Source: a virus
IMG/VR virus record: IMGVR_UViG_3300035180_000402
Coordinates: 1-64,000 of that record
Reading direction: 5' to 3' (one strand)
Length of the DNA: 64,000 nucleotides
Shown: piece after piece, positions 1 to 64,000 of the stretch
Layout: every line of letters begins with the position of its first letter
Position numbering within the stretch: the stretch's first letter is position 1
The notes under the pieces: generated by a model
The model's database searches: none
What the model saw: the letters and a program-made list of their open reading frames with translations, nothing else
Told to the model about the DNA's origin: nothing
Translations under genes and position numbers: made by a program

Positions 1-1239
1 GATGATGACGAAGAAATAGAAGACGAAGATGGTGATGATCTTGAAGATTCAGATGATGACGATGATGCAGAAGTAGAAGAAGATGGGGATTTCCTTGAAG
101 ATGATGATGATGAAGAAGTAGAAGAAGATGGGGATTTCCTTGAAGATGATGACGAAGATGACATCGAAGTAGGCGATGAACTTGAAGATGATGACGACTC
201 AGACGTTGAAAATACCGATGAAGATGACCTAGAATTAGGTGATGATCTTGAAGATTCAGATGATAATGATGAAGAAGTAGAAGACGAAGATGGTGATGAA
301 CTTGAAGATGAAGATTGCGTTGATGATGCTGACTGTGAAGATCAAATCGGTGATGAGATTGATGAAGAAGAAGAGCAAGTTGATGAAGATGATGAGCAGG
401 GCGACCTGTTTATTGAAGATGATGGCTCAATAAATATCGATCTTGTTGATGGTGCTGAGTTAGAAGACACTGATGAAACAGACGTAGAGTATTCTGCTTC
501 TATCAAAGGTGAAAAGCGCTGGATTGTAAATGTTAATGGACTACCTGTAGCTCATTTAACTGAGACAGCATCCGGTACAAACAAAGACATCTTCCATACC
601 GAGAAATTCGGTAAAGTAATTAGTCAAGTAGTTGCTTCCGAAGGTTTAAAAGGTCTGAAGAAACTTGGATTCCAGTCAATCATAATTGCAGCTCCTATTA
701 AGAGTCTTATTAACACTGCAGTACAGACTGAGATTTCAAAGCATGAGACTGAGGTAAGTAAGCAACTCAAGTCTTTAGTTTCTGATTTCCAAACAACCTT
801 AGGAATGGCTTCGGTTGGTATTAATCGTGGCTTCTTCTCTGATGCGGTTAACCCATTAAAAGTAAGAATGTGGGAAGAACTATCATCTTTAGGTATTCCA
901 CAACCACACAGACTTATTGACAGAGTATTTAAAGAAACCGCAGAAGATTTCTGTAAGATTCTGATTGAAAAAGCTTCAGAGCTTTATGCAAAGCCTGTTG
1001 AAGTTCGTGCAGAGCTTTCAAAAGCTATTATAGGAAGTAATTTCATTTCTGCTTCAGAAGAAGAAGATGAAGAAGAAGTTGAAACTGTAGATGATAATGG
1101 ATTGGAAGAATCAATTGCAAATAGAATCGAAGCTTCTTCAATTCCATTTGGAACTCGTTCAATAGTTGAAGCTGCGTCCACAACCGTTAAGGAAGATGCA
1201 TTTACATCCAAATTAAAGACTGCTTTCAGCAGCTTATAA
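1..1239 (+). CDS. Acidic prohead scaffold/core-type protein, 5' partial
   Basis: The frame is open from the first base, so the true start lies upstream; 412 residues are visible. Residues 1-160 are almost purely Asp/Glu with Gly and Val, including a 15-residue tandem repeat. A basic/hydrophobic segment follows (about 165-355), then a second acidic patch (EEEDEEEVE) and a short C-terminus. A large acidic domain just upstream of decoration and major capsid genes suits a prohead core/scaffold protein or the tail of a maturation-protease fusion. No catalytic motif is visible, so the role is inferred from composition and position. An ATG at 805 is internal to this frame, not the gene start. Confidence 0.6.
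   Translation, partial: DDDEEIEDEDGDDLEDSDDDDDAEVEEDGDFLEDDDDEEVEEDGDFLEDDDEDDIEVGDELEDDDDSDVENTDEDDLELGDDLEDSDDNDEEVEDEDGDELEDEDCVDDADCEDQIGDEIDEEEEQVDEDDEQGDLFIEDDGSINIDLVDGAELEDTDETDVEYSASIKGEKRWIVNVNGLPVAHLTETASGTNKDIFHTEKFGKVISQVVASEGLKGLKKLGFQSIIIAAPIKSLINTAVQTEISKHETEVSKQLKSLVSDFQTTLGMASVGINRGFFSDAVNPLKVRMWEELSSLGIPQPHRLIDRVFKETAEDFCKILIEKASELYAKPVEVRAELSKAIIGSNFISASEEEDEEEVETVDDNGLEESIANRIEASSIPFGTRSIVEAASTTVKEDAFTSKLKTAFSSL
71..160 (+). repeat. 45-bp tandem repeat in acidic domain
   Basis: Two adjacent 45-bp units start at 71 and 116. They are nearly identical over the first about 37 bases. They encode two copies of a 15-residue acidic unit (EVEEDGDFLEDDDDE-like). Looser acidic repeats continue on both sides. 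Confidence 0.85.
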
Positions 1240-1266
1240 TCTAATTCAAGAAAGGAATTTAAAACA

Positions 1267-2001
1267 ATGCTTAAACTTCAAAAAACCCGTATTATGAAAT
1301 CCTTTCATCGTAACGTAGCTACTGGCTATGATATTAAGAATGAAGGGGTTGCACTCGTTTATGTAAATGAGAATGGTGAAGGTAAAGTTAAACCTTCATC
1401 TGGAGCACCTAATGAGAAGTTTGCTGGTGTTTCTTTATCTCAAGTACAAGTTCCTACCCAACTTACTGGTGTAGAAAACTTCCTAGTTGCTGGTACTACC
1501 ACAATTAAATTAGCTCGTACTAATTTAGTAGCTGGTCAGATCACTGTTAAATCTGGTAATACTACTTTAGTACTTGCTGCCAATGCCGCTGCTGGTCAAT
1601 TCGCTGTTAATACTTTAATTGGCGAAGTTACCATTGACTCTTCAAACGCTGGTACTGCTATTTCTCCAGTAGAAATTTCTGTTGTTTATAAGTATGTACC
1701 TTCTGTTCAAGAAGCAATCAATGCTCAAGGCTATGGCCCAGCAGGTGGCATCCATTCAGCTTCTTACTATTCAGTAGTTGGTGTTATTACTGAAGGCGAC
1801 GTCTCTACTGATCAATTCGATGTAACCGATGATTGGTCTGCAACTACTGGTCCTGTTTATCTTGGTCCTAATGGTTTATTTACTCTTAAAGCTGGTGGTA
1901 CTGAGCTAAAGGGTTGTAACATTATTGGAGCTCCCTCTGCTCCTAATGGCTCCTTCTTTGGTGCTTTTATCACCCTTAACTTTGGTCCTTACAGCGGCTA
2001 A
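1267..2001 (+). CDS. Putative head decoration / minor capsid protein
   Basis: This 244-residue protein lies directly upstream of the major capsid gene. It is rich in Gly, Ala, Val and Thr with alternating beta-type segments. An N-terminal stretch (NEKFAGVSLSQ, about residues 50-60) resembles the 'fills and is replaced' region seen in many phage decoration or head-fibre proteins. The ribosome-binding site is AAGAAAGGAA upstream of ATG 1267. Arginine is mostly CGT and alanine GCT, as in the neighbouring capsid gene and unlike the tail genes, which suggests very high expression. Decoration is inferred from position and composition; a head fibre is an alternative. Confidence 0.55.
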   Translation: MLKLQKTRIMKSFHRNVATGYDIKNEGVALVYVNENGEGKVKPSSGAPNEKFAGVSLSQVQVPTQLTGVENFLVAGTTTIKLARTNLVAGQITVKSGNTTLVLAANAAAGQFAVNTLIGEVTIDSSNAGTAISPVEISVVYKYVPSVQEAINAQGYGPAGGIHSASYYSVVGVITEGDVSTDQFDVTDDWSATTGPVYLGPNGLFTLKAGGTELKGCNIIGAPSAPNGSFFGAFITLNFGPYSG

Positions 2002-2059
2002 TCGCATAATAAACTAAACTACTACTTTAAAAATAAACAGGAAAAGGAGAATTAAACAA

Positions 2060-3160
2060 ATGTCTAAGGCAAAACACAATCCTTATGCTGGTGTAAAGTT
2101 TACACTCGCTTCTGGCGCTGAAATTACTGATCTTCGTCTCGGTAAATCCGCTGAGCCTGCATTAGCAAGTAATGGCGAAATTAATGCACATAGCCAAAAG
2201 GAACTTCTCTCTAAGATTTCCGAACTGGTTACTGCTTCTTCTAAAGGTGAGATTGTTCGCCAAGCTCCTGAGAAAGATCGTCGTCTTCATCGTGAAGTTT
2301 TAGCTGCTGCTTTTACTGATAAGTCTGGTTCTAAGTGGAATCAGTTAGGTGTTGCACTAGCTGCCAAGATTGAAGAAGCTGCTTACCGTGAAGGTTTCAT
2401 GCGTAACCTGATGATTGAAGAGCAACTTAATCAAGGTGAAATCCCACGTTGTCGTATGCGTGTAAATAACGTAGTTGCTATGATTGCAACTTCTGTTGCT
2501 GATGTTGTACCTCAGCTTGTTCGTGAGCGTATTTTTTATCCACCTGAGTTTTATATCAATGCAAACGTAGAAGTTGAAAACCGTGACATTGATCAAATCT
2601 CTTCTGACATTCTGGATGAAAAGTACACCGAAGGTTTACAGAACATCATGGTTCAAGAAGACCTGGTTTGGAAGCGTCTTGCAGATGGTACTGTTGGTTC
2701 CGCTAACAACATTACTTATATTGCTGGTCAGCTCACTCCTACAACTTTGAGCACCTTACGTAACAACGTAGCTCATTGGAAAATTCCTGCAACTACTTGT
2801 TTATTAGCTCAAGATTACTGGAATGACATCGTTGGAAACAGCGAATTCCAATCAATGCTTGATCCTGTCAGCAAGTATGACCTGGTTCTGAATGGTGAAC
2901 TCGGTATTATCTTAGGCCTCCGTGTTGTTACAGATGGCTACCGTGCACCTGAGCTTCAGGTTCTTAATCCAGGTGAGATTTATGTTGTTGGTGCAGCAGC
3001 TAACCATGGTCAGTATACAACCCGTGGTGGTGTAGAGTCAACCCCAATTGATGGTGCATTACAAAGCCGTAACAGCAAAGGTTGGTTCCTTGCAGAGAAC
3101 ATCAGCTCCATTATCACCAATGCTCGTTCCGTAGCAAAAGGTATGAAAATTGGTATGTAA
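2060..3160 (+). CDS. Major capsid protein
   Basis: 366 residues, preceded by a strong AAAAGGAGAA site. It lies between the putative decoration gene and a strong terminator, the usual setting of a major capsid gene. The central and C-terminal part has the mixed alpha/beta character of HK97-fold phage capsid proteins (for example LLAQDYWNDIVGNSEFQSML and GEIYVVGAAANHGQYTT). The N-terminal 60-100 residues may be a delta-like region removed at maturation, but no cleavage site can be proven by eye. Codon use is strongly biased to CGT, GCT and GGT, the strongest bias in the window, which fits the most abundant virion protein. Assignment rests on context and general character, without a database match. 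Confidence 0.75.
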   Translation: MSKAKHNPYAGVKFTLASGAEITDLRLGKSAEPALASNGEINAHSQKELLSKISELVTASSKGEIVRQAPEKDRRLHREVLAAAFTDKSGSKWNQLGVALAAKIEEAAYREGFMRNLMIEEQLNQGEIPRCRMRVNNVVAMIATSVADVVPQLVRERIFYPPEFYINANVEVENRDIDQISSDILDEKYTEGLQNIMVQEDLVWKRLADGTVGSANNITYIAGQLTPTTLSTLRNNVAHWKIPATTCLLAQDYWNDIVGNSEFQSMLDPVSKYDLVLNGELGIILGLRVVTDGYRAPELQVLNPGEIYVVGAAANHGQYTTRGGVESTPIDGALQSRNSKGWFLAENISSIITNARSVAKGMKIGM

Positions 3161-3193
3161 CAAATAGTAGGAACAAAACAAGGATGTATAGAG

Positions 3194-3227
3194 AAAGGGG
3201 AGAGGACATTATTCTCTCCCCTTTTTT
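3194..3227 (+). terminator. Rho-independent terminator after capsid gene
   Basis: A GGGGAGAG / CTCTCCCC stem (3197-3204 with 3214-3221) has a 9-base loop, is flanked by an A-run on the left, and is followed by TTTTTT. It closes the head transcript 34 bases past the capsid stop. Confidence 0.92.
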
Positions 3228-3244
3228 AATGGCAAAATTATATG

Positions 3245-3256
3245 TAATTTATAATA
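3245..3256 (+). promoter_or_regulatory. Candidate phage promoter motif TAATTTATAATA
   Basis: The motif lies just past the capsid terminator and about 30 bases before ATG 3287, where a new transcript would be expected to start. Similar 12-mers occur at 19747, 34820, 51432 and, on the minus strand, 61331-61320. AT-richness makes chance matches easy. Confidence 0.35.
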
Positions 3257-3286
3257 ACAAATATATATAAGATGAGGTGAAGAAGC

Positions 3287-3997
3287 ATGTATACTTTAGC
3301 TGGGGATCTTATTATTTTAGCTACTTCTGCTGCAAACTCCGGTGATTTAAAATCAGCGGCAAGATTATTTCTTCAGGCTTGTGTTACATCTGATTTACCT
3401 GTGTTAATAAATAAGATTTCTAGTAACAAAGATGTAACAGCTTCTGATACTATAAGTTCTTATAATTTTATCAATAAAAAGATAAATAAACGGTTCATCG
3501 TTGCCTTAACGGAAGAACTGGATAATACAACCCTTTTTAGTAAAAAAGAAATTATGGATGCAGTAAGAGCCATAAAATCTTCTGACACTTCTTCTAATAA
3601 AGATAAGTATTCTTTTGAAATAGTAGATAAAGAAGTTTGTCCTGAAGGATGTGATGAAACCTGTGATTGTAATGAGGATGAGACTCAAGATGAATTTGAT
3701 TTAGATGGTGCTGTTATAGAAGACGATGATATAGAGATATTAGCTTCTTCATCTACTTCTCTAGAAGAAGATATTAAAACTGCCTTAATCTCTTTAAAAC
3801 TAAGATCAGATGATTGGGATGTTAAGAAGTTTATACCAATATTAATGACCATATTTCCGGATCTAGTTATAAAAGGATCATCTAATAGAGAGATAAGAAA
3901 TATAGTCAATAATATTATAAACAGGTTAAAGACATTAGATAAAAACAAATTAAATGAATTACACAATGCAGTAAAGCCGTTATTAACTCAGGAGTAA
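3287..3997 (+). CDS. Unknown protein with acidic Cys cluster
   Basis: 236 residues, first gene after the head terminator, with a GAGGTGAAG ribosome-binding site. The N-terminus is helical. Residues about 125-155 contain a tight Cys group (CPEGCDETCDC) followed by a run of Asp/Glu. The C-terminal 80 residues are helical and basic. The Cys group could bind a metal, but the spacing is not a standard zinc ribbon. The stop is two bases from the next start (TAAATATG), so the two genes are probably co-translated. Position between capsid and tail genes suggests a head-tail connector or assembly role. No family is recognised. Confidence 0.6.
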   Translation: MYTLAGDLIILATSAANSGDLKSAARLFLQACVTSDLPVLINKISSNKDVTASDTISSYNFINKKINKRFIVALTEELDNTTLFSKKEIMDAVRAIKSSDTSSNKDKYSFEIVDKEVCPEGCDETCDCNEDETQDEFDLDGAVIEDDDIEILASSSTSLEEDIKTALISLKLRSDDWDVKKFIPILMTIFPDLVIKGSSNREIRNIVNNIINRLKTLDKNKLNELHNAVKPLLTQE

Positions 3998-3999
3998 AT

Positions 4000-4788
4000 A
4001 TGTCAACCACTCCAGATTTTTCGGATATCTCCTTTGTTTTTGATACAGATGTTTCTAAATTTAGTGCAGGTTCTATAAATGCTATCTATGAAACTACACT
4101 ATTAAGTTTAACCTTGCATGGATTAAGAGCTTCATTTAACAGGATATTACAGTGTCCTAGTCCTATAGATTTTTCTTTTACAGACAGACTTAAAGAATTA
4201 CAAGAAAAAAGAGAGTCTAATAACTTAAAGTATCCATATGCCTACATAGTATTAAACGATTTAGATCTTTTAAAAGATCAGGCTAATACTACGGCAATGT
4301 CACATCGTGGATTAGCAGGAAGAAAAGCCTTCATAGGAGATTCAGTAGATGTAACATATGCATTTCCAATGAAGTTAAATATAACTTTGAATGTATTAGA
4401 TTCAGATGTTGTAAGACTGTTAAGCTACGCACAATCCTTAATTTTGGCAGACGTAGCTAGAGCTTTTAATTTCAAAATAAATGCTTTTGATACACAAAGT
4501 ATTTGTAAAGTTCAGAGATCTGGTAATATCTCTTTTCCAGAGAATCTTATATCTACTGATAACGAGCAAGACTACAACAGTGGTAAGGTATCTTTATCAT
4601 TTGAAGTTCAAGGATGGATTGGATTTACTTGTTTAGTGCCTGGAGTTAAAACTATTAATTTAAGGTTCTATCAACAAGAAGTAAATTCAGATAAACGTAC
4701 ATTAGAACAAGCTTATATCTTAGAGTTGAAAGAGGAAGACGATGGCAAAGTCAATCTCTACAAATTTCTCCCTGCGGATAAACAATAA
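4000..4788 (+). CDS. Structural protein, head-tail connector region
   Basis: 262 residues, mixed alpha/beta, with a good AGGAG site inside the upstream gene's end. It has no membrane segment or catalytic motif. It lies four genes upstream of the sheath, where myoviruses place neck and tail-completion proteins (T4 gp13/gp14/gp15-type roles). Its 3' end overlaps the next gene by 47 bases in another frame, a long overlap that implies tightly coupled expression. Function is inferred from position only. Confidence 0.55.
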   Translation: MSTTPDFSDISFVFDTDVSKFSAGSINAIYETTLLSLTLHGLRASFNRILQCPSPIDFSFTDRLKELQEKRESNNLKYPYAYIVLNDLDLLKDQANTTAMSHRGLAGRKAFIGDSVDVTYAFPMKLNITLNVLDSDVVRLLSYAQSLILADVARAFNFKINAFDTQSICKVQRSGNISFPENLISTDNEQDYNSGKVSLSFEVQGWIGFTCLVPGVKTINLRFYQQEVNSDKRTLEQAYILELKEEDDGKVNLYKFLPADKQ

Positions 4789-5305
4789 GAATCAACCTAA
4801 GGTAATTGCAGATTCTAAAATATCCAGCGGATTGACTGAAGAATATTTTTATACAACAACTTATAAAGTTGATTCTATAGGTATATACTTAGGTGAAATA
4901 AAAGACTTTTTAGCGATTCAACCAAAATCTCCTATACTTATTGATTTTCAACGAGTAGACATGATAGAGCCTACACAAATATACTGTTCTAAACTTTTCA
5001 TTAATCATGGAGAAATGGGAAAAGTTTGGTTACGAGTAGTAGGTGAACCAGTTATTACAACTGTTTGGTTTAGTACAAATAATTTGAATCTTGCTGGAAA
5101 GTTCTACATAAAAGTTAAGACAAAAGACTTGAGAATAAGAGAAAAGCAGTTAGAATTAAAGAATCTAGATGGTATAGACTTCAGTCTTCCTGTTAAACAA
5201 TCTGTAAGATTTAAAGGAATCCGAAAGAAGAAGATACCATCAGATGGAATACCTGTGATAACTCATTTTGGAGAAAATAAACTTTTAGTTGTAAATTCTA
5301 AGTAA
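4742..5305 (+). CDS. Structural protein of unknown role (neck/tail region)
   Basis: 187 residues, beta-rich, with a basic C-terminal stretch (RFKGIRKKKIP). The start at 4742 lies inside the upstream gene and is supported by AGAGGAAG seven bases before it. The protein has no recognisable motif. Its place before the sheath suggests a tail terminator or neck protein, but nothing in the sequence decides between these. Confidence 0.5.
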   Translation: MAKSISTNFSLRINNKNQPKVIADSKISSGLTEEYFYTTTYKVDSIGIYLGEIKDFLAIQPKSPILIDFQRVDMIEPTQIYCSKLFINHGEMGKVWLRVVGEPVITTVWFSTNNLNLAGKFYIKVKTKDLRIREKQLELKNLDGIDFSLPVKQSVRFKGIRKKKIPSDGIPVITHFGENKLLVVNSK

Positions 5306-5317
5306 AAGGAGAGCAAT

Positions 5318-5644
5318 ATGTCTCAATTGGTTGAAGTTATTAATGTAGGTACAATGCCTGCAAGTATTGAGTTTATAAACTCCAATGGAGATCATGACTC
5401 AGCAACTTTAGCAGCAAAGACTAGACATATTATTGATGAAGAGTGTATAACAACTTCAAAAGAGAATTTAACTAAGAGGTCTATTAAGGTTAGACCTATA
5501 TCTTCATCTACACCAGTAGTAGAAACTTCAGTAGCAATTGAAGCTAAAACTAATAATCAACCTAGTGTAGTTAAGCCAACTTCAGGTACTAATAATTCAA
5601 AGTCAATGCAACCTGTAGGTATTGTAGATGGGAAAGATAAATAA
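5318..5644 (+). CDS. Small protein of unknown function before sheath gene
   Basis: 108 residues, with a strong AAAGGAG site. The first 50 residues look like a small beta domain (VEVINVGTMPASIEFINSNG). The rest is a Ser/Thr/Pro/Asn-rich, probably disordered tail ending GIVDGKDK. It is separated from the sheath gene by 54 bases without a terminator. It could be a small virion protein or assembly factor; no family is recognised. Confidence 0.55.
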   Translation: MSQLVEVINVGTMPASIEFINSNGDHDSATLAAKTRHIIDEECITTSKENLTKRSIKVRPISSSTPVVETSVAIEAKTNNQPSVVKPTSGTNNSKSMQPVGIVDGKDK

Positions 5645-5698
5645 ACAATAAGATAGCAACAAAATAGATGACTCATATTACGTGAAAGGAGATAGTTC

Positions 5699-7453
5699 AT
5701 GGCGACTATTGTAACTCATTCCTCTGCTGGTGTATATACTTCTGAAAAAGATAATTCTCAGGGTATAGTACAAACAGCACAAGTAAGTATTGGAGCTATT
5801 GTATTTTTTAGTGAAATAGGACCAGTAGATCAGATTATAGAAATAACTGGAGGTCAAGCAGAATTCCTAAGTAAATTTGGTTCACCTAAGTATGAAGTGT
5901 CTTTAGGTCATTATGCAGCATTACAAGCTCTGACTAAGATGCCTAAACTATTGTGTACCAGAGTACATAATAGAGCTAAATTCGGAGGTTTAGTTGTAAC
6001 GTTAGATAACTCCGGTTTAGTATCAATGCGCCAATTTACTACTGCTAAAGATGTACATCCAGAAGATCCTAATATGTTCTTCATGGAGCTTGGTGATGCA
6101 GACTACAATGACGTTAATGACTTATTTTATATTTACGGAGCAGATCCAAACAAGTATAATGGAGATTACCGTATAGTAATTACGGATGTTAGAGATGAAG
6201 ACGACAAGTCTTTACCTAATACATTTAAGATACAGGTATTTGTAAAGGGATCAAATAGTGTTATTCCTGTGGAGTCTTTTGTTGTAAGTAGAAGTCATCA
6301 AACTGATGGTTATGGACGTCAACAATTTTTATCAGATGTAATTAATGGTAGATCAAGATTTATTCGTGTTTATAATAATGATCTTAACACTACTAAAATT
6401 AGTACTTCTATAATGCCTACCATGACGTTAAACTACTTAGGTACAACTCCTAGTGCAGTTCCTAATGCATACTTATCAAATGGAGATTCAGGTTTAGATA
6501 ATATTCCACTTAATGGACTATCGGCAATTATTATGGGAAGAGATGCACTTCCTAGTAATATGTCAAATCCTTATACACCATATAAAAACAGTGGTTGGCA
6601 GCTTTACTATGAACGTGAAGAGGTTAAATTCCAATTGCTGATAAATGGTGGTTATACTAATCCACAGATTCAATTAAAGATGTTAGATCTTTGTGAAACT
6701 CGTGGTGACTGTATGGCAATTCTTGATATACCATTTGATAAGCAAGGATCAAAGTATGATCGTACTACTGATCCTGTTGATTATCGTAATAATCCTTACG
6801 GTGGATTAGATGCAGATTCATCTTATGGTGCATTATATTCACCATGGTATTATGTTAATGACGAATTTAGTGGTAAGCAGATTTGGTTACCACCTTCTGG
6901 ATTTATTGCAGCTATTTATGCTGAGACAGATATCAATTACGCAACATGGTTCTCACCTGCAGGTTTAAATAGAGGTATGCTTCATAATGTAATTGACGTT
7001 GGTGCTAAGTATAAACAAGAGGATAGAGATCTATTAGTAACAAATCAAATTTGTCCTACTAGAGTATTTAAAGACATTGGTATTGCGGTATGGGGAGATG
7101 TTACTCTTCAAAAGAAAGACTCTGCAACGTCTAACATAAACGTTAGACGTTTATTGAACCTCATAAAATTGGATGTAGAATTTAATTTACAATATTCAGT
7201 ATTTGATCCAAATGACGAGATTTTAAGATCTGAGATTCGTCAAAGAGTAAATAACATTCTTGAACCTATTAGACTGGGACGTGGTTTATATACCTACTCT
7301 GTAGTATGTGATGGTACAAATAATTCCGTTGACGATTTAGCTAATGGTATACTGAATGTTGATGTGTATCTTGAGCCTGTAATTCCGGCTAAGAGAATAA
7401 TGGTTCAGTTGATTATTAATCGTACTTCTGTAAAGATTGAAGTTCAATCCTAA
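5699..7453 (+). CDS. Contractile tail sheath protein
   Basis: 584 residues, in the normal size range for sheath proteins. The N-terminus (MATIVTHSSAGVYTSEKD) has the short start leading into GVY that is typical of sheath subunits. The C-terminal third carries the conserved sheath core: LNRGMLHNVIDVGAKYKQED, then VTNQICPTRVFKDIGIAVWG, the arginine-rich NVRRLLNLI segment and a final beta strand (IPAKRIMVQLIINRT). Sheath subunits polymerise around the tube and contract to drive it through the envelope. The gene has an AAAGGAG site and is followed at once by the tube gene, the standard order in myoviruses. Confidence 0.93.
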   Translation: MATIVTHSSAGVYTSEKDNSQGIVQTAQVSIGAIVFFSEIGPVDQIIEITGGQAEFLSKFGSPKYEVSLGHYAALQALTKMPKLLCTRVHNRAKFGGLVVTLDNSGLVSMRQFTTAKDVHPEDPNMFFMELGDADYNDVNDLFYIYGADPNKYNGDYRIVITDVRDEDDKSLPNTFKIQVFVKGSNSVIPVESFVVSRSHQTDGYGRQQFLSDVINGRSRFIRVYNNDLNTTKISTSIMPTMTLNYLGTTPSAVPNAYLSNGDSGLDNIPLNGLSAIIMGRDALPSNMSNPYTPYKNSGWQLYYEREEVKFQLLINGGYTNPQIQLKMLDLCETRGDCMAILDIPFDKQGSKYDRTTDPVDYRNNPYGGLDADSSYGALYSPWYYVNDEFSGKQIWLPPSGFIAAIYAETDINYATWFSPAGLNRGMLHNVIDVGAKYKQEDRDLLVTNQICPTRVFKDIGIAVWGDVTLQKKDSATSNINVRRLLNLIKLDVEFNLQYSVFDPNDEILRSEIRQRVNNILEPIRLGRGLYTYSVVCDGTNNSVDDLANGILNVDVYLEPVIPAKRIMVQLIINRTSVKIEVQS

Positions 7454-7484
7454 TACTTATATACAGATTCGGAGGTTTTCTATT

Positions 7485-8045
7485 ATGGCAAGCACTATAT
7501 CAAGAACTAGAATTGGAGACGTATTGGCTATAAATGACCCTCTTTATGGGGACAATTTTGAGTTATGGATACCTACATTACCTACTGGTGTTTCTGGTAC
7601 TCCTGGTAACGCAAAAAATGCTTTACGTATCCAGTGTAAATCAGTTTCAATGCCTGGAGTTCAAAACGAAGCACAAGATCTTACCTTACATGGTTATAAA
7701 GTATCAGTAGTTGGAAGAACAGTATTTCAAAATACTTTATCCATAACCTATGTAGAGACTAGACAGCTTGAGATTTATCAAACTTTAAAACAATGGGTTA
7801 AAGCCTGTAGGGATTGGCAAACACAAATAAGCAAAGGTAAACAAGCCTATTCAACTGTTGGAAACTTGGCTCTATTTGATGAGCAAGGTCAAGTAATAAC
7901 TGGAAGTGCTTGGACTATAGGTAACATGTGGTGTGAACAAGTTCAAGACATAAACCTTGATGGTTCATCTGCTTCAATTGTTGAAGTTTCCGCTTCGTTT
8001 AGATATGATTGGTTTGACCAAGTTGAAACACCTGCAAAATCATAA
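7485..8045 (+). CDS. Tail tube protein (gp19-like)
   Basis: 186 residues from ATG 7485, chosen because GGAGG sits just upstream at 7471; the frame is open back to 7437, which would overlap the sheath gene and lacks a site. The sequence fits the T4 gp19-type tube fold: an early beta strand (NFELWIP), a KSVSMPGV strand, GRTVFQNTLSITYVE, and a long helix (IYQTLKQWVKACRDWQ). Rings of this protein form the inner tube. It follows the sheath gene by 31 bases, and a perfect hairpin lies just past its stop. Confidence 0.88.
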   Translation: MASTISRTRIGDVLAINDPLYGDNFELWIPTLPTGVSGTPGNAKNALRIQCKSVSMPGVQNEAQDLTLHGYKVSVVGRTVFQNTLSITYVETRQLEIYQTLKQWVKACRDWQTQISKGKQAYSTVGNLALFDEQGQVITGSAWTIGNMWCEQVQDINLDGSSASIVEVSASFRYDWFDQVETPAKS

Positions 8046-8055
8046 GTAATTCCTG

Positions 8056-8083
8056 AACAGGGGTATCTTATGGTACCCCTGTT
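8056..8083 (+). terminator. Hairpin after tube gene, terminator or attenuator
   Basis: AACAGGGGTA (8056-8065) pairs perfectly with TACCCCTGTT (8074-8083) around an 8-base loop. Only a weak T-rich stretch follows, so it may attenuate transcription or protect the abundant sheath/tube mRNA more than stop it fully. Confidence 0.75.
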
Positions 8084-8098
8084 TAATTAGGTGATGAT

Positions 8099-8665
8099 AT
8101 GTCTAAAAAACCTACTATATCTACAGTAATAGCACTAGCTAATACTGGGCCTTTAATGAGTCATAATTGGTCAATTGAAAGTGTAACGTTACAAGATTCA
8201 ACTAATGCTAATAGTTTTAACAGCTTTTTCCCTTCCAGGTTCTTTCAAAATTATGTAGAGTCGATAGAACTTCCCTTCAGACAATTCAACGCTGATGATC
8301 GTCACCTCGCTACGACCAAACAATTCTACGCAGGGTTTAATACTGTAAATAATTTTACGGTAACATTTTTTGAAGATTCAAATGCATCTACAATTAAAGG
8401 ATTCTCTAAATGGCAGGATTTAATAATGGATTCAGATCCAAGTAAACCTGAAACCTTTGGAAACTATTATCCTGCATCTAACTATAAAGCTAAAGTTATA
8501 GTTAATCTTTTAAGTGATACCATTCAAGGTAAAATTATTAGAACCGCAAGTTTACTTGGTGTATTTCCATTGATTATTAATCCTTTAAACATGACAAGTG
8601 TAGTAGACATAGTTACAGTTCAAGTAACATTTAGCGTAGATAAAGTAAATTGGTCAAACATCTAA
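8099..8665 (+). CDS. Second tail-tube-like protein
   Basis: 188 residues. The N-terminal half places a strand and loop like those of gp19-fold proteins (FQNYVESIELPFRQFNADDR), followed by NNFTVTFFEDSN and a long helical turn (FSKWQDLIMDSD). This pattern suits a tube-fold protein such as a tube initiator, tube cap or baseplate-tube adaptor. It starts 15 bases past the post-tube hairpin and is probably made in smaller amounts than the tube. It could also be a tail terminator. The fold is inferred from the pattern, not from a match. Confidence 0.6.
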   Translation: MSKKPTISTVIALANTGPLMSHNWSIESVTLQDSTNANSFNSFFPSRFFQNYVESIELPFRQFNADDRHLATTKQFYAGFNTVNNFTVTFFEDSNASTIKGFSKWQDLIMDSDPSKPETFGNYYPASNYKAKVIVNLLSDTIQGKIIRTASLLGVFPLIINPLNMTSVVDIVTVQVTFSVDKVNWSNI

Positions 8666-8689
8666 AGAAAAACTAACTAGGAGACACTG

Positions 8690-9586
8690 ATGAACAACAG
8701 CAATGGACAAATTATGCCACCGAAGAGGAAAGCTATTCTAAAACCTGTATCATCACAACTACAAGAACCTGTATCTAAAACTCAAGATCAAGCTCATTCT
8801 GAGAAACAAAGATTTCAGAATGATGGTCGTTATGTCTTATTACAAGAACTTCCTTCACAGTATCATCCACGATTTGGGTACGACTTTGAAGAACTATGGA
8901 TCAGACAATTAACTACTAATGAAGCTCGCTTGATACATATGGCTAAAGTTAGTAATAACATTACTTATTTGATTAGTGCAGTTGGAGCATGTTTAAGTCA
9001 ACCAATAAACAAGTTAATTGTGGAAGACTTTGAGTTCTGTCTTTATTGGTTACGTTTAAATAGTTACCCTGCAAGACCTTTTCATGTTACTTGGACTTGT
9101 GATAATGAACTTGAAGATCTAGATGAAAATGGTAACAAGAAGATTTGCGGTCATAAAGATCAATTATCACAAATAAAGAAATCCGATATAACTATTAACC
9201 ATATACCAGATGATTTTAAAATGTTACCAGAGGTTGCATTTCCTACAATGCGATTCTTTGAAGAGCTGGATTCTCTTAGACGAAGGATCGAGTCATTTAA
9301 AAACTCCGATCTTACAGATGAGGATGAAGAAAAAGAATATACCTCTTTAATGGGAGATCTTTATTTAGCAGATATAGCTCAATGGATTAAAGCTGGAGAT
9401 TCATTAGCTGAAAAATTGATGATTTTAAATGAGCAACCTAATCTTGTGCTTCAAGAAAAAATTGAGGGGTTTGTAGAGAAACTTCCTCAATTTGGGGTAT
9501 CTGAATGGATATCTTTAAAATGTCAAGCTTGCGGAGGTATAATGAGAAGGAAACTGACATTGAATTATCTTTCCTTCTTTCCCTAG
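8690..9586 (+). CDS. gp26/gp51-type baseplate or tail assembly protein
   Basis: 298 residues. After a disordered, basic first 50 residues comes the family's usual core: LTTNEARLIHMAKVSNNITY, then a segment ending FEFCLYWLRLNSYPARP, then a small Cys region with spaced Cys (TCDNE and ICGH) and a C-terminal CxxC (KCQACGG). This matches the layout of the T4 gp26/gp51 baseplate-hub assembly family. The zero-frame product ends right after the CxxC at a TAG. Both other frames are open here, and a long +1 frame continues to 9719, so a frameshifted longer form is likely. It lies directly before the tape-measure-like gene, as tail chaperones do. Confidence 0.72.
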   Translation: MNNSNGQIMPPKRKAILKPVSSQLQEPVSKTQDQAHSEKQRFQNDGRYVLLQELPSQYHPRFGYDFEELWIRQLTTNEARLIHMAKVSNNITYLISAVGACLSQPINKLIVEDFEFCLYWLRLNSYPARPFHVTWTCDNELEDLDENGNKKICGHKDQLSQIKKSDITINHIPDDFKMLPEVAFPTMRFFEELDSLRRRIESFKNSDLTDEDEEKEYTSLMGDLYLADIAQWIKAGDSLAEKLMILNEQPNLVLQEKIEGFVEKLPQFGVSEWISLKCQACGGIMRRKLTLNYLSFFP

Positions 9587-9719
9587 CCTGACTATACAAC
9601 AGATACTAGATACTCAGTGGACTTTAGCTACAAAATGTAATATACCACCTAATGATAATATGCCTATAATGAACTTGTTATACTGGGCTTCTTTATACAA
9701 AGAAGATATCTCAAAATAA
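9564..9719 (+). other. +1-frame extension of the gp26-like gene, probable programmed frameshift
   Basis: The +1 frame is open for 51 sense codons from 9564 to TAA 9717-9719 and reads like real protein (SLTIQQILDTQWTLATK, then MPIMNLLYWASLYKED). It has no early start codon or ribosome-binding site of its own. The zero frame ends TTT CCC TAG C at 9578-9587. A proline tRNA moving from CCC to CCT at the slow stop would enter this frame, the same kind of site known for +1 shifting in Listeria phage PSA. The -1 frame is also open to a TGA at 9589, so a different slip or a sequence error cannot be excluded. Confidence 0.5.
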
Positions 9720-9730
9720 AGTAGGATGTT

Positions 9731-12553
9731 ATGGCTAATTCATTATTCAGTAACGTAATGAAAGATATAAAATTAAATACTATAGACATAGTTAAAAATA
9801 AGTATCAAGATGTAAAAACTAATGTTAGGAATAATGTTGCAGATAGAGCAGGTTCATTAAGCCAAACTCTATCTAAGCATGCTCCAAACACGTATCCAAA
9901 CTCCTCTTTATCTAGAACCTTAGAAAAGATTGCAGGTAGTAAAGTACAAGATATAAGAGAAGATGCTAAGAAGAGATTAGAAAGAACTCAGGACGCCGCA
10001 GCTCAGGAACAACAGACTGAAGCTTTAGATGGAATGGATAAATCTTTAACAGCGCAGTTAAAGCTGGTTAATAAAAATCTAGAAAAAATAGACAAGACTA
10101 TAAGAGTAACTGGTTCTGATGGAGGTTTACTTGGCAAGTACTTAGAGTACAGAGGACTAAAAGGTACTTTAAAAGGTAAAGGTACTTGGTATAATCCAAA
10201 AACCTGGTTTAATAAAGGTGCTGGTTCTACTACAGAAGCTGCTGCCGAAGCAGCAGAAGCTACAGGAGCTACAGCAGCAGAGACTACAGAAGCTACAGCC
10301 GCAGCAGCAGATACTACAGCAGTCGCAGCTTCTACTGGAAGTCGTGTTTTGTCAGGAGCTACTAAGGTAATAGGTAGAGTTGCATTACCTCTAACAGGTT
10401 TAATTGCAGGATATTCAGAGTATAATTCAGCAGATAATAAAGATCAATCCACTGAGGTAAAAACTGCAAGAGCTGTAACTACTGGTGCTGGTACAATGGC
10501 AGGTGCACTAGGTGGTGCTAAACTAGGCGCAATGGGTGGTGCTGCTTTAGGCTCTGTAATACCAGGTTTAGGAACTACGGTTGGAGGTATTGTAGGAGCT
10601 ATAGTAGGTGGTATTGGTGGTGCATTCGGTGGAGAGAAATTTTCAAAGTGGATCTCAAGAAAAGTATTTAAAAGTGATGAAACTAAACAAAAAGATGTAG
10701 ATACTAAAAAAGAACTTACTGATAATTTTGATACTAGAAATGCCTTAATTATAAACAAGGCAGAAGATATAACAAATAAATCAACTGCCCTAACAGGTAA
10801 TGAAGAAGGTGATGAAGAAGGTGAAGGGCCTACTTACTTAGAAAAACAAGACGCTAAAAATCTAAAAGATTTGACCACAATTACTAAGGAAGCGTATAGA
10901 CCTAGAGGACTAATGGAACGTCTATTTTCTACTTTAAGTGCACCGTTTGAGTGGCTTAGAAGTAAGCTTGGTGGTGGTCCCTCAACTCCTACAGGAGGAG
11001 CACCTATAGGTGCTCCAAGTTCTAGTGATGCAGAAGTACCTATGGCTTCTTCACATGGTACACCATCTTCTTCTTCTTCATATGGTACACCATCTTCTTC
11101 TTCATATGATACACCTTCTTCTTCAGGAAGTACCACATCAAGCACTTCAGGTTCTATAGATACTTCCAACATTGTTGCAGAAGGTTTTGCAGGAGCAGCC
11201 CTTTCCGGAATACCTTATAATAACAAACGAGATGGAACAGGAATGGACTGTTCCGAAATAAGCCAAGCTGCTTATCGTGCTGCTGGAATATCAATTCCAG
11301 GTACTGCTGAAGCTCAAAGAAAAGATGTTCTAAAAAATGGTACTCCTGTTACTAGTATAAAAGATCTTCAGCCTGGAGATCTTATCTTCTATCATAGTGA
11401 AAAAGAAGAAGCTTTAAGAAAAGCTGGAATAGCAGGTGGTGGAGCTAGAAAGCCAGTAGGGCCTTTTGGTGCGACACATGTAGCTGTATACCTAGGTAAG
11501 GATCCAGTTACTGGCAAACCTAAGATGTTTGAGTCTGGAAATAGTAAAACTGGTGCTAAGTCAGGTGTGAAAGACTTTAGAGCCAAAGGTTTTATAATGG
11601 GTGGACGCCCAACTAAGTCAGGAGATTCTGGTAAAAGAGTAATGGCTGCCTTAGTAGGAAATCAAGGTGGTTCAATTCCTAAAGACGACATACAAGTCGC
11701 ATCTTCTGACAAAGCAGAGCCAGAAACAACTCAAAGTACCAGTACACAAAAAGCTTCTTCAGAAGACTTTAAAACTGTTACATCACCAGAAGAAGACATT
11801 AAAAAAGAAGAACCTTATGATGTGGCCTCCGTTGCTTTACCTTCTGATATTGATTCTGAACCACAAGGTCTTGTAAAACAGTTATTAAAATCTGATAATT
11901 TTGTAGCTGCTTCTTCACCTGCGGTTAAGAAAGAAGAACCACTGTTAGATACAGTTAGTGCTGTAGAAGCAGCGTCTAATATACCGGCATCTTCTGGAAC
12001 TAACTTGCCTATTTCTTCAACTGAAGGTTTAAAACCAGAAACAACTACGAATAACAGTGGTCTATTAGGATTCTTAAATAAGGTTTTAAGCACAGTTACT
12101 GGTGCGGCGACTTCTGGATACTCTGATTTAAAAGATTCTGGTGGAAAACTATATGATAAAATTTCTAATGGAATTAGTGATACTGTAGGAGCAGGACTAG
12201 ATACTTTAAAAAATAAAGCACAGTCTGCTACTGATACGGTTATGGGTTCATGGGATAACTTAGCTTCTTCTGCCTTTCCAGTAATTGATGGAGCTACGGG
12301 AGCAGTAAATAGAGCTTTTAGTGGAGTGCCAGATGCCCAGACTGTAAAATCACCTGAGTCAATAGTATTACCACCAAGAGCAGAGCTGACATCAAATAAG
12401 CCTACTACAAATAAAGATAATAAAGTTAGTCAACAACCAAGCTATCCACCTACTGCTAATCTGCCTGCCGCAGAAGTTCCAAGTTTAAGAACTGATGGAA
12501 TGTTTATGGTTGAGGATGGTGGACTAAATCTTATTATATTAGGAGTAGTTTAA
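9731..12553 (+). CDS. Tape-measure-like tail protein with NlpC/P60 peptidase domain
   Basis: 940 residues, AGGATG site. Order of regions: helical N-terminus (1-125); Ala/Thr-rich stretch (165-200); glycine-zipper hydrophobic region (about 250-300, e.g. GGIVGAIVGGIGGAFGG) able to enter membranes; Ser-rich linker (about 430-475); an NlpC/P60 cysteine peptidase (about 480-635) with Cys507 in GMDCSEISQAAYRAAG and His583 in ATHVAVYLG; then a long, mostly disordered C-terminus. NlpC/P60 domains cut peptidoglycan stem peptides. Its place after the gp26-like gene and before the tube junction gene fits the tape measure/hub (T4 gp29 position). The product may therefore both set tail length and open the cell wall during entry. 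Confidence 0.72.
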   Translation: MANSLFSNVMKDIKLNTIDIVKNKYQDVKTNVRNNVADRAGSLSQTLSKHAPNTYPNSSLSRTLEKIAGSKVQDIREDAKKRLERTQDAAAQEQQTEALDGMDKSLTAQLKLVNKNLEKIDKTIRVTGSDGGLLGKYLEYRGLKGTLKGKGTWYNPKTWFNKGAGSTTEAAAEAAEATGATAAETTEATAAAADTTAVAASTGSRVLSGATKVIGRVALPLTGLIAGYSEYNSADNKDQSTEVKTARAVTTGAGTMAGALGGAKLGAMGGAALGSVIPGLGTTVGGIVGAIVGGIGGAFGGEKFSKWISRKVFKSDETKQKDVDTKKELTDNFDTRNALIINKAEDITNKSTALTGNEEGDEEGEGPTYLEKQDAKNLKDLTTITKEAYRPRGLMERLFSTLSAPFEWLRSKLGGGPSTPTGGAPIGAPSSSDAEVPMASSHGTPSSSSSYGTPSSSSYDTPSSSGSTTSSTSGSIDTSNIVAEGFAGAALSGIPYNNKRDGTGMDCSEISQAAYRAAGISIPGTAEAQRKDVLKNGTPVTSIKDLQPGDLIFYHSEKEEALRKAGIAGGGARKPVGPFGATHVAVYLGKDPVTGKPKMFESGNSKTGAKSGVKDFRAKGFIMGGRPTKSGDSGKRVMAALVGNQGGSIPKDDIQVASSDKAEPETTQSTSTQKASSEDFKTVTSPEEDIKKEEPYDVASVALPSDIDSEPQGLVKQLLKSDNFVAASSPAVKKEEPLLDTVSAVEAASNIPASSGTNLPISSTEGLKPETTTNNSGLLGFLNKVLSTVTGAATSGYSDLKDSGGKLYDKISNGISDTVGAGLDTLKNKAQSATDTVMGSWDNLASSAFPVIDGATGAVNRAFSGVPDAQTVKSPESIVLPPRAELTSNKPTTNKDNKVSQQPSYPPTANLPAAEVPSLRTDGMFMVEDGGLNLIILGVV

Positions 12554-12554
12554 T

Positions 12555-13172
12555 ATGTCTGAAATAGGTGGATATGAGTCTTTAAATAAAAATTATAGAG
12601 TATGGTTAAGTAAAGGTAGTTCAATAGTATCTACACCAATGGCTGAGAATTTTTCTACTTCTTTAGATATAACATGGAATCCAATACTTGCCGGTGGTAT
12701 GCAAGAAGCAATGTCAGCTATGGTAGGTGGAAATGTTACTGAATGGGTTAATAAGACTGCCGCAGCAGGTGGTTTTAACTTTCAGAATAAACAGTTAAGT
12801 GCTCAATTATGGCAAGGATCTTCGTATATTTCATATAATATTCCTTTTGTGTTTAAGGTAGAGAAAGATCCTCAAAGAGAACTTGTTGAACCAATAAAAG
12901 AAATAATGAAGATGGCTCTACCTAGAGAATTTGGTCCTATCCTTAAAGCGCCTTATACACCTATGTTACCGGATAGCGAAACTAATTCTCCAGTAGAAGT
13001 TAGATTTGGAAATTTCATGGTTCTTAAAAATTGTGTAATAACTAATATAAGTCAGACATATGATGCAATTTTTGATTCTGATGGTAGACCTTTAAGTGCT
13101 AAGTTAGATGTTTCAGTAATATCTACTTATATTATCGTCTATGATGATATTCAAACTATGTTCAAACATTAA
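12555..13172 (+). CDS. Tube-baseplate junction protein (gp48/gp54-like)
   Basis: 205 residues, start one base after the previous stop with AGGAG inside the upstream gene. The sequence has tube-fold features: SYISYNIPFVFKVEKDPQRE, a helix, then VRFGNFMVLKNCVITNISQT and a last strand (AKLDVSVISTYIIVYDD). The segment 'FMVLKNCVI..I' followed by a 'DSDGRPLSAKLDVS' strand is usual for proteins that connect hub and tube in T4-type phages (gp48/gp54) and in contractile injection systems. It lies between the tape-measure-like and gp53-like genes, which supports the call. Confidence 0.68.
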   Translation: MSEIGGYESLNKNYRVWLSKGSSIVSTPMAENFSTSLDITWNPILAGGMQEAMSAMVGGNVTEWVNKTAAAGGFNFQNKQLSAQLWQGSSYISYNIPFVFKVEKDPQRELVEPIKEIMKMALPREFGPILKAPYTPMLPDSETNSPVEVRFGNFMVLKNCVITNISQTYDAIFDSDGRPLSAKLDVSVISTYIIVYDDIQTMFKH

Positions 13173-13186
13173 CTAGAGGTTATTAT

Positions 13187-13519
13187 ATGTCGATATATGA
13201 TAGACATTTATATCTAACTAGAGATAACTTAGGTAATGACCCTCTCACAGATAAATTGGTTGATAAAATAATGGTAATACCTTATTCTTCAATATATGAA
13301 ATACCTTTTTATAATGAGAATAGGCCAGATAAAATTTCAGCTTTATTCTTTGGTTCACCTGAGTTATATTGGGTAATACTTGTTTATAATAAACTTATTG
13401 CAAATACTGAACTGACTGCAGGATCATTTATAAAGATACCTAATTTTACTATTTTAAATGATCTTTTAGTTAAACAGAGCCAAGGTAAACGTTTATCCAA
13501 ACAAATTTATTTGAAATAA
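13187..13519 (+). CDS. Baseplate wedge protein, gp53/LysM-like
   Basis: 110 residues. The middle and end carry the LysM-type pattern of T4 gp53 and related baseplate proteins: YNENRPDKISALFFGSPELY, WVILVYNKL, then AGSFIKIPN. In gp53 this small domain helps clamp wedges around the hub. The N-terminal 30 residues form an extended arm. ATG 13187 has AGAGG spaced correctly. Neighbours are a tube-junction protein and the gp27-like hub. Confidence 0.72.
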   Translation: MSIYDRHLYLTRDNLGNDPLTDKLVDKIMVIPYSSIYEIPFYNENRPDKISALFFGSPELYWVILVYNKLIANTELTAGSFIKIPNFTILNDLLVKQSQGKRLSKQIYLK

Positions 13520-13531
13520 CTAGAGGCCTTT

Positions 13532-15106
13532 ATGTCAGTAATAGCACTAGATGGACAACTATTTTTAGACCTTAAGGTAGATGATCAAGATCTACCTGTA
13601 GCTGGAGTAGATTTTTTGGATCAAATAACTATGCTTCAAGACGTATCTTCTGGAATACCAACGTTGACATTAACCGTCAATGACTCAGAAGGTATATTTT
13701 CTGATTTACATCCTTTGTCTGATGCCAATAAATTTTCAATTACTATTGGTAAAGATAAAGATGAACTATCTAGCAATAGACCTTATGAGTTTAGGCTATT
13801 TAGTTGGAAGGCTATACAGTATAGCCGTGGTTTAAAATATGTAATACACGCTGTTTTAGACAACTATAAGTTTATAAAAAAGATAAAGACCAAAGCATAT
13901 AAAGGAACAAGCTATAAAGTAATAAAAGAAATTGTAGAAGACTGTGGTTTAGACTTTGTAGGAGATAGTTCTGGAGACCCTTGTTCAGATGAACAAACGT
14001 GGATAAATGTTTGTGATCCTGTTGCTATTTTCATAAAGAAAATAACTCAACATAGTTATTCAGAAAATGGTGTAATGCTAGCTTGTGCTTCTTTTAATGG
14101 TGACTTTATTTATAAAAATATAAATAATGCCTTTTCTGAATCTACGCAACCTTATGCTAGTTTTGACTCAGACCTAGATTCTAAGAAAACTGATAATACT
14201 ACTACTAGTCCAGCAACTACTTCTAATCCTTCTTCTATTGGAGGAACAGACTTTAGCAGTTCTCCTGATAAGTATACAATGAGAGAATATACAACTAGCA
14301 GTTCTTCTGGATTCTTAAACTCATGGGTAAACTATGGATATAAGATGATAGAAGATTTAATGTCTGGAAGTAATGAAGAGTATAGTGGTGTTTCAATACC
14401 TTCAGCGGATGGTGCTGCTTCTATAAATACTGAAATATCTGATCAGATAGAAATAGCCCGTAGAGATTATGCTCCTATAGACTGTGGAAATACCTATCCA
14501 AAATATTGGAAGGCTTACCATAGAAATCTTCGTATGTTAGGATTATTTAGTCAAAAATCAACTTTCTTGGTTGATACTGTTACTAATTTACAACCATTAG
14601 ATCCTATTGATCTTAAATTCTATAATCTATCTACTGGAAAGCCTAATGGCTATAGTGGTAGATATATTGTTGGGGCACATAAAATTGTCATAAAAGGTAC
14701 AAAGTATGCAGAGTTGTTTGAAGTGTATAAAATGACAGTACCTAAAACAAGCTCAAGTTCAACAGAAGCAGATAATTCTTCAAATATAACTAATGCACCT
14801 AGTGATAATAGTAGTAGTCAAAAATTACCTAAACTTGCAGATTCACCACCACCTCAAGGGTCTGCTTTTAGTGGAACTAAAACTAGCTCTGGCGGTATAG
14901 CTGTTAATGATATGGAACCTTTAGTATCTGGTGATAAACCTGTTAGTGATAATCAATTGATACAACCTAAAGAAGTTAATACTTTGCCTCTTGCTTCTGA
15001 TGTACTTAAGTCCAATAAAACTTCTAGTACAACGAATACAAGTCAAGTATCACAAAGTAGTAGTATTATAGCTGTAAAGAATTTAGGAGAGTTACCTAAT
15101 ATATAG
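13532..15106 (+). CDS. Baseplate hub protein (gp27/gpD-like)
   Basis: 524 residues. The first 220 residues have the order of hub beta-barrel proteins: VAGVDFLDQITMLQDVSSGI, then TLTLTVNDSEGIF, then IGKDKDELSSNRPYEFRLF, and a module after GTSYKVIKEIVEDCGLDF that leads into KKITQHSYSENG. A Ser/Thr-rich insert follows (225-265). The second barrel region lies at about 310-405 and ends RYIVGAHKIVIKGTKYAELF. A long Ser/Asn-rich, probably disordered tail makes up the last 115 residues and is unusual for the family. The hub carries the spike and the tube. The gene follows the gp53-like gene with an AGAGG site. Confidence 0.72.
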   Translation: MSVIALDGQLFLDLKVDDQDLPVAGVDFLDQITMLQDVSSGIPTLTLTVNDSEGIFSDLHPLSDANKFSITIGKDKDELSSNRPYEFRLFSWKAIQYSRGLKYVIHAVLDNYKFIKKIKTKAYKGTSYKVIKEIVEDCGLDFVGDSSGDPCSDEQTWINVCDPVAIFIKKITQHSYSENGVMLACASFNGDFIYKNINNAFSESTQPYASFDSDLDSKKTDNTTTSPATTSNPSSIGGTDFSSSPDKYTMREYTTSSSSGFLNSWVNYGYKMIEDLMSGSNEEYSGVSIPSADGAASINTEISDQIEIARRDYAPIDCGNTYPKYWKAYHRNLRMLGLFSQKSTFLVDTVTNLQPLDPIDLKFYNLSTGKPNGYSGRYIVGAHKIVIKGTKYAELFEVYKMTVPKTSSSSTEADNSSNITNAPSDNSSSQKLPKLADSPPPQGSAFSGTKTSSGGIAVNDMEPLVSGDKPVSDNQLIQPKEVNTLPLASDVLKSNKTSSTTNTSQVSQSSSIIAVKNLGELPNI

Positions 15107-15127
15107 TAAATTAGCGAGGAAATAAAA

Positions 15128-15673
15128 ATGGGTAATTTTGATTATGCTCAAAGAGTAACAATGTCTGATGGTGATTATCCTATTGATGATAAGAGTACGT
15201 TAAAAAGCGGTGATTGGAATAATACTACAATCCTACAGCCTTGGGATGCAATTGAGTCTAATGGTGTACTAAGACCACAAACTGGTTCAAAACGTCCATG
15301 TTATGCAACATACATGACCAGAAGAAAAGCTGTAAGTCAAATGAAAGTTACAATAGTTGGAACTTATAGAAAAATAAGTCTTAAACTACCTGGACTAGAA
15401 TACTTATTTGACAATGCACCAAATGGTTGGTTAGACTTAACCATGTTATATGATGGGTATGATACTCCAGGATCTGGAAGAAACAGTAATGGATGTGCTT
15501 TAGGTATTGCTGCAAATGGAGGAAGCGGTCTTTTTATTGCTACCTTTGGTAGACAATCTAGCACTAATAGTAGTAACAATACTATTTTAGTAAGGATAAA
15601 ACTCGAAGCTCTTGATGTTATAAAAGGAATAACCTTAGAAGGAATGGTTGAAAATCCAGATATAGTATGGTGA
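15128..15673 (+). CDS. Unknown virion protein, possible fibre-base component
   Basis: 181 residues, start supported by GCGAGGAA. The protein is beta-rich and Gly/Asn-rich, with a Gly-rich central loop (YDTPGSGRNSNGCALGIAAN). It opens the fibre region, directly after the hub gene. No motif identifies a family. A virion adhesin or a connector between baseplate and fibres would fit the context. Confidence 0.5.
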   Translation: MGNFDYAQRVTMSDGDYPIDDKSTLKSGDWNNTTILQPWDAIESNGVLRPQTGSKRPCYATYMTRRKAVSQMKVTIVGTYRKISLKLPGLEYLFDNAPNGWLDLTMLYDGYDTPGSGRNSNGCALGIAANGGSGLFIATFGRQSSTNSSNNTILVRIKLEALDVIKGITLEGMVENPDIVW

Positions 15674-15700
15674 CATAGTTGTCGGTAGTGGAGACTAAAA

Positions 15701-16612
15701 ATGGCAATTTCAGATACTAAAAAATTAGATATAGTTTGGAAGAAACTTTTTGGTGTAGCTGAAACTGATATTTTAAATAAGGATGTTTTGAATGAAACAA
15801 TTTATACTAACGTAATATCTTATGGTCATGAGATTTGGACAGACTCAGGTAAAATACCTTCTACACCGCCTATATCAAATACTAGAGAAATTGGCTTATA
15901 TAAAGATGATACTATAGCTAAGATGGTTGTTGATGAAACAGTCCCTGGTAATAGAACTTGGTTAGCAGTAGATAATAGCAATGTACGATTACGAGACTGG
16001 ATTCCTCCATCTTTAGGCTATAGTTATGCAGTAAGAATATATGTAGAAAATTTAGACTATGGGACACATAGAAAGATTATAAATCCTACACTACTAACAA
16101 TGGAGTATGTATTTGATTATAACGCTGGTGTATTATATTTTCCAAATTGCGTTCCTTCAGATGTATTATCTAATAATGCAGTTTTATATATTGAAGGTTA
16201 CAGATATATAGGGCCTAAAGGCGTTGGAGATGGCGGTGGTCCTATCGAACCTCCTAAACCTGTAGGAGATTTAGTATATGAACTTTCTGGATCTATCTTC
16301 GGTTCAGCTAAGCCTGATGAAGTAGTAATGCGTTTTGTTGTAGCAGCACCAATACGAATAGATAGAAATTTTCCTAAGTCACAGGCTTACTGTACTATTA
16401 AACCTAAAAGAGATACTGAACTGTTGATAACCAGAAATGACAGTATATTTGGCAAGATAGTTTTTAGAGCAAATGGAGATGGTTACGGAGAGTATAGAGG
16501 AATAGAGACTTTATTATTTCCAAAAGATATTTTATTAGTAAAAGCTCCATCTGATTATGATAATACGATGAGAGATGTAGAATGGACTATAGTAGCACAA
16601 CCTGCAGGATAA
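15701..16612 (+). CDS. Virion structural protein
   Basis: 303 residues. The N-terminus (KLDIVWKKLFGVAETDILN, then NETIYTNVISYGHEIW) has a helical start and then a region that often begins large-phage virion proteins near the baseplate. A Gly/Pro hinge (GVGDGGGPIEPPKPVGDL, about 174-191) divides it from a C-terminal beta domain of 110 residues that resembles a small jelly-roll. There is no enzymatic motif. It is followed by three related adhesin genes, so it may anchor them. Function is inferred from context. Confidence 0.5.
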   Translation: MAISDTKKLDIVWKKLFGVAETDILNKDVLNETIYTNVISYGHEIWTDSGKIPSTPPISNTREIGLYKDDTIAKMVVDETVPGNRTWLAVDNSNVRLRDWIPPSLGYSYAVRIYVENLDYGTHRKIINPTLLTMEYVFDYNAGVLYFPNCVPSDVLSNNAVLYIEGYRYIGPKGVGDGGGPIEPPKPVGDLVYELSGSIFGSAKPDEVVMRFVVAAPIRIDRNFPKSQAYCTIKPKRDTELLITRNDSIFGKIVFRANGDGYGEYRGIETLLFPKDILLVKAPSDYDNTMRDVEWTIVAQPAG

Positions 16613-16638
16613 ACTTCGTCTATACATGAGGTATAAAG

Positions 16639-19600
16639 ATGTTAATTTCTAGTTCATATAAAATAGGATTTACTAGTTTAACTGAAGTATTTGATTCAGT
16701 TTATACTGAGTTTATTTCTGCAGGATGGAACTCTGTTTTTAAAGGTACTGATAAATTTACTATTGAAACAACTACAACAGTTGATAGTTTATCTCCACTT
16801 GAGTCTTGGCGTGTTCACATGGACGCTGGATACATATTAAAATTCAAAAAGCTAATGTATGGATTTGATGAGCCTAAAGAAGAGGAAATAAAAGAATATG
16901 GAAGAATTGTTCTTGGTACTTCTCATCAACTGTTAGATGATGGTACTGTATTACCTACTCCTATTCCTAAAGATGGTAGATCTACCGATAAACCTTCCGA
17001 TATAGAGATAGCCGAAGCTCTTATTAGACAGAAGTATGAAACATCTTTGGATGAATTTCTGACAAGCAAGTTAGCTACACCTAAACCACCAGATGAAATT
17101 TATATACCACAATATGATCTTATTGATGGTAAGGAGTGTATAAGGTTTGATACAGATGGTACTTCACTACCTTTACCTTATGGTGATATAAGTCCATTAT
17201 TAAGTGAGGTAGATGCAGTTGGAGAAGGCAGAGTTTTAAGCTATCGTCTTTCTATATCTGATTCTGGATTTGTTTTAGTGATAAAATCAGAAGGGCACCC
17301 TCAAGGCCGTGGAGTAAAATGGCTTTGCGCCCAACGTTTGGTAGACTCAACTACCGGTATTCCATTTATAGGAAAATTTAATCCAGTAGTTTGTCTAACT
17401 AATCATATAGAAAGAAACTATATTAGAACCTTAGGTGATTCTAGTACTGTGTTATATCCTCGGTCTGGTGATAATGTGGTTTGGCAGTTTATAGTTAGAG
17501 AGAAGGATGTACTTATACCTACAGCCCCTAGTTATTCTAATATTTGCACAGACTACTCTTCTGATCCATGGAACAACAAAAAACAAATATCTATTTCAGA
17601 ACGAGGAAATTATCTAGTTACTATTCCTGATGGAATAACCACTAAAAGGTTTTTATATCAAGATCAGTGTATGGATCTTATCTCATTTGTTTCTGCTAAT
17701 GTATTATCTGAAGGTAATACTGCAGTATTTAATTGTTTTAGACAAGGAGATCATTTAGTTAGACTTGAATATACTGGAGAAAGAGCCTCCATTAATTATA
17801 ATGAAGGACAAAGATTACTAATTCAAACTAATTTTGATTATCTTAATATTCCTGAACCTATAGCAATTGTTTCTGGTAATCCTGATAGGATAACTAATAG
17901 TTCTAATCTTGATGTTTCTGTATCTGGATTATACTTAATAAATTATAAGTGGAGAATAGATTTTGGAGAATGGAGTGATGAATTAGACATAATAACACCA
18001 ATTAAATTAAAGGATTTACCAGAAGGTCAAAGAGTATTAGAGGTAATAGGCCAGCGTGATGATAACAAGTGGCAGATTAGACCTACTACAGTTTTTTGGA
18101 CTATAGATAAAAGTTATCCTACTGCAATAATAAATTCAGATGTTCCATTTGCTACAAGAAAAAAGGACATAACGATTAGTATTGGTGATAATTCTGTATC
18201 TGCTTTTAAATATAAATTAGACAATAATAATTGGAGCCAGGAGATTTTAAATTTTCCTACTACTAAAATTAAACTCACTAATTTAACTGAGAGTACTCAT
18301 ACTATAAAAGTTATTGGAAAAAATAGTATAGGAAATTATCAACCAGAAAATGTTGCTACTGAATTTTCTTGGGTAGTAGATACATTAACTAATGTTCCTA
18401 TATTAACTAATGTACCAAAAAGTCTTACCTATTTAACAACCACAGATATAACTATCTCTGGAAGAAATGTAAATATTTATAAATACCGTATCAATAATGG
18501 AACATGGAGTGGAGAATATTCTTCATCTCAACCCTTACAACTCTCGTCTTTACCAGATGGTCTAAATAAATTAGAAGTTCTATCTTTTGATATAATAAAT
18601 CAGGTATGGCCAGCAGAATCTGAGGCAGTAACTTATTCATGGACTATAAACTCAGTAGAACCAGAAGCAATTTTAACAAATCTTCCAAAGCTTTTAACAA
18701 ATGTTACTTCTACTAATATTAATGTGACAGGACAAAATTTAGTTTTATATAAATATAAAATTGATGAAGAACCTTGGAGTATAGAATATCCACTTACACG
18801 TAGTATAGACCTATCTAATTTATCTTCAACTTCTCATACTTTACTAGTGGTGGTTAAAAACACTGCAGATAATTGGCAGGAAACAACACATCCTACAGAA
18901 TTTACTTGGACAATAGATACAGAAAAACCTGTTGCAGTTATTTCAACTACAATACAAGATTACACCAATTCTACTATTGCTATTTTTAATATTTCTGGAG
19001 AGAAAGTTGTTAGTTACACCTATAAACTAGATACAGGAGCGTGGACAAATCCAGCACCAATTTCGTCTCCAATTAGTCTTTTAGGACTTGCATCTGAAAC
19101 ACATACATTGCAAGTTTGTGGAATAGATGCCTTAGGCAATATACAAGATACGTTAAATCCAACCACATTTTTATGGACAATTGACACCACTGCACCAGTT
19201 GCAACAATTTCAGGTCTTCCTACTACAGAGTACGCTTTAACTCATTCAGTAACAGATTATGATGTGGTTGTAGGAGGTACAGATGTAGTAAAATATAGAT
19301 ATTCATTAGATAGAAATGCATGGAGTGGAATAAAGTCTGTCTCAGAAAAGATTCTTTTAAGAAATTTAACACAAGGCGGACATTCACTACGAGTTGTCGG
19401 ATCAGATTCTGTAGGAAACTGGCAAACTTCTGCTTCAATTTATAACTGGAATGTTTCTACAGAACCTAGAATATTTATAGACAATGTACCAAACGGTCCT
19501 GTTACTTCTCCTTATAATATTAACATCTCAGTAAAATTAGAAATGTGTTATTACTATAGTTATAGATATTACTTATCTAATGTAGAACCTGTTTGGAGTA

Positions 19601-19740
19601 ATTGGATTACGCAAACAAAAGATCAAAATATAGTTATTTCTGTAAATCAACCTACTACAGCTAATATACAATATTGTGGATCTACGTCTTCTGGAGAACA
19701 ACTTACTGTTTATGGATTAGTTACAATAACAATAACATAA
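16639..19740 (+). CDS. Large tail adhesin with about six Ig-like repeats
   Basis: 1033 residues. Residues 1-400 hold a module shared with the next two genes: SWRVHMDAGYILKF, EYGRIVLGTSHQLLDDGTV, WLCAQRLVDSTTG, then a strand run ending MDLISFVSANVLSEGN. Residues about 410-950 are tandem Ig-like units of 85-95 residues, each with a Y.YKLDN..WS strand, an L..L..G.HTL.V segment and a closing TFLWTIDT. A different beta domain ends the protein. Such repeats form rigid stalks in fibres. The same repeat type recurs in the 1191-residue protein at 47611. Receptor binding is inferred. Confidence 0.68.
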   Translation: MLISSSYKIGFTSLTEVFDSVYTEFISAGWNSVFKGTDKFTIETTTTVDSLSPLESWRVHMDAGYILKFKKLMYGFDEPKEEEIKEYGRIVLGTSHQLLDDGTVLPTPIPKDGRSTDKPSDIEIAEALIRQKYETSLDEFLTSKLATPKPPDEIYIPQYDLIDGKECIRFDTDGTSLPLPYGDISPLLSEVDAVGEGRVLSYRLSISDSGFVLVIKSEGHPQGRGVKWLCAQRLVDSTTGIPFIGKFNPVVCLTNHIERNYIRTLGDSSTVLYPRSGDNVVWQFIVREKDVLIPTAPSYSNICTDYSSDPWNNKKQISISERGNYLVTIPDGITTKRFLYQDQCMDLISFVSANVLSEGNTAVFNCFRQGDHLVRLEYTGERASINYNEGQRLLIQTNFDYLNIPEPIAIVSGNPDRITNSSNLDVSVSGLYLINYKWRIDFGEWSDELDIITPIKLKDLPEGQRVLEVIGQRDDNKWQIRPTTVFWTIDKSYPTAIINSDVPFATRKKDITISIGDNSVSAFKYKLDNNNWSQEILNFPTTKIKLTNLTESTHTIKVIGKNSIGNYQPENVATEFSWVVDTLTNVPILTNVPKSLTYLTTTDITISGRNVNIYKYRINNGTWSGEYSSSQPLQLSSLPDGLNKLEVLSFDIINQVWPAESEAVTYSWTINSVEPEAILTNLPKLLTNVTSTNINVTGQNLVLYKYKIDEEPWSIEYPLTRSIDLSNLSSTSHTLLVVVKNTADNWQETTHPTEFTWTIDTEKPVAVISTTIQDYTNSTIAIFNISGEKVVSYTYKLDTGAWTNPAPISSPISLLGLASETHTLQVCGIDALGNIQDTLNPTTFLWTIDTTAPVATISGLPTTEYALTHSVTDYDVVVGGTDVVKYRYSLDRNAWSGIKSVSEKILLRNLTQGGHSLRVVGSDSVGNWQTSASIYNWNVSTEPRIFIDNVPNGPVTSPYNINISVKLEMCYYYSYRYYLSNVEPVWSNWITQTKDQNIVISVNQPTTANIQYCGSTSSGEQLTVYGLVTITIT

Positions 19741-19746
19741 AATTTA

Positions 19747-19758
19747 TAATTTATATAA
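19747..19758 (+). promoter_or_regulatory. Candidate promoter motif TAATTTATATAA
   Basis: The motif is in the 39-base gap between two adhesin genes, about 22 bases before ATG 19780. It matches the other candidate sites at 10-11 of 12 positions. Evidence is recurrence and position only. Confidence 0.3.
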
Positions 19759-19779
19759 ACAATGTAAAGCGAGGTTCTT

Positions 19780-22374
19780 ATGGGATTTTCAATAAGTAGA
19801 AATGGTATAACAGATATTTATACACTTTTTACAAATTTAGCTCAAGATCTTGTAGATGGAGGATTTGATCTTATATGGACTGAAGAAGAGCCTGAGAAAG
19901 TATTTATTCAGACAAAGTATTTAAAAGTAAAAATAGATGGAGAATTAGTAGATCCTTCTCATTATATTGTTTCAACTTCTTCACCAAGAGATATAACCGC
20001 AATTTGCTCTATTCAATTTGTTGAAGGTTTTTATCCATCGAAGGATTCTAAAACGATAACGGCAGACTTTTATTATCTTCGTGCATTTAAACAAGCTACG
20101 GATATTCCTGTACTAGGTACACCAAGCTCTTTTAATAACATTTTTAAAACAACTGGTTTATCTGATACAAATATCTTAGATGAAGACTCATTTAATCTTT
20201 ATATAGACGATAATTCAGTAACAAAGGACTCTTACACTCTTAAACCAATACCTGGAGATGGAAATTACAGTATAACTGTGAATAATTATGATTTATTGCC
20301 CTCAACAGGTTTCTCAATCAAAGCTAGCTACACTACTTCTTATTTAGAAACTAGCCCTACTTATTTGCTTTCTTCTTATAGTGGTTATGATACTGTAACC
20401 AGCATTTCTTTAGCTGAAGATAAAAATAGTTTTACTATATCACTTAGAGGTAATATGGGATTTAGCATGACTGAGGTTCCAAGTAATGTACTTCAAATAT
20501 ATATAACTAATATTGTTAAGAATGCTTCTAATATTGTATATGAATTAGAAACCACCTTAGGTGGTCACCCAAAACGTTTTTACTGTGATACATATGGACC
20601 TAATTCACGGTACATTAATATCCCAGAGTCGGCTGTAACTAAGATGTCTGAGAGTAAAGATCTTGCTGAGGCTGAATTTCTTGTAGATATGACTTCTTTT
20701 TCAGCACAAGATAAACAAGATACAATATTTACTATTAATAACTTAAATACCTCTATAACCTATACAGAGCTTGTTCCAACCGCAGTATATGATGAAGGAG
20801 TTACTTTAGAACAAGCTATACCGAAAGTTGTAACCTATTCAATGAACACTTCTGTTAAGAGTAATCTACGGGTATATAGATTTATAACTAACACTACTCT
20901 TAGTGGTAAGAACACAGGATACAATGATATTTTTTATACACCTAAAGATTTAGTATCAGTTGACTTATCTACTTTTGAGCTTAAGGTTAAGGATACCCCA
21001 ACTAGTACTGCTGTTATTTATTCATTAGGTCTAGACTATTTAGTAGATCCGATTCCTTCAGGGCAAGCAAAAATAACTATTGTAGATAAAACTAAAATTC
21101 CAATAGATACTGCAATAGTAACCGCTAGTTTTAAATATCAACTGCCTGGTAAAGAAGAAGTAGTAAATTGTGTTTTAAAAGGTGATATAGATGGAGAAAA
21201 TAATATTTTTGATATTGGCCCAAGATTAGTTGGAAAGAGATTTACTTTAGAAGCAAGCTCAAAAGTTGATCCTTTAGTTACTTTTCAGCCTTGGAGAATA
21301 CACTTAGATTCTAGCTATTATATAAATTTTTTAATCAACACTTTGAGGCCTATAGGATCTAGAAATGACTTAGAGTCAGATCCTCCAGAACAAATAACAG
21401 AGTATGGCAGACTAGTAGTAGGAACCAAGTATCAGTTATTAGACGATGGAACTGTTTATGACATATTTGTACCTGAAAATGCTCCATTTCAAGATTATTT
21501 TATTTGTATATATGATACTTCTTATGAAGACTTTAAGTCGATTGTTTACACTCAACAGACGGGTGCTCCGTCTGTTGAGGACCGTGGTGGGTTGTACTAT
21601 AATCAGATGGAATATAGTTCAGCATTTCCAAATGGTAGACTAAGATTTGATATAGATGGTATAGAGAGAAAAATGACAGTAGGTAATATAAGTCCTTTAA
21701 TAAGTGAAGTTGATTTAAACCCAAGTAGACCTGTTTCTTATGTTGTATCTATATCTGATCATGGATTTGCTTTCCATTTAAAAACTGAAGCTTATCCAGA
21801 GGGTAGACAAGGTAGTTTTGTCTGCGTTCAAAGACCAGTAAATGCTAAAACTGGAAAAGTTTCAACCGATGGATTAACACCTGTAATTGGCTTATTTAGT
21901 CAGATAGATAGAATATATCAATCAACAGCAGGTGGAAGTCCATATACCAAATTTCCAAGTTCTGGTTTAAAAACGGTGTGGCAAATAGTTGTTAGAGAAA
22001 AAGATGTATGGACACCTTCTGTACCTAAAAATATAACCTACAATCAAAATAATAATGACTTAAATCAGAGTTATAGCTCAACTTTTTGGAATGCTAAGAA
22101 ACAGATTTCTATAGCAGAAGACAATAGTTATATAATTACCGTGCCTGATGGAATTGTAACAGATAGGCATTTGTACCATAATGAAAGACTTGATATGATT
22201 GCTTTTATTTCTGCTAATGTTATTGCGGAATCAATGGTTGCAAAAGTTAATATGCATGGAGAGCTAGACTCAAATGGACAAAAATTAATGCGAGAGTATA
22301 CTGCTCAAAGATCAACAGTTGGATATCACGAAGGTAGTCGTGTAATGATTTTGACAAAAGGTGGCGGAGTATAA
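19780..22374 (+). CDS. Tail adhesin with duplicated structural module
   Basis: 864 residues, GCGAGG site. The first about 480 residues are beta-rich and unique in the window. From about residue 500 it carries the module shared with its neighbours: QPWRIHLDSSYYINFL, EYGRLVVGTKYQLLDDGTV, SFVCVQRPVNAKTGK and MIAFISANVIAES. It ends shortly after that module, without the Ig repeats of the upstream gene. The three neighbouring genes look like products of tandem duplication followed by domain shuffling. A strong inverted repeat lies inside the coding sequence at 21551-21579. Confidence 0.62.
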   Translation: MGFSISRNGITDIYTLFTNLAQDLVDGGFDLIWTEEEPEKVFIQTKYLKVKIDGELVDPSHYIVSTSSPRDITAICSIQFVEGFYPSKDSKTITADFYYLRAFKQATDIPVLGTPSSFNNIFKTTGLSDTNILDEDSFNLYIDDNSVTKDSYTLKPIPGDGNYSITVNNYDLLPSTGFSIKASYTTSYLETSPTYLLSSYSGYDTVTSISLAEDKNSFTISLRGNMGFSMTEVPSNVLQIYITNIVKNASNIVYELETTLGGHPKRFYCDTYGPNSRYINIPESAVTKMSESKDLAEAEFLVDMTSFSAQDKQDTIFTINNLNTSITYTELVPTAVYDEGVTLEQAIPKVVTYSMNTSVKSNLRVYRFITNTTLSGKNTGYNDIFYTPKDLVSVDLSTFELKVKDTPTSTAVIYSLGLDYLVDPIPSGQAKITIVDKTKIPIDTAIVTASFKYQLPGKEEVVNCVLKGDIDGENNIFDIGPRLVGKRFTLEASSKVDPLVTFQPWRIHLDSSYYINFLINTLRPIGSRNDLESDPPEQITEYGRLVVGTKYQLLDDGTVYDIFVPENAPFQDYFICIYDTSYEDFKSIVYTQQTGAPSVEDRGGLYYNQMEYSSAFPNGRLRFDIDGIERKMTVGNISPLISEVDLNPSRPVSYVVSISDHGFAFHLKTEAYPEGRQGSFVCVQRPVNAKTGKVSTDGLTPVIGLFSQIDRIYQSTAGGSPYTKFPSSGLKTVWQIVVREKDVWTPSVPKNITYNQNNNDLNQSYSSTFWNAKKQISIAEDNSYIITVPDGIVTDRHLYHNERLDMIAFISANVIAESMVAKVNMHGELDSNGQKLMREYTAQRSTVGYHEGSRVMILTKGGGV
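21551..21579. repeat. Perfect 12-bp inverted repeat inside adhesin gene
   Basis: CTCAACAGACGG (21551-21562) and CCGTCTGTTGAG (21568-21579) flank a 5-base loop. It is more GC-rich than its surroundings and sits in frame in the adhesin coding sequence. No T-run follows, so it is not a typical terminator. Confidence 0.9.
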
Positions 22375-22395
22375 ATTAAGATATAGGAGATAATC

Positions 22396-23670
22396 ATGGG
22401 GTTTACTGTTGAAAGATCAGGCTTTATTAGAAGACCAGATATATATAACCAAATCATAAAGGACTTAGTTGAAAATGGTTTTATTCCAGTCTATTATAAT
22501 TTAGGTGCGTTATCTGATCCTATTGCAGATATTACTGCTACTAAAGCTACTTTAATTGCTGGTCCTTCTGTTGATATTATGAATGATCCAAGTAATGTTT
22601 ATCCATGTGGATTACAACCTTGGAGGATACAAATAGATGGCACTCTTCCTGGAGGTCAGGTTATTGTAGCTACAGAATATCAACTTCCGGATGATGGTAG
22701 CTGCTATACATTTACTGGAACTAAAATACCTGCTACTAATACTACAATAACTACTGATATAAGTGGTTGTATAGGAAGAGCAAATGAAGATGAAGACGGA
22801 CTAATAACTGAATCTACTATTCATAATGCAAATCCTTACAATTACATACTAAGTATAACTAATAGAGGTATAGCAATTGAGATTTTTCAACAAATTGCAG
22901 TTAATGGTGCCAGGCGTTATAGTTGGTTCTGTATACAAAGACTTGTTAATCCAATTACTGGAAAAATTCAGACTACTGGTAAATGTCCTGTTGCAGTATT
23001 ATATTGTTGTGAGGCTTCAGGTAAACATGCAAGAAGATTTTATGCTAGGGAGGTAGACGTATATGGTCCTACCCAATCACAAGCAGCTTATGTATATAGC
23101 GATTATGTAAATCAAGTAATAAACGTAGAAAAACAAACGGTATTAGCAGAAACAAATCAGTACTATATTATATTCCCTGCTGGATTTAATACCAATAGAC
23201 ATCTATATAATGAAGAGATGGACATGGTAGCATATACTAGTGCAGGTGTTTTATCACAGAACAATGATGCTATAGTAAATGTGTATGGTAGGGCTACAGT
23301 AGCTTTTTCAAATGGTTCTACCAAACCTCTCTCAGAAGATTTAATAAAAGATCCTATTACCGGAGCAACTGGTGTTGTTTATGAAGTAGTTTTAACTTCA
23401 GGCACCTGGTTAACTTCAACCACTGATCCTATAACAGGAACAGTTACAACTACAGGTGGAGATGCGAAAGGTTTTATAAATGTTTATAGCTGTAGTGGAA
23501 CTTTTGTTACTTCTAATCCAATAGATAACGTAACTAAGAATTTAACCAAGATTGCAGTCTCAGATTTAGATAGCCAATTAGAATACCGATCTTATCGTGG
23601 TGGATGTGCTAATATACCAGATGCAGAAGGTATGAGGATGCTATATCTAGTAAGTGGTGGCGGAATTTAA
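22396..23670 (+). CDS. Tail structural protein, third copy of the adhesin module
   Basis: 424 residues, AGGAGAT site. It consists almost only of the shared module: LQPWRIQIDGTLPGG, VATEYQLPDDGSCYTF, RRYSWFCIQRLVNPITGK and MDMVAYTSAGVLSQNND, with an added C-terminal segment of about 100 residues. The N-terminus (MGFTVERSGFIRRPDIYNQI) resembles that of the upstream gene (MGFSISRNGITDIYTLF), direct evidence that the genes are paralogs. It may be the minimal form of the module, used as a baseplate or fibre connector. Confidence 0.6.
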   Translation: MGFTVERSGFIRRPDIYNQIIKDLVENGFIPVYYNLGALSDPIADITATKATLIAGPSVDIMNDPSNVYPCGLQPWRIQIDGTLPGGQVIVATEYQLPDDGSCYTFTGTKIPATNTTITTDISGCIGRANEDEDGLITESTIHNANPYNYILSITNRGIAIEIFQQIAVNGARRYSWFCIQRLVNPITGKIQTTGKCPVAVLYCCEASGKHARRFYAREVDVYGPTQSQAAYVYSDYVNQVINVEKQTVLAETNQYYIIFPAGFNTNRHLYNEEMDMVAYTSAGVLSQNNDAIVNVYGRATVAFSNGSTKPLSEDLIKDPITGATGVVYEVVLTSGTWLTSTTDPITGTVTTTGGDAKGFINVYSCSGTFVTSNPIDNVTKNLTKIAVSDLDSQLEYRSYRGGCANIPDAEGMRMLYLVSGGGI

Positions 23671-23691
23671 AATTCTATTATTGGAGAGAAA

Positions 23692-25722
23692 ATGATTTTA
23701 GATCCAATAGTATATTTACCTTTAGACTCAGACTTAAAAGATTACTCAGGAGGTGGATTTGATGCCACCTCCTATGAGTTCTCTGAAATAAAATACTCCA
23801 ATATTTCATTTAGAAATTCATCTGTAGTATTAGATAGAGACTATTTATATAATCCTTCCGCCCTACCTATAGTAAACGACTTTACTATAGTCCTCGCTAT
23901 TAATCCAAACAAAGATCTAGTTGGATTAATACCTTTAGTTTTCCTTGGCTCTAACTTAACCGGAATAGGCCTTAGTTTAGTATGTGGTAGACCTTATGGA
24001 GAATATCCATATGGTAAAGATCCATATGGAGGATTCTATAGTTTATCTTTACTAATAGGTACTGGTTTATCTTTAGAACAAATATTTATTGGTTATGATA
24101 TTAAATTTTCTCGTTGGACACCTATCTTTTTAAGAAGAAAGTCTAATGTTTTAACCTTACATATTGGAATGTATAAAGTATATACTGATAATAACTTTTT
24201 ATATTCTCTTAATTTAGACTCTGGATATAATATAGGGACTATACCTCCAGATAGGTCTTACTATTATACTGGCGGATTAGATGAGTTTTATATTTATAAT
24301 AAAGCCTTAACTGACGAGCAGTATAAATTATTCTTTCCTATAGTTTACAGAAAATACAATCAAAAAATTACTATTTCACAAGATAGATTTATAAAGTATA
24401 AGATAGGTTCAGATCCTATTGATACAACAGAAAAAACTTATGAAAATAGTATATGCCATTGCTCCTTAGCTACTAATTCCTATGATTTTATCTCAACTTT
24501 AAAACATGTTGCAACCAATTCTGAAATAAAAATACTTGGTAATATAAACCACTCCACTCCCATAGACTTTTCGTACTCTGCTTCAACTTCTGTTGATAAA
24601 GCCACTTTATGCTTTAATACAACTAATTTTAAATCTTGGGTTTATCATAAAGACATTAATACAATAGTACCTTCTTACGTTTCAAGTATTTTAGATAGAG
24701 CTATTAATACAATAATTCCTTTATACTTAATGAATATACCACATGCTTATTTAGCATCTCTTTCAAAAATATTTTCTATAAGTTCTTTAATGGAATACTC
24801 TATATTAACTTGTTTACCTGGAGCATTAAGTAATGAATTTAAGTATAGTCTAACTTTAAGTTCCTTAGATACAGAGACTAAAAATTTATCTAAGTATATT
24901 TTCTTTAACTTAGGATTAGATACAACTGGTACTATAGCAATTTCAAAAGAGGCAACTTTCTCGAGTGTTAAAGTACATCCAAAAGAATTATCTAAAATTA
25001 GAACATTCATAGAAAGAATAGTTAGTAATAATCTTATTAATACTGAATCCTTATGCATAGATTTACCTATGTATAATGTACATGAACTTTATTCTAATCC
25101 TTCTTATATAAACTTTTCTATAAGAAATGGTAAATCTTTTAGTGTTAATCATGTTTCATTTGTTTATAACAATAGAAAAAATGTTAGCCCTCTTTATATA
25201 AATATAGTATACCTTAATTATAAAAAACAAAAAGAAACTAAGTGGTTTACACCAGTTCAAAAACATAGAAAAGTGATAGGTTCTGAAAAAACTATAGCTG
25301 TTGATATTAGTTATGACAACATAAAACCAACTAATGATTTGAAGTTTATAAATATAGTAAAAGATAACTATAGCAGTATCTCAAAGGAGTTTGAAAGATA
25401 TAGAAAATTAGTTAAGATAAAGTTAGACTCAACGTATGACAGGAAAGCACCTTCTAAAGGAAAAACCTGTAACTTATATGCAGTTAAAAAAATGAAACAG
25501 TCTTCAATATCTTCAGAAAAACAAGTTGCTAAAAGAGCTACAACTAAAGCCTCTATATCTTCTAAGGTAGATCTAGATTTTATTAAGAGAATTAGTGTAA
25601 ATGCTAGTGTAAAATCTAGCTTCTCTAAATACTTATTAGATAATAAAAAATCCTCTATGATATTTGGCAAGACTCGTAGGATACTAATAACTTGCCGTCC
25701 TTATCAAGAGCAAGAGAATTAA
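23692..25722 (+). CDS. LamG/ConA-like adhesin
   Basis: 676 residues. Residues 1-215 form a laminin-G/concanavalin-like domain: DPIVYLPLDSDLKDYSGGGF at the start, FTIVLAINPNKD, a central strand pair and the closing GGLDEFYIYNKALTDEQYK, which is the classic end of LamG-like domains. Such domains bind glycans. The remaining 460 residues are rich in Ser, Ile and Lys, with a strongly basic end and no recognised domain. The last residues arise next to a 50-bp direct repeat that changes the reading frame, so the C-terminus may have been altered recently. Confidence 0.65.
   Translation: MILDPIVYLPLDSDLKDYSGGGFDATSYEFSEIKYSNISFRNSSVVLDRDYLYNPSALPIVNDFTIVLAINPNKDLVGLIPLVFLGSNLTGIGLSLVCGRPYGEYPYGKDPYGGFYSLSLLIGTGLSLEQIFIGYDIKFSRWTPIFLRRKSNVLTLHIGMYKVYTDNNFLYSLNLDSGYNIGTIPPDRSYYYTGGLDEFYIYNKALTDEQYKLFFPIVYRKYNQKITISQDRFIKYKIGSDPIDTTEKTYENSICHCSLATNSYDFISTLKHVATNSEIKILGNINHSTPIDFSYSASTSVDKATLCFNTTNFKSWVYHKDINTIVPSYVSSILDRAINTIIPLYLMNIPHAYLASLSKIFSISSLMEYSILTCLPGALSNEFKYSLTLSSLDTETKNLSKYIFFNLGLDTTGTIAISKEATFSSVKVHPKELSKIRTFIERIVSNNLINTESLCIDLPMYNVHELYSNPSYINFSIRNGKSFSVNHVSFVYNNRKNVSPLYINIVYLNYKKQKETKWFTPVQKHRKVIGSEKTIAVDISYDNIKPTNDLKFINIVKDNYSSISKEFERYRKLVKIKLDSTYDRKAPSKGKTCNLYAVKKMKQSSISSEKQVAKRATTKASISSKVDLDFIKRISVNASVKSSFSKYLLDNKKSSMIFGKTRRILITCRPYQEQEN
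25585..25634 (+). repeat. 50-bp direct repeat, copy 1
   Basis: This copy lies in the coding sequence of the LamG-like gene. It matches 25712-25761 with a single mismatch (G at 25595, A at 25722). The offset of 127 bases is not a multiple of three. Confidence 0.92.
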
Positions 25723-25761
25723 TGTAAATGCTAGTGTAAAATCTAGCTTCTCTAAATACTT
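25712..25761 (+). repeat. 50-bp direct repeat, copy 2, spanning the stop codon
   Basis: This second copy covers the LamG-like gene's stop and part of the gap to the next gene. Read in the frame of copy 1 it would encode the same residues and run on to a TGA at 25784-25786, suggesting the remains of an older gene end. Confidence 0.92.
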
Positions 25762-25799
25762 GATGAATACTATGACGGAGATGTGATAGGAAAACTATT

Positions 25800-26939
25800 A
25801 TGGCTATTTATGATCTTACACCTAATATTGGATTAAAAAATATAAAAATTGGTGAACGTCCTTGGGGTAATGAAGAACGAGAGAATAAAATAATCTTAGA
25901 TAGTGTTATATCTAACATATCTAACAGCGGGAAATTAAAGATAAGTTTAAAACCACAAAATGCAATTAAACTAGTAGTTTCTAGTGCTGTTATAGAAACA
26001 TTAGCTCATAATGAACCAGTTGTATCATTTGAACCTATAACTGAAATTGGGTGGTTAATTACAGCCGCTGAAACCTATGAATATTCACCAAGAGCAATAC
26101 CATTTGTATCAAAAAGTTTAGTTACAACTAATATAGGAAAAACTTTTTTATATGGTGACACTGATAGTAATTTTATCAATGAAATAATGCCTAATGATGA
26201 AATAAAAGTAGGAGAACTTACCTGTATTGTTAAAAATGTTACTGCAAGTGTATTAGAGGTAGATAAAACTTTCTCTGAACAGCTTAATGGTGTTCAGATG
26301 ATAGTAAATCCTTCTGGATCAGATAGAGTAAAACTTGAAGTTAAATGGGTAGCACCTAGTGCATGTACTAATGTGGCTTGGGGTTTTAACCTAAATACTT
26401 TACTTGATGGTGAAGAGTATGACATTCAAGATATTCTGGTAAAAAAGATTCATTCATTTGTGGACTTTACTTCTACTGAAGCAAATAAAGTAACTACTTC
26501 AACTTACATTTTTTCACCAGAAGTATTTGAAATAAATCCAGGTAAGCCAAGTATATTTAAATTATCTTATACTACAAGTTCACCAGAAACAACAATTAAA
26601 GTATTAAGTGTAGACTTTACACTAGCTAGAGAAAAGAACGTACCTTGCTTTTTAAATAATATTTATAATATAAATGTCGAAGAATTAGATACAGTAACTA
26701 CTGAGTATACTTATGATTCCGATGGAAATATTATAGAGAGCTCAGAAATTTTAGTAGGAGGTTTAACTAGAATTACTAATTTTGTTTATGATGCAGAGTT
26801 TAATATAATACAGCAAAGAATTGACTTCGATAACTCAATTACAACAGAAGACTATACTTATGATACACTCGGTAATATAATTAGAATAGATAAAAGTATA
26901 GTACCTTCATATAAACCTAATACAGTAATTTTTCCATAA
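25800..26939 (+). CDS. Tail fibre protein with YD-type C-terminal repeats
   Basis: 379 residues. The first 295 residues are beta-rich and unrecognised. The last 75 hold three short repeats (TEYTYDSDGNIIE, TNFVYDAEFNIIQQ, EDYTYDTLGNIIRI) that match the YD-repeat pattern of Rhs and related surface proteins. Here they are few and may form a short beta-strand tip or fibre connector. The site AGGAAAAC precedes ATG 25800. A fibre or fibre-tip role is inferred from position among adhesins. Confidence 0.55.
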   Translation: MAIYDLTPNIGLKNIKIGERPWGNEERENKIILDSVISNISNSGKLKISLKPQNAIKLVVSSAVIETLAHNEPVVSFEPITEIGWLITAAETYEYSPRAIPFVSKSLVTTNIGKTFLYGDTDSNFINEIMPNDEIKVGELTCIVKNVTASVLEVDKTFSEQLNGVQMIVNPSGSDRVKLEVKWVAPSACTNVAWGFNLNTLLDGEEYDIQDILVKKIHSFVDFTSTEANKVTTSTYIFSPEVFEINPGKPSIFKLSYTTSSPETTIKVLSVDFTLAREKNVPCFLNNIYNINVEELDTVTTEYTYDSDGNIIESSEILVGGLTRITNFVYDAEFNIIQQRIDFDNSITTEDYTYDTLGNIIRIDKSIVPSYKPNTVIFP

Positions 26940-26957
26940 TTTATGTAGGAGCAAGTT

Positions 26958-28067
26958 ATGTCGCTTTCCTTACCTGTTGTTCTTACTTTTGTTAAGAACA
27001 AGTTAAAAGCTTATTATACTAAAATCCAAATAGATTCTCTTCTTAAACGTACAAAACAGAGTTGTATAGTAGACTTTACTTTACCTGCACATTCTTTTAC
27101 TGTAGGTAACTGGGTTATTCAAACATCTAGTGGATTAGAAAAAGGTATAGCTACAGCTCCAGAGACTTCTGATGTTATAGGAGTAATAGTAGCTACAACT
27201 TTAGATACTATTTCAGTGTGCACTTCAGGATATATACAAGAATTAACAGGATTGATTCCAGGCTCAGTGTATTTTTTATCGGACGTTACTCCAGGAGAAA
27301 TGATTATTAATGGTCCAACAGATTTAGATCATGTTAGTAAACCTGTATTTTTAGCAGTGTCTACAACTTCAGGTGTAATTTTAAATCAGAGGGGTATAGT
27401 TTTAACTAACACTGATCTTGATTTAGGAATAAAAATTGCTAAAGACGGAACAGAATTTACTGATACTGTAAAAGTTTTAAATTTTGAAAAAATGTTATGT
27501 ACTGAGACTGATCCTGGAAAATTTACACTATCAGTAGATGATTCTCCATTAGATAAAAAAGAAGATAAAATAAACAAAAACGTAGCAAATGGTTATTTAG
27601 GACTAGATACTGATGCTAAGGTTCCACCAGATTATTTAAGTAAACTTTTAAATGATTTAGACACAACAGGATCTACTAATAGAGCGTGGAGTTCATCATA
27701 TACCTTAAGTAGAATAAATAGTCCAAGTTTAAAGAACTATAAAGAAGTTTTAGTAAATTTAGGAAATATATCTGGAAACGTAACGTTAGATCTTACTCAA
27801 GGTAATGTTTTTGTAGCTACACTTACAGGAAACGTGGTATTAAATCTTTCTGGAGCAACTTCTGGCTATGCACATAGTTGTACCTTTATACTGACAAATG
27901 ACTCAGTGGCAAATAGGACATTAAATTTCTCTTCAACAGTAAAATATCAGAAAGGTATTGTACCATCTAGGACACTTACTGCTAATGCTACAGATATATG
28001 GACATTTTATACTTGGTCTGCAGGAGCTACATGGTTGGCATCTATATCTATTCTGGATTTAAAGTGA
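26958..28067 (+). CDS. Tail fibre protein
   Basis: 369 residues, TAGGAGC site. Residues 1-70 include a short helical start and a strand typical of tail-fibre attachment domains (SCIVDFTLPAHSFTVGNWVI). The middle has 'DKKEDKINKNVANGYLGLDT', a frequent linker in fibres before a distal domain. The C-terminal 100 residues (NLGNISGNVTLDLTQGNVFV onward) form a beta domain seen in many short tail fibres. The fibre call rests on these general patterns and on neighbours. Confidence 0.6.
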   Translation: MSLSLPVVLTFVKNKLKAYYTKIQIDSLLKRTKQSCIVDFTLPAHSFTVGNWVIQTSSGLEKGIATAPETSDVIGVIVATTLDTISVCTSGYIQELTGLIPGSVYFLSDVTPGEMIINGPTDLDHVSKPVFLAVSTTSGVILNQRGIVLTNTDLDLGIKIAKDGTEFTDTVKVLNFEKMLCTETDPGKFTLSVDDSPLDKKEDKINKNVANGYLGLDTDAKVPPDYLSKLLNDLDTTGSTNRAWSSSYTLSRINSPSLKNYKEVLVNLGNISGNVTLDLTQGNVFVATLTGNVVLNLSGATSGYAHSCTFILTNDSVANRTLNFSSTVKYQKGIVPSRTLTANATDIWTFYTWSAGATWLASISILDLK

Positions 28068-28074
28068 GATCCTT

Positions 28075-29013
28075 ATGTTCTTTGATAGATTTTTTTGGAG
28101 TTCAAATAGTGCTCCTAGTTATACAATATTAAAAGCAACAAACATAGCTACAACAAGTTGCACTTTATCTTGGAGTGCTGCTACAGATATAAACAATGAT
28201 CCTGTTACTTATTTTTTATATAGAGATGATATACTGATAGCCTCAAATTTACAAGTGTTGACTTATTCTGTTACTGGAATGACTCCAGGATCATCTGTTA
28301 CCTTTTCTATTGAAACTTATGATGGAAAAGTATATGGACCAAGAACTTCTATTGTAGTAACTTTCGTAAAAACATGGGCTCAAGTATATGAAAAATGGTA
28401 TAGATTCTCTCATGATACTACAACGAATCAACCTGCCAATGCTTCAGAATTGACTACATGGACATATGATGCCACTGGTGATTATATTCAGAATAACACT
28501 AATAGCGTTACCTACATTGGATTTATAAGTACTGAATACTACGAAAACTACTATTTTCAGATACAATTAACTGCAAACTCTGATGATGATGACTGTATCT
28601 CTGTAGTTTTAGCTTTTGCAGTAGATGAAAAAGGTTTTGAGCATACACTATCAGCTGTACGATTAAGAAACAATAATCAATTCTATCCAAAATTACAATG
28701 GGCAATTGTTTATGACTATAATAGATCAACTCAAGCATTACTAGCTAATGGTGATAGTAAGATTGCTATTTCTGTTGGTAGTTGGAATACAGTACCTAAT
28801 GGAACTACTGTAAGAGTGGAGAGAACTGGTGATATTTTTGTTGCTAAATGCTCACCATTTAATAGTACCGTTGTATCTGATGCTTCAGCTTTAACTATTG
28901 ACTTAAATTCAGATGCAAGATTAGCTGTTTTTAAAGGCCCTCAAAGATATGGAATAGGTTGTTTAAGTCAGCAATATTCTCGTTATTCAAATCTAATTTT
29001 TAATTATAGCTAA
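28075..29013 (+). CDS. FnIII-containing adhesin, copy 1
   Basis: 312 residues. Residues about 14-100 form a fibronectin type III domain (IATTSCTLSWSAATDINNDP, then TYFLYRDDILIAS, then SVTFSIETYDGK). It is followed by a beta domain starting KTWAQVYEKWYRFSHDTTTNQ. That second domain is shared with the protein at 30500, including the FAVDEKGFEHTLSAVR segment. The two paralogs flank the 492-residue fibre gene. Likely receptor-binding tips, judged from domain type and place. Confidence 0.62.
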   Translation: MFFDRFFWSSNSAPSYTILKATNIATTSCTLSWSAATDINNDPVTYFLYRDDILIASNLQVLTYSVTGMTPGSSVTFSIETYDGKVYGPRTSIVVTFVKTWAQVYEKWYRFSHDTTTNQPANASELTTWTYDATGDYIQNNTNSVTYIGFISTEYYENYYFQIQLTANSDDDDCISVVLAFAVDEKGFEHTLSAVRLRNNNQFYPKLQWAIVYDYNRSTQALLANGDSKIAISVGSWNTVPNGTTVRVERTGDIFVAKCSPFNSTVVSDASALTIDLNSDARLAVFKGPQRYGIGCLSQQYSRYSNLIFNYS

Positions 29014-29024
29014 CTGGAGACATT

Positions 29025-30503
29025 ATGTCTAAACCAAGTACAATAATTTTATCTTCTTACTTTGCAAATTCAGGAGTAGATTCGAATTTAGTTTGGAAGA
29101 ATCCTATTAGTAATAGAGGTCTATCAGACATAGATGCTTTAACTTTGACTTTTTTAAATCCAGTAGATGGAACTACTTCTTCTATTATAGAAACTGGAAA
29201 AATATATAGATATAGTTCTGTGTCTTCTACTTGGATAGACATTTCTAGCTCACATGGATTTTCTGGACATGAAATAATTGATGCCAAGACAAATTGTACT
29301 TTAAAACTAAACAGAGGACTAGATGCAGATAAACCTGTAACACTAGAGGAAGGTGAGCCATATTTCTCTTTAGATACAAATGCTTTATACATAGGAAATT
29401 CTGCTAAAAATTTAATTGAGATAAAAGATATTTATTTACAGAGTACAGAACCTATAAATAAGAATAAGTTATGGCTAGATCCAATACTTGGAACTTTTTA
29501 TTTTTATGATTTTTCTGATTCTACTTGGAAAGATATTATACATTCAAAATTAGGTTCTTCTGATATAACTGCACTACTTTCACAAAAAGCAGATAAAGCA
29601 ACTACCTTATCTGGTTATGCTATTACAGATGCTTATACTAAGTCAGAAGTTAATTCAAGCCTGGACTTAAAATTTGATAAAACTGGTGGTAAAATATCAG
29701 GAGCAGTTGAATTAGGATCATATCTTTTTAGAACTACTCAAGATGGTACTTCATATTTTATGCAGCAAGATGGCACAGGTAACTTACACTGGTATTGGAA
29801 TACTATTGGTGGTACTTCTCCAGTTTTTGAAAGATCCAATACTGGTGCCTCTGATATAATGCAAGATATAACATCTAATGGATTAGCATACTTTAAGTAT
29901 AGATACTCTGATGGTTCAACTAAGTCGGCTGGTGATTCAATAAAATGGACTGATATACTTTACGCTGATTCAAATAATGTCTTTAAGTTTTTAGATAAGG
30001 ATGTTTGGCACAAAGGCAATTTAGAATCTGCTTATACTAAGGCAGAGACTGATACACTACTATTAGAAAAAGAAAATAAATTACCTACTCCTACAAGTAT
30101 AAGTCTTATACAAAAAAGTCCTGAAGGTGTTTACTCATTTGCTAAATATCCAAAAGAGTCTTTTGGTATAGCCTTGAGTGATGAAGTTACACCTTTAGTA
30201 GCAGGATCGAATAAACTTATTTTTAGGATGCCGTATGCTTTTAATCTATTAGAAATAAGAGCATCAGTAAGTTATGAGTCCACTTCTGGAAATATAACCC
30301 TAGATATAAAACATAATGGAGTAAGCGTAACAAATTCTTATGTAGTAATAGACGCAGGGTCTAAGACTAGTTTAAATTCTAGTAGTAGCTTTGTTATAAC
30401 AACTACCAGTCTATTAGATGACTCTGAGATAACTATAGACTTAGTTTCAGCAGGTACGAATAGTACAGGACTCAAATTATGGTTAATAGGTAGACAGCTA
30501 TGA
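29025..30503 (+). CDS. Long tail fibre protein
   Basis: 492 residues, CTGGAGAC site. It has fibre-typical spacer motifs: a 'SQKADKATTLSGYAITDAYT' stretch, the coiled 'KSEVNSSLDLKFDKTGG' linker, then KDVWHKGNLESAYTKAETDT, a second copy of the trimerisation-type pattern. The C-terminal 100 residues are a compact beta domain ending LKLWLIGRQL. These patterns are common in T4-like and P2-like trimeric fibres. The stop overlaps the next start as ATGA (30500-30503), so the flanking adhesin is translationally coupled. Confidence 0.75.
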   Translation: MSKPSTIILSSYFANSGVDSNLVWKNPISNRGLSDIDALTLTFLNPVDGTTSSIIETGKIYRYSSVSSTWIDISSSHGFSGHEIIDAKTNCTLKLNRGLDADKPVTLEEGEPYFSLDTNALYIGNSAKNLIEIKDIYLQSTEPINKNKLWLDPILGTFYFYDFSDSTWKDIIHSKLGSSDITALLSQKADKATTLSGYAITDAYTKSEVNSSLDLKFDKTGGKISGAVELGSYLFRTTQDGTSYFMQQDGTGNLHWYWNTIGGTSPVFERSNTGASDIMQDITSNGLAYFKYRYSDGSTKSAGDSIKWTDILYADSNNVFKFLDKDVWHKGNLESAYTKAETDTLLLEKENKLPTPTSISLIQKSPEGVYSFAKYPKESFGIALSDEVTPLVAGSNKLIFRMPYAFNLLEIRASVSYESTSGNITLDIKHNGVSVTNSYVVIDAGSKTSLNSSSSFVITTTSLLDDSEITIDLVSAGTNSTGLKLWLIGRQL

Positions 30504-31432
30504 GTTTTATTTTAAATCCTTATACTTTTCAAACCGTGGCTCCTGAACCTTATTTAGTTTTAGATGTAACCAATATTACAGATGTTAGTTGTACTTTAAA
30601 TTTTAACTTATACAATTTTTCTTCTCCTGTAACTTATACAATTTTAAGAGGCTCTGAAATATTAGCTCAAAATTATTCAGGAACATCGTTTAATGTAACG
30701 GAAAGCACTGCAGGATTAACTGTAAATTATACTATAGTGGCGTATAGTGGCTCCTTAGAAAAAGCTACAACAAATAAAACTGTATCGTATGTTAAGACAT
30801 GGGCTCAAGTATTTAATGACTGGAGAAGATTCTCTCATAATACTACTACTGAAAATCAACCTGCTAGTGCTACAGAAATATCTAGTTGGACCTATTCTTC
30901 TTCTACTAATAGTTTAAGTTGTCCAATTAATAGTTTAACTTATCTAGGATTAGTAAGCAATGAATTATATACTTCTTATATACATAAAGCCCGGCTTACT
31001 TCTACAGCTTCCGATGATGACTTAATAGGTGTTATTATATCTTTTGCTGTAGACGGAAACGGAAGAGAGCATACATTATCTGCAGTCAGGACAAGAGGAG
31101 GTTTACAACCACGATGGGGTATTTATAAAAACTATAGAAGATCAGATCAGATACTTCTTATTGATGGCAACTCTAAAATAACTTCTCAGACTGGAGGATG
31201 GAATGCAGTATCTACAGGTACTACGGTTAAAATAACGAAGACAGACAATCTTATTGATGCACGTTGTTCTGTCTTTAATAGTACTTCTGTGCTATCTAGC
31301 TCCTCATTATTGCTAGACTTGTCTGCGGATCCAAACTTGTCTATTTTTAGGCAACCATGTGCATATGGATATTCTGTATTTTCACAACCTAATACTACAT
31401 ACTCTAATATAGTTTTCTCTTATTCAGAATAA
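30500..31432 (+). CDS. FnIII-containing adhesin, copy 2
   Basis: 310 residues, paralog of the gene at 28075. It has an FnIII-like N-terminal domain (ITDVSCTLNFNLYNFSSPVT) and the shared C-terminal beta domain from KTWAQVFNDWRRFSHNTTTE to the last residues, including FAVDGNGREHTLSAVRTRGG. The FnIII part has diverged far more than the C-terminal part. Translation is coupled to the upstream fibre by ATGA overlap. Two related tip proteins around one fibre could broaden host binding. Confidence 0.62.
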   Translation: MSFILNPYTFQTVAPEPYLVLDVTNITDVSCTLNFNLYNFSSPVTYTILRGSEILAQNYSGTSFNVTESTAGLTVNYTIVAYSGSLEKATTNKTVSYVKTWAQVFNDWRRFSHNTTTENQPASATEISSWTYSSSTNSLSCPINSLTYLGLVSNELYTSYIHKARLTSTASDDDLIGVIISFAVDGNGREHTLSAVRTRGGLQPRWGIYKNYRRSDQILLIDGNSKITSQTGGWNAVSTGTTVKITKTDNLIDARCSVFNSTSVLSSSSLLLDLSADPNLSIFRQPCAYGYSVFSQPNTTYSNIVFSYSE

Positions 31433-31470
31433 TAATATTATATTAATTAGGAAGAGGAAGGTATAATTTT

Positions 31471-32232
31471 ATGGGACTAATAAATTCTACAAGAGATATT
31501 TTAAGGGTAGGTTTAAGAGAAGGTGTTAGATATAGAGCTATAGTTACAGATAATAAAGACCCGAAGCAACTAGGAAGAATAAAATTTAAGATACCAAAAT
31601 TCTTTGAGTTAGAATTAAAAGATTCTCCTTGGGCTATCTGTGCAAATGCTGGCATAGATGGTGGAACAAAAGAATCTGGAAGTCTTGATATTCCTAGAAT
31701 AGACTCTTTTGTAGAGATAATGTTTATGCATGGTAGTCCATATCATCCAAAGTATTTCTCAACAACTTTATTTAAACCAAATCAATTAAAACAAGCACAG
31801 GTTAACTATCCTGATAGAAAAATAATAAGACTAAGTAATAAAGCCTTCCTTGTAGTTGACCTACATAATAATCTTATTCAAGTTTATAATCCTGGTGATG
31901 TATCTATTGAGATAAATGGGAGTTGTGGAATAAACGTGCAAGGAACGACTACTTTATCTTCAGTAGGTGATACGACTATCTCAGTTAGTAAAGGTAACTT
32001 AAATGCAACTGTATTAAAAGGTGATGCTAATGTAGTAACAGAGAAAGGGGATATTATAGCTTCAAGTGCAAATGATGTCTCAGTTATAGCATCACATAAT
32101 ATTTATTTAACTGGTGGAAGTGGTGATGGTGACTTAGCTGGAGTAGTTACCGGAGCTTGTACTTGTGCGTTTACTGGTGGACCACATCCTGACTATTCTA
32201 ATAATGTATTTGCAACTACAGGAGGAAGTTAG
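31471..32232 (+). CDS. Baseplate spike protein (gp5/VgrG-like OB fold plus beta-helix)
   Basis: 253 residues, with two purine-rich sites upstream. Residues about 20-105 fit the gp5 N-terminal OB fold (RYRAIVTDNKDPKQLGRIKF, DSPWAICANAG, RIDSFVEIMFMHGSPYHPKY). Residues 120-215 are short hydrophobic strands like the triangular beta-helix of gp5 and VgrG. There is no lysozyme domain between them, unlike T4 gp5. The tip (TGACTCAFTGGPHPDYSN) contains Cys-x-Cys and His that could bind a metal, similar in purpose to PAAR or P2 gpV tips. The spike pierces the outer membrane. Confidence 0.78.
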   Translation: MGLINSTRDILRVGLREGVRYRAIVTDNKDPKQLGRIKFKIPKFFELELKDSPWAICANAGIDGGTKESGSLDIPRIDSFVEIMFMHGSPYHPKYFSTTLFKPNQLKQAQVNYPDRKIIRLSNKAFLVVDLHNNLIQVYNPGDVSIEINGSCGINVQGTTTLSSVGDTTISVSKGNLNATVLKGDANVVTEKGDIIASSANDVSVIASHNIYLTGGSGDGDLAGVVTGACTCAFTGGPHPDYSNNVFATTGGS

Positions 32233-32233
32233 T

Positions 32234-32500
32234 ATGCCTTCAGACATGACAGGTCTAAATTCAGAACGCCTAACACTAGTTTTACAAGAAGCTATGCAAA
32301 AGAAAGTTATGCAGTCACAGACTATAATGTTCAGTCTTGGATTAGATGGTACTGCTGCATTATATGACTTTTGTAACATCATAGCTGAAGCTGTTTCTGA
32401 AGAAGTAATTAAAGAAATAACAATGCATAGTAAATTAGAAGCAATGTCTAGAGATGCCGGAATTGCTGGTTCTGGTATTATAACCGGTTCAGTTAGTTAG
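32234..32500 (+). CDS. Small baseplate-region protein of unknown function
   Basis: 88 residues from ATG 32234, which has GGAGGAAG just upstream; the frame stays open back to 32165, but that start would lie deep in the spike gene. It is helical with a Gly-rich end (GIAGSGIITGSVS). It sits between the spike gene and a large baseplate-region protein, with a two-base gap from the former. It may be a small wedge or spike-associated subunit. Confidence 0.55.
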   Translation: MPSDMTGLNSERLTLVLQEAMQKKVMQSQTIMFSLGLDGTAALYDFCNIIAEAVSEEVIKEITMHSKLEAMSRDAGIAGSGIITGSVS

Positions 32501-32509
32501 GAGTGAAGT

Positions 32510-34819
32510 ATGCCCTGGAGATCTGCAACGTTAGCTCAAATATTAGGACCAGCAAATGCTATGGTAGCAGCAGCTTTGGCTGCTGCTGAACTAGCCTTAG
32601 CTAAAGCACAGCTAGTATTAGCTTTATTGCAAGCTGCACTTAGTGCAATTTTAGATCAAATAAATAAGATACTAAGAATAGTAGAAATACTCGAAGCAAC
32701 TGGTGCTTATGTTATTGTACTTAGTGGGGCTAAAGGATCATGGAATTCTCGAATGAGATTAGCTCCTAATGCTCCTCCAGAAGGAACCGATTGGTGCACT
32801 ACAGGTGTAGCTTTAGTAGCGGTAGGTCCAGATCTTGCTGGTAATATTGCAGCTTTTAAACAAGCTATGGATACGGTGAATAAAGGAATTAAAGAACTTT
32901 TTATTAAAAGAGACCAAAACCTTCCACCGCAAATTGCTCCAAAGCCACCTCAGCCACCACCTCAGTTTAATGTCTGGTATTCAATGACTTTAGGTGACAT
33001 GTTTCCTGGATATTTTGCATTAGCTAAGAACGTTCTTAATACGGCTAAAGGATTTATAGGTAATTTAAAACATGATATAGCTAACGCTAGCAATGTTATA
33101 AATTCTGCAAATGGTGTATTATCTAGTATAGCTTCCTTTATGTCTGATCTAAATCAGACAGGAGCTTATGGTATAGTATTACCACCTAAAGCACTTGGTA
33201 TAATGCAAAGATTAGAAACAGAAGCTAATGCTCCGCCCATGACTTCTCAATTTTACTCTATAGGTTTGTGCTTTTGTTTTTATTATCCTAATTGGAAAGC
33301 CTGTGATGATAAATATGCTTCATTGTGTCAAATTTTTGATCCTAATCCAAAAGAGATAACTATATCTAGACCTTCTGATCCTTTTAGACCGACAGATATA
33401 TTTGAAATAGAAATACCAATAAAATCATGGGCTGTACCAAAAGGTGGTTATTATGATAAACAGGTAAGTGTACAGTTAAAGTGTAATGTAGCTAATGCAA
33501 CTATTTTTTATACTATAAATGCAGAAAAACCTAGAACTAATCCTTTTAGACGTATTTATAGTGATCCAATTCTAGTTACTAAAAATAATACCGTAATAAG
33601 ATTTTATGCAAAAACTTATTTACAAGAAGAAAAAAGAGATAGAGAAGAAGTTTATAAAATAATTGAATATGCTCCTAATGCTAATTATTACTATGACTTA
33701 AATTATGGTTTATTACCAGGATTTCCTGTTGATGAACCACCTGATTGGTGGTTAGGAAAAACTCTGAATGAGTGTATTCAAGCAAGACATCAAGATGCTA
33801 CTGATTTAGTATTAGATCCAGGTAATGCTACTAGAGACATTGATACATGTCCAGAGTATTATAATCCTGTAATACCTGATGATCCTACTTTAAAGGATTT
33901 AAAGATAGTAGCAAAAGTTCAGGATTCTCAAGCTGGAACTACTACTCCAAATAATCATGCTCTAACTGCCTGTGACGCCTATGTAGATAGTGGCGGATTA
34001 TCAGGATGGGCAGAGAGCAGTTTAATAGCTAGCTTTGGATTTGGTCCGTGGGGAGCTTACTCCGCTTTTCCTGATCCTACTGCTTATTGGATATGGAATG
34101 AAGCTGGTGCTTCAACAACAGCTTTAGTTAATACTTTCGTTGTATTTAAATATTGGTATAATAATACTACTGGGCAGGATTTTACTTGTAATATTTGTTT
34201 TATGTGTGATAACACTGCAATGTTATTTAGTGATAATGCATATATAGTTGGTACAAATCCACTTACAGTAGGAGAAAAAAGGTTATTAGATACTGACTCA
34301 GGATGGGATAGCATTAGCGGTACTGCAAAAGGTTCATGGGAGACTGAATACGGTTATAGAAATATAGAAATTATAATGCCTCAAGGTATTACTGAGTTTT
34401 CTTGGATAGGAACTAATTGGGGTGGTCCTGCAGGTTTAATATTTACTTGTATGGATTTATCTTCAGGTACTGTTTATTTTCATTCCGATGCTACTATAAA
34501 AACCATTGGAGCCTCGGACGATTGGTATACTAATTATATAGTAAACTATGTAGATAAAGGTTATGCTATAAATGGAAGTATCTCACAAACAGTAAGACCT
34601 GTAGTTGGAGAATACTTTTATATACCTGTTGTTTTAGGTGATTCTAAAATAACAGAAGCTTTAACTGATTTACACGGATTTGAAATACAATCTAACAAAA
34701 AAGGATTATATGGTAAAGTTGATGATCCATATCCTTTTAGCATTACGTTACTTGTAGATAACTCTGTACATTTTACTATAATTATTTCACCTAAGAATGA
34801 TTTAGACACGTTAAGTTAA
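32510..34819 (+). CDS. Baseplate-associated protein with chitobiase-type beta domain
   Basis: 769 residues, AGGAGTG site. The N-terminal 70 residues are an Ala/Leu-rich helix (e.g. AELALAKAQLVLALLQAAL), then a Pro-rich linker (about 143-153). At about 305-370 there is a beta-sandwich segment with the chitobiase/beta-hexosaminidase C-terminal pattern: PKGGYYDKQVSVQLKC, then ATIFYTINAEKP, then SDPILVTKNNTVIRFYAKT. The rest (about 460-769) is a Trp/Gly-rich beta region of unknown family. Position between spike and gp25-like genes suggests a baseplate-attached adhesin or peripheral wedge part. Confidence 0.58.
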   Translation: MPWRSATLAQILGPANAMVAAALAAAELALAKAQLVLALLQAALSAILDQINKILRIVEILEATGAYVIVLSGAKGSWNSRMRLAPNAPPEGTDWCTTGVALVAVGPDLAGNIAAFKQAMDTVNKGIKELFIKRDQNLPPQIAPKPPQPPPQFNVWYSMTLGDMFPGYFALAKNVLNTAKGFIGNLKHDIANASNVINSANGVLSSIASFMSDLNQTGAYGIVLPPKALGIMQRLETEANAPPMTSQFYSIGLCFCFYYPNWKACDDKYASLCQIFDPNPKEITISRPSDPFRPTDIFEIEIPIKSWAVPKGGYYDKQVSVQLKCNVANATIFYTINAEKPRTNPFRRIYSDPILVTKNNTVIRFYAKTYLQEEKRDREEVYKIIEYAPNANYYYDLNYGLLPGFPVDEPPDWWLGKTLNECIQARHQDATDLVLDPGNATRDIDTCPEYYNPVIPDDPTLKDLKIVAKVQDSQAGTTTPNNHALTACDAYVDSGGLSGWAESSLIASFGFGPWGAYSAFPDPTAYWIWNEAGASTTALVNTFVVFKYWYNNTTGQDFTCNICFMCDNTAMLFSDNAYIVGTNPLTVGEKRLLDTDSGWDSISGTAKGSWETEYGYRNIEIIMPQGITEFSWIGTNWGGPAGLIFTCMDLSSGTVYFHSDATIKTIGASDDWYTNYIVNYVDKGYAINGSISQTVRPVVGEYFYIPVVLGDSKITEALTDLHGFEIQSNKKGLYGKVDDPYPFSITLLVDNSVHFTIIISPKNDLDTLS

Positions 34820-34831
34820 TAATTTATATTA
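34820..34831 (+). promoter_or_regulatory. Candidate promoter motif TAATTTATATTA
   Basis: The motif is in the gap before the gp25-like gene, about 27 bases upstream of ATG 34858, and partly overlaps the preceding stop region. It belongs to the same recurrent 12-mer set. Low certainty because the region is very AT-rich. Confidence 0.3.
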
Positions 34832-34857
34832 CATGAAGAAGTTATATGAGGTTAGAA

Positions 34858-35250
34858 ATGGCAGACTTATACGTTGATATAAATTCAAATTACACTGCAG
34901 ATTATTCTTCCAATATCTTGTGTACTGGTGCACAAGCCTTATTAAACTCCCTTATAAACTTAATAAACACAATAAAAGATGAAAATGGGATAAGTGAGAG
35001 ACTTTTTAAACCATATTTAGGAACAGGTCTATATAGACTTCTTTTTGAACCTATTGATTCTATAACTGCATATAAGATACGAATTTATATAGATCAATTA
35101 GTAGAACAAGAACCTAGAGTAATGCTAGTAAATAATGAGACTAGTATAATTGAAGATATTGAGAATCAGTGCTACTATATTACATTAACTATTATTGATA
35201 AAGCTACACAGGAAAAGGCATCTTCAAATTTAATTTTAAGCAAGCCTTGA
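34858..35250 (+). CDS. Baseplate wedge protein (gp25-like)
   Basis: 130 residues from ATG 34858, chosen over ATG 34846 because GAGGT lies at the right distance before it. The sequence shows the gp25/P2 gpW pattern: SNILCTGAQALLNSLINLIN, then FKPYLGTGLYRLLFEPID and the EPR-type motif in VEQEPRVMLV. gp25 joins wedges to the sheath and passes on the contraction signal. It directly precedes the gp6/J-like gene, the same order as W-J in P2 and in contractile injection systems. Confidence 0.85.
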   Translation: MADLYVDINSNYTADYSSNILCTGAQALLNSLINLINTIKDENGISERLFKPYLGTGLYRLLFEPIDSITAYKIRIYIDQLVEQEPRVMLVNNETSIIEDIENQCYYITLTIIDKATQEKASSNLILSKP

Positions 35251-35258
35251 GGTGAATG

Positions 35259-37109
35259 ATGATAAGAAAACCTGTAGACTTAAGTACAGTCGTTCCAAAT
35301 TTTTCAGATTTTGTTGCAGCTTTACAGCAAGATCTTAGAGCACGAGACTCTTGGAAGGACCTTGTTGATGGTAGTACCGGAGAAACCTTAATAGAACATA
35401 ATGCTGCTATTGGGACATTTCTACAGCAATCTTTAGAGACTGCCTTTAAAGAGTGTTTTACAGATACAGCCTCCAGAGATAGTTCTATTTATGCAATAAC
35501 TAGAATGTTGGGTATTAGAGTATCCAGAAAATTACCTGGAGTGCAAAGTTGTAACATTCAAAGATCCAATATGCTTAACTTGCCTATAAGTAATTCATTG
35601 GTTATTCCAGAATTTTCACAGTTTACTGTTGGTGATGATATTCCTTTTTATAATAGATCTACCTTGAACTTTGTAGAATCTAGTGCAACATTAAATAATG
35701 TTCTTTTATATCAAGGTAAAATTTATACTAAAAAGTATGTAAGCTCTGGAGAACCATTTCAGAGAATAATAATTCAATCATCCTCACCAATGTCTATATC
35801 AGATATAGATATAATTGTTTATGTTGGAGATGAAAAATGGACTGTCGTTTATGATGGTTTATGGAATTATGGAATAGATGATAAAGTTGTAGCAGATTCT
35901 ACTTTAGGTACTGGTGACGTTATTCTTCAGTTTGGAAATGGCTATAATGGAGCATTACCTGCAACTAATCAAGATATAACCGTACAGTATGTAGAGACTT
36001 ATGGTGCAAAATTAAGTATGATAGGTTCAGGTGCAAACGTTCAATTAAATAATCAACTTAATGGATACTCTATATCTGGTAATATTATACGACTACCAGA
36101 TGTTACCCAAATTTTTACTACCTTAGGTGGTTTGAGTTTAACACTAAGTAGTTTAACTAATCCTACTCCAGTAGTTTATTTACCTTCTGGAAATAGTTGG
36201 GACATAACTAATGTTGGTTTTCAATTAGAAGAGAGTAATGGAGGACTTGCTTTAATAACAGGAGTAAATGGAAATGAAGCAACCTTATCTGTAGTGTCTC
36301 CTTTTACGACAAAAAATTTATCTGCTGGATCCTGGTTTATGTCAGTACCAACTACGGGTCAAGATGAAAAACCTAGTTATTATTATAAGGTTCTATCACC
36401 TAACATGAGCAAGGCAATGGGAAGAGCTGTTACTACTCAAGACCACTCTGCTGTTATAATGCAATACAGCGGAATAAGTGATGTTTTGGTAAGAACAGAA
36501 AAAGATATAATAAAAGCTTTGACGCAAAAAATACAGAAAAGTGCAGAGGTTATAGCTAGAGAACAGTCTCTCAATATTTATAACGGTGTGGATTACTATG
36601 AAATAGTTCCAGATATACATCCTGCACTTCAAAATGTGATATGGGTTTCATTTTTAACATCTAGTGGATTAAGTTTTAATTCACTTCAGAATACCGAATT
36701 TTTAAACTGGTTTAGATCTAAGCAATTTGATGGAACTACTATTAAACTTCAGGTTCCTACTAAAAACATGGTAGATTTATCAATTTCTTTATATTGCAAT
36801 TCTGGAAAAGATCTTCTGGTAGCACAATCATTGGCAGAGACTGCAATAAGAAAGATGTTTGCAACAGACAAGCCTATGTTGAGCAAAAAGATTGTAATGA
36901 ATGATATTTATGATACTTTAAGTAATAGCCTTGATGACTTTTTAGATTATTCTTCTATAGAGGCTAAGTTAGATGGAGTAGCAACCTTTGAGTTAGTTCC
37001 AAAGAATGCAGCTATAGATGACTTCGGTTTTCCTGTACCACCTGGATACTTATATTTGCAGAATTTATCTATAACAGCCAAAACTACAGATAGAAGAAGT
37101 AAAAGGTAG
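35259..37109 (+). CDS. Baseplate wedge protein (gp6/J-like)
   Basis: 616 residues from ATG 35259; an adjacent in-frame ATG at 35256 gives one more residue and cannot be excluded. The N-terminal domain (VPNFSDFVAALQQDLRARDS, then NAAIGTFLQQSLETAFKE, then YAITRMLGIRVSRKLPG) is the start seen in phage baseplate J-like proteins. The C-terminal third has NMVDLSISLYCNSGKDLLVA and DIYDTLSNSLDDFLDYSS. Such proteins form the ring around the hub. Stop and next start are 6 bases apart. Confidence 0.82.
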   Translation: MIRKPVDLSTVVPNFSDFVAALQQDLRARDSWKDLVDGSTGETLIEHNAAIGTFLQQSLETAFKECFTDTASRDSSIYAITRMLGIRVSRKLPGVQSCNIQRSNMLNLPISNSLVIPEFSQFTVGDDIPFYNRSTLNFVESSATLNNVLLYQGKIYTKKYVSSGEPFQRIIIQSSSPMSISDIDIIVYVGDEKWTVVYDGLWNYGIDDKVVADSTLGTGDVILQFGNGYNGALPATNQDITVQYVETYGAKLSMIGSGANVQLNNQLNGYSISGNIIRLPDVTQIFTTLGGLSLTLSSLTNPTPVVYLPSGNSWDITNVGFQLEESNGGLALITGVNGNEATLSVVSPFTTKNLSAGSWFMSVPTTGQDEKPSYYYKVLSPNMSKAMGRAVTTQDHSAVIMQYSGISDVLVRTEKDIIKALTQKIQKSAEVIAREQSLNIYNGVDYYEIVPDIHPALQNVIWVSFLTSSGLSFNSLQNTEFLNWFRSKQFDGTTIKLQVPTKNMVDLSISLYCNSGKDLLVAQSLAETAIRKMFATDKPMLSKKIVMNDIYDTLSNSLDDFLDYSSIEAKLDGVATFELVPKNAAIDDFGFPVPPGYLYLQNLSITAKTTDRRSKR

Positions 37110-37115
37110 GATGTT

Positions 37116-39284
37116 ATGATTCCGACTAAAGCTAGCAATTGGGAATATATCTATTTAGATACTAATACTAACTTGTATGTTCCACATTACTATAACATAA
37201 CTGATAGAGTAATGTTTGAAGATAATGAGTACATAGCTCAAGTAAGTCATTATGCTACTAGTTCTTTCACGCAAGACTACTTAAATGGATATTGGAAACG
37301 TTGGAATCTTATAAAGACTAGAGAATGGCTTCCAGGAACAATTTATGCATCAGGAGATAAAATTAAGTATGGTCATATAACATATATATGTAAATATGGT
37401 CATTTATCTCAAGACTTATTTAGTAAAGATCTTAGTGTAAATTTAGATAACTTAAACTTCGATTTTTTATATAAGAGAAATGATTATAACAAAGTTTCAA
37501 AATCTTTTCCTTGGGCAGGCATAAAAGTATATACCAAAGATGAATTAGTAATAGATAGAGATATAACATATAAGTGTTTACAAGATCACACAGTCAACAC
37601 TCTTGCTGACATATATTCAACTAGACCTTTATATGGTGTAAATTGGAAAAGCTATTGGACTTTTACTATTGAAGAACCTAAAGATTTAAACACTCGTTGG
37701 GCGCAAGGTCGTATCTTTAATATTAATGATCTGGTAGAAAATAATGGTAAGTTATATCTTTGTAAGAGCGCCTATAATGGATTATCTCCTGAGTATATAG
37801 ATAATAATGAACCTGGAATGGGTTCTACTTGGAAAGATTTTTGGGATGAATTTGTACTATGGGATGTAGAACTAACCAGATGTGATTATGTCAACTGGAT
37901 GAGTGATGTACCATTTCTTCGTGATTATTTAGAAGTTATTGATCTATTGCAAATAACTAATATAGATCATCCAATAGTCAAATTGACAAAATTGAGATCA
38001 TTAGATACAGAAACAGAGCAGGAGATATTAAAACTAACCACTAGCTTTTTAGGTTTTTCTTTCCTAGCCGAGTCTTCTTTAATAGATCCATCCTCATATT
38101 ATCAATACATAAATTATTTGTCTATGTATAAGAGTGAGTCTGGAACTGAATCTTACTTAAAATTTTTAAACTTTATAGTAAGACATGATTTAGATATACC
38201 TTCAAACGATACTCCTCTATCTCAGTATATAGATAAAACTACAAAAGTTCCACTTTGGAAAATTAAAGAACTATATACTCATAATTATAAATCTTTTTGG
38301 ACTAAAGAAGAAGTTATTTGTAAGTTAGGACTGAGCAAAAAATACTTTAAAACTACTTTCTTTAGATCTAATGGACAAACAGTATATAATATGTTTGAAA
38401 CAGTTGAATATATGGGTTGGGTTTGGAGTAGTCTTGTTGATAATAATGAAGACTTACCTACTTTAACTTCTCCTTATTGGACCAGAGTTTCTGCTCTACC
38501 TGAATCTGAATTTGTAGATAGTTCATTACTTTCAAATTTTGATGATAGTGAGGTTTTGTATTTAAATTTTCCTATGACATTTAGAGGAACTTGGTTCAAG
38601 CTAGAGTCTTATTATTTGAATGATACAGTAATATATAATGGTAAAATATGGAACTGTATTAAAGCTGGTGCTAAAGGATATATACCTTATGATGGAAGTT
38701 CTTACTGGAGTAAGGTTTCAGATATAAATCTTTTTGAAGTGTATAATAGTTATAAAACATACTATGTAGATGATAAAGTAATGTACAACAATGAAATTTG
38801 GCAGTGTACTAAAGCCAGAATAAAAGGTCAAGAACCATCTGACTCCAGTAGTTCTTGGAACAAGCTCTCTGACTCCAGTTCTGTAGCTAGTTCTGAATTT
38901 AAGAATTATGGTTATTATAGAACCAATAGAGTATATTTATATAGATCTGATGATATGCGTAAGATGGGTTCTGACTTAGAAAAGTATCCTGAATATGCAG
39001 GTATAACTAAAATATTTTATGAATTATCAATTGCAGCTAAAGTAATTTATATAAAGGAGATTGGATATGATTATGTATTATCTAACTTACCAAGACTTGT
39101 TCAGATAAATCCAGATAATAGTGAATTTGAAGAAGCTCACTATATACCATTTATTTGTAATAAAAAAATTACATATCCTACACCTGTAAGAGTAGGCAAT
39201 TGGGTACCAGATGACCTTAGATCTTGTGTAACTTGTCCACAAAAATTATTTACACCTAATATTACCGAAAGTCAACAACTGTAA
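37116..39284 (+). CDS. Baseplate protein (gpI-like core) with carbohydrate-binding-type repeats
   Basis: 722 residues, TAGGATG site. At least four units have the CBM5/12 chitin-binding pattern (a W/Y-x-Y..GD.V.Y...Y.C form): TIYASGDKIKYGHITYICK, GRIFNINDLVENNGKLYLCK, SYYLNDTVIYNGKIWNCIK and TYYVDDKVMYNNEIWQCTK. Between them, residues 265-350 resemble the helical core of P2 gpI (DYLEVIDLLQ, KLRSLDTETEQEILKLTTS). Position after W- and J-like genes is that of gpI, which connects baseplate and fibres. The repeats may bind cell-surface sugars. Confidence 0.62.
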   Translation: MIPTKASNWEYIYLDTNTNLYVPHYYNITDRVMFEDNEYIAQVSHYATSSFTQDYLNGYWKRWNLIKTREWLPGTIYASGDKIKYGHITYICKYGHLSQDLFSKDLSVNLDNLNFDFLYKRNDYNKVSKSFPWAGIKVYTKDELVIDRDITYKCLQDHTVNTLADIYSTRPLYGVNWKSYWTFTIEEPKDLNTRWAQGRIFNINDLVENNGKLYLCKSAYNGLSPEYIDNNEPGMGSTWKDFWDEFVLWDVELTRCDYVNWMSDVPFLRDYLEVIDLLQITNIDHPIVKLTKLRSLDTETEQEILKLTTSFLGFSFLAESSLIDPSSYYQYINYLSMYKSESGTESYLKFLNFIVRHDLDIPSNDTPLSQYIDKTTKVPLWKIKELYTHNYKSFWTKEEVICKLGLSKKYFKTTFFRSNGQTVYNMFETVEYMGWVWSSLVDNNEDLPTLTSPYWTRVSALPESEFVDSSLLSNFDDSEVLYLNFPMTFRGTWFKLESYYLNDTVIYNGKIWNCIKAGAKGYIPYDGSSYWSKVSDINLFEVYNSYKTYYVDDKVMYNNEIWQCTKARIKGQEPSDSSSSWNKLSDSSSVASSEFKNYGYYRTNRVYLYRSDDMRKMGSDLEKYPEYAGITKIFYELSIAAKVIYIKEIGYDYVLSNLPRLVQINPDNSEFEEAHYIPFICNKKITYPTPVRVGNWVPDDLRSCVTCPQKLFTPNITESQQL

Positions 39285-39314
39285 ATATAATATAATATAA
39301 TAGGAGGTTTTACT

Positions 39315-41879
39315 ATGGCTACAATGCAAATAACTAAAGTCGGTTATGAGCAAATAACCGATGCACTACAAAGTGGTTATACTTTAAAGATTACTAAAGT
39401 TAAATTTGGTACTGGATCAGATTATGTTCCAACAGCAGGAGATGTTGAACTTCATGGTCATATTCTATATGAAGGCCCAATTAGTAATGTGGATGTAGTA
39501 AATGATGATATAATTGATTTTCTTTGTATTTGCCCTGAGAACTTAGGTGTAGACACAGTCACTATTGGTGAAGTTGGATTATATATAGAAAATACTGATG
39601 GAACCGATACTCTATTTGCATTAGCTTGTTATCCTTATCCTTTCAGTAAAGCACCAAATATGCGGTATAAAACACACTGCTTAGTTTTGAATCCATATAT
39701 AAGCAATGCAGTAGATTTAACTTTAACTTGGACTATGAGTTTACCACGAGTTAATTATTATGGAGATTTACCTAATCCGGAAAGAACTGGAGATAATGCT
39801 TATATAGTAAACCACGGATTTACAGATAGTGGTGTTTTAAAACCTTCTTTAGTTACACGATACGCAATGTCTGATACAGGCCCACTAGCGTGGGGGCTCT
39901 TAAATGGAGATTTATATTATGATGGCTATGTTACTCCAGTTGAAGGGGATCCAGCCAGTTTTAAATTAGCTGGTTTACCATTGTCTAACTTTCCTGCCAT
40001 AAATATTAAATTTGCTTTTGTTTATGTTTGTGAAGGTACAGGAAGAACTCAGTGTAGAGCATTATCTTATAATGCATCACTAGATTGCTTTACTACTTTG
40101 TATGAAGACTTTTCCTTAACTGTTAAGGGATCTGGAACTCCTTCCTATGAAGGAGCTTGTAATACAGGTAACACTGCAGGTACTGTGTTGCATATAACTA
40201 ATCTAGATTCAAGCTCAAGAGTATTGATTTGGACAGCGGTAAGGATGGAAGCTACTGGTCTTGTTTTTAGAGGTCGTTGGGATGCAGCAGCAGGATATCC
40301 ATCTAGTCCTATTCCAGGATCATACTGGGTAGTATCTGGTAATGGTATTATAAATGGAACCTGTTATCAAGTTGGAGACTGGATGGTATTTTCTGGTGAT
40401 GAACAGTGGGATAAGATTGATAACACTGAACTACCTTACTTACTATATCGTGGTGATTGGGATGCTTCTACCGGTCAAGCTCCACCGCCACAACCAATAC
40501 AATATTATTGGCAGAATATTCGTCAAGGACATTATTGGGTAATAAGTACTGCTGGAGTTATAGCAGGAGTATGGTTTGATGTTGATGATTGGATAGTATG
40601 GAATGGAACAAAGTGGCAAAAAGTAGATAATAAAGGTGGTCTAAAATTTAGAGGGTATCATGCTATAGTATCTGATAATCATGTGCCTACTGTTTTAACT
40701 GATGGTGACTATTGGATTGTGTCCCAAAAAGGAACTATTAATGGTATTCGTTATGATGTTAAAGATATCCTAGTATGGACAGGTTCAACCTTTATGCGGT
40801 TGATAAATCAAGAAGGCTTAGTTTATCAAGGTCTTTATGACCCAAGCATAACTGGTGAATATCCAGTGCCTTTCAAATCTGGTGATCTTTGGATTGTTAA
40901 AAAGAATGGTGAAGTAACTAATCAAGATGATCCTACAGTTAAAGATAACTTATATGTAGATGATTTTTTAGTAGCTATTCCAACTACTAGTACTACTTTT
41001 ACCTGTGATACTAATAGTAATAGTACCATTTTAAATACTACTGGTAATATGCGTTGGAAAGTAATTTCAGCAGGAGGATTAACCTATCGTGGTACTCATG
41101 ATGCATCTACTGGTATTATGCCAATTCCCCTGCATAAAGGAGACTATTGGGTTATTACTAATCCAGGTTATTTAAATGGTGTATATTATGAAACAAATGA
41201 TTGGATTACATTTAATGGATCTTCTTTTAATAAAGTTAGTAATAGAGAAGGTCTTAAATATCAAGGACTGTGGGAAATTGGTACCAACGGATCTGTACCT
41301 CCAACTCATCCAGTAGAAGGTGACTTTTGGATTGTTAGCTCTCCTGGATCTGTACAAGGCACTGGATATAGTATAGGTGATTGGTTAGTTTGGACAAATT
41401 CTGGATGGACTAACGTTGATAATAGACCTGGATTCTATTATAGAGGAGACTGGAATCCAACTTCAGGAACAAATCCAGTTGCATTAAAAGAAGGCGATTT
41501 GTATCGTATTAACGCTGCTGGTACATTCAATGGCGAGCATGTAGCTCCTGGAGACTTCATTGTTTGGACAACAGCAGGATGGCTCCTGATCTTAGGAACT
41601 CTTGACCGTATAGATATTCCTAGATATAACATAACCACTAATGATTACATGCTCCGTGAGTATGAATATGCAGATGCTTCTACTGGTAAAGTATATAACT
41701 CAGCTAAAAACCTTAAGATAGGATTTGCATTAGAGATTTTATTTAAAGATAGAACTAATCCAGTGTATGTACCATATCTTGAACAATTGAACGAATTAGA
41801 GTTTTGTGGTTGTACTTGTACTTGTACTTGCCAATGTACGGCACCTTGTAACTGTTGTAAAGGCGCAGGTCCAGTTTAA
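39315..41879 (+). CDS. Tail fibre with seven beta repeats and Cys-rich C-terminus
   Basis: 854 residues, AGGAGG site. Residues 1-150 are a P2 gpH/collar-type fibre attachment domain (ITKVKFGTGSDYVPTAGDVE, TIGEVGLYIENTDG). Residues about 315-762 contain seven repeats of 55-75 residues with the pattern Y-R/Q-G..D, GDYW-I/V, G-x-I-NG, DW-x-V-W, W-x-K-V-DN. The last 24 residues start at C831 and hold nine Cys in 18 positions (CGCTCTCTCQ, then CTAPCNCC), ending KGAGPV. That tail is unlike ordinary fibre ends. The gene is next but one to the radical-SAM genes, so its tail is a candidate target. The repeat function is probably sugar binding. Confidence 0.75.
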   Translation: MATMQITKVGYEQITDALQSGYTLKITKVKFGTGSDYVPTAGDVELHGHILYEGPISNVDVVNDDIIDFLCICPENLGVDTVTIGEVGLYIENTDGTDTLFALACYPYPFSKAPNMRYKTHCLVLNPYISNAVDLTLTWTMSLPRVNYYGDLPNPERTGDNAYIVNHGFTDSGVLKPSLVTRYAMSDTGPLAWGLLNGDLYYDGYVTPVEGDPASFKLAGLPLSNFPAINIKFAFVYVCEGTGRTQCRALSYNASLDCFTTLYEDFSLTVKGSGTPSYEGACNTGNTAGTVLHITNLDSSSRVLIWTAVRMEATGLVFRGRWDAAAGYPSSPIPGSYWVVSGNGIINGTCYQVGDWMVFSGDEQWDKIDNTELPYLLYRGDWDASTGQAPPPQPIQYYWQNIRQGHYWVISTAGVIAGVWFDVDDWIVWNGTKWQKVDNKGGLKFRGYHAIVSDNHVPTVLTDGDYWIVSQKGTINGIRYDVKDILVWTGSTFMRLINQEGLVYQGLYDPSITGEYPVPFKSGDLWIVKKNGEVTNQDDPTVKDNLYVDDFLVAIPTTSTTFTCDTNSNSTILNTTGNMRWKVISAGGLTYRGTHDASTGIMPIPLHKGDYWVITNPGYLNGVYYETNDWITFNGSSFNKVSNREGLKYQGLWEIGTNGSVPPTHPVEGDFWIVSSPGSVQGTGYSIGDWLVWTNSGWTNVDNRPGFYYRGDWNPTSGTNPVALKEGDLYRINAAGTFNGEHVAPGDFIVWTTAGWLLILGTLDRIDIPRYNITTNDYMLREYEYADASTGKVYNSAKNLKIGFALEILFKDRTNPVYVPYLEQLNELEFCGCTCTCTCQCTAPCNCCKGAGPV
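41805..41858 (+). repeat. Cys-codon repeat encoding CxCxCxCxCxC tail
   Basis: A TGTACT hexanucleotide occurs three times in a row near 41811-41828, and the block encodes alternating Cys. The region reads C831 to C848 of the fibre. Slippage in this repeat could vary the number of Cys residues between related phages. Confidence 0.8.
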
Positions 41880-41896
41880 ATTAAAGTGAGGATAAT

Positions 41897-42634
41897 ATGT
41901 CAAGAGTATATTTTTGTGTTAAAAACAGTTATTCTTCTACCACTCCTAAACCTGCGAATATTACGTCTGTAGGAGATGTAACTATAACAGTATCTAATTC
42001 AAACATAATAATAAATCAACCCGATGTTCTTATAGACTCAGATAGAGATATACATTTAATAGTTGCTTCAGATTTTACATTTAATACTCCTGGTCTAGTT
42101 CAGACTTCGCATGTTTTTGGTTCAAAGGATTATTTTGATAAAGTACAGGTTTATTATTATAATAATACCTATTTCTATTATTTTGAAAGTGTAGAACATT
42201 ACTGTGCCGTATATGAGCGTCACTTTTCTACAGTTTATTTTAGACATGATCCTACTAAAATATTCTGTGAAGTAACATCTAATGCGATAGCTATTCAAGG
42301 AGCAGGTAAATTTGTTTTTCTAATCAGAGGTCTTTTTGTTTCAGAAAATGTAGTTACCTTGAAAATGCAAGATGAAGAAAAAACTGAAATACCAATATCT
42401 TTAATATCAGATAGTAATACACAAACTACGTTAAACTCTATAAATACTTCTTTCAATACGTTAGAAAATGGTACTATAGTAGATTCCTTTATTCAAAGTC
42501 GTGGATTCTTTTTAGAGCTAGACCCCGATGTTTTAAAAGGTGAAGGTTATCTAATAATAGAGAATGAATTACCTACAAGTTTTGCAATAACCGGTGTATC
42601 TAAGACTAGAAGTAAAATGATGTTCTTTATTTAA
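41897..42634 (+). CDS. Unknown protein between fibre and radical-SAM genes
   Basis: 245 residues, GTGAGGAT site. Beta-rich with many Tyr, Phe and Asn (e.g. KVQVYYYNNTYFYYFESVEH), no membrane segment, no catalytic motif, only four Cys. It lies 17 bases after the Cys-tailed fibre and 34 bases before the first radical-SAM gene, so it is in the same transcript. It might be a fibre-associated protein, or a substrate or partner of the modification enzymes. No family recognised. Confidence 0.55.
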   Translation: MSRVYFCVKNSYSSTTPKPANITSVGDVTITVSNSNIIINQPDVLIDSDRDIHLIVASDFTFNTPGLVQTSHVFGSKDYFDKVQVYYYNNTYFYYFESVEHYCAVYERHFSTVYFRHDPTKIFCEVTSNAIAIQGAGKFVFLIRGLFVSENVVTLKMQDEEKTEIPISLISDSNTQTTLNSINTSFNTLENGTIVDSFIQSRGFFLELDPDVLKGEGYLIIENELPTSFAITGVSKTRSKMMFFI

Positions 42635-42668
42635 AATAATAACTGATTACTGGTAAAGGAAAAATAAA

Positions 42669-44033
42669 ATGATAACTAAACATGATTTAGAAGATGATAT
42701 TTTAACCTTTTCTAAAGATAGGTCTTTTAGGTATTTTAAAACAAAAGGCGGATTATTAGTAAAGAGCTTTCTTAATACAAATAGATACTATATAGAAAGT
42801 GCTGATGATGATTTACCTATTGCCTCTGTTTGTTTTGGAGAAGAAATATTTACTAATGATGAATTAGATCAACTATATGATATTATAAATCAAGATAAAA
42901 AACAGTTACGCCAAGATATATTTAGTTTAGGAATATTCAATTCTACCTGTAATGTTAGTTGTGAATATTGTACTAATGGCGATAGAACTAAAATGCTCCA
43001 GAAGCTACCAAGTATAGAACAACTACAAGAGGTCTTTAATACTTATAACATCAAATATGTAAGTGTAGCTGGAGGAGAACCATTAGTAGAATGGCCCCAA
43101 CTAAAAAATATTCTGACATTTTTAGATGAACAACCTGGTATAAAAACAATGGAAATCTTATCAAATGGAAGATTACTTAAGCCTGAGATACTTGAGTTTA
43201 TATCTAGTTTAACACGAGACGTTAAGTTATTTTTAACTGTTACTACAAAAGAAGACTCAAAAGATCACATGAATATACAAGAGCTTTATGAGTTATATCC
43301 GAAGTTGGTAGGACACCCTGTTGAAATAAATATTGTTATAGACCACTATAAATTTGATGTAGATAGATTTTTATCTTTAATTGTAGAAATGGTTAAAAAA
43401 GGAAATTTTGGAGTAACCTTAAATGCAATACGCAGAGAAGACGCAACAGAAGAAGGACTATTGCAATTAATAAATAATGTAAAAGCAATGATCCGAAGTC
43501 CTCATATTCGTGATTTGTCTTGCCCCGAAGACGATAATCCAACAACACCTTTTTATTATGCAACCGGAAGTTGTAGTAGTGGGATGATTTGTGCTTCATC
43601 TAAAGGTTATTCCTTTTGTTTGGCCTCTATGCCACAATATATAGAACAAACTGTAGAAGGTGTAAAGAATATAAGATATATGCAGTCTAAGCATGGATGT
43701 GAATCTTGTGATGCTTATTTTGATGATGTCTTATGTAAGAATAATATTTTCTCTGGTAGTTGTTATAAACTAGAAAGATTCAACTGTTTAACTTGTCCTA
43801 ATTTATGCCAATGCCAATATCAGAAGTGTTATTATCTTTCAGTGAAAAAAATAACAAATCCAGTTGCAGATTATAATAGAGACTTAAGATGTATAGCTTA
43901 TGTTTTAATTTTCAATCTTATTGACTATATAAAACATCAACATATAGATTATTCTGATAGTAATAGTGTGTATAAAATAGACTCAAATAAAATACCGGAG
44001 AAATTAGTAAATGAATATTTTTCTACTAAATAA
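42669..44033 (+). CDS. Radical SAM enzyme with Cys-rich auxiliary-cluster domain
   Basis: 454 residues. The radical-SAM CxxxCxxC motif is C94, C98, C101 (STCNVSCEYC), followed by a GGEP motif at 135-138 (VSVAGGEPLVEW) that contributes to SAM binding. The C-terminal region has 13 Cys between residues 286 and 388 (including CESCDAYFDDVLC and CLTCPNLCQCQYQKC), enough for two more iron-sulfur clusters as in SPASM/twitch proteins. The N-terminal 85 residues could be a substrate-binding domain. Enzymes of this design usually modify peptides or proteins. The 3' end overlaps the methylthiotransferase-like gene by 23 bases. Confidence 0.82.
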   Translation: MITKHDLEDDILTFSKDRSFRYFKTKGGLLVKSFLNTNRYYIESADDDLPIASVCFGEEIFTNDELDQLYDIINQDKKQLRQDIFSLGIFNSTCNVSCEYCTNGDRTKMLQKLPSIEQLQEVFNTYNIKYVSVAGGEPLVEWPQLKNILTFLDEQPGIKTMEILSNGRLLKPEILEFISSLTRDVKLFLTVTTKEDSKDHMNIQELYELYPKLVGHPVEINIVIDHYKFDVDRFLSLIVEMVKKGNFGVTLNAIRREDATEEGLLQLINNVKAMIRSPHIRDLSCPEDDNPTTPFYYATGSCSSGMICASSKGYSFCLASMPQYIEQTVEGVKNIRYMQSKHGCESCDAYFDDVLCKNNIFSGSCYKLERFNCLTCPNLCQCQYQKCYYLSVKKITNPVADYNRDLRCIAYVLIFNLIDYIKHQHIDYSDSNSVYKIDSNKIPEKLVNEYFSTK

Positions 44034-45129
44034 ACATCACACTTGCTACCTATCAAATTCTGAGTTAAACTTTCTTAGGTTCTGTGCAGAGAAGCTTAAA
44101 GGTCTTGAATATGTAGAACAACCAGAGCTAGCAGATTTAATTGTTTATTCCGGATGTTCTGTTTCTGACGATTATATCATGAGGAATAATAAAGAGCTGG
44201 ATAAACTTATAGCGCTATATCCAGAAAAGAAATTTATGTTATTTGGATGTGCTGCACCTTATGGTGAGCACTCAAATGTAATTAGTATTGTACATCTAGA
44301 ACATTCTAAATTAGATGATCTCTTTAATTTACCTTCTGGTTCAATAAAGCAACTTCACTCTTATTATTTCACCTATGAGAAAATTTTTGAAGATCAGAAA
44401 GCTATTTTTATATCTAGTGGTTGTGCTAGTAATTGTACTTATTGTAATATTAAGTTATCTAGACCTAAATTAAAATCAATGCCTTTAGAAGATATTCTTG
44501 AAAGAGTGAATCAGTTTTATGCAACTAATCATCATTATGTCTTATGCTCAGATGACTGTGGTTCATATGGATTAGATATAGGGACTAATTTTGCAGTTTT
44601 ACTAGAAACTTTAGTTTTAAATTTTCCTGATATACTTATAAATATAAAGTGGGTTAATCCACAATGGTTTATAAAGTATTATGATGTTATAAAGAAATAT
44701 GTGGATACAGGTAATGTTATAGGTATAGAATGTCCTATTCAGTCAGGATCAGATAGAATATTAAAGTTAATGAATCGTCCATATACTGTAGAAGAAGTCA
44801 TTGATAAATGGACCAAGATAAAAGGAAAGTTACTATCTTCTAAAGGTACAGTCATAGTAAACTTTCCTGGAGAAACTTGGGAAGAATTTTTAGCTTCTAT
44901 GTCTTTACGTAAACATTATGAAATTTTTATAGTATATATTTTCAAACTAAACAAAAATACAGCTAGTGCAAATCTTCCAGATAGACGAACAGAGGAGGAT
45001 GCTAAGAGACGACTTGAATATCTAAAAGAACATTATCCAGACATATACTATGGTGGAGATCTTATAGATAATAACTTAGACCGCTGTATAGACAAACCTT
45101 ATATGGTAGATAACTTAGAATATGATTGA
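44011..45129 (+). CDS. Methylthiotransferase-like radical SAM enzyme (MiaB/RimO type, no TRAM)
   Basis: 372 residues. The N-terminal domain has the three cluster Cys of methylthiotransferases: C12, C49 (VYSGCSVSDD) and C80 (FMLFGCAAP). The radical-SAM Cys are C138, C142, C145 (SSGCASNCTYCNIKLSRP). Further conserved parts are ECPIQSGSDRILKLMNRPY and VNFPGETWEEF. Family members add CH3-S groups to tRNA (MiaB, MtaB) or to ribosomal protein S12 (RimO). The usual C-terminal TRAM domain is missing; the protein ends about 70 residues early. The start lies inside the upstream gene behind CCGGAGAA. Its substrate is unknown. Confidence 0.85.
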   Translation: MNIFLLNKHHTCYLSNSELNFLRFCAEKLKGLEYVEQPELADLIVYSGCSVSDDYIMRNNKELDKLIALYPEKKFMLFGCAAPYGEHSNVISIVHLEHSKLDDLFNLPSGSIKQLHSYYFTYEKIFEDQKAIFISSGCASNCTYCNIKLSRPKLKSMPLEDILERVNQFYATNHHYVLCSDDCGSYGLDIGTNFAVLLETLVLNFPDILINIKWVNPQWFIKYYDVIKKYVDTGNVIGIECPIQSGSDRILKLMNRPYTVEEVIDKWTKIKGKLLSSKGTVIVNFPGETWEEFLASMSLRKHYEIFIVYIFKLNKNTASANLPDRRTEEDAKRRLEYLKEHYPDIYYGGDLIDNNLDRCIDKPYMVDNLEYD

Positions 45130-46342
45130 TACTTTATCCATAAAAATGGTAGATATTCCAGGTGTTCTTGAATATCATTCTTCGACGCATTCTTTCAATT
45201 ATTGTCCTGAAGTTATACAGACTGAAAGAATAAAATTTGAAGATAGAAATGAAATACAACAAGACTTCTCGAAAGAATATCTTAATAAACAAAAAGAAGA
45301 ATCAGATAAAGTACCAATTATAGGTACAGTAACCATTACTAATGAATGTAACATGGGATGTTCTTTTTGTTATGCTCATAAAAATGAGCAACTAGGAAAA
45401 ATAAATTTAGACTATCTTATACGATTAAAGGAAAAGCTTCCTAAAGAATGTTTTGATCATCTTATTTTATCTGGTGGTGAACCATTATTATATTTTGATA
45501 CGGTTAAGTCAGTAAGAAAGTTATACTCAAAGGTTGTAATATATACTAATGGTAGTCTTTTAACAGAAGATATTATTAAATGGTGTATAGATACAAAGAC
45601 ATGGTTATACATAACGTTAGATTTTGATATTCCAGATTTTATTGGTCATCACTCTAGTCCTGTAAGAGATTTACTAGAAAAGTACATTTATAAGTATCCT
45701 AAATTGTTAGATATAATATCTTTTGGGACAGTTCTTCCAATAGAAGAACTTATAAATTTGCCTAAGCTTAGGCAACAACAAAAACCTTTTGAGTCAGGTA
45801 TATGGAGACTATACAATTTTTTAGATCCAAAAGATAAAAATTATGTAGTTAGTTCTGAAGGTTTTGATCTTGAAATGAGTAATATAGAAACTGGTTCTAT
45901 TAGTCTTCAAGAATCAATATTTTTTAGATATTTGAACTATGTACAAACAGCTTCTACTAATGAATACAACTATAGTTGTTGTGGAAATTCATTAGCCCTA
46001 ACACCCAGTGGAAACTTAACTATCTGTAATGAGTTATCAAGTTTACCTGAGTCTCGTTTAAAAAATACAAAAGTATGGTCAATAGATTCATTAGATTTAG
46101 AAGAAGTTAAACAAGAACAATTAAGAGTAGGTAAATACGGTATTAAAAGTTTTTGTGGTTCATGTATTATGAAATATTTTTGTTCAGGATTGTGTTGGCA
46201 GAAAAAGGGTAATCTTAAACATCAATGTCAAATGGCACGCTTCGGAATAGCATATAGTATGTATTATAAGTTTAACTATTTGAATACTAATTCAATACTA
46301 AATCCGAATACAAAGTTATCAGAAATCTTAAGAGATAGGTAA
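45122..46342 (+). CDS. SPASM-type radical SAM enzyme, paralog A
   Basis: 406 residues. The core motif is C76, C80, C83 (NECNMGCSFCYAH), with SGGEPLL at 117-123. The C-terminal SPASM-type region has eight Cys at 286, 287, 302, 345, 348, 354, 358 and 369 (CGSCIMKYFCSGLCW), fitting two auxiliary [4Fe-4S] clusters. The first 65 residues precede the barrel and could hold the substrate. SPASM enzymes are mostly peptide or protein modifiers that form thioether or carbon-carbon links, or formylglycine. The gene overlaps the methylthiotransferase by 8 bases and is 7 bases from its paralog. The phage context is unusual. Confidence 0.85.
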   Translation: MIDTLSIKMVDIPGVLEYHSSTHSFNYCPEVIQTERIKFEDRNEIQQDFSKEYLNKQKEESDKVPIIGTVTITNECNMGCSFCYAHKNEQLGKINLDYLIRLKEKLPKECFDHLILSGGEPLLYFDTVKSVRKLYSKVVIYTNGSLLTEDIIKWCIDTKTWLYITLDFDIPDFIGHHSSPVRDLLEKYIYKYPKLLDIISFGTVLPIEELINLPKLRQQQKPFESGIWRLYNFLDPKDKNYVVSSEGFDLEMSNIETGSISLQESIFFRYLNYVQTASTNEYNYSCCGNSLALTPSGNLTICNELSSLPESRLKNTKVWSIDSLDLEEVKQEQLRVGKYGIKSFCGSCIMKYFCSGLCWQKKGNLKHQCQMARFGIAYSMYYKFNYLNTNSILNPNTKLSEILRDR

Positions 46343-46349
46343 TATATTT

Positions 46350-47618
46350 ATGTCTTCATCAAAAATTTTAGTAAATGCTATTGGTATAAAAGATAATTCT
46401 ACGGGATTTGCTATCTTATATGTTCCAGAATTTCATTTATTTTTAAAGTCTGAAATACGTCAAAATAAACCTGTAGAATTTTATACTAATTATTCAATGC
46501 CTGTACTTTGTACTCATCAAAATGAGATATATGAAGAGTACAATAAACTAGAAACTCAGGCAGTAAATAAAATTCCTAACATAGGTTATGTAATAGTTAA
46601 TAATGTCTGTAATATGAATTGTACCTTTTGTTATGCTGCGGCTAATACTAATCATAAAAGAGTAGACATTTCTGATCTAGAGCACCTGTCTAAGATATTG
46701 CCCAAAAATTCGTTTAGAAAAGTAATTATTTCTGGAGGAGAACCTTTATTAGACTTTGATCTTGTAAAACAAATAAGAACATTTTTTGATGAAATGACTA
46801 TAAACTCTAATGGAATGCTTCTTACAGAAGATATAGCTAATTGGTTAGTAGAAACAAAGACAAAAATGTATATCGCCTTAGATTATGAGATTAAAGATTT
46901 TGAAGGACATGACTTTAATGCTAAAGCGCATGTAGAAAGTATAATCGCTAAAGTTCCAGAAGTTCTTCCATTTATAGAAGTCGCTGTAACTTACCCTAGT
47001 GATAAACTAGATGAGTTAAAAGATATTAGAACTCAAAATCTTCCATTTGAAAAAGAACTGACCCACGATTTTAATTACATTAAAGGAAAGGATCCTTTAG
47101 TTTTAACTAAATCTATATTTGAAAAAGAAATAGAAAGAATAGAAAGAGATGAAATTTCATTACAAGAATCTATCTTTCATAAACCTCTTAAATATATACG
47201 AAATACTTATAACTGGAGACTTAATATAGAGTCATGCTCTCCAGCCGTACATTTAAATCATCTTGGAGATTTACATCTATGTCAGGTTAGAGCCTCCAAT
47301 ACAAATAGACCTGAAGAGTATGAGAAAGATGTTATCTGTAAAGCTAAAGATTTTAATTTAGACATATATAGACAAAGATCCAACAAAGATAAAAAGATTG
47401 GAGTTTGCACAATAGATAAAAATTGTAACTGTAGATGGTTTTGTGGAAATATATGTTGGGCTAATATAAAACATAATAAACATAATTGTGAAGTTCTTAA
47501 ATACTCGTTATTCTATTCTATGTATTTAGTTCATAATTATCTTTCTATGGAAGGTTTTAGTTTATTAAATTTAGATAGATTTTTCAATTCAAAACTAAAA
47601 GGATTGAACTATGTCTGA
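46350..47618 (+). CDS. SPASM-type radical SAM enzyme, paralog B
   Basis: 422 residues, clearly related to the upstream gene: same layout, the same ISLQESIF stretch and the same final Cys series. The core Cys are C87, C91, C94 (NVCNMNCTFCYAA), with SGGEPLL at 128-134. Auxiliary Cys lie at 296, 311, 330, 353, 359, 361, 365, 369 and 380. The first 75 residues are different from those of paralog A, which suggests two different substrates or sites. The end overlaps the start of the 1191-residue adhesin by 8 bases, so enzyme and adhesin are made from one message. Confidence 0.85.
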   Translation: MSSSKILVNAIGIKDNSTGFAILYVPEFHLFLKSEIRQNKPVEFYTNYSMPVLCTHQNEIYEEYNKLETQAVNKIPNIGYVIVNNVCNMNCTFCYAAANTNHKRVDISDLEHLSKILPKNSFRKVIISGGEPLLDFDLVKQIRTFFDEMTINSNGMLLTEDIANWLVETKTKMYIALDYEIKDFEGHDFNAKAHVESIIAKVPEVLPFIEVAVTYPSDKLDELKDIRTQNLPFEKELTHDFNYIKGKDPLVLTKSIFEKEIERIERDEISLQESIFHKPLKYIRNTYNWRLNIESCSPAVHLNHLGDLHLCQVRASNTNRPEEYEKDVICKAKDFNLDIYRQRSNKDKKIGVCTIDKNCNCRWFCGNICWANIKHNKHNCEVLKYSLFYSMYLVHNYLSMEGFSLLNLDRFFNSKLKGLNYV

Positions 47619-50600
47619 TATTCGTCCTGTACTAAGTATTTTAGAAAAACCTGAAACCTTAAATAAAAGTAAGCAATGTTCTTTTACCTTTAAGTCATCT
47701 AAACCTTTGAAATATGTCTGGTGTGTTTTGGATAATAATCCAAGTTTTAAACTATATCCATCAAAAGATTATCCAGAAGGTGATATTGCTATTTTATCTT
47801 TAACCTATGATGATTCTGATGATAGAGTTAAACACGAGCTAACAGTTCAAGCAGTAGATACAGATGATAATCTTGAGATATATAAAAATGTAATAGTTTG
47901 GACTAATGTTTTTATACCTATACAGTCTACATTAGTAGAACATCCTTCTGATCCAGATTTAGACTTAGCAAGTTATTTTCTAATTACTACAAATAAAACT
48001 GTATTGGGAGTAAGATATTCCTTAAATAATAATCCTTATGTTTTTGTCAAACCTTCAGATAGAGTTTCTGATAACAAGACAGTAGATATTTCATTATATG
48101 ATCTTTCTGATAGATCATATACGATAAGATATAAAGCTGTAGATGAATTTGGATTCGAAGAATTAACTGAACATGAATTTACTTGGAATAAAGTAGTACG
48201 TCCTATTACTACAATAGTAAATATATCTGAAACAAACGATCCAAAAGTAATAGAGTTATCTGTAAATAAACAAGTTGCATATATTGAAAGTTATCATTAT
48301 TACGGTGAAGATAAAGAATCTTTTAGCGAAATTTGTTCAGAAGTAAACTCCTCTGGACAAGAAAGATTCTACTTTAGAATACCACAACCTTTTGAAGGTA
48401 AAAATGAAGTACAATTTACAGCTGTAGATACTAAAGGTTACAGAGAATTAGAACCCGTTGTTTATACTTGGTATGAAGATAAAACAGTTTTATATTCTAC
48501 CTTTATTGAGACACCAGCAAAAGTATCACAGATTACAGATTCTAAATTTACTATTGTAACTAATAAACCAGTCGATCATATAGAATATACTTTAGACGAT
48601 CAACCGGAGAATAAAATATACCCTTGGCCTGAAGATGTAACTAATAAAACGTTCAAGATAACATTTACATCTATGCAAGAAGGGTTTCATAATCTATCTA
48701 TAAGAGCAGTAGATGGGTCTGGATATTTGGAGGATGAGGCACGTGTTTATTCATGGAAAGTAGAAGATCCACCAGTTTCAAATATAATAAAGTACCCAAT
48801 TAGTCCTAGTACAGAATCAACTGCTACCTTTAAAATTGTTGCTAACAAACCATTGAGTCATGCATTATACTCGTTGAACGGATCGTCTTGGAAAGTATTT
48901 AATATAGATCCTAATGACTCAACTAAGACAAGTGCAAGTATAACAATATCTAATTTAAAAAATGGCGATTATACTATACAGATAAAAGCAGTAGATTTAT
49001 TTGGAGCTGTGGAGAGAGAATCAACTGAAAAATCTTGGAGTGTAGAAGGTATTGAAGTTGTTTATCCAAATGTAGGATATGGTTCATCTAAAACAATCTT
49101 ACCAGATGGAGTTACAGAAGCATTTAGATTTCACCCATCTCCAGGTGTATATTTTCCAGAGAGCTTACTTGAGTTACCATCTGTTAGATCAATAATATAT
49201 CCAGATACATTTATTGTAACATTTCCCGAAAAGTTTTCTAATCAAACTTCAGGAGTATTTACATTTTCATCTACTAGAATTGGAGCAACCTACCAGATTA
49301 GTTTAGATGGTTCTGAGTGGAAAGATGTAGGTAATCTATATAAATTTAATGATCTAGTTTTAGGCTCTCATTTACTTAAAGTTAGATCTATAGATAGAGC
49401 TGGGAATATTGATCCATCACCAGCAGAGTATTCTTGGAGTATAGACACTAAAAAACCAGTTTCTACCTTTGTAGAAACTCCACCTAATATATCTATCTCA
49501 CAGGAAGCATCTATAAGAATAGAGGTAGATAAACCAGTTCAGTACGAGTTGTACTCTTTAGATAATTCTATATGGTTAAAGTCTTATCCTTTAGAGTCAG
49601 ATCCAGATAATAGAACGATATTAGTAGAATTATATAATCTAAATTCTGGACCGCATAATTTTAGAGTAAAGGCTTGTGATATATATGGTAATATAGAAGT
49701 ACCAGAAAAGTATTATAACTGGTTTGTAAATACAGATAGGACTCCACCTGATACTATTATAACTACTATAATTCCTGAATATACTAATAAAGTTAACTGG
49801 GATATAGACTTTATGTCACCTAAACTTGGTTGCACTTTTGAAGTAGCTTTAGACGTAACATTATCTAATACAGATATACGATATGGTGAATGGGTGTCTG
49901 CGAAAAGTCCTTATATTCTTTCTGATTTAGCTGATGGACATTATGTGATAAAGGTTAGAGCGATTGATCTATTTGGAGATATAGATGTTACACCTGCTCA
50001 ATTAGCTTGGAATATAGATACAGTTCCACCAAAATTATTTTTTGTTACAAAGCCGACAGGACCAAATGGAACATTTGAAGTTGTCTCAAATAAAACAAAT
50101 TGCAGCTATCATTTTATTTATAATGATAGTGATACAGAAAACGTAGTATACAGTCCTATCATACCATATAGCAATTTACCTGAAGGAGTTAATATTGTAA
50201 AAATTTATGCTAAAGATATGGCAGGAAATTCTGGAGATGTTATTTCTTATACTTGGACTATTGATTCAGTAACACCTAATACCTTTATTGATACTTATCC
50301 AATAGATAATAGCTCAAGTGGGCAGTTTACTTATCACGCAGATAAACCTAATTGTGTCTTTGAAGTTACTTTGGACTCAGTTACAAGTTTTAAAGAAAGT
50401 CCTTTTACTTTCACTAATTTATCTTCAGGTTTTCATACCTTTTCAGTTAGAGCAAAGGACTTAAATGGAAATTTTGATGTTAATCCCAAAACATATACTT
50501 GGGAAGTAAAGATTTTAAGTACGATAACTGTTACAGTTTTTAATGCAATTAATGCTAAAGCTATCTCAGGTGCACTTGTATCTATAGACACTGGAGAATC

Positions 50601-51186
50601 TAGTAATACAAATACTTCTGGTGAAGCTAAGTTTACTAGTATAAAGGCAGGACTTAGAACAGTCACAATCGCTAAAGATCAATTTGTTACAGAAACCGTA
50701 ACAGTTACTTTAACTGAAGCTGCGATAGCAATAACTGTTTTATTATCGCCCTCTCTATGGGATGGTGCCTATCGTGCTGTATTACGTTGGGGTTACAAAC
50801 CTTCTGACTTAGATATCCATATGTATGTACCATCAGGATCAACTTACATAGACCGTAACTGGGCTAATAAAGGAAGTGAAATTTCCACACCATCTGGATG
50901 GCTAGACATAGATGATACTGATGGTTATGGTCCAGAAACTGTTACTGCTAAAACTCCAAATATAGGTATTTATCAAATATGGGTGTACAATTATTCTCAA
51001 ACACCAGATATAACATCTTCAAATGCTGAAGTTAGTATATACTCAGACCAAGGAAAACAGCGTACTTATAAAGTACCTTTAAACTTAGGTACAGGATATA
51101 AAGCTTGGCATGTATGTGATATCGACTGTGTAAACAAAATTATAACTGATGTAAATTTATTAAGAACAAATCTACCAAATATATAG
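47611..51186 (+). CDS. Giant Ig-repeat adhesin with regulatory-like and YfaP-like C-terminal domains
   Basis: 1191 residues. Residues 1 to about 970 are some ten Ig-like units with a Y.LD...W, L..G.H...VRA.D..GN, Y.W.ID pattern, the same type as in the protein at 16639. Residues about 970-1045 look like a carboxypeptidase-regulatory/CNA-B-like beta domain (ISGALVSIDTGESSNTNTSG). The last about 140 residues match YfaP/DUF2135-type domains (YRAVLRWGYKPSDLDIHMYV, WLDIDDTDGYGPETVT). Such chains are extracellular fibres. The start lies within the end of the upstream SPASM gene, so translation is coupled. It is a possible enzyme target. Confidence 0.7.
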   Translation: MSDIRPVLSILEKPETLNKSKQCSFTFKSSKPLKYVWCVLDNNPSFKLYPSKDYPEGDIAILSLTYDDSDDRVKHELTVQAVDTDDNLEIYKNVIVWTNVFIPIQSTLVEHPSDPDLDLASYFLITTNKTVLGVRYSLNNNPYVFVKPSDRVSDNKTVDISLYDLSDRSYTIRYKAVDEFGFEELTEHEFTWNKVVRPITTIVNISETNDPKVIELSVNKQVAYIESYHYYGEDKESFSEICSEVNSSGQERFYFRIPQPFEGKNEVQFTAVDTKGYRELEPVVYTWYEDKTVLYSTFIETPAKVSQITDSKFTIVTNKPVDHIEYTLDDQPENKIYPWPEDVTNKTFKITFTSMQEGFHNLSIRAVDGSGYLEDEARVYSWKVEDPPVSNIIKYPISPSTESTATFKIVANKPLSHALYSLNGSSWKVFNIDPNDSTKTSASITISNLKNGDYTIQIKAVDLFGAVERESTEKSWSVEGIEVVYPNVGYGSSKTILPDGVTEAFRFHPSPGVYFPESLLELPSVRSIIYPDTFIVTFPEKFSNQTSGVFTFSSTRIGATYQISLDGSEWKDVGNLYKFNDLVLGSHLLKVRSIDRAGNIDPSPAEYSWSIDTKKPVSTFVETPPNISISQEASIRIEVDKPVQYELYSLDNSIWLKSYPLESDPDNRTILVELYNLNSGPHNFRVKACDIYGNIEVPEKYYNWFVNTDRTPPDTIITTIIPEYTNKVNWDIDFMSPKLGCTFEVALDVTLSNTDIRYGEWVSAKSPYILSDLADGHYVIKVRAIDLFGDIDVTPAQLAWNIDTVPPKLFFVTKPTGPNGTFEVVSNKTNCSYHFIYNDSDTENVVYSPIIPYSNLPEGVNIVKIYAKDMAGNSGDVISYTWTIDSVTPNTFIDTYPIDNSSSGQFTYHADKPNCVFEVTLDSVTSFKESPFTFTNLSSGFHTFSVRAKDLNGNFDVNPKTYTWEVKILSTITVTVFNAINAKAISGALVSIDTGESSNTNTSGEAKFTSIKAGLRTVTIAKDQFVTETVTVTLTEAAIAITVLLSPSLWDGAYRAVLRWGYKPSDLDIHMYVPSGSTYIDRNWANKGSEISTPSGWLDIDDTDGYGPETVTAKTPNIGIYQIWVYNYSQTPDITSSNAEVSIYSDQGKQRTYKVPLNLGTGYKAWHVCDIDCVNKIITDVNLLRTNLPNI

Positions 51187-51206
51187 TAGTATAATACGAG
51201 GACTTT

Positions 51207-51425
51207 ATGACAACTATTTTAGATCCTTATTACACTTTATTAAGTCAATATTACAATAATTATGATCTATTCATATCTAAGTGTAAAGATAGTGGTTTAA
51301 CAGTCTTAACCATAGTAGAGTTTAAAGATAAAATAAATACTTTATTTCCTAAAACTAGTAACGTTCATAGAACACCTGTTACTCGTTCTCCACGAAGTTG
51401 CTGTGGAGGTGGAGCATCTCGTTGA
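51207..51425 (+). CDS. Small protein with CC-GGG tail, candidate modified peptide
   Basis: 72 residues, ACGAGGAC site. A Tyr/Leu-rich helical N-terminal part (TILDPYYTLLSQYYNNYDLF) is followed by a charged middle and a short basic tail, TRSPRSCCGGGASR, with C65 and C66. Layout (a soluble helical 'leader' then a short Cys/Gly-rich end) resembles precursors of ribosomally made, post-translationally modified peptides. The tail resembles the end of the Cys-rich fibre (CNCCKGAGPV). It lies 20 bases after the adhesin and close to four radical-SAM genes. A small virion or chaperone protein is an alternative. Confidence 0.55.
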   Translation: MTTILDPYYTLLSQYYNNYDLFISKCKDSGLTVLTIVEFKDKINTLFPKTSNVHRTPVTRSPRSCCGGGASR

Positions 51426-51431
51426 ACTATG

Positions 51432-51443
51432 TAATTTATTATG
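51432..51443 (+). promoter_or_regulatory. Candidate promoter motif TAATTTATTATG
   Basis: The motif starts seven bases past the stop of the 72-residue gene and lies about 32 bases before the holin-like start. It matches the site at 3245 over its first nine bases (TAATTTATN), and the two share the longer string TATGTAATTTAT. Confidence 0.35.
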
Positions 51444-51474
51444 TAGTTAATATATTAACAAAAGGAGAATGGAA

Positions 51475-51852
51475 ATGGAAGACAATACTACTAAAACTGA
51501 AGAAAACGTAACTGCAAGTGAGGAAAAGCCAAGTGAGGAAAAGAAGAAACAACCATTTATTAACCATAATACTTTTGCATTAGCTTTTGTTATTATAACG
51601 GTAGTATATATTACACTAGTGTTTAAGTATTTTAATCCTACTACTGGTCCTGAGTACGGAACTGCACTTAGGATAAGTGCAAGTTCTATGCAGTCTACAG
51701 CTTTATGGTTTATCTCTGCATTAGGTTTTGTGATTACTCTAAATGGTCTTAAATTCGATGTTTATAAAGAAATAGTAGATGAGCATAATATAGCATTAGC
51801 TCTTTTAGTTGGTTTTGCATGGTTAGCTCTTGCTTTAGTTATAGCACTATAA
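51475..51852 (+). CDS. Three-segment membrane protein, candidate holin
   Basis: 125 residues from ATG 51475 (AAAGGAG seven bases before; an earlier ATG at 51469 is too close to the site). A charged Glu/Lys-rich N-terminus of 30 residues is followed by three hydrophobic segments, about 33-50 (FALAFVIITVVYITLVF), 74-90 and 105-125. It is directly upstream of a secreted peptidase-like gene. Three membrane segments and this pairing fit a class I holin, but N-terminal charge and lack of family match leave other membrane roles open. Confidence 0.5.
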   Translation: MEDNTTKTEENVTASEEKPSEEKKKQPFINHNTFALAFVIITVVYITLVFKYFNPTTGPEYGTALRISASSMQSTALWFISALGFVITLNGLKFDVYKEIVDEHNIALALLVGFAWLALALVIAL

Positions 51853-51864
51853 TTGGAATTAAAG

Positions 51865-52515
51865 ATGAAGAAGTTAATCTTGTTAATTTTAACTTTCTTG
51901 TTTTTATTTTCAGTACCTAACGTAGTATTTTCTGGACCTTATGATCTAGAGGTCTTAAAGAAAGCAGAATCTTACTTATATGTAAGAGAGCTTAATCCTA
52001 TTAATGGTAATAGAAGTCCAGAGATAGATATGTGGCTTAAGTATGTAGGGCTACCACCTGGATTATCTTATTGTGTTACTTTCAATGTCTATTGTGTTGG
52101 TAGTGTCTATGAAGCACATGGCAAAAGAAATCCTTTACCAAAAATTGGAAGAGTATCAACATTGCTAAAAATAGTAAAAAAAGATAAGTATGCTTTTACT
52201 GTAGTACCTGCAAAAGATGTAGAATATGGTTCGTATATTCTAAAACCTGGGATGATAGCTATTTGGTCTAACAATAAAAAATTAGATGGTTCTGGTTTAG
52301 ATAAGTATGATTGGGCCGGTCATGCAGAGTTTGTAACAAGTCCGCTGGTTAAATCTAAATTTGGTTCTATTGGGGCTAACACTATAGGTGTAGATGACAT
52401 ACGTTCACAAAGAGAGCAAGCTAAGACTGGACCTGTAGGTGGAGTTTATAGAAAAAGTAGAAACATAAGTAAACTTAAATCTTTTAATACAGAAGCATTT
52501 ATTAAAATAAATTAA
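51865..52515 (+). CDS. Secreted CHAP/NlpC-like cysteine peptidase, probable endolysin
   Basis: 216 residues from ATG 51865; a TTG at 51853 in the same frame is an unlikely start. Residues 1-23 are a classic signal peptide (MKKLILLILTFLFLFSVPNV) with a likely cut after VVFS. The mature part has LSYCVTFNVYCVG with the candidate nucleophile Cys, then PGMIAIWSNN and a WAGHAEFV segment with the candidate His, the order of CHAP-like amidases or endopeptidases. Sec export would bring it to the periplasm. Neighbouring holin-like gene and spanins elsewhere support lysis; an entry or host-surface role is possible. Confidence 0.55.
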   Translation: MKKLILLILTFLFLFSVPNVVFSGPYDLEVLKKAESYLYVRELNPINGNRSPEIDMWLKYVGLPPGLSYCVTFNVYCVGSVYEAHGKRNPLPKIGRVSTLLKIVKKDKYAFTVVPAKDVEYGSYILKPGMIAIWSNNKKLDGSGLDKYDWAGHAEFVTSPLVKSKFGSIGANTIGVDDIRSQREQAKTGPVGGVYRKSRNISKLKSFNTEAFIKIN

Positions 52516-52530
52516 CATAAGAGGTGTATG

Positions 52531-52959
52531 ATGCCCGAAGCAAGTAGAATTTTTATATCTGGACCAATGATGTTCCAAGTAGACCAATATCTTATGACTC
52601 GGTATAAACTAGATCCAGTAGCTGCATCTACTACTCAAAGTTTTAGATTAGATTTAACTAGTACAAAAGGCGTTTTAATTTCTGTTAAAGTTCAGTGTTT
52701 ATCTACTTCTTATGATGTTTATATCATGCCTTTTGAAAATGTAGACATAGATTCTTTAATGACAATTTATAGAAAAACTGACATAAATAAACTATTAGAA
52801 GATACAAATTTATCTTCATTTTGGGCTAAGTTTAATCCTTTTCATTCACAGAAGTATGGAGAATTAGATACAGATAAGTGTCTATACTTTAAGATTGAAA
52901 ATAAAGCTGAAGATACTGGAGATATTTATGTAGAACTTATTTATAGAGTAGCATTATAA
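52531..52959 (+). CDS. Unknown protein
   Basis: 142 residues from ATG 52531; an ATG at 52528 directly before it is also possible (GAGGTG precedes both). Beta-rich N-terminal half (SFRLDLTSTKGVLISVKVQC), then a helical turn and a last strand (GDIYVELIYRV). It is probably a small virion or assembly protein, as its neighbours are late genes. The stop TAA joins the next start (TAAATG). No family recognised. Confidence 0.5.
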   Translation: MPEASRIFISGPMMFQVDQYLMTRYKLDPVAASTTQSFRLDLTSTKGVLISVKVQCLSTSYDVYIMPFENVDIDSLMTIYRKTDINKLLEDTNLSSFWAKFNPFHSQKYGELDTDKCLYFKIENKAEDTGDIYVELIYRVAL

Positions 52960-53271
52960 ATGACTTCTTCTTGTTCAATAATACTTTTATTTGTTAAACA
53001 GGTTTTTGAAGTATATGCTATTACTTTGATTTTAGCTAGTAGTTCTATCTTAGAACCTTTTAGATATGTTATTATAAAAAGATACCCAGGTCTTTACAGT
53101 CCGTTAAACTCATGGATAAAAGCTCCATTAGTTTATGAAAAACACTTTATCGAGTGTAGGATGTGTATGGGATTCTGGGTATCTTTGTTTAGTTGTATTT
53201 ATTATAACAATCTAAGCTATTTTGTAGTTGTTTTTGGTATAAGCTATTTTATTTGTACTCAAGAAAGGTAG
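52960..53271 (+). CDS. DUF1360-like small membrane protein
   Basis: 103 residues. Hydrophobic segments at about 6-28 and 72-98 flank an amphipathic loop. The motif ECRMCMGFWVSL (Cys-x2-Cys followed by GFW) is typical of the DUF1360 family, small membrane proteins found in many phages and bacteria with no established function. The start follows the previous stop without a gap. It may act at the membrane late in infection. Confidence 0.6.
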   Translation: MTSSCSIILLFVKQVFEVYAITLILASSSILEPFRYVIIKRYPGLYSPLNSWIKAPLVYEKHFIECRMCMGFWVSLFSCIYYNNLSYFVVVFGISYFICTQER

Positions 53272-53281
53272 GTAGACAAAG

Positions 53282-55729
53282 ATGATTTTATTAAAAGATA
53301 TGAAGACTAGTCTTTTTAAAAATGCTGATGCCTATTGGAAGAGTAATAGAAAAGATCATATCCAACTTGAAAGTTATGATCTATATATAGGTGCTAGATT
53401 CAGATGTAAAGTACGAACAGGATCAACTTTAAAGTATTTATACTTTACTATAATATCTTTAGATCCTGCAGTTATAGCTTATTGGATTCAGGATGAATTT
53501 GCAATTTATCTAGCACCTGTAGATTTTGAGCAACTATTTATAAGAAGGATACTCAATAGACGTAACCTTATAGAAAAAATGTTACATCCACAAGATATTC
53601 GAATTATACCCGTCAAAGTATTAAACTCCATACAGACTAGAAAAATGCTTTGGATGATACCTAGATTAACACAGAAAGATGTTCAATCAGCGCCTTATAG
53701 CTTGAACATTATTTCTCCTAAACTGATTTACAACTTTAGTACCTACATTAGTGCAGGTAAAGAAGATATCTTCGGGTGGTTACTTAATCTAGTAACACAA
53801 GCCAATTCTGATTATCATACAGGTAAAAAACAATCAAGTCTTACTGATGATCAATATGACGAACTAAAAGAACTGTTGCTATCTATAGATCCTAAAAAAG
53901 CTAAGATTTTAGAATCAGTTGGGGCACCAGTAATAGAAGAAAAAGATGTTAGGAAAAAGGTAGAACTTGAATATAAAATGGGTTCATTACGTAAGATTAA
54001 ACCAGATGGTTCTACTACAAATAAATTTATAAAAGATACAAAAGATGATGAGTATATAGTCTCTGATAAGTTAGATGGATTAAGTCTGAGTTTAACTTAT
54101 AGAAATTCAAATTTAGTAAAAGCTACAACTAGAGGTGATGGTTATATTGGACAAGATGTAACTAGGCATATACTTCAAGTTCCTTCTGTACCTAAGAAAC
54201 TTAATTCTAAATATGCTAAAGAGAATCTAACTATACGAGCTGAAGGAATTTTAGCAAACTCTGATTTTGAGATGTTTAACAAACTCTTGGTTAAAGAAGG
54301 TAACTCGGAATTTGCTAATCCACGCAATATGATAGCTGGTGTATTTAATAGATTATCACCTAATAAAAAAGTTTTAGCTAAGTTAAATGTTGTAACTTAT
54401 GCTATAATGAGTAGAGAAAAAGACTTAGATAAAAAGCAACAACTTAAACAACTTGAAGATATGGGTTTTCATGTAGTTCCTTACAAAGTATTTAAAGCTA
54501 AAGATATTTCAGAAGAGAAGTTAACAAAGTATATTTCTGATAGAAAGCTAATGGGTGACTTTGATTTAGATGGGGCTGTAATAGAAGTAAATAATGCTAA
54601 GATCAGACAATCCCTTGGTAATGAAACTAATTCAATAAATCCTAAATATGCTAAAGCATTTAAGACTGGTGATACTGAAAAAGTTGAAGCTAAAGTACTA
54701 GAAGTTGTATGGGCTGTATCTAAACATGGATATTTAAAACCACGGATTCGTATTTTTCCTGTAAAATTAGGTGGTGTTACTGTATCATATGCTACAGCTT
54801 TTAATGCCTCTTTTGTTTATGAAAATAAATTAGGTCCTGGAGCTAAGGTATTATTAACACGTTCTGGCGATGTAATTCCACATATACTTAAAGTAATAGA
54901 TAAAGCTAAGAAACCTCAAATGCCAGATAAAGATGTAGTAGGTAATTATGAATGGAATGATACAAAAGTTGATTTAGTATTATCTGAACCACATGAGAAT
55001 GATACTGTAAAGATAAAACAAATATCCGGATTCTTTAGTCGGATAGGAGTAGATTATCTTGGACGTGGCTTAATAACACGTTTTTATGAACACGGCTTTG
55101 ACTCTATAGATAAAGTAATTCACATTACTGTAAAAGATTTATTATCTATTGATGGTATTCAAAAGAAAAGTGCAGAAAAATTATATGAAGGTATTACTAA
55201 AGCATTACAGACTGTAGACTTACCTACTCTAGCTTCTGCTACTCCATACTTTGGAGTAAACTTTGGAGAAACAAGACTAGATAAAATATACGAAGTTTAT
55301 AAAGATGAAATGTTTAGTAGATGGAAAGGTTATACAGTAAGAACTGTAGCAGAAGAAATTTCTAAAATACCTGGATTTAGTTCTAACACTGCAATTCAAT
55401 TTGCAAAAGGTATTAAACCTTTTAATTCATTTTTGAAAAGAAATTCTGATGTATTAAAAATAAACAAGAAGAAGGAACAAAAGAAATTAAGTAATGTATT
55501 TTCAAATGTATCTATTTGTTGGACTGGCATTAGACAAAGAGACTTAGAAGAACTACTTATAGCAAATGGCGGTAAAGTAGAATCATCTGTTAAAAATGGA
55601 TTGACCTATCTTGTAGCAAAAGATCCGAATAGTACTAGTGCTAAAATGCAGAAAGCTAGAGATTTGAAGATAAAGATAATATCTCCAGACCAAGCAATAA
55701 AATTGTTTAAAGATAAAGGTGTTTTATAA
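53282..55729 (+). CDS. ligA: NAD+-dependent DNA ligase
   Basis: 815 residues. Order: an added N-terminal domain of about 145 residues not normally found in bacterial LigA; an Ia-type segment (DDQYDELKELL, 189-199); the adenylation domain with Lys263 in the KxDG motif (SDKLDGLSLSL); further nucleotidyltransferase motifs (FDLDGAVIEVNN); OB fold; helix-hairpin-helix region (about 600-700); and a C-terminal BRCT domain (about 738-815). The four-Cys zinc finger between OB and HhH is missing: no Cys pairs occur there. It seals nicks using NAD+. It may serve phage replication or repair with the 3'-phosphoesterase encoded at 60204. Confidence 0.93.
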   Translation: MILLKDMKTSLFKNADAYWKSNRKDHIQLESYDLYIGARFRCKVRTGSTLKYLYFTIISLDPAVIAYWIQDEFAIYLAPVDFEQLFIRRILNRRNLIEKMLHPQDIRIIPVKVLNSIQTRKMLWMIPRLTQKDVQSAPYSLNIISPKLIYNFSTYISAGKEDIFGWLLNLVTQANSDYHTGKKQSSLTDDQYDELKELLLSIDPKKAKILESVGAPVIEEKDVRKKVELEYKMGSLRKIKPDGSTTNKFIKDTKDDEYIVSDKLDGLSLSLTYRNSNLVKATTRGDGYIGQDVTRHILQVPSVPKKLNSKYAKENLTIRAEGILANSDFEMFNKLLVKEGNSEFANPRNMIAGVFNRLSPNKKVLAKLNVVTYAIMSREKDLDKKQQLKQLEDMGFHVVPYKVFKAKDISEEKLTKYISDRKLMGDFDLDGAVIEVNNAKIRQSLGNETNSINPKYAKAFKTGDTEKVEAKVLEVVWAVSKHGYLKPRIRIFPVKLGGVTVSYATAFNASFVYENKLGPGAKVLLTRSGDVIPHILKVIDKAKKPQMPDKDVVGNYEWNDTKVDLVLSEPHENDTVKIKQISGFFSRIGVDYLGRGLITRFYEHGFDSIDKVIHITVKDLLSIDGIQKKSAEKLYEGITKALQTVDLPTLASATPYFGVNFGETRLDKIYEVYKDEMFSRWKGYTVRTVAEEISKIPGFSSNTAIQFAKGIKPFNSFLKRNSDVLKINKKKEQKKLSNVFSNVSICWTGIRQRDLEELLIANGGKVESSVKNGLTYLVAKDPNSTSAKMQKARDLKIKIISPDQAIKLFKDKGVL

Positions 55730-55741
55730 AAGGAGAATTAG

Positions 55742-55882
55742 ATGTTAAATTTTACTAAAAACTATATGTTAAAAACAAAGGTAATAGTATACATTTGCAT
55801 AGTGTTTATTTTATTCAGCTCTATAGGTTCAACTGTATTCATTGAAGAAGTAAAAGAATCTGTTTCGGTATTTAGGATATGA
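55742..55882 (+). CDS. Small single-pass membrane protein
   Basis: 46 residues, too short for usual ORF cut-offs. A strong AAAGGAG site lies eight bases before ATG 55742. A basic N-terminus is followed by one hydrophobic segment (about 14-32, VIVYICIVFILFSSIGSTV) and an acidic end. The stop overlaps the next start as ATGA at 55879, which supports that both are real. It could be a small membrane effector or lysis regulator; role unknown. Confidence 0.6.
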   Translation: MLNFTKNYMLKTKVIVYICIVFILFSSIGSTVFIEEVKESVSVFRI

Positions 55883-57042
55883 GAAAAGTATCTATAGCTG
55901 CTAGAAAAAATCCTACTCAAAATAAGAAAATATCTGCTGTTGATTATTTAAGGCAGTGGAAAAATGATCCAAATGCCTATATTAGTTTCACTGAGATAAA
56001 CAAGATAGGTATAAATCCTAAAAGTAAATATAATACCCCTTTAGGTATTTATACCTATCCATTAGCTACAGTATGGGTAGAATACGATTTAGACTATGCA
56101 TCTTCACTTAACAAATTGCCTTTTGCAGCTAATTTACCTCATATTTGGATAATAACCCCAAAGTCTAACTCAAATATCTTTATAGATGATTTATACTCTG
56201 ATTATACTTCTAAAAACTATGATAAGGATTCAGAACTTTTAAAAGATCTGTTTATAGAAGAATCTTTAAAAAACATGGAAGTAGATTTATCTTATACTAA
56301 TACTCATGATGTAGCTTTTATAGAACGCTGGAAGAAAGAGTATAAACAAAAAGTGTATGATAAATGGGCAAATATTTATGCTAAGAATATAATAACTACA
56401 AAAGTAAAAAATCCTGGTGGTTTCTTTTGGAATTTATGCAGATTAATATCTATGAATTTAGCTGTCCCTTCAGAGGATAGTACTACACCAATTTTAAGTA
56501 TAAATTCCTTTACAGATGTTGAAAGAAGAATAGCTTCTATCAAATGGAATTGGCTTTTGAGAAAATGTGGTTATTCTGGTTTTGCAGACAAACACGGACA
56601 AGGTATTATACATGAGTCAGAACCAATTCAAGCTGTATTTTTATCAACAAGTTCTTTTAAAGTAATAGGAAACTGCAATAACATTTCACCTGTGTATAAA
56701 GATAAAAGAAAATATATAAAAACTGCATCAGATCTGTTTCCTATTTTATCTAATGCTAAATATCATCCAAGCAATTTAAATCAAGATGAAGATAGAGCTT
56801 TTGATAAATTACTATTAGGTTATTTGATTGGATTCTATAATGAATCAGTTTTAAAGGAACTACCTTTTAAGGTTGTTGTAGATAAAAACGTATTGTGGAA
56901 TTCTTTTAATAAAATACAATATGAAGTTCTTTTGGACTATTGTAAAGAACATTCTTATGAAAATTTAAAGGAAAAGAAATGGTGGAGAAACACTGCAGTA
57001 ACTTATTTAGAGTTGATAAAAGAAAAGCATGATTGGAGATAA
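55879..57042 (+). CDS. Large-phage protein of unknown function
   Basis: 387 residues, translation coupled to the upstream small gene. Notable segments are KYNTPLGIYTYPLATVWVEY (about 50-69) and the GYSGFADKHGQGIIHESEP (about 237-255) with following QAVFL. These look like parts of an enzyme-like fold found in large phages, but no catalytic assignment is possible from sequence alone. The N-terminus (MRKVSIAARK) resembles those of two neighbours, which could mean a shared sorting or processing signal. Confidence 0.55.
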   Translation: MRKVSIAARKNPTQNKKISAVDYLRQWKNDPNAYISFTEINKIGINPKSKYNTPLGIYTYPLATVWVEYDLDYASSLNKLPFAANLPHIWIITPKSNSNIFIDDLYSDYTSKNYDKDSELLKDLFIEESLKNMEVDLSYTNTHDVAFIERWKKEYKQKVYDKWANIYAKNIITTKVKNPGGFFWNLCRLISMNLAVPSEDSTTPILSINSFTDVERRIASIKWNWLLRKCGYSGFADKHGQGIIHESEPIQAVFLSTSSFKVIGNCNNISPVYKDKRKYIKTASDLFPILSNAKYHPSNLNQDEDRAFDKLLLGYLIGFYNESVLKELPFKVVVDKNVLWNSFNKIQYEVLLDYCKEHSYENLKEKKWWRNTAVTYLELIKEKHDWR

Positions 57043-57043
57043 G

Positions 57044-57280
57044 ATGAGACAGAGTGTATTGAGTGCTTCAAATTTAAAACTTAATAAAGTGTCAGTTAAA
57101 GATATAGTCGTATATTTAGATAAAACTATAGATGAAAAAGATGATTTCATGAGAAGTACAAAGTCGCATATCTCCAATCCTTCTATTAAAGAAAGCTATT
57201 TAAAAGCAGAATCAGTTAAAGATTTTGCTGAATATTTAAAAATGGCTATAAAAACTAATTCTCCACATTACTTAAAATAA
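57044..57280 (+). CDS. Small helical protein of unknown function
   Basis: 78 residues from ATG 57044, chosen because GGAGAT lies just before it; an ATG at 57029 in the same frame would overlap the upstream gene. Helical and charged, with a Lys-rich core. The N-terminus MRQSVLSASNLKL is similar in style to MRKVSIAARK upstream and MKLTIAAIKL downstream. It may be a virion or assembly protein. Confidence 0.5.
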   Translation: MRQSVLSASNLKLNKVSVKDIVVYLDKTIDEKDDFMRSTKSHISNPSIKESYLKAESVKDFAEYLKMAIKTNSPHYLK

Positions 57281-57300
57281 CACTATAGTAGGAGGGGTTA

Positions 57301-57681
57301 ATGATGAATAAGCATCTACAACAACTTGTAGATATAGCTAGAGGGCTTGGAACTGAAGTTATTTTTATAGATAATATTTCTGTTTTAGGTCGGTGCGATT
57401 ATCAAAACAAGAAGATTTATGTTTCAAAAAATGAAAAACTAAGAAAGAAAATAATTATACTTGCTCATGAACTAGGACACTGGCATTCATACTTATATAA
57501 TAAAAAGAATACTAATATATCAAGAAATGATAGAGAAAAATTAGCGTATGAGTATGGTTGGAGAATACTTATAAATTTAAAACTTCATACTGTCTTTAAT
57601 ATTACGCCAGAAGATTGGTATAAAATAAATATGTATAATTTTACAAATACCGATCCAGATACAAAGGTGGCATGGACATGA
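57301..57681 (+). CDS. ImmA/IrrE-like metallopeptidase
   Basis: 126 residues, AGGAGGGG site. The zinc-binding HExxH motif lies in ILAHELGHWHSY (about residues 57-68), with the downstream acidic ligand likely in DREKLAYEYGW. A preceding strand (KKIYVSKNEKLRKK) leads into the helix in the way of ImmA/IrrE minimal metallopeptidases. In phages and mobile elements these often cut a repressor or a host protein. No repressor gene lies next to it. The end overlaps the start region of the next gene. Confidence 0.72.
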   Translation: MMNKHLQQLVDIARGLGTEVIFIDNISVLGRCDYQNKKIYVSKNEKLRKKIIILAHELGHWHSYLYNKKNTNISRNDREKLAYEYGWRILINLKLHTVFNITPEDWYKINMYNFTNTDPDTKVAWT

Positions 57682-59429
57682 AACTAACTATTGCAGCAAT
57701 TAAACTGTCAGATCTTAAAAAAGCTAATCAGAAATATGATTCAAGTAAAGATGATAAACCATCTAAAACTTGGTTAAAGATGTCAGATCAAGAGAAAGAA
57801 AACCTTGCGAATAAAGAGAAACAACGTAGATTAGAAAATGAACGTAAAATTGGTGAAAAAATAGAACCATACAAAGCAGAACGTTTGTGGGAAAAAGAAA
57901 AGAAAGGTTCTGCGAATAAGAAGTCTAAAGCACCTGATAATACTAAAAATGAAGATAATGAAAAAGCTCCTGATAATGAAAAAAATGAAGATAATGAAAA
58001 AGCTCCTGATAATGAAAAAACATCAGATAATGAAAAAGAACCAGATAATACTAAAAAGGAAGATGTAGATGTAAAAACAGAGGAACAAAAAGAACAAGAA
58101 CAAAAAGAGCCAGATAATATTTATTCAGAAGAAAAAGTTAAAAAGGACGCAGCAAAAATAACAGAAGAAGTAAAAGAAGAAATAAAGAAATTGCCTAGAG
58201 AAAAACGAAAAAAGATGGCAGAGGATATAGTAGCAAATAGATCAACCTATGTAAAAGACGGTAAAATTTTCTTAACCGATACTTATAGAAAGATAGGTGA
58301 ATCTACCTTTGCTAAATTAGCTTTGTTTTCAGCGGCTTTTATAATATTAGGTCCATTTGCTGCGGTATTAGGTAGAGAAGCACTTGAAATAACAGATGAC
58401 GTTCTTGAAGAAAGAAAAAGAAAACATCTTGAAAAGTTAGAAAGAGAAAGAGAAGAGCAAATAGAAAAACAGAGAAAGTATATAGAATCTATTACACCTA
58501 AGTCATTATCAATAGAAGATAAAGATACTTTCAGATCAGACTATGGTAATTTATCTAAAAAAGAATTGTGGTCTAAATATAAGAAAGCAGGTTTAAATAA
58601 GAATGATCTTATTGGATATTTAACATATGAAGAACAACTAGAAAAACTTAAATCTGCAAAAGCAGACAAAGATGGTATATACCATATTAAGTTATCTAAG
58701 AATATGCAATTTACTGGAAATGAAGATCAACTTAGGCAGTATATAGAAATGCTAGAATTGAAACGAGACAGTACAGGACAACCTGATACTTATTATCAAG
58801 ATGATACTAATAGTAAAAGTAAAAAGAAGAAGATTAATAGTAAAAGAAAATCTAACAATAAGAAAAAGGTCGTGTCTGCTGATGACAATAAAAATGAGCT
58901 TGCGGAAAACTCCGACATTGAAGAAGTTACAGAAGATGAAGTCAATAGCAAAAAAGAATCCAATGACCCGATTGAAGAGCTTAAAAACGTTACAGCCAAG
59001 AAAAAAGAAATAGAGGATAAAGATATAGAAGGTATTCCAGATGTTTTGAAGAAGAAATTGAAACAAGCTTTTGAAGATGCACCAGATAAGCTAGATGTTA
59101 AGTACATAGACACTGAAGATGAAGATGAATATGAAGATATTGATGATGAGAACGGAGAAAAGACAGAGGTTAGAGAACCTAAAAGTACAACTAAATACGG
59201 AGAAGAAATAGAAGATACTGAACCAATAGATGATGAAGAAGAGGAAAGTAAAGATGATAAGATTATTGAGGATAAAATCTCTGAGGTAGTAAACTTTTAT
59301 TTGAAGCGTGACCCAGTTAAACTAAAAGAATTCTTTGAGAAAAAGTATCCATCATTAGTTAATAAGAAGAAACAAGAAAAAACTGAGGCAGCAGATTATA
59401 TAAATTCTTTAGAAGAAGTAGACATTTAG
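57678..59429 (+). CDS. Highly charged, repeat-containing protein, possibly internal virion protein
   Basis: 583 residues from ATG 57678, which follows AAGGTGG; an ATG at 57672 is too close to that site. It is composed mainly of Lys, Glu and Asp. A 12-residue repeat (EDNEKAPDNEKN) lies at about 92-120, a long helical coil with basic ends at about 140-280, and a hydrophobic patch (FAKLALFSAAFIILGPF) at about 212-228. The last 130 residues are acidic. The composition suits an internal head or ejected protein, or a membrane-associated scaffold; nothing proves one of these. The next feature is a terminator for both strands. Confidence 0.55.
   Translation: MKLTIAAIKLSDLKKANQKYDSSKDDKPSKTWLKMSDQEKENLANKEKQRRLENERKIGEKIEPYKAERLWEKEKKGSANKKSKAPDNTKNEDNEKAPDNEKNEDNEKAPDNEKTSDNEKEPDNTKKEDVDVKTEEQKEQEQKEPDNIYSEEKVKKDAAKITEEVKEEIKKLPREKRKKMAEDIVANRSTYVKDGKIFLTDTYRKIGESTFAKLALFSAAFIILGPFAAVLGREALEITDDVLEERKRKHLEKLEREREEQIEKQRKYIESITPKSLSIEDKDTFRSDYGNLSKKELWSKYKKAGLNKNDLIGYLTYEEQLEKLKSAKADKDGIYHIKLSKNMQFTGNEDQLRQYIEMLELKRDSTGQPDTYYQDDTNSKSKKKKINSKRKSNNKKKVVSADDNKNELAENSDIEEVTEDEVNSKKESNDPIEELKNVTAKKKEIEDKDIEGIPDVLKKKLKQAFEDAPDKLDVKYIDTEDEDEYEDIDDENGEKTEVREPKSTTKYGEEIEDTEPIDDEEEESKDDKIIEDKISEVVNFYLKRDPVKLKEFFEKKYPSLVNKKKQEKTEAADYINSLEEVDI
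57951..58022 (+). repeat. 36-bp tandem repeat in charged protein gene
   Basis: Two units of 36 bases start at 57951 and 57987, nearly identical, encoding the 12-residue unit EDNEKAPDNEKN. Degenerate partial units follow to about 58050 (KTSDNEKEPDN). Confidence 0.88.
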
Positions 59430-59435
59430 GTTATA

Positions 59436-59475
59436 GAGAAAGCCTGTGTAAAATTTTACACAGGCTCTTTCTTTA
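59436..59475. terminator. Bidirectional terminator between converging operons
   Basis: AGCCTGTGTAAAA (59441-59453) and TTTTACACAGGCT (59454-59466) are perfect inverted repeats. On the plus strand a T-rich stretch (CTTTCTTTATC) follows, on the minus strand TTCTCTATAA. It lies between a plus-strand stop at 59429 and the minus-strand Rz1 stop at 59491. Confidence 0.9.
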
Positions 59476-59490
59476 TCTTCATCTTCATCT

Positions 59491-59826
59491 TTATTTGTTG
59501 ACAACCGGAACTTTTGATGATGATAGTTTATTTATTTCTAATAATGTATTATAGTTTTTATCTCCCCATAATAGAATCCTATTTAAGTTTTCTTGTAACA
59601 GTTCTAAATCTTTTCTACTTAAACCTCCTATTACTTCAGGATCATCTAAGCGTCTAGCTTTCACTTCTATTAATGAAGGTCTTTCTGAAACTGGCCATAC
59701 TTTATACTGACAATTAATTGGTTCCGGTACTGGTGGGCAAACTATCGGTTTTTGGCACGCCGAAAGGAATAATAACAACAGGCTCAAGAATAGAATTTTT
59801 AGTGACATTACATTTAGTACCTTCAT
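59491..59826 (-). CDS. Outer-membrane lipoprotein, Rz1-like o-spanin
   Basis: 111 residues. Signal peptide with lipobox (SLLLLFLSAC), so the mature N-terminal Cys would be lipid-modified and sent to the outer membrane. The mature part is short with Pro-rich start (PIVCPPVPEP). The start ATG at 59826 has a GGAGG site and lies inside the Rz-like gene in another frame; the overlap is 113 bases. Nested Rz1 in Rz is the standard two-component spanin layout. Spanins fuse inner and outer membranes in the final step of lysis. This implies a Gram-negative host. Confidence 0.78.
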   Translation of the reverse strand: MKVLNVMSLKILFLSLLLLFLSACQKPIVCPPVPEPINCQYKVWPVSERPSLIEVKARRLDDPEVIGGLSRKDLELLQENLNRILLWGDKNYNTLLEINKLSSSKVPVVNK

Positions 59827-60202
59827 CTGTTAATCCTCCCAATTTTATTTCGCCTTGTGGAATTGACTTTAAATACTTAATATAATTTGCATATAGATTA
59901 TTATATTTAGTTTCTAGCTTTGAGTTCTTTTCTTGTATAACTTTAGTTGTATCTATATACTTTTTAAGATCTGCGGATAACAAGTCATTAGATTTACTCA
60001 AACGATCTACCGATATTTTTTCTCTTGTTATATCTTCATTTAGACTCTGAATCTTTACATCTTTGGCTCTATTATCTGCTAATACTTTCTTGAAATAATA
60101 TCCAAATCCTATCAATATTAATACTAAAATTCCTATTATTATCTCTTTTTTATACTCCCATAAAATGGACAGAATTTTAGCTCCAGTGAATACAAAAACC
60201 AT
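59714..60202 (-). CDS. Inner-membrane Rz-like i-spanin
   Basis: 162 residues. One membrane segment near the N-terminus (about 21-37, IIIGILVLILIGFGYYF) is followed by a long coiled coil (about 45-110) rich in Lys, Glu and Leu, then a short Pro/Thr/Ser end. This is the i-spanin design (N-terminal anchor, periplasmic coil). The GGAGG site is at a normal distance. The C-terminal coding part encodes Rz1 in another frame. The pair is not next to the candidate endolysin at 51865, so the lysis genes are split over two operons. Confidence 0.78.
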   Translation of the reverse strand: MVFVFTGAKILSILWEYKKEIIIGILVLILIGFGYYFKKVLADNRAKDVKIQSLNEDITREKISVDRLSKSNDLLSADLKKYIDTTKVIQEKNSKLETKYNNLYANYIKYLKSIPQGEIKLGGLTDEGTKCNVTKNSILEPVVIIPFGVPKTDSLPTSTGTN

Positions 60203-60203
60203 T

Positions 60204-60629
60204 TTAGTTTTCCTCCTTCATTCTTGATAACAACCACTTTGTTTCATACATAAGTTCTAACATCCATATACCTTTAAATTTTTTACCTTTTAATTTAAAA
60301 ATAAGTTTTTTGTTTGTAACTTCTAGTGGTATATATACACCACTGTCATATACTTTAACAATTCCTGCACCATACTCACCTTTAGGGATAACACCTTCAA
60401 AAGAAATCCAGGACATACTATGATCTTCAGTTCTAATAGCTAACCTTTTTACTTCAGGTTTTTTGGGAATACCTTTAGGTACAGCCCAGCTAAATAAAAC
60501 CGTTCCAACTTGAAGTCTTAAATCATAATGTAATCCAGCTTTAAGTGCATTATGTTCTTGAACTACAAATTTAGGAGCAAATTTCTCATTATCCTTATCA
60601 AGTGTATCTAGTTTAAACTTCATAGTCAT
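60204..60629 (-). CDS. Stand-alone LigD-type 3'-phosphoesterase
   Basis: 141 residues. It matches the PE domain of bacterial LigD along its length: FVVQEHNALKAGLHYDLRLQ with His26, His34, Asp36 and Arg38; SWAVPKGIP; RTEDHSMSWISFEGVIPKGE with Glu68 and His70; KLKGKKFKGIWML. These positions form the metal and phosphate site. The enzyme removes 3'-phosphates and 3'-ribonucleotides so that ligase can act. No polymerase or ligase domain is fused. The LigA encoded at 53282 could supply sealing. The stop lies one base from the spanin start. Confidence 0.87.
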   Translation of the reverse strand: MTMKFKLDTLDKDNEKFAPKFVVQEHNALKAGLHYDLRLQVGTVLFSWAVPKGIPKKPEVKRLAIRTEDHSMSWISFEGVIPKGEYGAGIVKVYDSGVYIPLEVTNKKLIFKLKGKKFKGIWMLELMYETKWLLSRMKEEN

Positions 60630-60635
60630 TTCTTT

Positions 60636-60854
60636 CTATTCATATACTAAACGAGGATATTTTTCATTTACTATAGTTTTTGAATTTGTACACTTTGTGC
60701 ATACGTGTTCATAGAGAGTAATATACTTAGATGTATCTTTAATATCTTTTTGAGACTCTACCTTACCTGTAAATTCTAAGTATCCATCGCAGTTTTTCTC
60801 TTCACATTTTAAAACTTCTTTAAAGGTTTTAACTTCATACTTTTCAATTTTCAT
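60636..60854 (-). CDS. Small Cys-pair protein, probable zinc binding
   Basis: 72 residues. Cys17 and Cys22 (LKCEEKNCDGYLEF) and CTKC (EHVCTKCTNSKTI) would form a four-Cys zinc site, as in zinc ribbons. The start overlaps the upstream gene's stop, with no clear ribosome-binding site, which suggests coupled translation. Role unknown; a transcription or host-interaction factor is possible. Confidence 0.55.
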   Translation of the reverse strand: MKIEKYEVKTFKEVLKCEEKNCDGYLEFTGKVESQKDIKDTSKYITLYEHVCTKCTNSKTIVNEKYPRLVYE

Positions 60855-61299
60855 TGGATTGCCAATTAACTGAAATTGAATATTTAAGATCTAAAAATTT
60901 AAGCCAAACAGGAATTCCTTTTATTATATGTGATCTAAGCTGATCACAGCTTATTGTCTCAATATCTTCTATAGAATACTCTACTATTGATCCTGCAATT
61001 AAAACTATCTTTTTTACATGCTGTTTCTTTTTAATCTGGCTCTTTTCATATACATCTAGCATTAAAGATACGAAAGTATAATATTGTTTATTATTGCAGT
61101 TAAAACAACCTATATCTAACATGCTAAATACTTTATCTTGAATAGGATTATATTTAAAATATACTTCTCCACAAGATTCACACTTAACCATTGAAGTTAA
61201 ACCTTGTGCAACTACATACTGATAATTGTCATTTTCCAAATTTTCAGTTTTTGTTTGTCTAATTGTTAAGAGATCTTTTATCTTATTTTTTATGCTCAT
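60844..61299 (-). CDS. Zinc-ribbon protein of unknown function
   Basis: 151 residues from ATG 61299, chosen over ATG 61311 because GGAGG lies between them at a proper distance. Two Cys pairs (KCESCGEVYF and GCFNCNNKQYY) make a probable zinc ribbon in the first half. The second half is alpha/beta with a segment VKKIVLIAGSIVEYSIED. It begins about 33 bases past the ThyX stop with a candidate promoter between them, so it may lie at the head of the minus-strand spanin/phosphoesterase transcript. Confidence 0.55.
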   Translation of the reverse strand: MSIKNKIKDLLTIRQTKTENLENDNYQYVVAQGLTSMVKCESCGEVYFKYNPIQDKVFSMLDIGCFNCNNKQYYTFVSLMLDVYEKSQIKKKQHVKKIVLIAGSIVEYSIEDIETISCDQLRSHIIKGIPVWLKFLDLKYSISVNWQSNEN

Positions 61300-61319
61300 G
61301 ATTTCCTCCATTTTTTATA

Positions 61320-61331
61320 TATTATAAATTA
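61320..61331 (-). promoter_or_regulatory. Candidate promoter motif TAATTTATAATA (minus strand)
   Basis: This is identical over 12 bases to the plus-strand site at 3245, but on the opposite strand and again about 21 bases before a start codon (61299). An identical motif at the head of genes on both strands is the strongest evidence for the set. Confidence 0.4.
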
Positions 61332-62108
61332 TTAAATATCAGTTTTGTGAGGGCGTAGCCCACAGTGCTTTGCTTTAGCTTCAGGGCAGTATCCTAGTTT
61401 AATACACTTAGGTCCAGCATTTTCAAATACTACAGGATCTAGTTCTTTACAGATTCTAAGCATTTCTCTAGCCATACCTCGGATTTCCCATTGAGCGCAA
61501 CTGCAGGTACGTTCAGCAAAGAAATCAAGAAGAGCATGACTATTCATCTGAATCATTATCTTTGTTTTTGATGCTTCTAGGAGACCAAAGCGACTGTCTT
61601 CATTAGGCACAGACTTAGCCTGCATTCCTTCGTACCATTGATGAGATATATCCGCTAATTCTTCTAAAGATACTTGTATATCCATACCTTTCTTAAATTC
61701 AGGACTCTCTTGTAAATTACCAGGTAAACAATTAAAAGGTATACGAATAGTAGCAGTTTTACCTTCAAGACTCTTAGGTACAATTATCTGATATTCCCCA
61801 TCTTGACTTGTGTAGCGCATACTTTCTTGGGCGTAACTAGCAATCCTTTTTCTTACAAGTTGATGAGTCAATGTTCTTGATACTCCCTCTACACCAAAAA
61901 TCCAATTATCAAACTCTAGTACAGATAAATGGCCGTAGCCTACTACTCGTTTAAGAATAGCTTCATCATCACTATCGTCATTCATTATTTCAGTTATAGA
62001 CTTCGGGCTGGTACAGAACTTAGCGGCCTTTGCACTCAAGCGTTCTTGGCTACGGATAGTAGGTGCTTGCAGACAAACAACCTTACACTCAACGACCTTT
62101 ACACTCAC
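61332..62108 (-). CDS. thyX: FAD-dependent thymidylate synthase
   Basis: 258 residues. It makes dTMP from dUMP with methylene-tetrahydrofolate, NADPH and FAD. The ThyX signature appears as RKRIASYAQESMRY (residues 86-99); the canonical RHRx7S has Lys at the His position here. The second site, SRFGLLEASKTKIMIQMNSH, then FFAERTCSCAQWEIRGMA, is normal. The start is GTG at 62108 with AGGAG eight bases before it, overlapping the upstream gene. The length is usual for the family. It supports DNA synthesis during infection. Confidence 0.93.
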   Translation of the reverse strand: MSVKVVECKVVCLQAPTIRSQERLSAKAAKFCTSPKSITEIMNDDSDDEAILKRVVGYGHLSVLEFDNWIFGVEGVSRTLTHQLVRKRIASYAQESMRYTSQDGEYQIIVPKSLEGKTATIRIPFNCLPGNLQESPEFKKGMDIQVSLEELADISHQWYEGMQAKSVPNEDSRFGLLEASKTKIMIQMNSHALLDFFAERTCSCAQWEIRGMAREMLRICKELDPVVFENAGPKCIKLGYCPEAKAKHCGLRPHKTDI

Positions 62109-62358
62109 AATTATTCTCCTTACCTAGTCTTAGTTCAATTAAATTATCTATTACTAATATTAGTTCTTCAACAGTTACACCCTCGCTAATCTTTTGCTCT
62201 AAATGTTCAATAGTTAAACCACTAGCCTTATGTAGTAGTTCTAAAAAATTAAATTCCTCATCTGTGATACTTTCAAAGTCTGTACTAACTAGATACTCAA
62301 CAAATTTTTTAATTTGTACTGCATATTTACTACATTCAATCTGATCTTTAAAAGTCAT
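62089..62358 (-). CDS. Small helical protein upstream of thyX
   Basis: 89 residues, helical and acidic (SITDEEFNFLELLHKASG, then EQKISEGVTVEELILVIDN), GAGGG site. It ends with CECKGR and overlaps the thyX start by 20 bases, so the two are co-translated. No family is recognised and it does not resemble a known ThyX partner. Confidence 0.55.
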   Translation of the reverse strand: MTFKDQIECSKYAVQIKKFVEYLVSTDFESITDEEFNFLELLHKASGLTIEHLEQKISEGVTVEELILVIDNLIELRLGKENNCECKGR

Positions 62359-62368
62359 TTTAACCCTC

Positions 62369-62782
62369 TTAAATTAGAATCAAGGCTTCCCTAGTATTTT
62401 TAGTCAAAAACTTTTTAATTGTATCCTCAGTTCCTCCTTCACGATTACTACTAACTAAGGCAATAAGAATATTAGCTTTATCCGCTATTTTAGTATTTCG
62501 TGCATAAGCAACTTGGGCATAAGCTGCTTTACCATTTATTTCAGCTAAATTTTTATCAATGTTCCATATCTGAGGATAATAAATAAGAATGGGTAATCCT
62601 AGTTCTCTTGCTAGTTCTTCCGCAAAATGATCTCCACCAGTAAGACAACCTCCAGAGACTATTCTTATTTTAGAGAAGTTATTTCCTAATCTAGCTATCT
62701 CTTCTAACAGGGTTTTCTTTAATACCTTTTTATCATGATCCGAATTTCTAGTACGGCTTCCAATTATACCTATATAAGTCAT
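62369..62782 (-). CDS. SLOG-type nucleotide-binding protein
   Basis: 137 residues with the Rossmann-like order of SLOG/DprA-type proteins: YIGIIGSRTRN at the N-terminus, IRIVSGGCLTGGDHFAEELA, a strand ILIYYPQIW, a YARNTKIADKANILIALV segment and the closing EGGTEDTIKKF. Such proteins bind or cleave nucleotides; several act in NAD or cyclic-nucleotide signalling. It lies next to a macro-domain gene, with only 3 bases between them. This suggests a joint role in nucleotide or ADP-ribose metabolism. Its exact substrate cannot be told. Confidence 0.72.
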   Translation of the reverse strand: MTYIGIIGSRTRNSDHDKKVLKKTLLEEIARLGNNFSKIRIVSGGCLTGGDHFAEELARELGLPILIYYPQIWNIDKNLAEINGKAAYAQVAYARNTKIADKANILIALVSSNREGGTEDTIKKFLTKNTREALILI

Positions 62783-62785
62783 CGC

Positions 62786-63283
62786 TTAATCCTCATGAGG
62801 TTTATAAATCTCAATAATTATTTCATCTGAAATAGGTGTAAGTACTTTGTTCATTAGTGAACTTACTTGCATCCAATCTAATCCTCCATTTGAACACCCT
62901 AATGCAGGAATAGCTATTGAAAGTTTAGTATGGTCTTTAACTGTTGTTAACCGACCATTCAACTCTCCTAGTTTGAATACTAAGTCAATTAGTCCTTGTT
63001 CAATATATTCAAGCTTAGAACTATTTCTCCATAGAACTTTGGTGGGGAAGTTAAAGATATATTTAGGATTATCTAGCAAGCTATAGGTCTTGTGTACACC
63101 TATTTTTCCTACTCGCACTTCATTATTTTTACAAGACACCTTATACTCTTTAAACATCTCCGGAAATCGTTTCTTAAATTCAAGAGCAATACCTTTACCC
63201 ATTACACCTTCACAATTAACGGTATTAACCCATATCATGCATCCACTATCAAATAGATTACCATCAATAAACTTAATGGCCAT
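62786..63283 (-). CDS. Macro-domain protein, DarG-like
   Basis: 165 residues, single macro domain. The ADP-ribose-binding loop reads VNTVNCEGVMGKGIALEFKK (about 19-38), the DarG/TARG1 type of macro loop, with NGGLDWMQV and PALGCS matching the second part of the site. DarG-type proteins remove ADP-ribose from DNA; others act on proteins or bind ADP-ribose-1-phosphate. No DarT-like toxin gene is in view. In a phage it could undo a host DarT defence or repair ADP-ribosylated molecules. AGGAATAC precedes the start. Confidence 0.82.
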   Translation of the reverse strand: MAIKFIDGNLFDSGCMIWVNTVNCEGVMGKGIALEFKKRFPEMFKEYKVSCKNNEVRVGKIGVHKTYSLLDNPKYIFNFPTKVLWRNSSKLEYIEQGLIDLVFKLGELNGRLTTVKDHTKLSIAIPALGCSNGGLDWMQVSSLMNKVLTPISDEIIIEIYKPHED

Positions 63284-63487
63284 AACTAGTATTCCTTAGG
63301 TGTAACGTTATCTAGTCTACCTTGTCCATAGGTATCTGTATATTATTTGTAAGTATTCTCGGCCTATTTGCACACATCCTAAACAAGCGCAAGGACCCAA
63401 CTCTCATCCACACCAGTGAGACTCCATTTTTTTTTCAGGGATAGTTTCCATAAATTTCATCAATAAGAGCATCTGATTTTACATTAC
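63284..63487 (-). other. Short gap with possible broken zinc-ribbon ORF
   Basis: On the minus strand an 18-residue ORF (MSNVKSDALIDEIYGNYP) starts at 63491, coupled to the upstream gene by ATGA. After its stop and a run of nine A, another frame reads ESHWCG, an in-frame TGA, then ELGPCACLGCVQIGREY. The spacing of Cys there looks like a small zinc-binding protein. Either the region holds two tiny genes or a broken gene with the A-run as the frameshift site. The stretch is richer in G and C than its surroundings. Confidence 0.3.
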
Positions 63488-63709
63488 TCATAAAGCTCTC
63501 CAATTATGCAGCACTTCATCTACTCCATATGGTATAAAAGTCTCATTCTGTCCGATGTATACTTCTTCACAATTCTCACATTGGTATGCTGACCCGTCAT
63601 AAGATAGAAGTTTAGTAAAACCTATGTATCCACATTCTGCACAACAGTAAGTACATCCATTTATCCAAACACTACCTTTTTCATTAGTGGAAATTAAACC
63701 TTTACTCAT
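63488..63709 (-). CDS. Small zinc-ribbon-like protein
   Basis: 73 residues from ATG 63709, which follows GGGGG; an ATG at 63721 lacks a site. Cys pairs (CTYCCAECGYIGF and QCENCEEVYIG) form a probable zinc ribbon. The start overlaps the upstream stop by a few bases. Role unknown; phages often use such proteins to bind nucleic acid or host RNA polymerase. Confidence 0.58.
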   Translation of the reverse strand: MSKGLISTNEKGSVWINGCTYCCAECGYIGFTKLLSYDGSAYQCENCEEVYIGQNETFIPYGVDEVLHNWRAL

Positions 63710-63983
63710 TGTTGCCCCCATTTAGTTTATTCAATACATTCTGTAGAGAATACTGCATAGAAGGCATCAAGGCATTCATGTTATTTAACTGATTTGCCAT
63801 TCCATTCATATTAGCAATAAAATAAGATACTAAGGCATGTTGAGCCATTTCAGGGAAGGCTCTAACTACTTCTTGCAGTGCAGTATTCTTTATTTCTTCC
63901 ATTTGAGGATCTTCTTTTACAAAGGTAGAAACGTGAGTATTGAATACCTTTCGAGCTTCCTCTATTACTATCTGTACCATCAT
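63702..63983 (-). CDS. Unknown helical protein
   Basis: 93 residues starting at ATG 63983, 17 bases from the window end, with AGAGAT before it. Helical throughout; the second half is rich in Asn and Met (NMNGMANQLNNMNALMP), probably flexible. A second ATG directly after the first is an alternative start. It is the furthest upstream visible gene of the minus-strand group. No family recognised. Confidence 0.55.
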   Translation of the reverse strand: MMVQIVIEEARKVFNTHVSTFVKEDPQMEEIKNTALQEVVRAFPEMAQHALVSYFIANMNGMANQLNNMNALMPSMQYSLQNVLNKLNGGNNE

Positions 63984-64000
63984 ATCTCTAGTAGACGTAA

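Follow-up and report, generated by a model that had tools for sequence, protein, structure and literature searches.

The window, by which we mean the whole 64,000-nucleotide stretch of viral DNA analysed here, carries four consecutive radical-SAM genes and, two genes upstream of this set, the gene for a tail fibre whose C-terminus (FCGCTCTCTCQCTAPCNCC) is rich in cysteine and threonine. On the evidence of sequence comparison, we consider it probable that the enzymes modify this Cys/Thr tail, perhaps by thioether cross-links, which would make the locus a virion-protein modification system. Tail and enzymes are kept together in a distant phage and are both absent from a relative, and similar pairs of enzyme and Cys-rich protein occur in unrelated phages. 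A virion-protein modification system had already been proposed in the first-pass annotation; gene neighbourhood and recurrence lend this partial support, and the probable target, the Cys-rich C-terminus of the fibre, had not been named.

The enzymes and the fibre tail

Table 1. Positions of the fibre, enzyme and neighbouring features in the window
Feature	Position	Strand	Basis
Tail fibre (854 aa), putative substrate	39315-41879	+	Tail-fibre PHROGs at N-terminus, L025 homology
Fibre Cys/Thr tail, residues C831-C848, CGCTCTCTCQCTAPCNCC, proposed modification site	41805-41858	+	ORF, L025 alignment
Protein of unknown function, 245 aa, between fibre and gene 1	41897-42634	+	ORF, Pfam, L025 comparison
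Gene 1, radical-SAM with Cys-dense C-terminal part	42669-44033	+	454 aa ORF, Pfam, Cys count
Gene 2, MiaB/RimO-type radical-SAM	44011-45129	+	372 aa ORF, Pfam, NCBIfam, N-terminal Cys 12, 49, 80
Gene 3, radical-SAM/SPASM	45122-46342	+	406 aa ORF, Pfam, NCBIfam, Cys pattern, predicted structure
Gene 4, paralogue of gene 3	46350-47618	+	422 aa ORF, Pfam, NCBIfam, Cys pattern
Ig-like-repeat protein (adhesin), 1191 aa	47611-51186	+	ORF, Pfam

The four radical-SAM genes of the first-pass annotation are borne out in position and spacing (Table 1). From gene 1 to the adhesin gene the reading frames follow one another with overlaps of 23 and 8 bases, a gap of 7 bases and an overlap of 8 bases; each of the four genes has one CX3CX2C motif, and all exceed the Pfam Radical_SAM cut-off of 29.5 bits (39.8, 69.4, 49.2 and 45.8 bits for genes 1–4). 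The Ig-like protein is possibly a structural neighbour and is not the substrate that we favour. Three of the enzymes had been described as SPASM/twitch-type, which is clear for gene 3, where the seven-Cys SPASM pattern is complete (C287X9GX4C302; C345X2CX5CX3C358; then C369), and likely for its paralogue gene 4 (35% identity over 345 columns), where the first half of the pattern is present and the second half is a variant. The final 170 residues of gene 1 include 14 Cys, but the gene has no canonical SPASM pattern; the Cys pattern search found the seven-Cys arrangement in neither gene 1 nor gene 2.

Against the known families of NCBIfam, the matches of genes 1, 3 and 4 are limited to the radical-SAM core, viperin-like and MoaA-like models score them as well as peptide maturases do, and no curated maturase cut-off is reached (best 35–50 bits versus 180–268 bits). 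TIGR04115 is absent from the 21 matches listed for gene 1 and from the best 25 listed for genes 3 and 4. A structure prediction of moderate quality for gene 3 (mean pLDDT 58.6) comes closest to the thioether-forming CteB (TM about 0.5) and to other SPASM maturases. The gene 1 prediction was unusable (mean pLDDT 39.5).

The description of gene 2 as a methylthiotransferase stands at the level of the superfamily: it matches TIGR00089 with 149 bits (E 1.5e-43), below the 251-bit cut-off, in an alignment that ends at model position 358 of 429, and it misses every MiaB/RimO family cut-off. Its N-terminal Cys 12, 49 and 80 could provide three cysteines for a second cluster and, by eye, match the conserved methylthiotransferase positions. 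Pfam matches up to E 1 include no TRAM domain, which makes an RNA substrate less likely.

At its N-terminus the fibre matches tail-fibre PHROGs (best named, phrog_1162, E 4e-7), and it has no NCBIfam match, the CXXX-repeat target TIGR04114 included. Among the window's 57 ORFs the fibre alone has at least 7 Cys within 30 residues, and the DNA pattern of the Cys tail occurs once in the window, as compared with a mean of 0.00 in 100 shuffles. The fibre tail is the candidate Cys-rich substrate encoded near the radical-SAM genes.

Recurrence in other phages and competing explanations

The distant phage L025 keeps homologues of gene 1 (22% identity, E 2e-11) and of genes 3/4 (36% identity for gene 3) behind a Cys-tailed fibre, in the order fibre, small protein, radical-SAM genes. 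The L025 fibre is 44% identical to that of the window, and the Cys tail is kept though the fibre middles differ greatly. The fibre of L037 is 57% identical in its N-terminal part and has a different C-terminus; no radical-SAM gene was found near it, and the whole record holds one match, far away. Close to the window, the case for co-occurrence is made up of two lineages that have both tail and enzymes and one that has neither.

Single-protein scans of viral contigs with genes 1, 2 and 3 recovered only the window's own phage, a viral scan with genes 3 and 4 and the L025 homologue found no new systems, and a first scan of genome contigs found no relatives. By tblastn against the phages collection, gene 1 and the fibre were unmatched, gene 3 had one weak match and gene 4 four, and gene 2 matched 32 records below 60% identity, 30 of them listed at 22–29%. 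The CTCTCTC DNA pattern was noisy: it gave at least 120 stretches in viral contigs and, in a longer form, at least 120 in genome contigs, so neither scan yields a frequency. Viral stretches other than L096 and L056 were set aside by the appearance of the frame only, and L056 was rejected as an alternative frame of a proline/alanine-rich gene. Among the listed genome-contig stretches, a scripted check found L197 to be the sole one whose tail ORF adjoins enzymes; L208 and L288 match the radical-SAM regular expression, and the remaining flagged stretches were discarded on inspection by eye. A SPASM enzyme directly follows a protein with a CTCTCT tail in the unrelated L096 and in three contigs from a single MAG, and the solved structure nearest to the L096-type enzyme profile is CteB (E 1.4e-32).

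A census was made with another phage SPASM enzyme, of a subfamily different from the window's enzymes. A Cys-dense protein lies beside the enzyme, on the same strand, at 34 of 43 viral loci and in 20 of 29 enzyme clusters, and is absent from the other 9 loci; counting both strands with overlaps resolved gives 33 of 43, because an ORF on the opposite strand displaces the protein of L319. Part of this association is to be expected, since relatives of the census enzymes are already known as Cys-peptide maturases. In a first background 5 of 26 slices were positive, three of them radical-SAM loci (the window, SPN3US and an Erwinia phage) and the others due to CPT_0032 and CPT_0154; with these two CP220 proteins counted as background, the figure is 2 of 23. 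Because this background included radical-SAM loci and its slicing left out the end of the CP220 stretch that carries CPT_0180, of which AEF56812.1 is a homologue, a second, small control was used, comprising 11 slices around the tail-sheath gene of four phages, taken whatever their radical-SAM content, and 3 from G005, chosen in the knowledge that G005 has neither tail nor cassette near its fibre; the control gave a Cys-dense protein in 0 of 14 slices. Hand-picked neighbouring proteins matched virion PHROGs in 13 of 17 cases. The fibre-like proteins of L314 have no Pfam match, so that label was given to them by eye. The Cys arrangements beside radical-SAM genes vary widely (CTCTCT, CTCNCNY, CXXX).

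Comparable pairs are found in cultured phages, Campylobacter phage CP220 and, partly unannotated, Salmonella phage SPN3US. That radical-SAM genes occur singly in phages, as the first-pass annotation held, is wrong, and the uniqueness claimed for the set in phages fails with it: in addition to the census pairs, 11 such genes have been published for CP220 and 12 for CPt10 (PMC2853527).

The tail could instead be a metal- or Fe–S-binding or disulphide-locked fibre tip, the radical-SAM genes acting elsewhere. The tip of T4 gp37, with its histidine–iron sites, offers a rough parallel, alternating cysteines would be well placed to bind metal if the fibre is a trimer, as we presume, and CP220 also has Cys-dense proteins of another kind (CPT_0032 and CPT_0154, of the form CKNCINC) that look unlike the tails and for which our favoured reading does not account. 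We nevertheless regard this explanation as unlikely, because tail and radical-SAM genes are present or absent together in L025 and L037, and the three different Cys arrangements found beside such genes fit a shared enzyme logic better than a single metal site.

It is less likely still that the enzymes act on a different product of the operon, namely the adhesin, the 245-aa protein or the 72-aa protein that ends SCCGGGASR. The adhesin gene begins within gene 4, fibre and enzymes are separated by the 245-aa gene, and in L025 the place of the latter is taken by a protein of similar size (250 aa). However, the 245- and 250-aa proteins have no significant similarity (E 0.029), and the adhesin and the 72-residue protein, both targets suggested in the first-pass annotation, fit less well than the fibre: no adhesin was found behind the enzymes of L025, and cassette-free L037 has a protein, similar by eye, of 100 aa ending SCCGNTKVI, on which ground the 72-aa protein was rejected as a substrate.

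Equally improbable, in our estimate, is an auxiliary metabolic role, or one in modifying RNA or glycans, for genes that stand in the tail operon by chance: gene 2 does belong to the MiaB/RimO superfamily, and radical-SAM clusters with no Cys-tail protein above the Cys-density threshold exist in L027 (three genes by motif), L029 (four by motif, on two strands) and CP220 (at 70–78 kb, adjoining sugar-nucleotide genes), but gene 2 has no TRAM match, L025 keeps the order of fibre, small protein and radical-SAM genes, and related pairings are located in tail modules. For the CP220 cluster on the sugar-nucleotide side, a metabolic benefit was suggested by the authors (PMC2853527).

Proposed mechanism and significance

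Our working hypothesis is that the fibre is made with a short Cys/Thr-rich C-terminal appendage, on which the products of the downstream, overlapping radical-SAM genes would act. By analogy with characterized maturases, genes 3 and 4, and perhaps gene 1, would most likely abstract hydrogen and join Cys sulphurs to neighbouring residues as thioether cross-links; in TCTCTC the acceptor that suggests itself is Thr. On the same protein, gene 2 may carry out methylthiolation or form another C–S bond. The outcome would be a covalently stapled fibre tip. That the fibre tail is the substrate is our inference; we are less sure of the thioether chemistry, of what gene 2 does, of the timing and of what the tip is used for.

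More broadly, the chances seem to us evenly balanced that a class of virion proteins, widespread among phages and so far unrecognised, is matured in a RiPP-like manner, with phage-encoded SPASM enzymes covalently stapling Cys-repeat modules on fibres or tail-associated proteins, in some cases together with a second enzyme of B12 or methylthiotransferase type. If so, cross-linked tips or appendages would result, and the window's four genes, SPN3US gp102/gp103 and part of the CP220-type radical-SAM genes would share a purpose. Radical peptide cross-linking is known chiefly from small natural products; its use by phages on tail proteins would be a novel form of virion modification, with new enzymes and substrates and a possible bearing on tail-tip stability and receptor contact, and would give a purpose to radical-SAM genes that were a puzzle when CP220 and phages like it were sequenced. 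The reading is testable at once, since the cultured SPN3US and CP220 carry comparable loci.

Comparison with known systems

Gene 2 shares with the MiaB/RimO methylthiotransferases a radical-SAM core and three N-terminal Cys, and differs in the missing TRAM match and in falling below all the family cut-offs. SCIFF/CteB, the PapB ranthipeptide maturase and SkfB and other sactipeptide maturases combine, as in the window, a radical-SAM core and SPASM with a Cys-rich neighbour, whereas the window genes fall far below the family cut-offs, with a match in the core only. The known substrates of such thioether-forming maturases are small peptides.

The CXXX-repeat target/maturase system (TIGR04114, TIGR04115, TIGR04117, TIGR04119) likewise pairs a Cys-repeat protein with an adjacent radical-SAM enzyme of SPASM type, so this kind of enzyme and target is already known; our search of open-licence papers gave no account of a phage-tail version. 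Members do occur in phage tail modules: the enzyme of L312 reaches 458 bits where the cut-off is 350 bits, and the L325 Cys protein exceeds the TIGR04114 repeat cut-off. The window's enzymes are not members, a methylthiotransferase-type gene is additional in the window, and its Cys stretch is short, alternates (CxCxCxC) and is attached at a tail fibre's end.

In the jumbo phage SPN3US, the annotated virion structural protein gp099 is followed by two small ORFs, at positions 143413-143817 and 143828-144220 of the record, whose CXXX repeats contain 21 and 20 Cys. After them come two radical-SAM genes, gp102 and gp103, the second of which has about 25% identity to the enzyme of L312. Here, unlike in the window, the putative targets are free-standing reading frames, which 25 of the 30 listed records leave unannotated, and no methylthiotransferase-type gene was seen beside gp102/gp103. 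The Campylobacter phages CP220, CPt10 and IBB_35 encode a protein of 534 aa that contains CTCDCNY heptads, as read from the CPt10 and IBB_35 translations. In CP220 it lies 2.2 kb before a radical-SAM gene whose product shares 34% identity with the enzyme of L338 across 98% of that enzyme; in contrast to the window, the heptad repeats are internal rather than terminal, and most of the 11 radical-SAM genes of CP220 lie elsewhere in its genome.

The fibre tail and the radical-SAM cassette

The 854-aa tail fibre encoded two genes upstream of the window's four radical-SAM (rSAM) genes ends in FCGCTCTCTCQCTAPCNCCKGAGPV. It is the sole ORF among the 57 counted in the window with at least 7 Cys in 30 residues, and the CTCTCTC DNA pattern of its tail had a mean of 0.00 over 100 shuffles. 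The source is a large tailed phage whose tail sheath shares 35% identity with the sheaths of phages NCTB and PaBG; its virus record (81.6 kb) contains a fifth rSAM match, and identical genes 1 to 3 are present on contigs of 147 and 170 kb, where rSAM matches total five or six.

Coordinates of the features discussed
Sequence	Positions	Feature
Window	37116-39284	Tail protein preceding the fibre
Window	39315-41879	Tail fibre
Window	42669-44033	rSAM gene 1
Window	44011-45129	rSAM gene 2
Window	45122-46342	rSAM gene 3
Window	46350-47618	rSAM gene 4
Window	47611-51186	Adhesin, 1191 aa
Window's virus record	78951-79313	Fifth rSAM match
L026	9923-10864	rSAM protein, 313 aa
L338	5837-6397	Second CTCNCNY protein
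CP220 (L348)	24206-24577	CPT_0032
CP220 (L347)	18107-18532	CPT_0154
SPN3US (L352, NC_027402.1)	143191-144220	Two Cys-repeat ORFs and a 68-70-aa relative

ORF calling reproduced the gene arrangement of the first-pass annotation, with overlaps of 23 and 8 bases, a gap of 7 bases and an overlap of 8 bases into the adhesin gene. All four products pass the Pfam Radical_SAM cut-off, with one CX3CX2C motif apiece. Three had been described as SPASM/twitch-type enzymes: the full SPASM pattern occurs in gene 3 and a variant in gene 4, and gene 1 has a dense set of Cys of another form. Gene 4 is a paralogue of gene 3 (35% identity over 345 columns). Gene 2, previously called a methylthiotransferase, does match the MiaB/RimO superfamily (149 bits, E 1.5e-43) and has Cys at positions 12, 49 and 80, but the score lies under the cut-off of 251 and a Pfam scan gave no TRAM domain match.

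When viral sequences were scanned with genes 3 and 4 aligned, eight loci were recovered: two are the window's phage, one (L025, an 82-kb contig) is a clear distant relative, and five are weak matches. The L025 fibre shares 44% identity with that of the window and has FCSCTCTCTCTCPCTCQFYSPHSCC at its end; the middles of the two fibres are very unlike, whereas the tails align at most C and T positions and at the final CC. After the L025 fibre come a 250-aa protein (similarity to the window's 245-aa protein not significant) and homologues of gene 1 (22% identity, E 2e-11) and of genes 3/4 (36%); neither a methylthiotransferase nor an adhesin was found at this locus. Two rSAM matches are present in the L025 record. 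Scanning with both fibres gave five loci, namely three of the window's phage, the L025 contig and L037, which comes from a 295-kb contig. The L037 fibre is 57% identical across the matched N-terminal part and ends in a different domain without Cys. No rSAM gene lies downstream of the L037 fibre, and in the record, possibly a fragment, there is a single rSAM match, within a 233-aa frame more than 100 kb away. The Cys tail and the cassette are therefore jointly present in two lineages (window and L025) and jointly absent in one (L037), a suggestive pattern from few cases. By eye, the tail protein preceding the fibre terminates with an SCVTCPQKLF motif (TCVTCPQRLF in L037); as L025 is without it, this motif does not track the cassette. 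Elsewhere in the window, positions 60204-60629 encode what by eye is a stand-alone protein resembling the phosphoesterase portion of LigD, near a DNA-ligase-like gene at 53282-55729. On the minus strand at 59491-60202, a small ORF of lipoprotein type overlaps the end of one that looks like a membrane-anchored coiled coil, and by eye the two may form a spanin pair.

An unrelated phage module and the candidate chemistry

A tail-pattern search of viral contigs returned at least 120 stretches, of which one, L096, was accepted. Its contig belongs to an unrelated phage and carries a gene for a lambda-J-like product (phrog_31, E 2e-151; the match was made on L299, which is this contig). A 191-aa protein of L096 ends in CCECECTCTCTCTCTCTCTCTCTEQCCSECDCGD; its gene overlaps that of a SPASM rSAM enzyme, and another rSAM gene follows. 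This module was also present on three contigs from one Omnitrophota MAG. The first enzyme matches three maturase models, PapB (E 1e-61), CXXX-repeat (9e-41) and SCIFF (3e-37), each under the cut-off; the second matches B12-type and MiaB-type rSAM families.

For the predicted structure of gene 3 (mean pLDDT 58.6), the closest matches are CteB (5why, E 5.6e-10, TM about 0.5) and further SPASM enzymes, with viperins lower. By sequence, matches of genes 3 and 4 to solved structures and NCBIfam models are almost confined to the radical-SAM core, and viperin-like and MoaA-like models rank level with peptide maturases. The L096-type profile aligns with CteB (5wgg) at E 1.4e-32, covering most of its length. 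From these comparisons we infer that C-S bonds are formed on the Cys/Thr tail of the fibre; a thioether there would be a step further. The main rival explanation is that the fibre tip binds metal.

Cys-dense proteins beside related enzymes

A census scan with the L096-type enzyme alignment gave 43 loci, the seed contig (L299) included, and 29 enzyme clusters at 70% identity. A Cys-dense protein (80 aa or longer, encoded on the same strand and with at least 7 Cys in 30 residues) is present at 34 loci and in 20 clusters; none was found at L320 (enzyme ORF not resolved), L327, L333-L336 or L339-L341. In a small control, 0/14 slices of 13 kb were positive (source stretches totalling 222 ORFs; Fisher one-sided p = 1e-5 against 20/29 clusters). 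Part of this association is expected, because Cys-rich targets had already been described for enzymes of this family.

The Cys-dense proteins are of several designs, namely CTCTCT tails (L299-L308), CTCNCNY heptads (L310, L338), CICDCNH (L328-L330, L332), CPCNCNF (L322-L324), CXXX repeats, for example CTGTCSGTC (L312, L317, L325 among others), and a CSGSC terminus on a protein that by eye looks fibre-like (L314). Several loci have two to four rSAM genes by motif. Thirteen of 17 hand-picked neighbouring non-Cys proteins (4/7 and 9/10) match tail, connector or head PHROGs; one of the latter ten, without a match, is from L354, outside the 43 loci. In both L312 and L317, genes for a baseplate wedge protein and for a collar-type fibre lie upstream of the Cys protein and enzyme, and an amidase-like gene (by eye) lies downstream of the pair.

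The second CTCNCNY protein of L338 ends in SAKSDIRLKYDIEYL, which by eye resembles the beginning of a tail-spike chaperone domain, a hint that the fibre may be split. Outside the repeats, a short motif (approximately E/K-L-R...E..RR, by eye) is common to the Cys proteins of different phages (L096, L308, L312, L313, L317, L318, L325 and L338) and is possibly a recognition or attachment domain. On L026, an rSAM protein is encoded amid portal and terminase-like genes; its C-terminus, SSSSCGGSSSSRC, looks like a built-in Cys tail.

Cultured phages and known systems

In Campylobacter phages CPt10 and IBB_35, CTCDCNY heptads occur in a protein of 534 aa, and CPT_0180 of CP220, annotated with 21-bp repeats, has the same length and Cys density. 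The rSAM gene 2.2 kb downstream of CPT_0180 is 34% identical to the L338 enzyme over 98% of the query, and all 15 records found with that enzyme are Campylobacter phages. The L338 Cys protein matches PHROG 26958 (534 positions, E 2e-12), which, from length and position, is probably the CPT_0180-type protein. The available part of the 2010 genome paper (PMC2853527) describes the presence of 11-12 rSAM genes as highly unusual, suggests that they bring a metabolic benefit and mentions the repeat, drawing no connection between genes and repeat. CP220 also encodes two short CKNCINC-type repeat proteins, CPT_0032 and CPT_0154, with the common start MKLIDGYY; CPT_0154 lies about 0.8 kb upstream of rSAM gene CPT_0157.

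The rSAM genes of Salmonella jumbo phage SPN3US, gp102 and gp103, are preceded by Cys-repeat ORFs of 130 aa (21 Cys) and then 134 aa (20 Cys), both with CXXX repeats and plausible ribosome-binding sites. The 130-aa ORF is unannotated, and gp100 as annotated is in a frame other than that of the 134-aa ORF. Both are kept in Erwinia phage pEa_SNUABM_29; the N-terminal 57 residues of the first match 69 records, and an annotated feature is missing there in 25 of the 30 matches listed. A 68-70-aa relative also lies before gp102/gp103. The term radical SAM is absent from the available part of the SPN3US proteome paper, whose gene numbering is unlike the record's.

Among the papers listed from the open-licence PMC literature, none was seen to describe phage tail proteins being modified by rSAM enzymes. 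Among the matches listed, the window proteins gave none to the NCBIfam CXXX-repeat target and maturase system, the cut-offs of which are passed by the L312 enzyme and the L325 target. To our knowledge, the new element of the census association is the genomic place of the enzyme/Cys-protein pairs.
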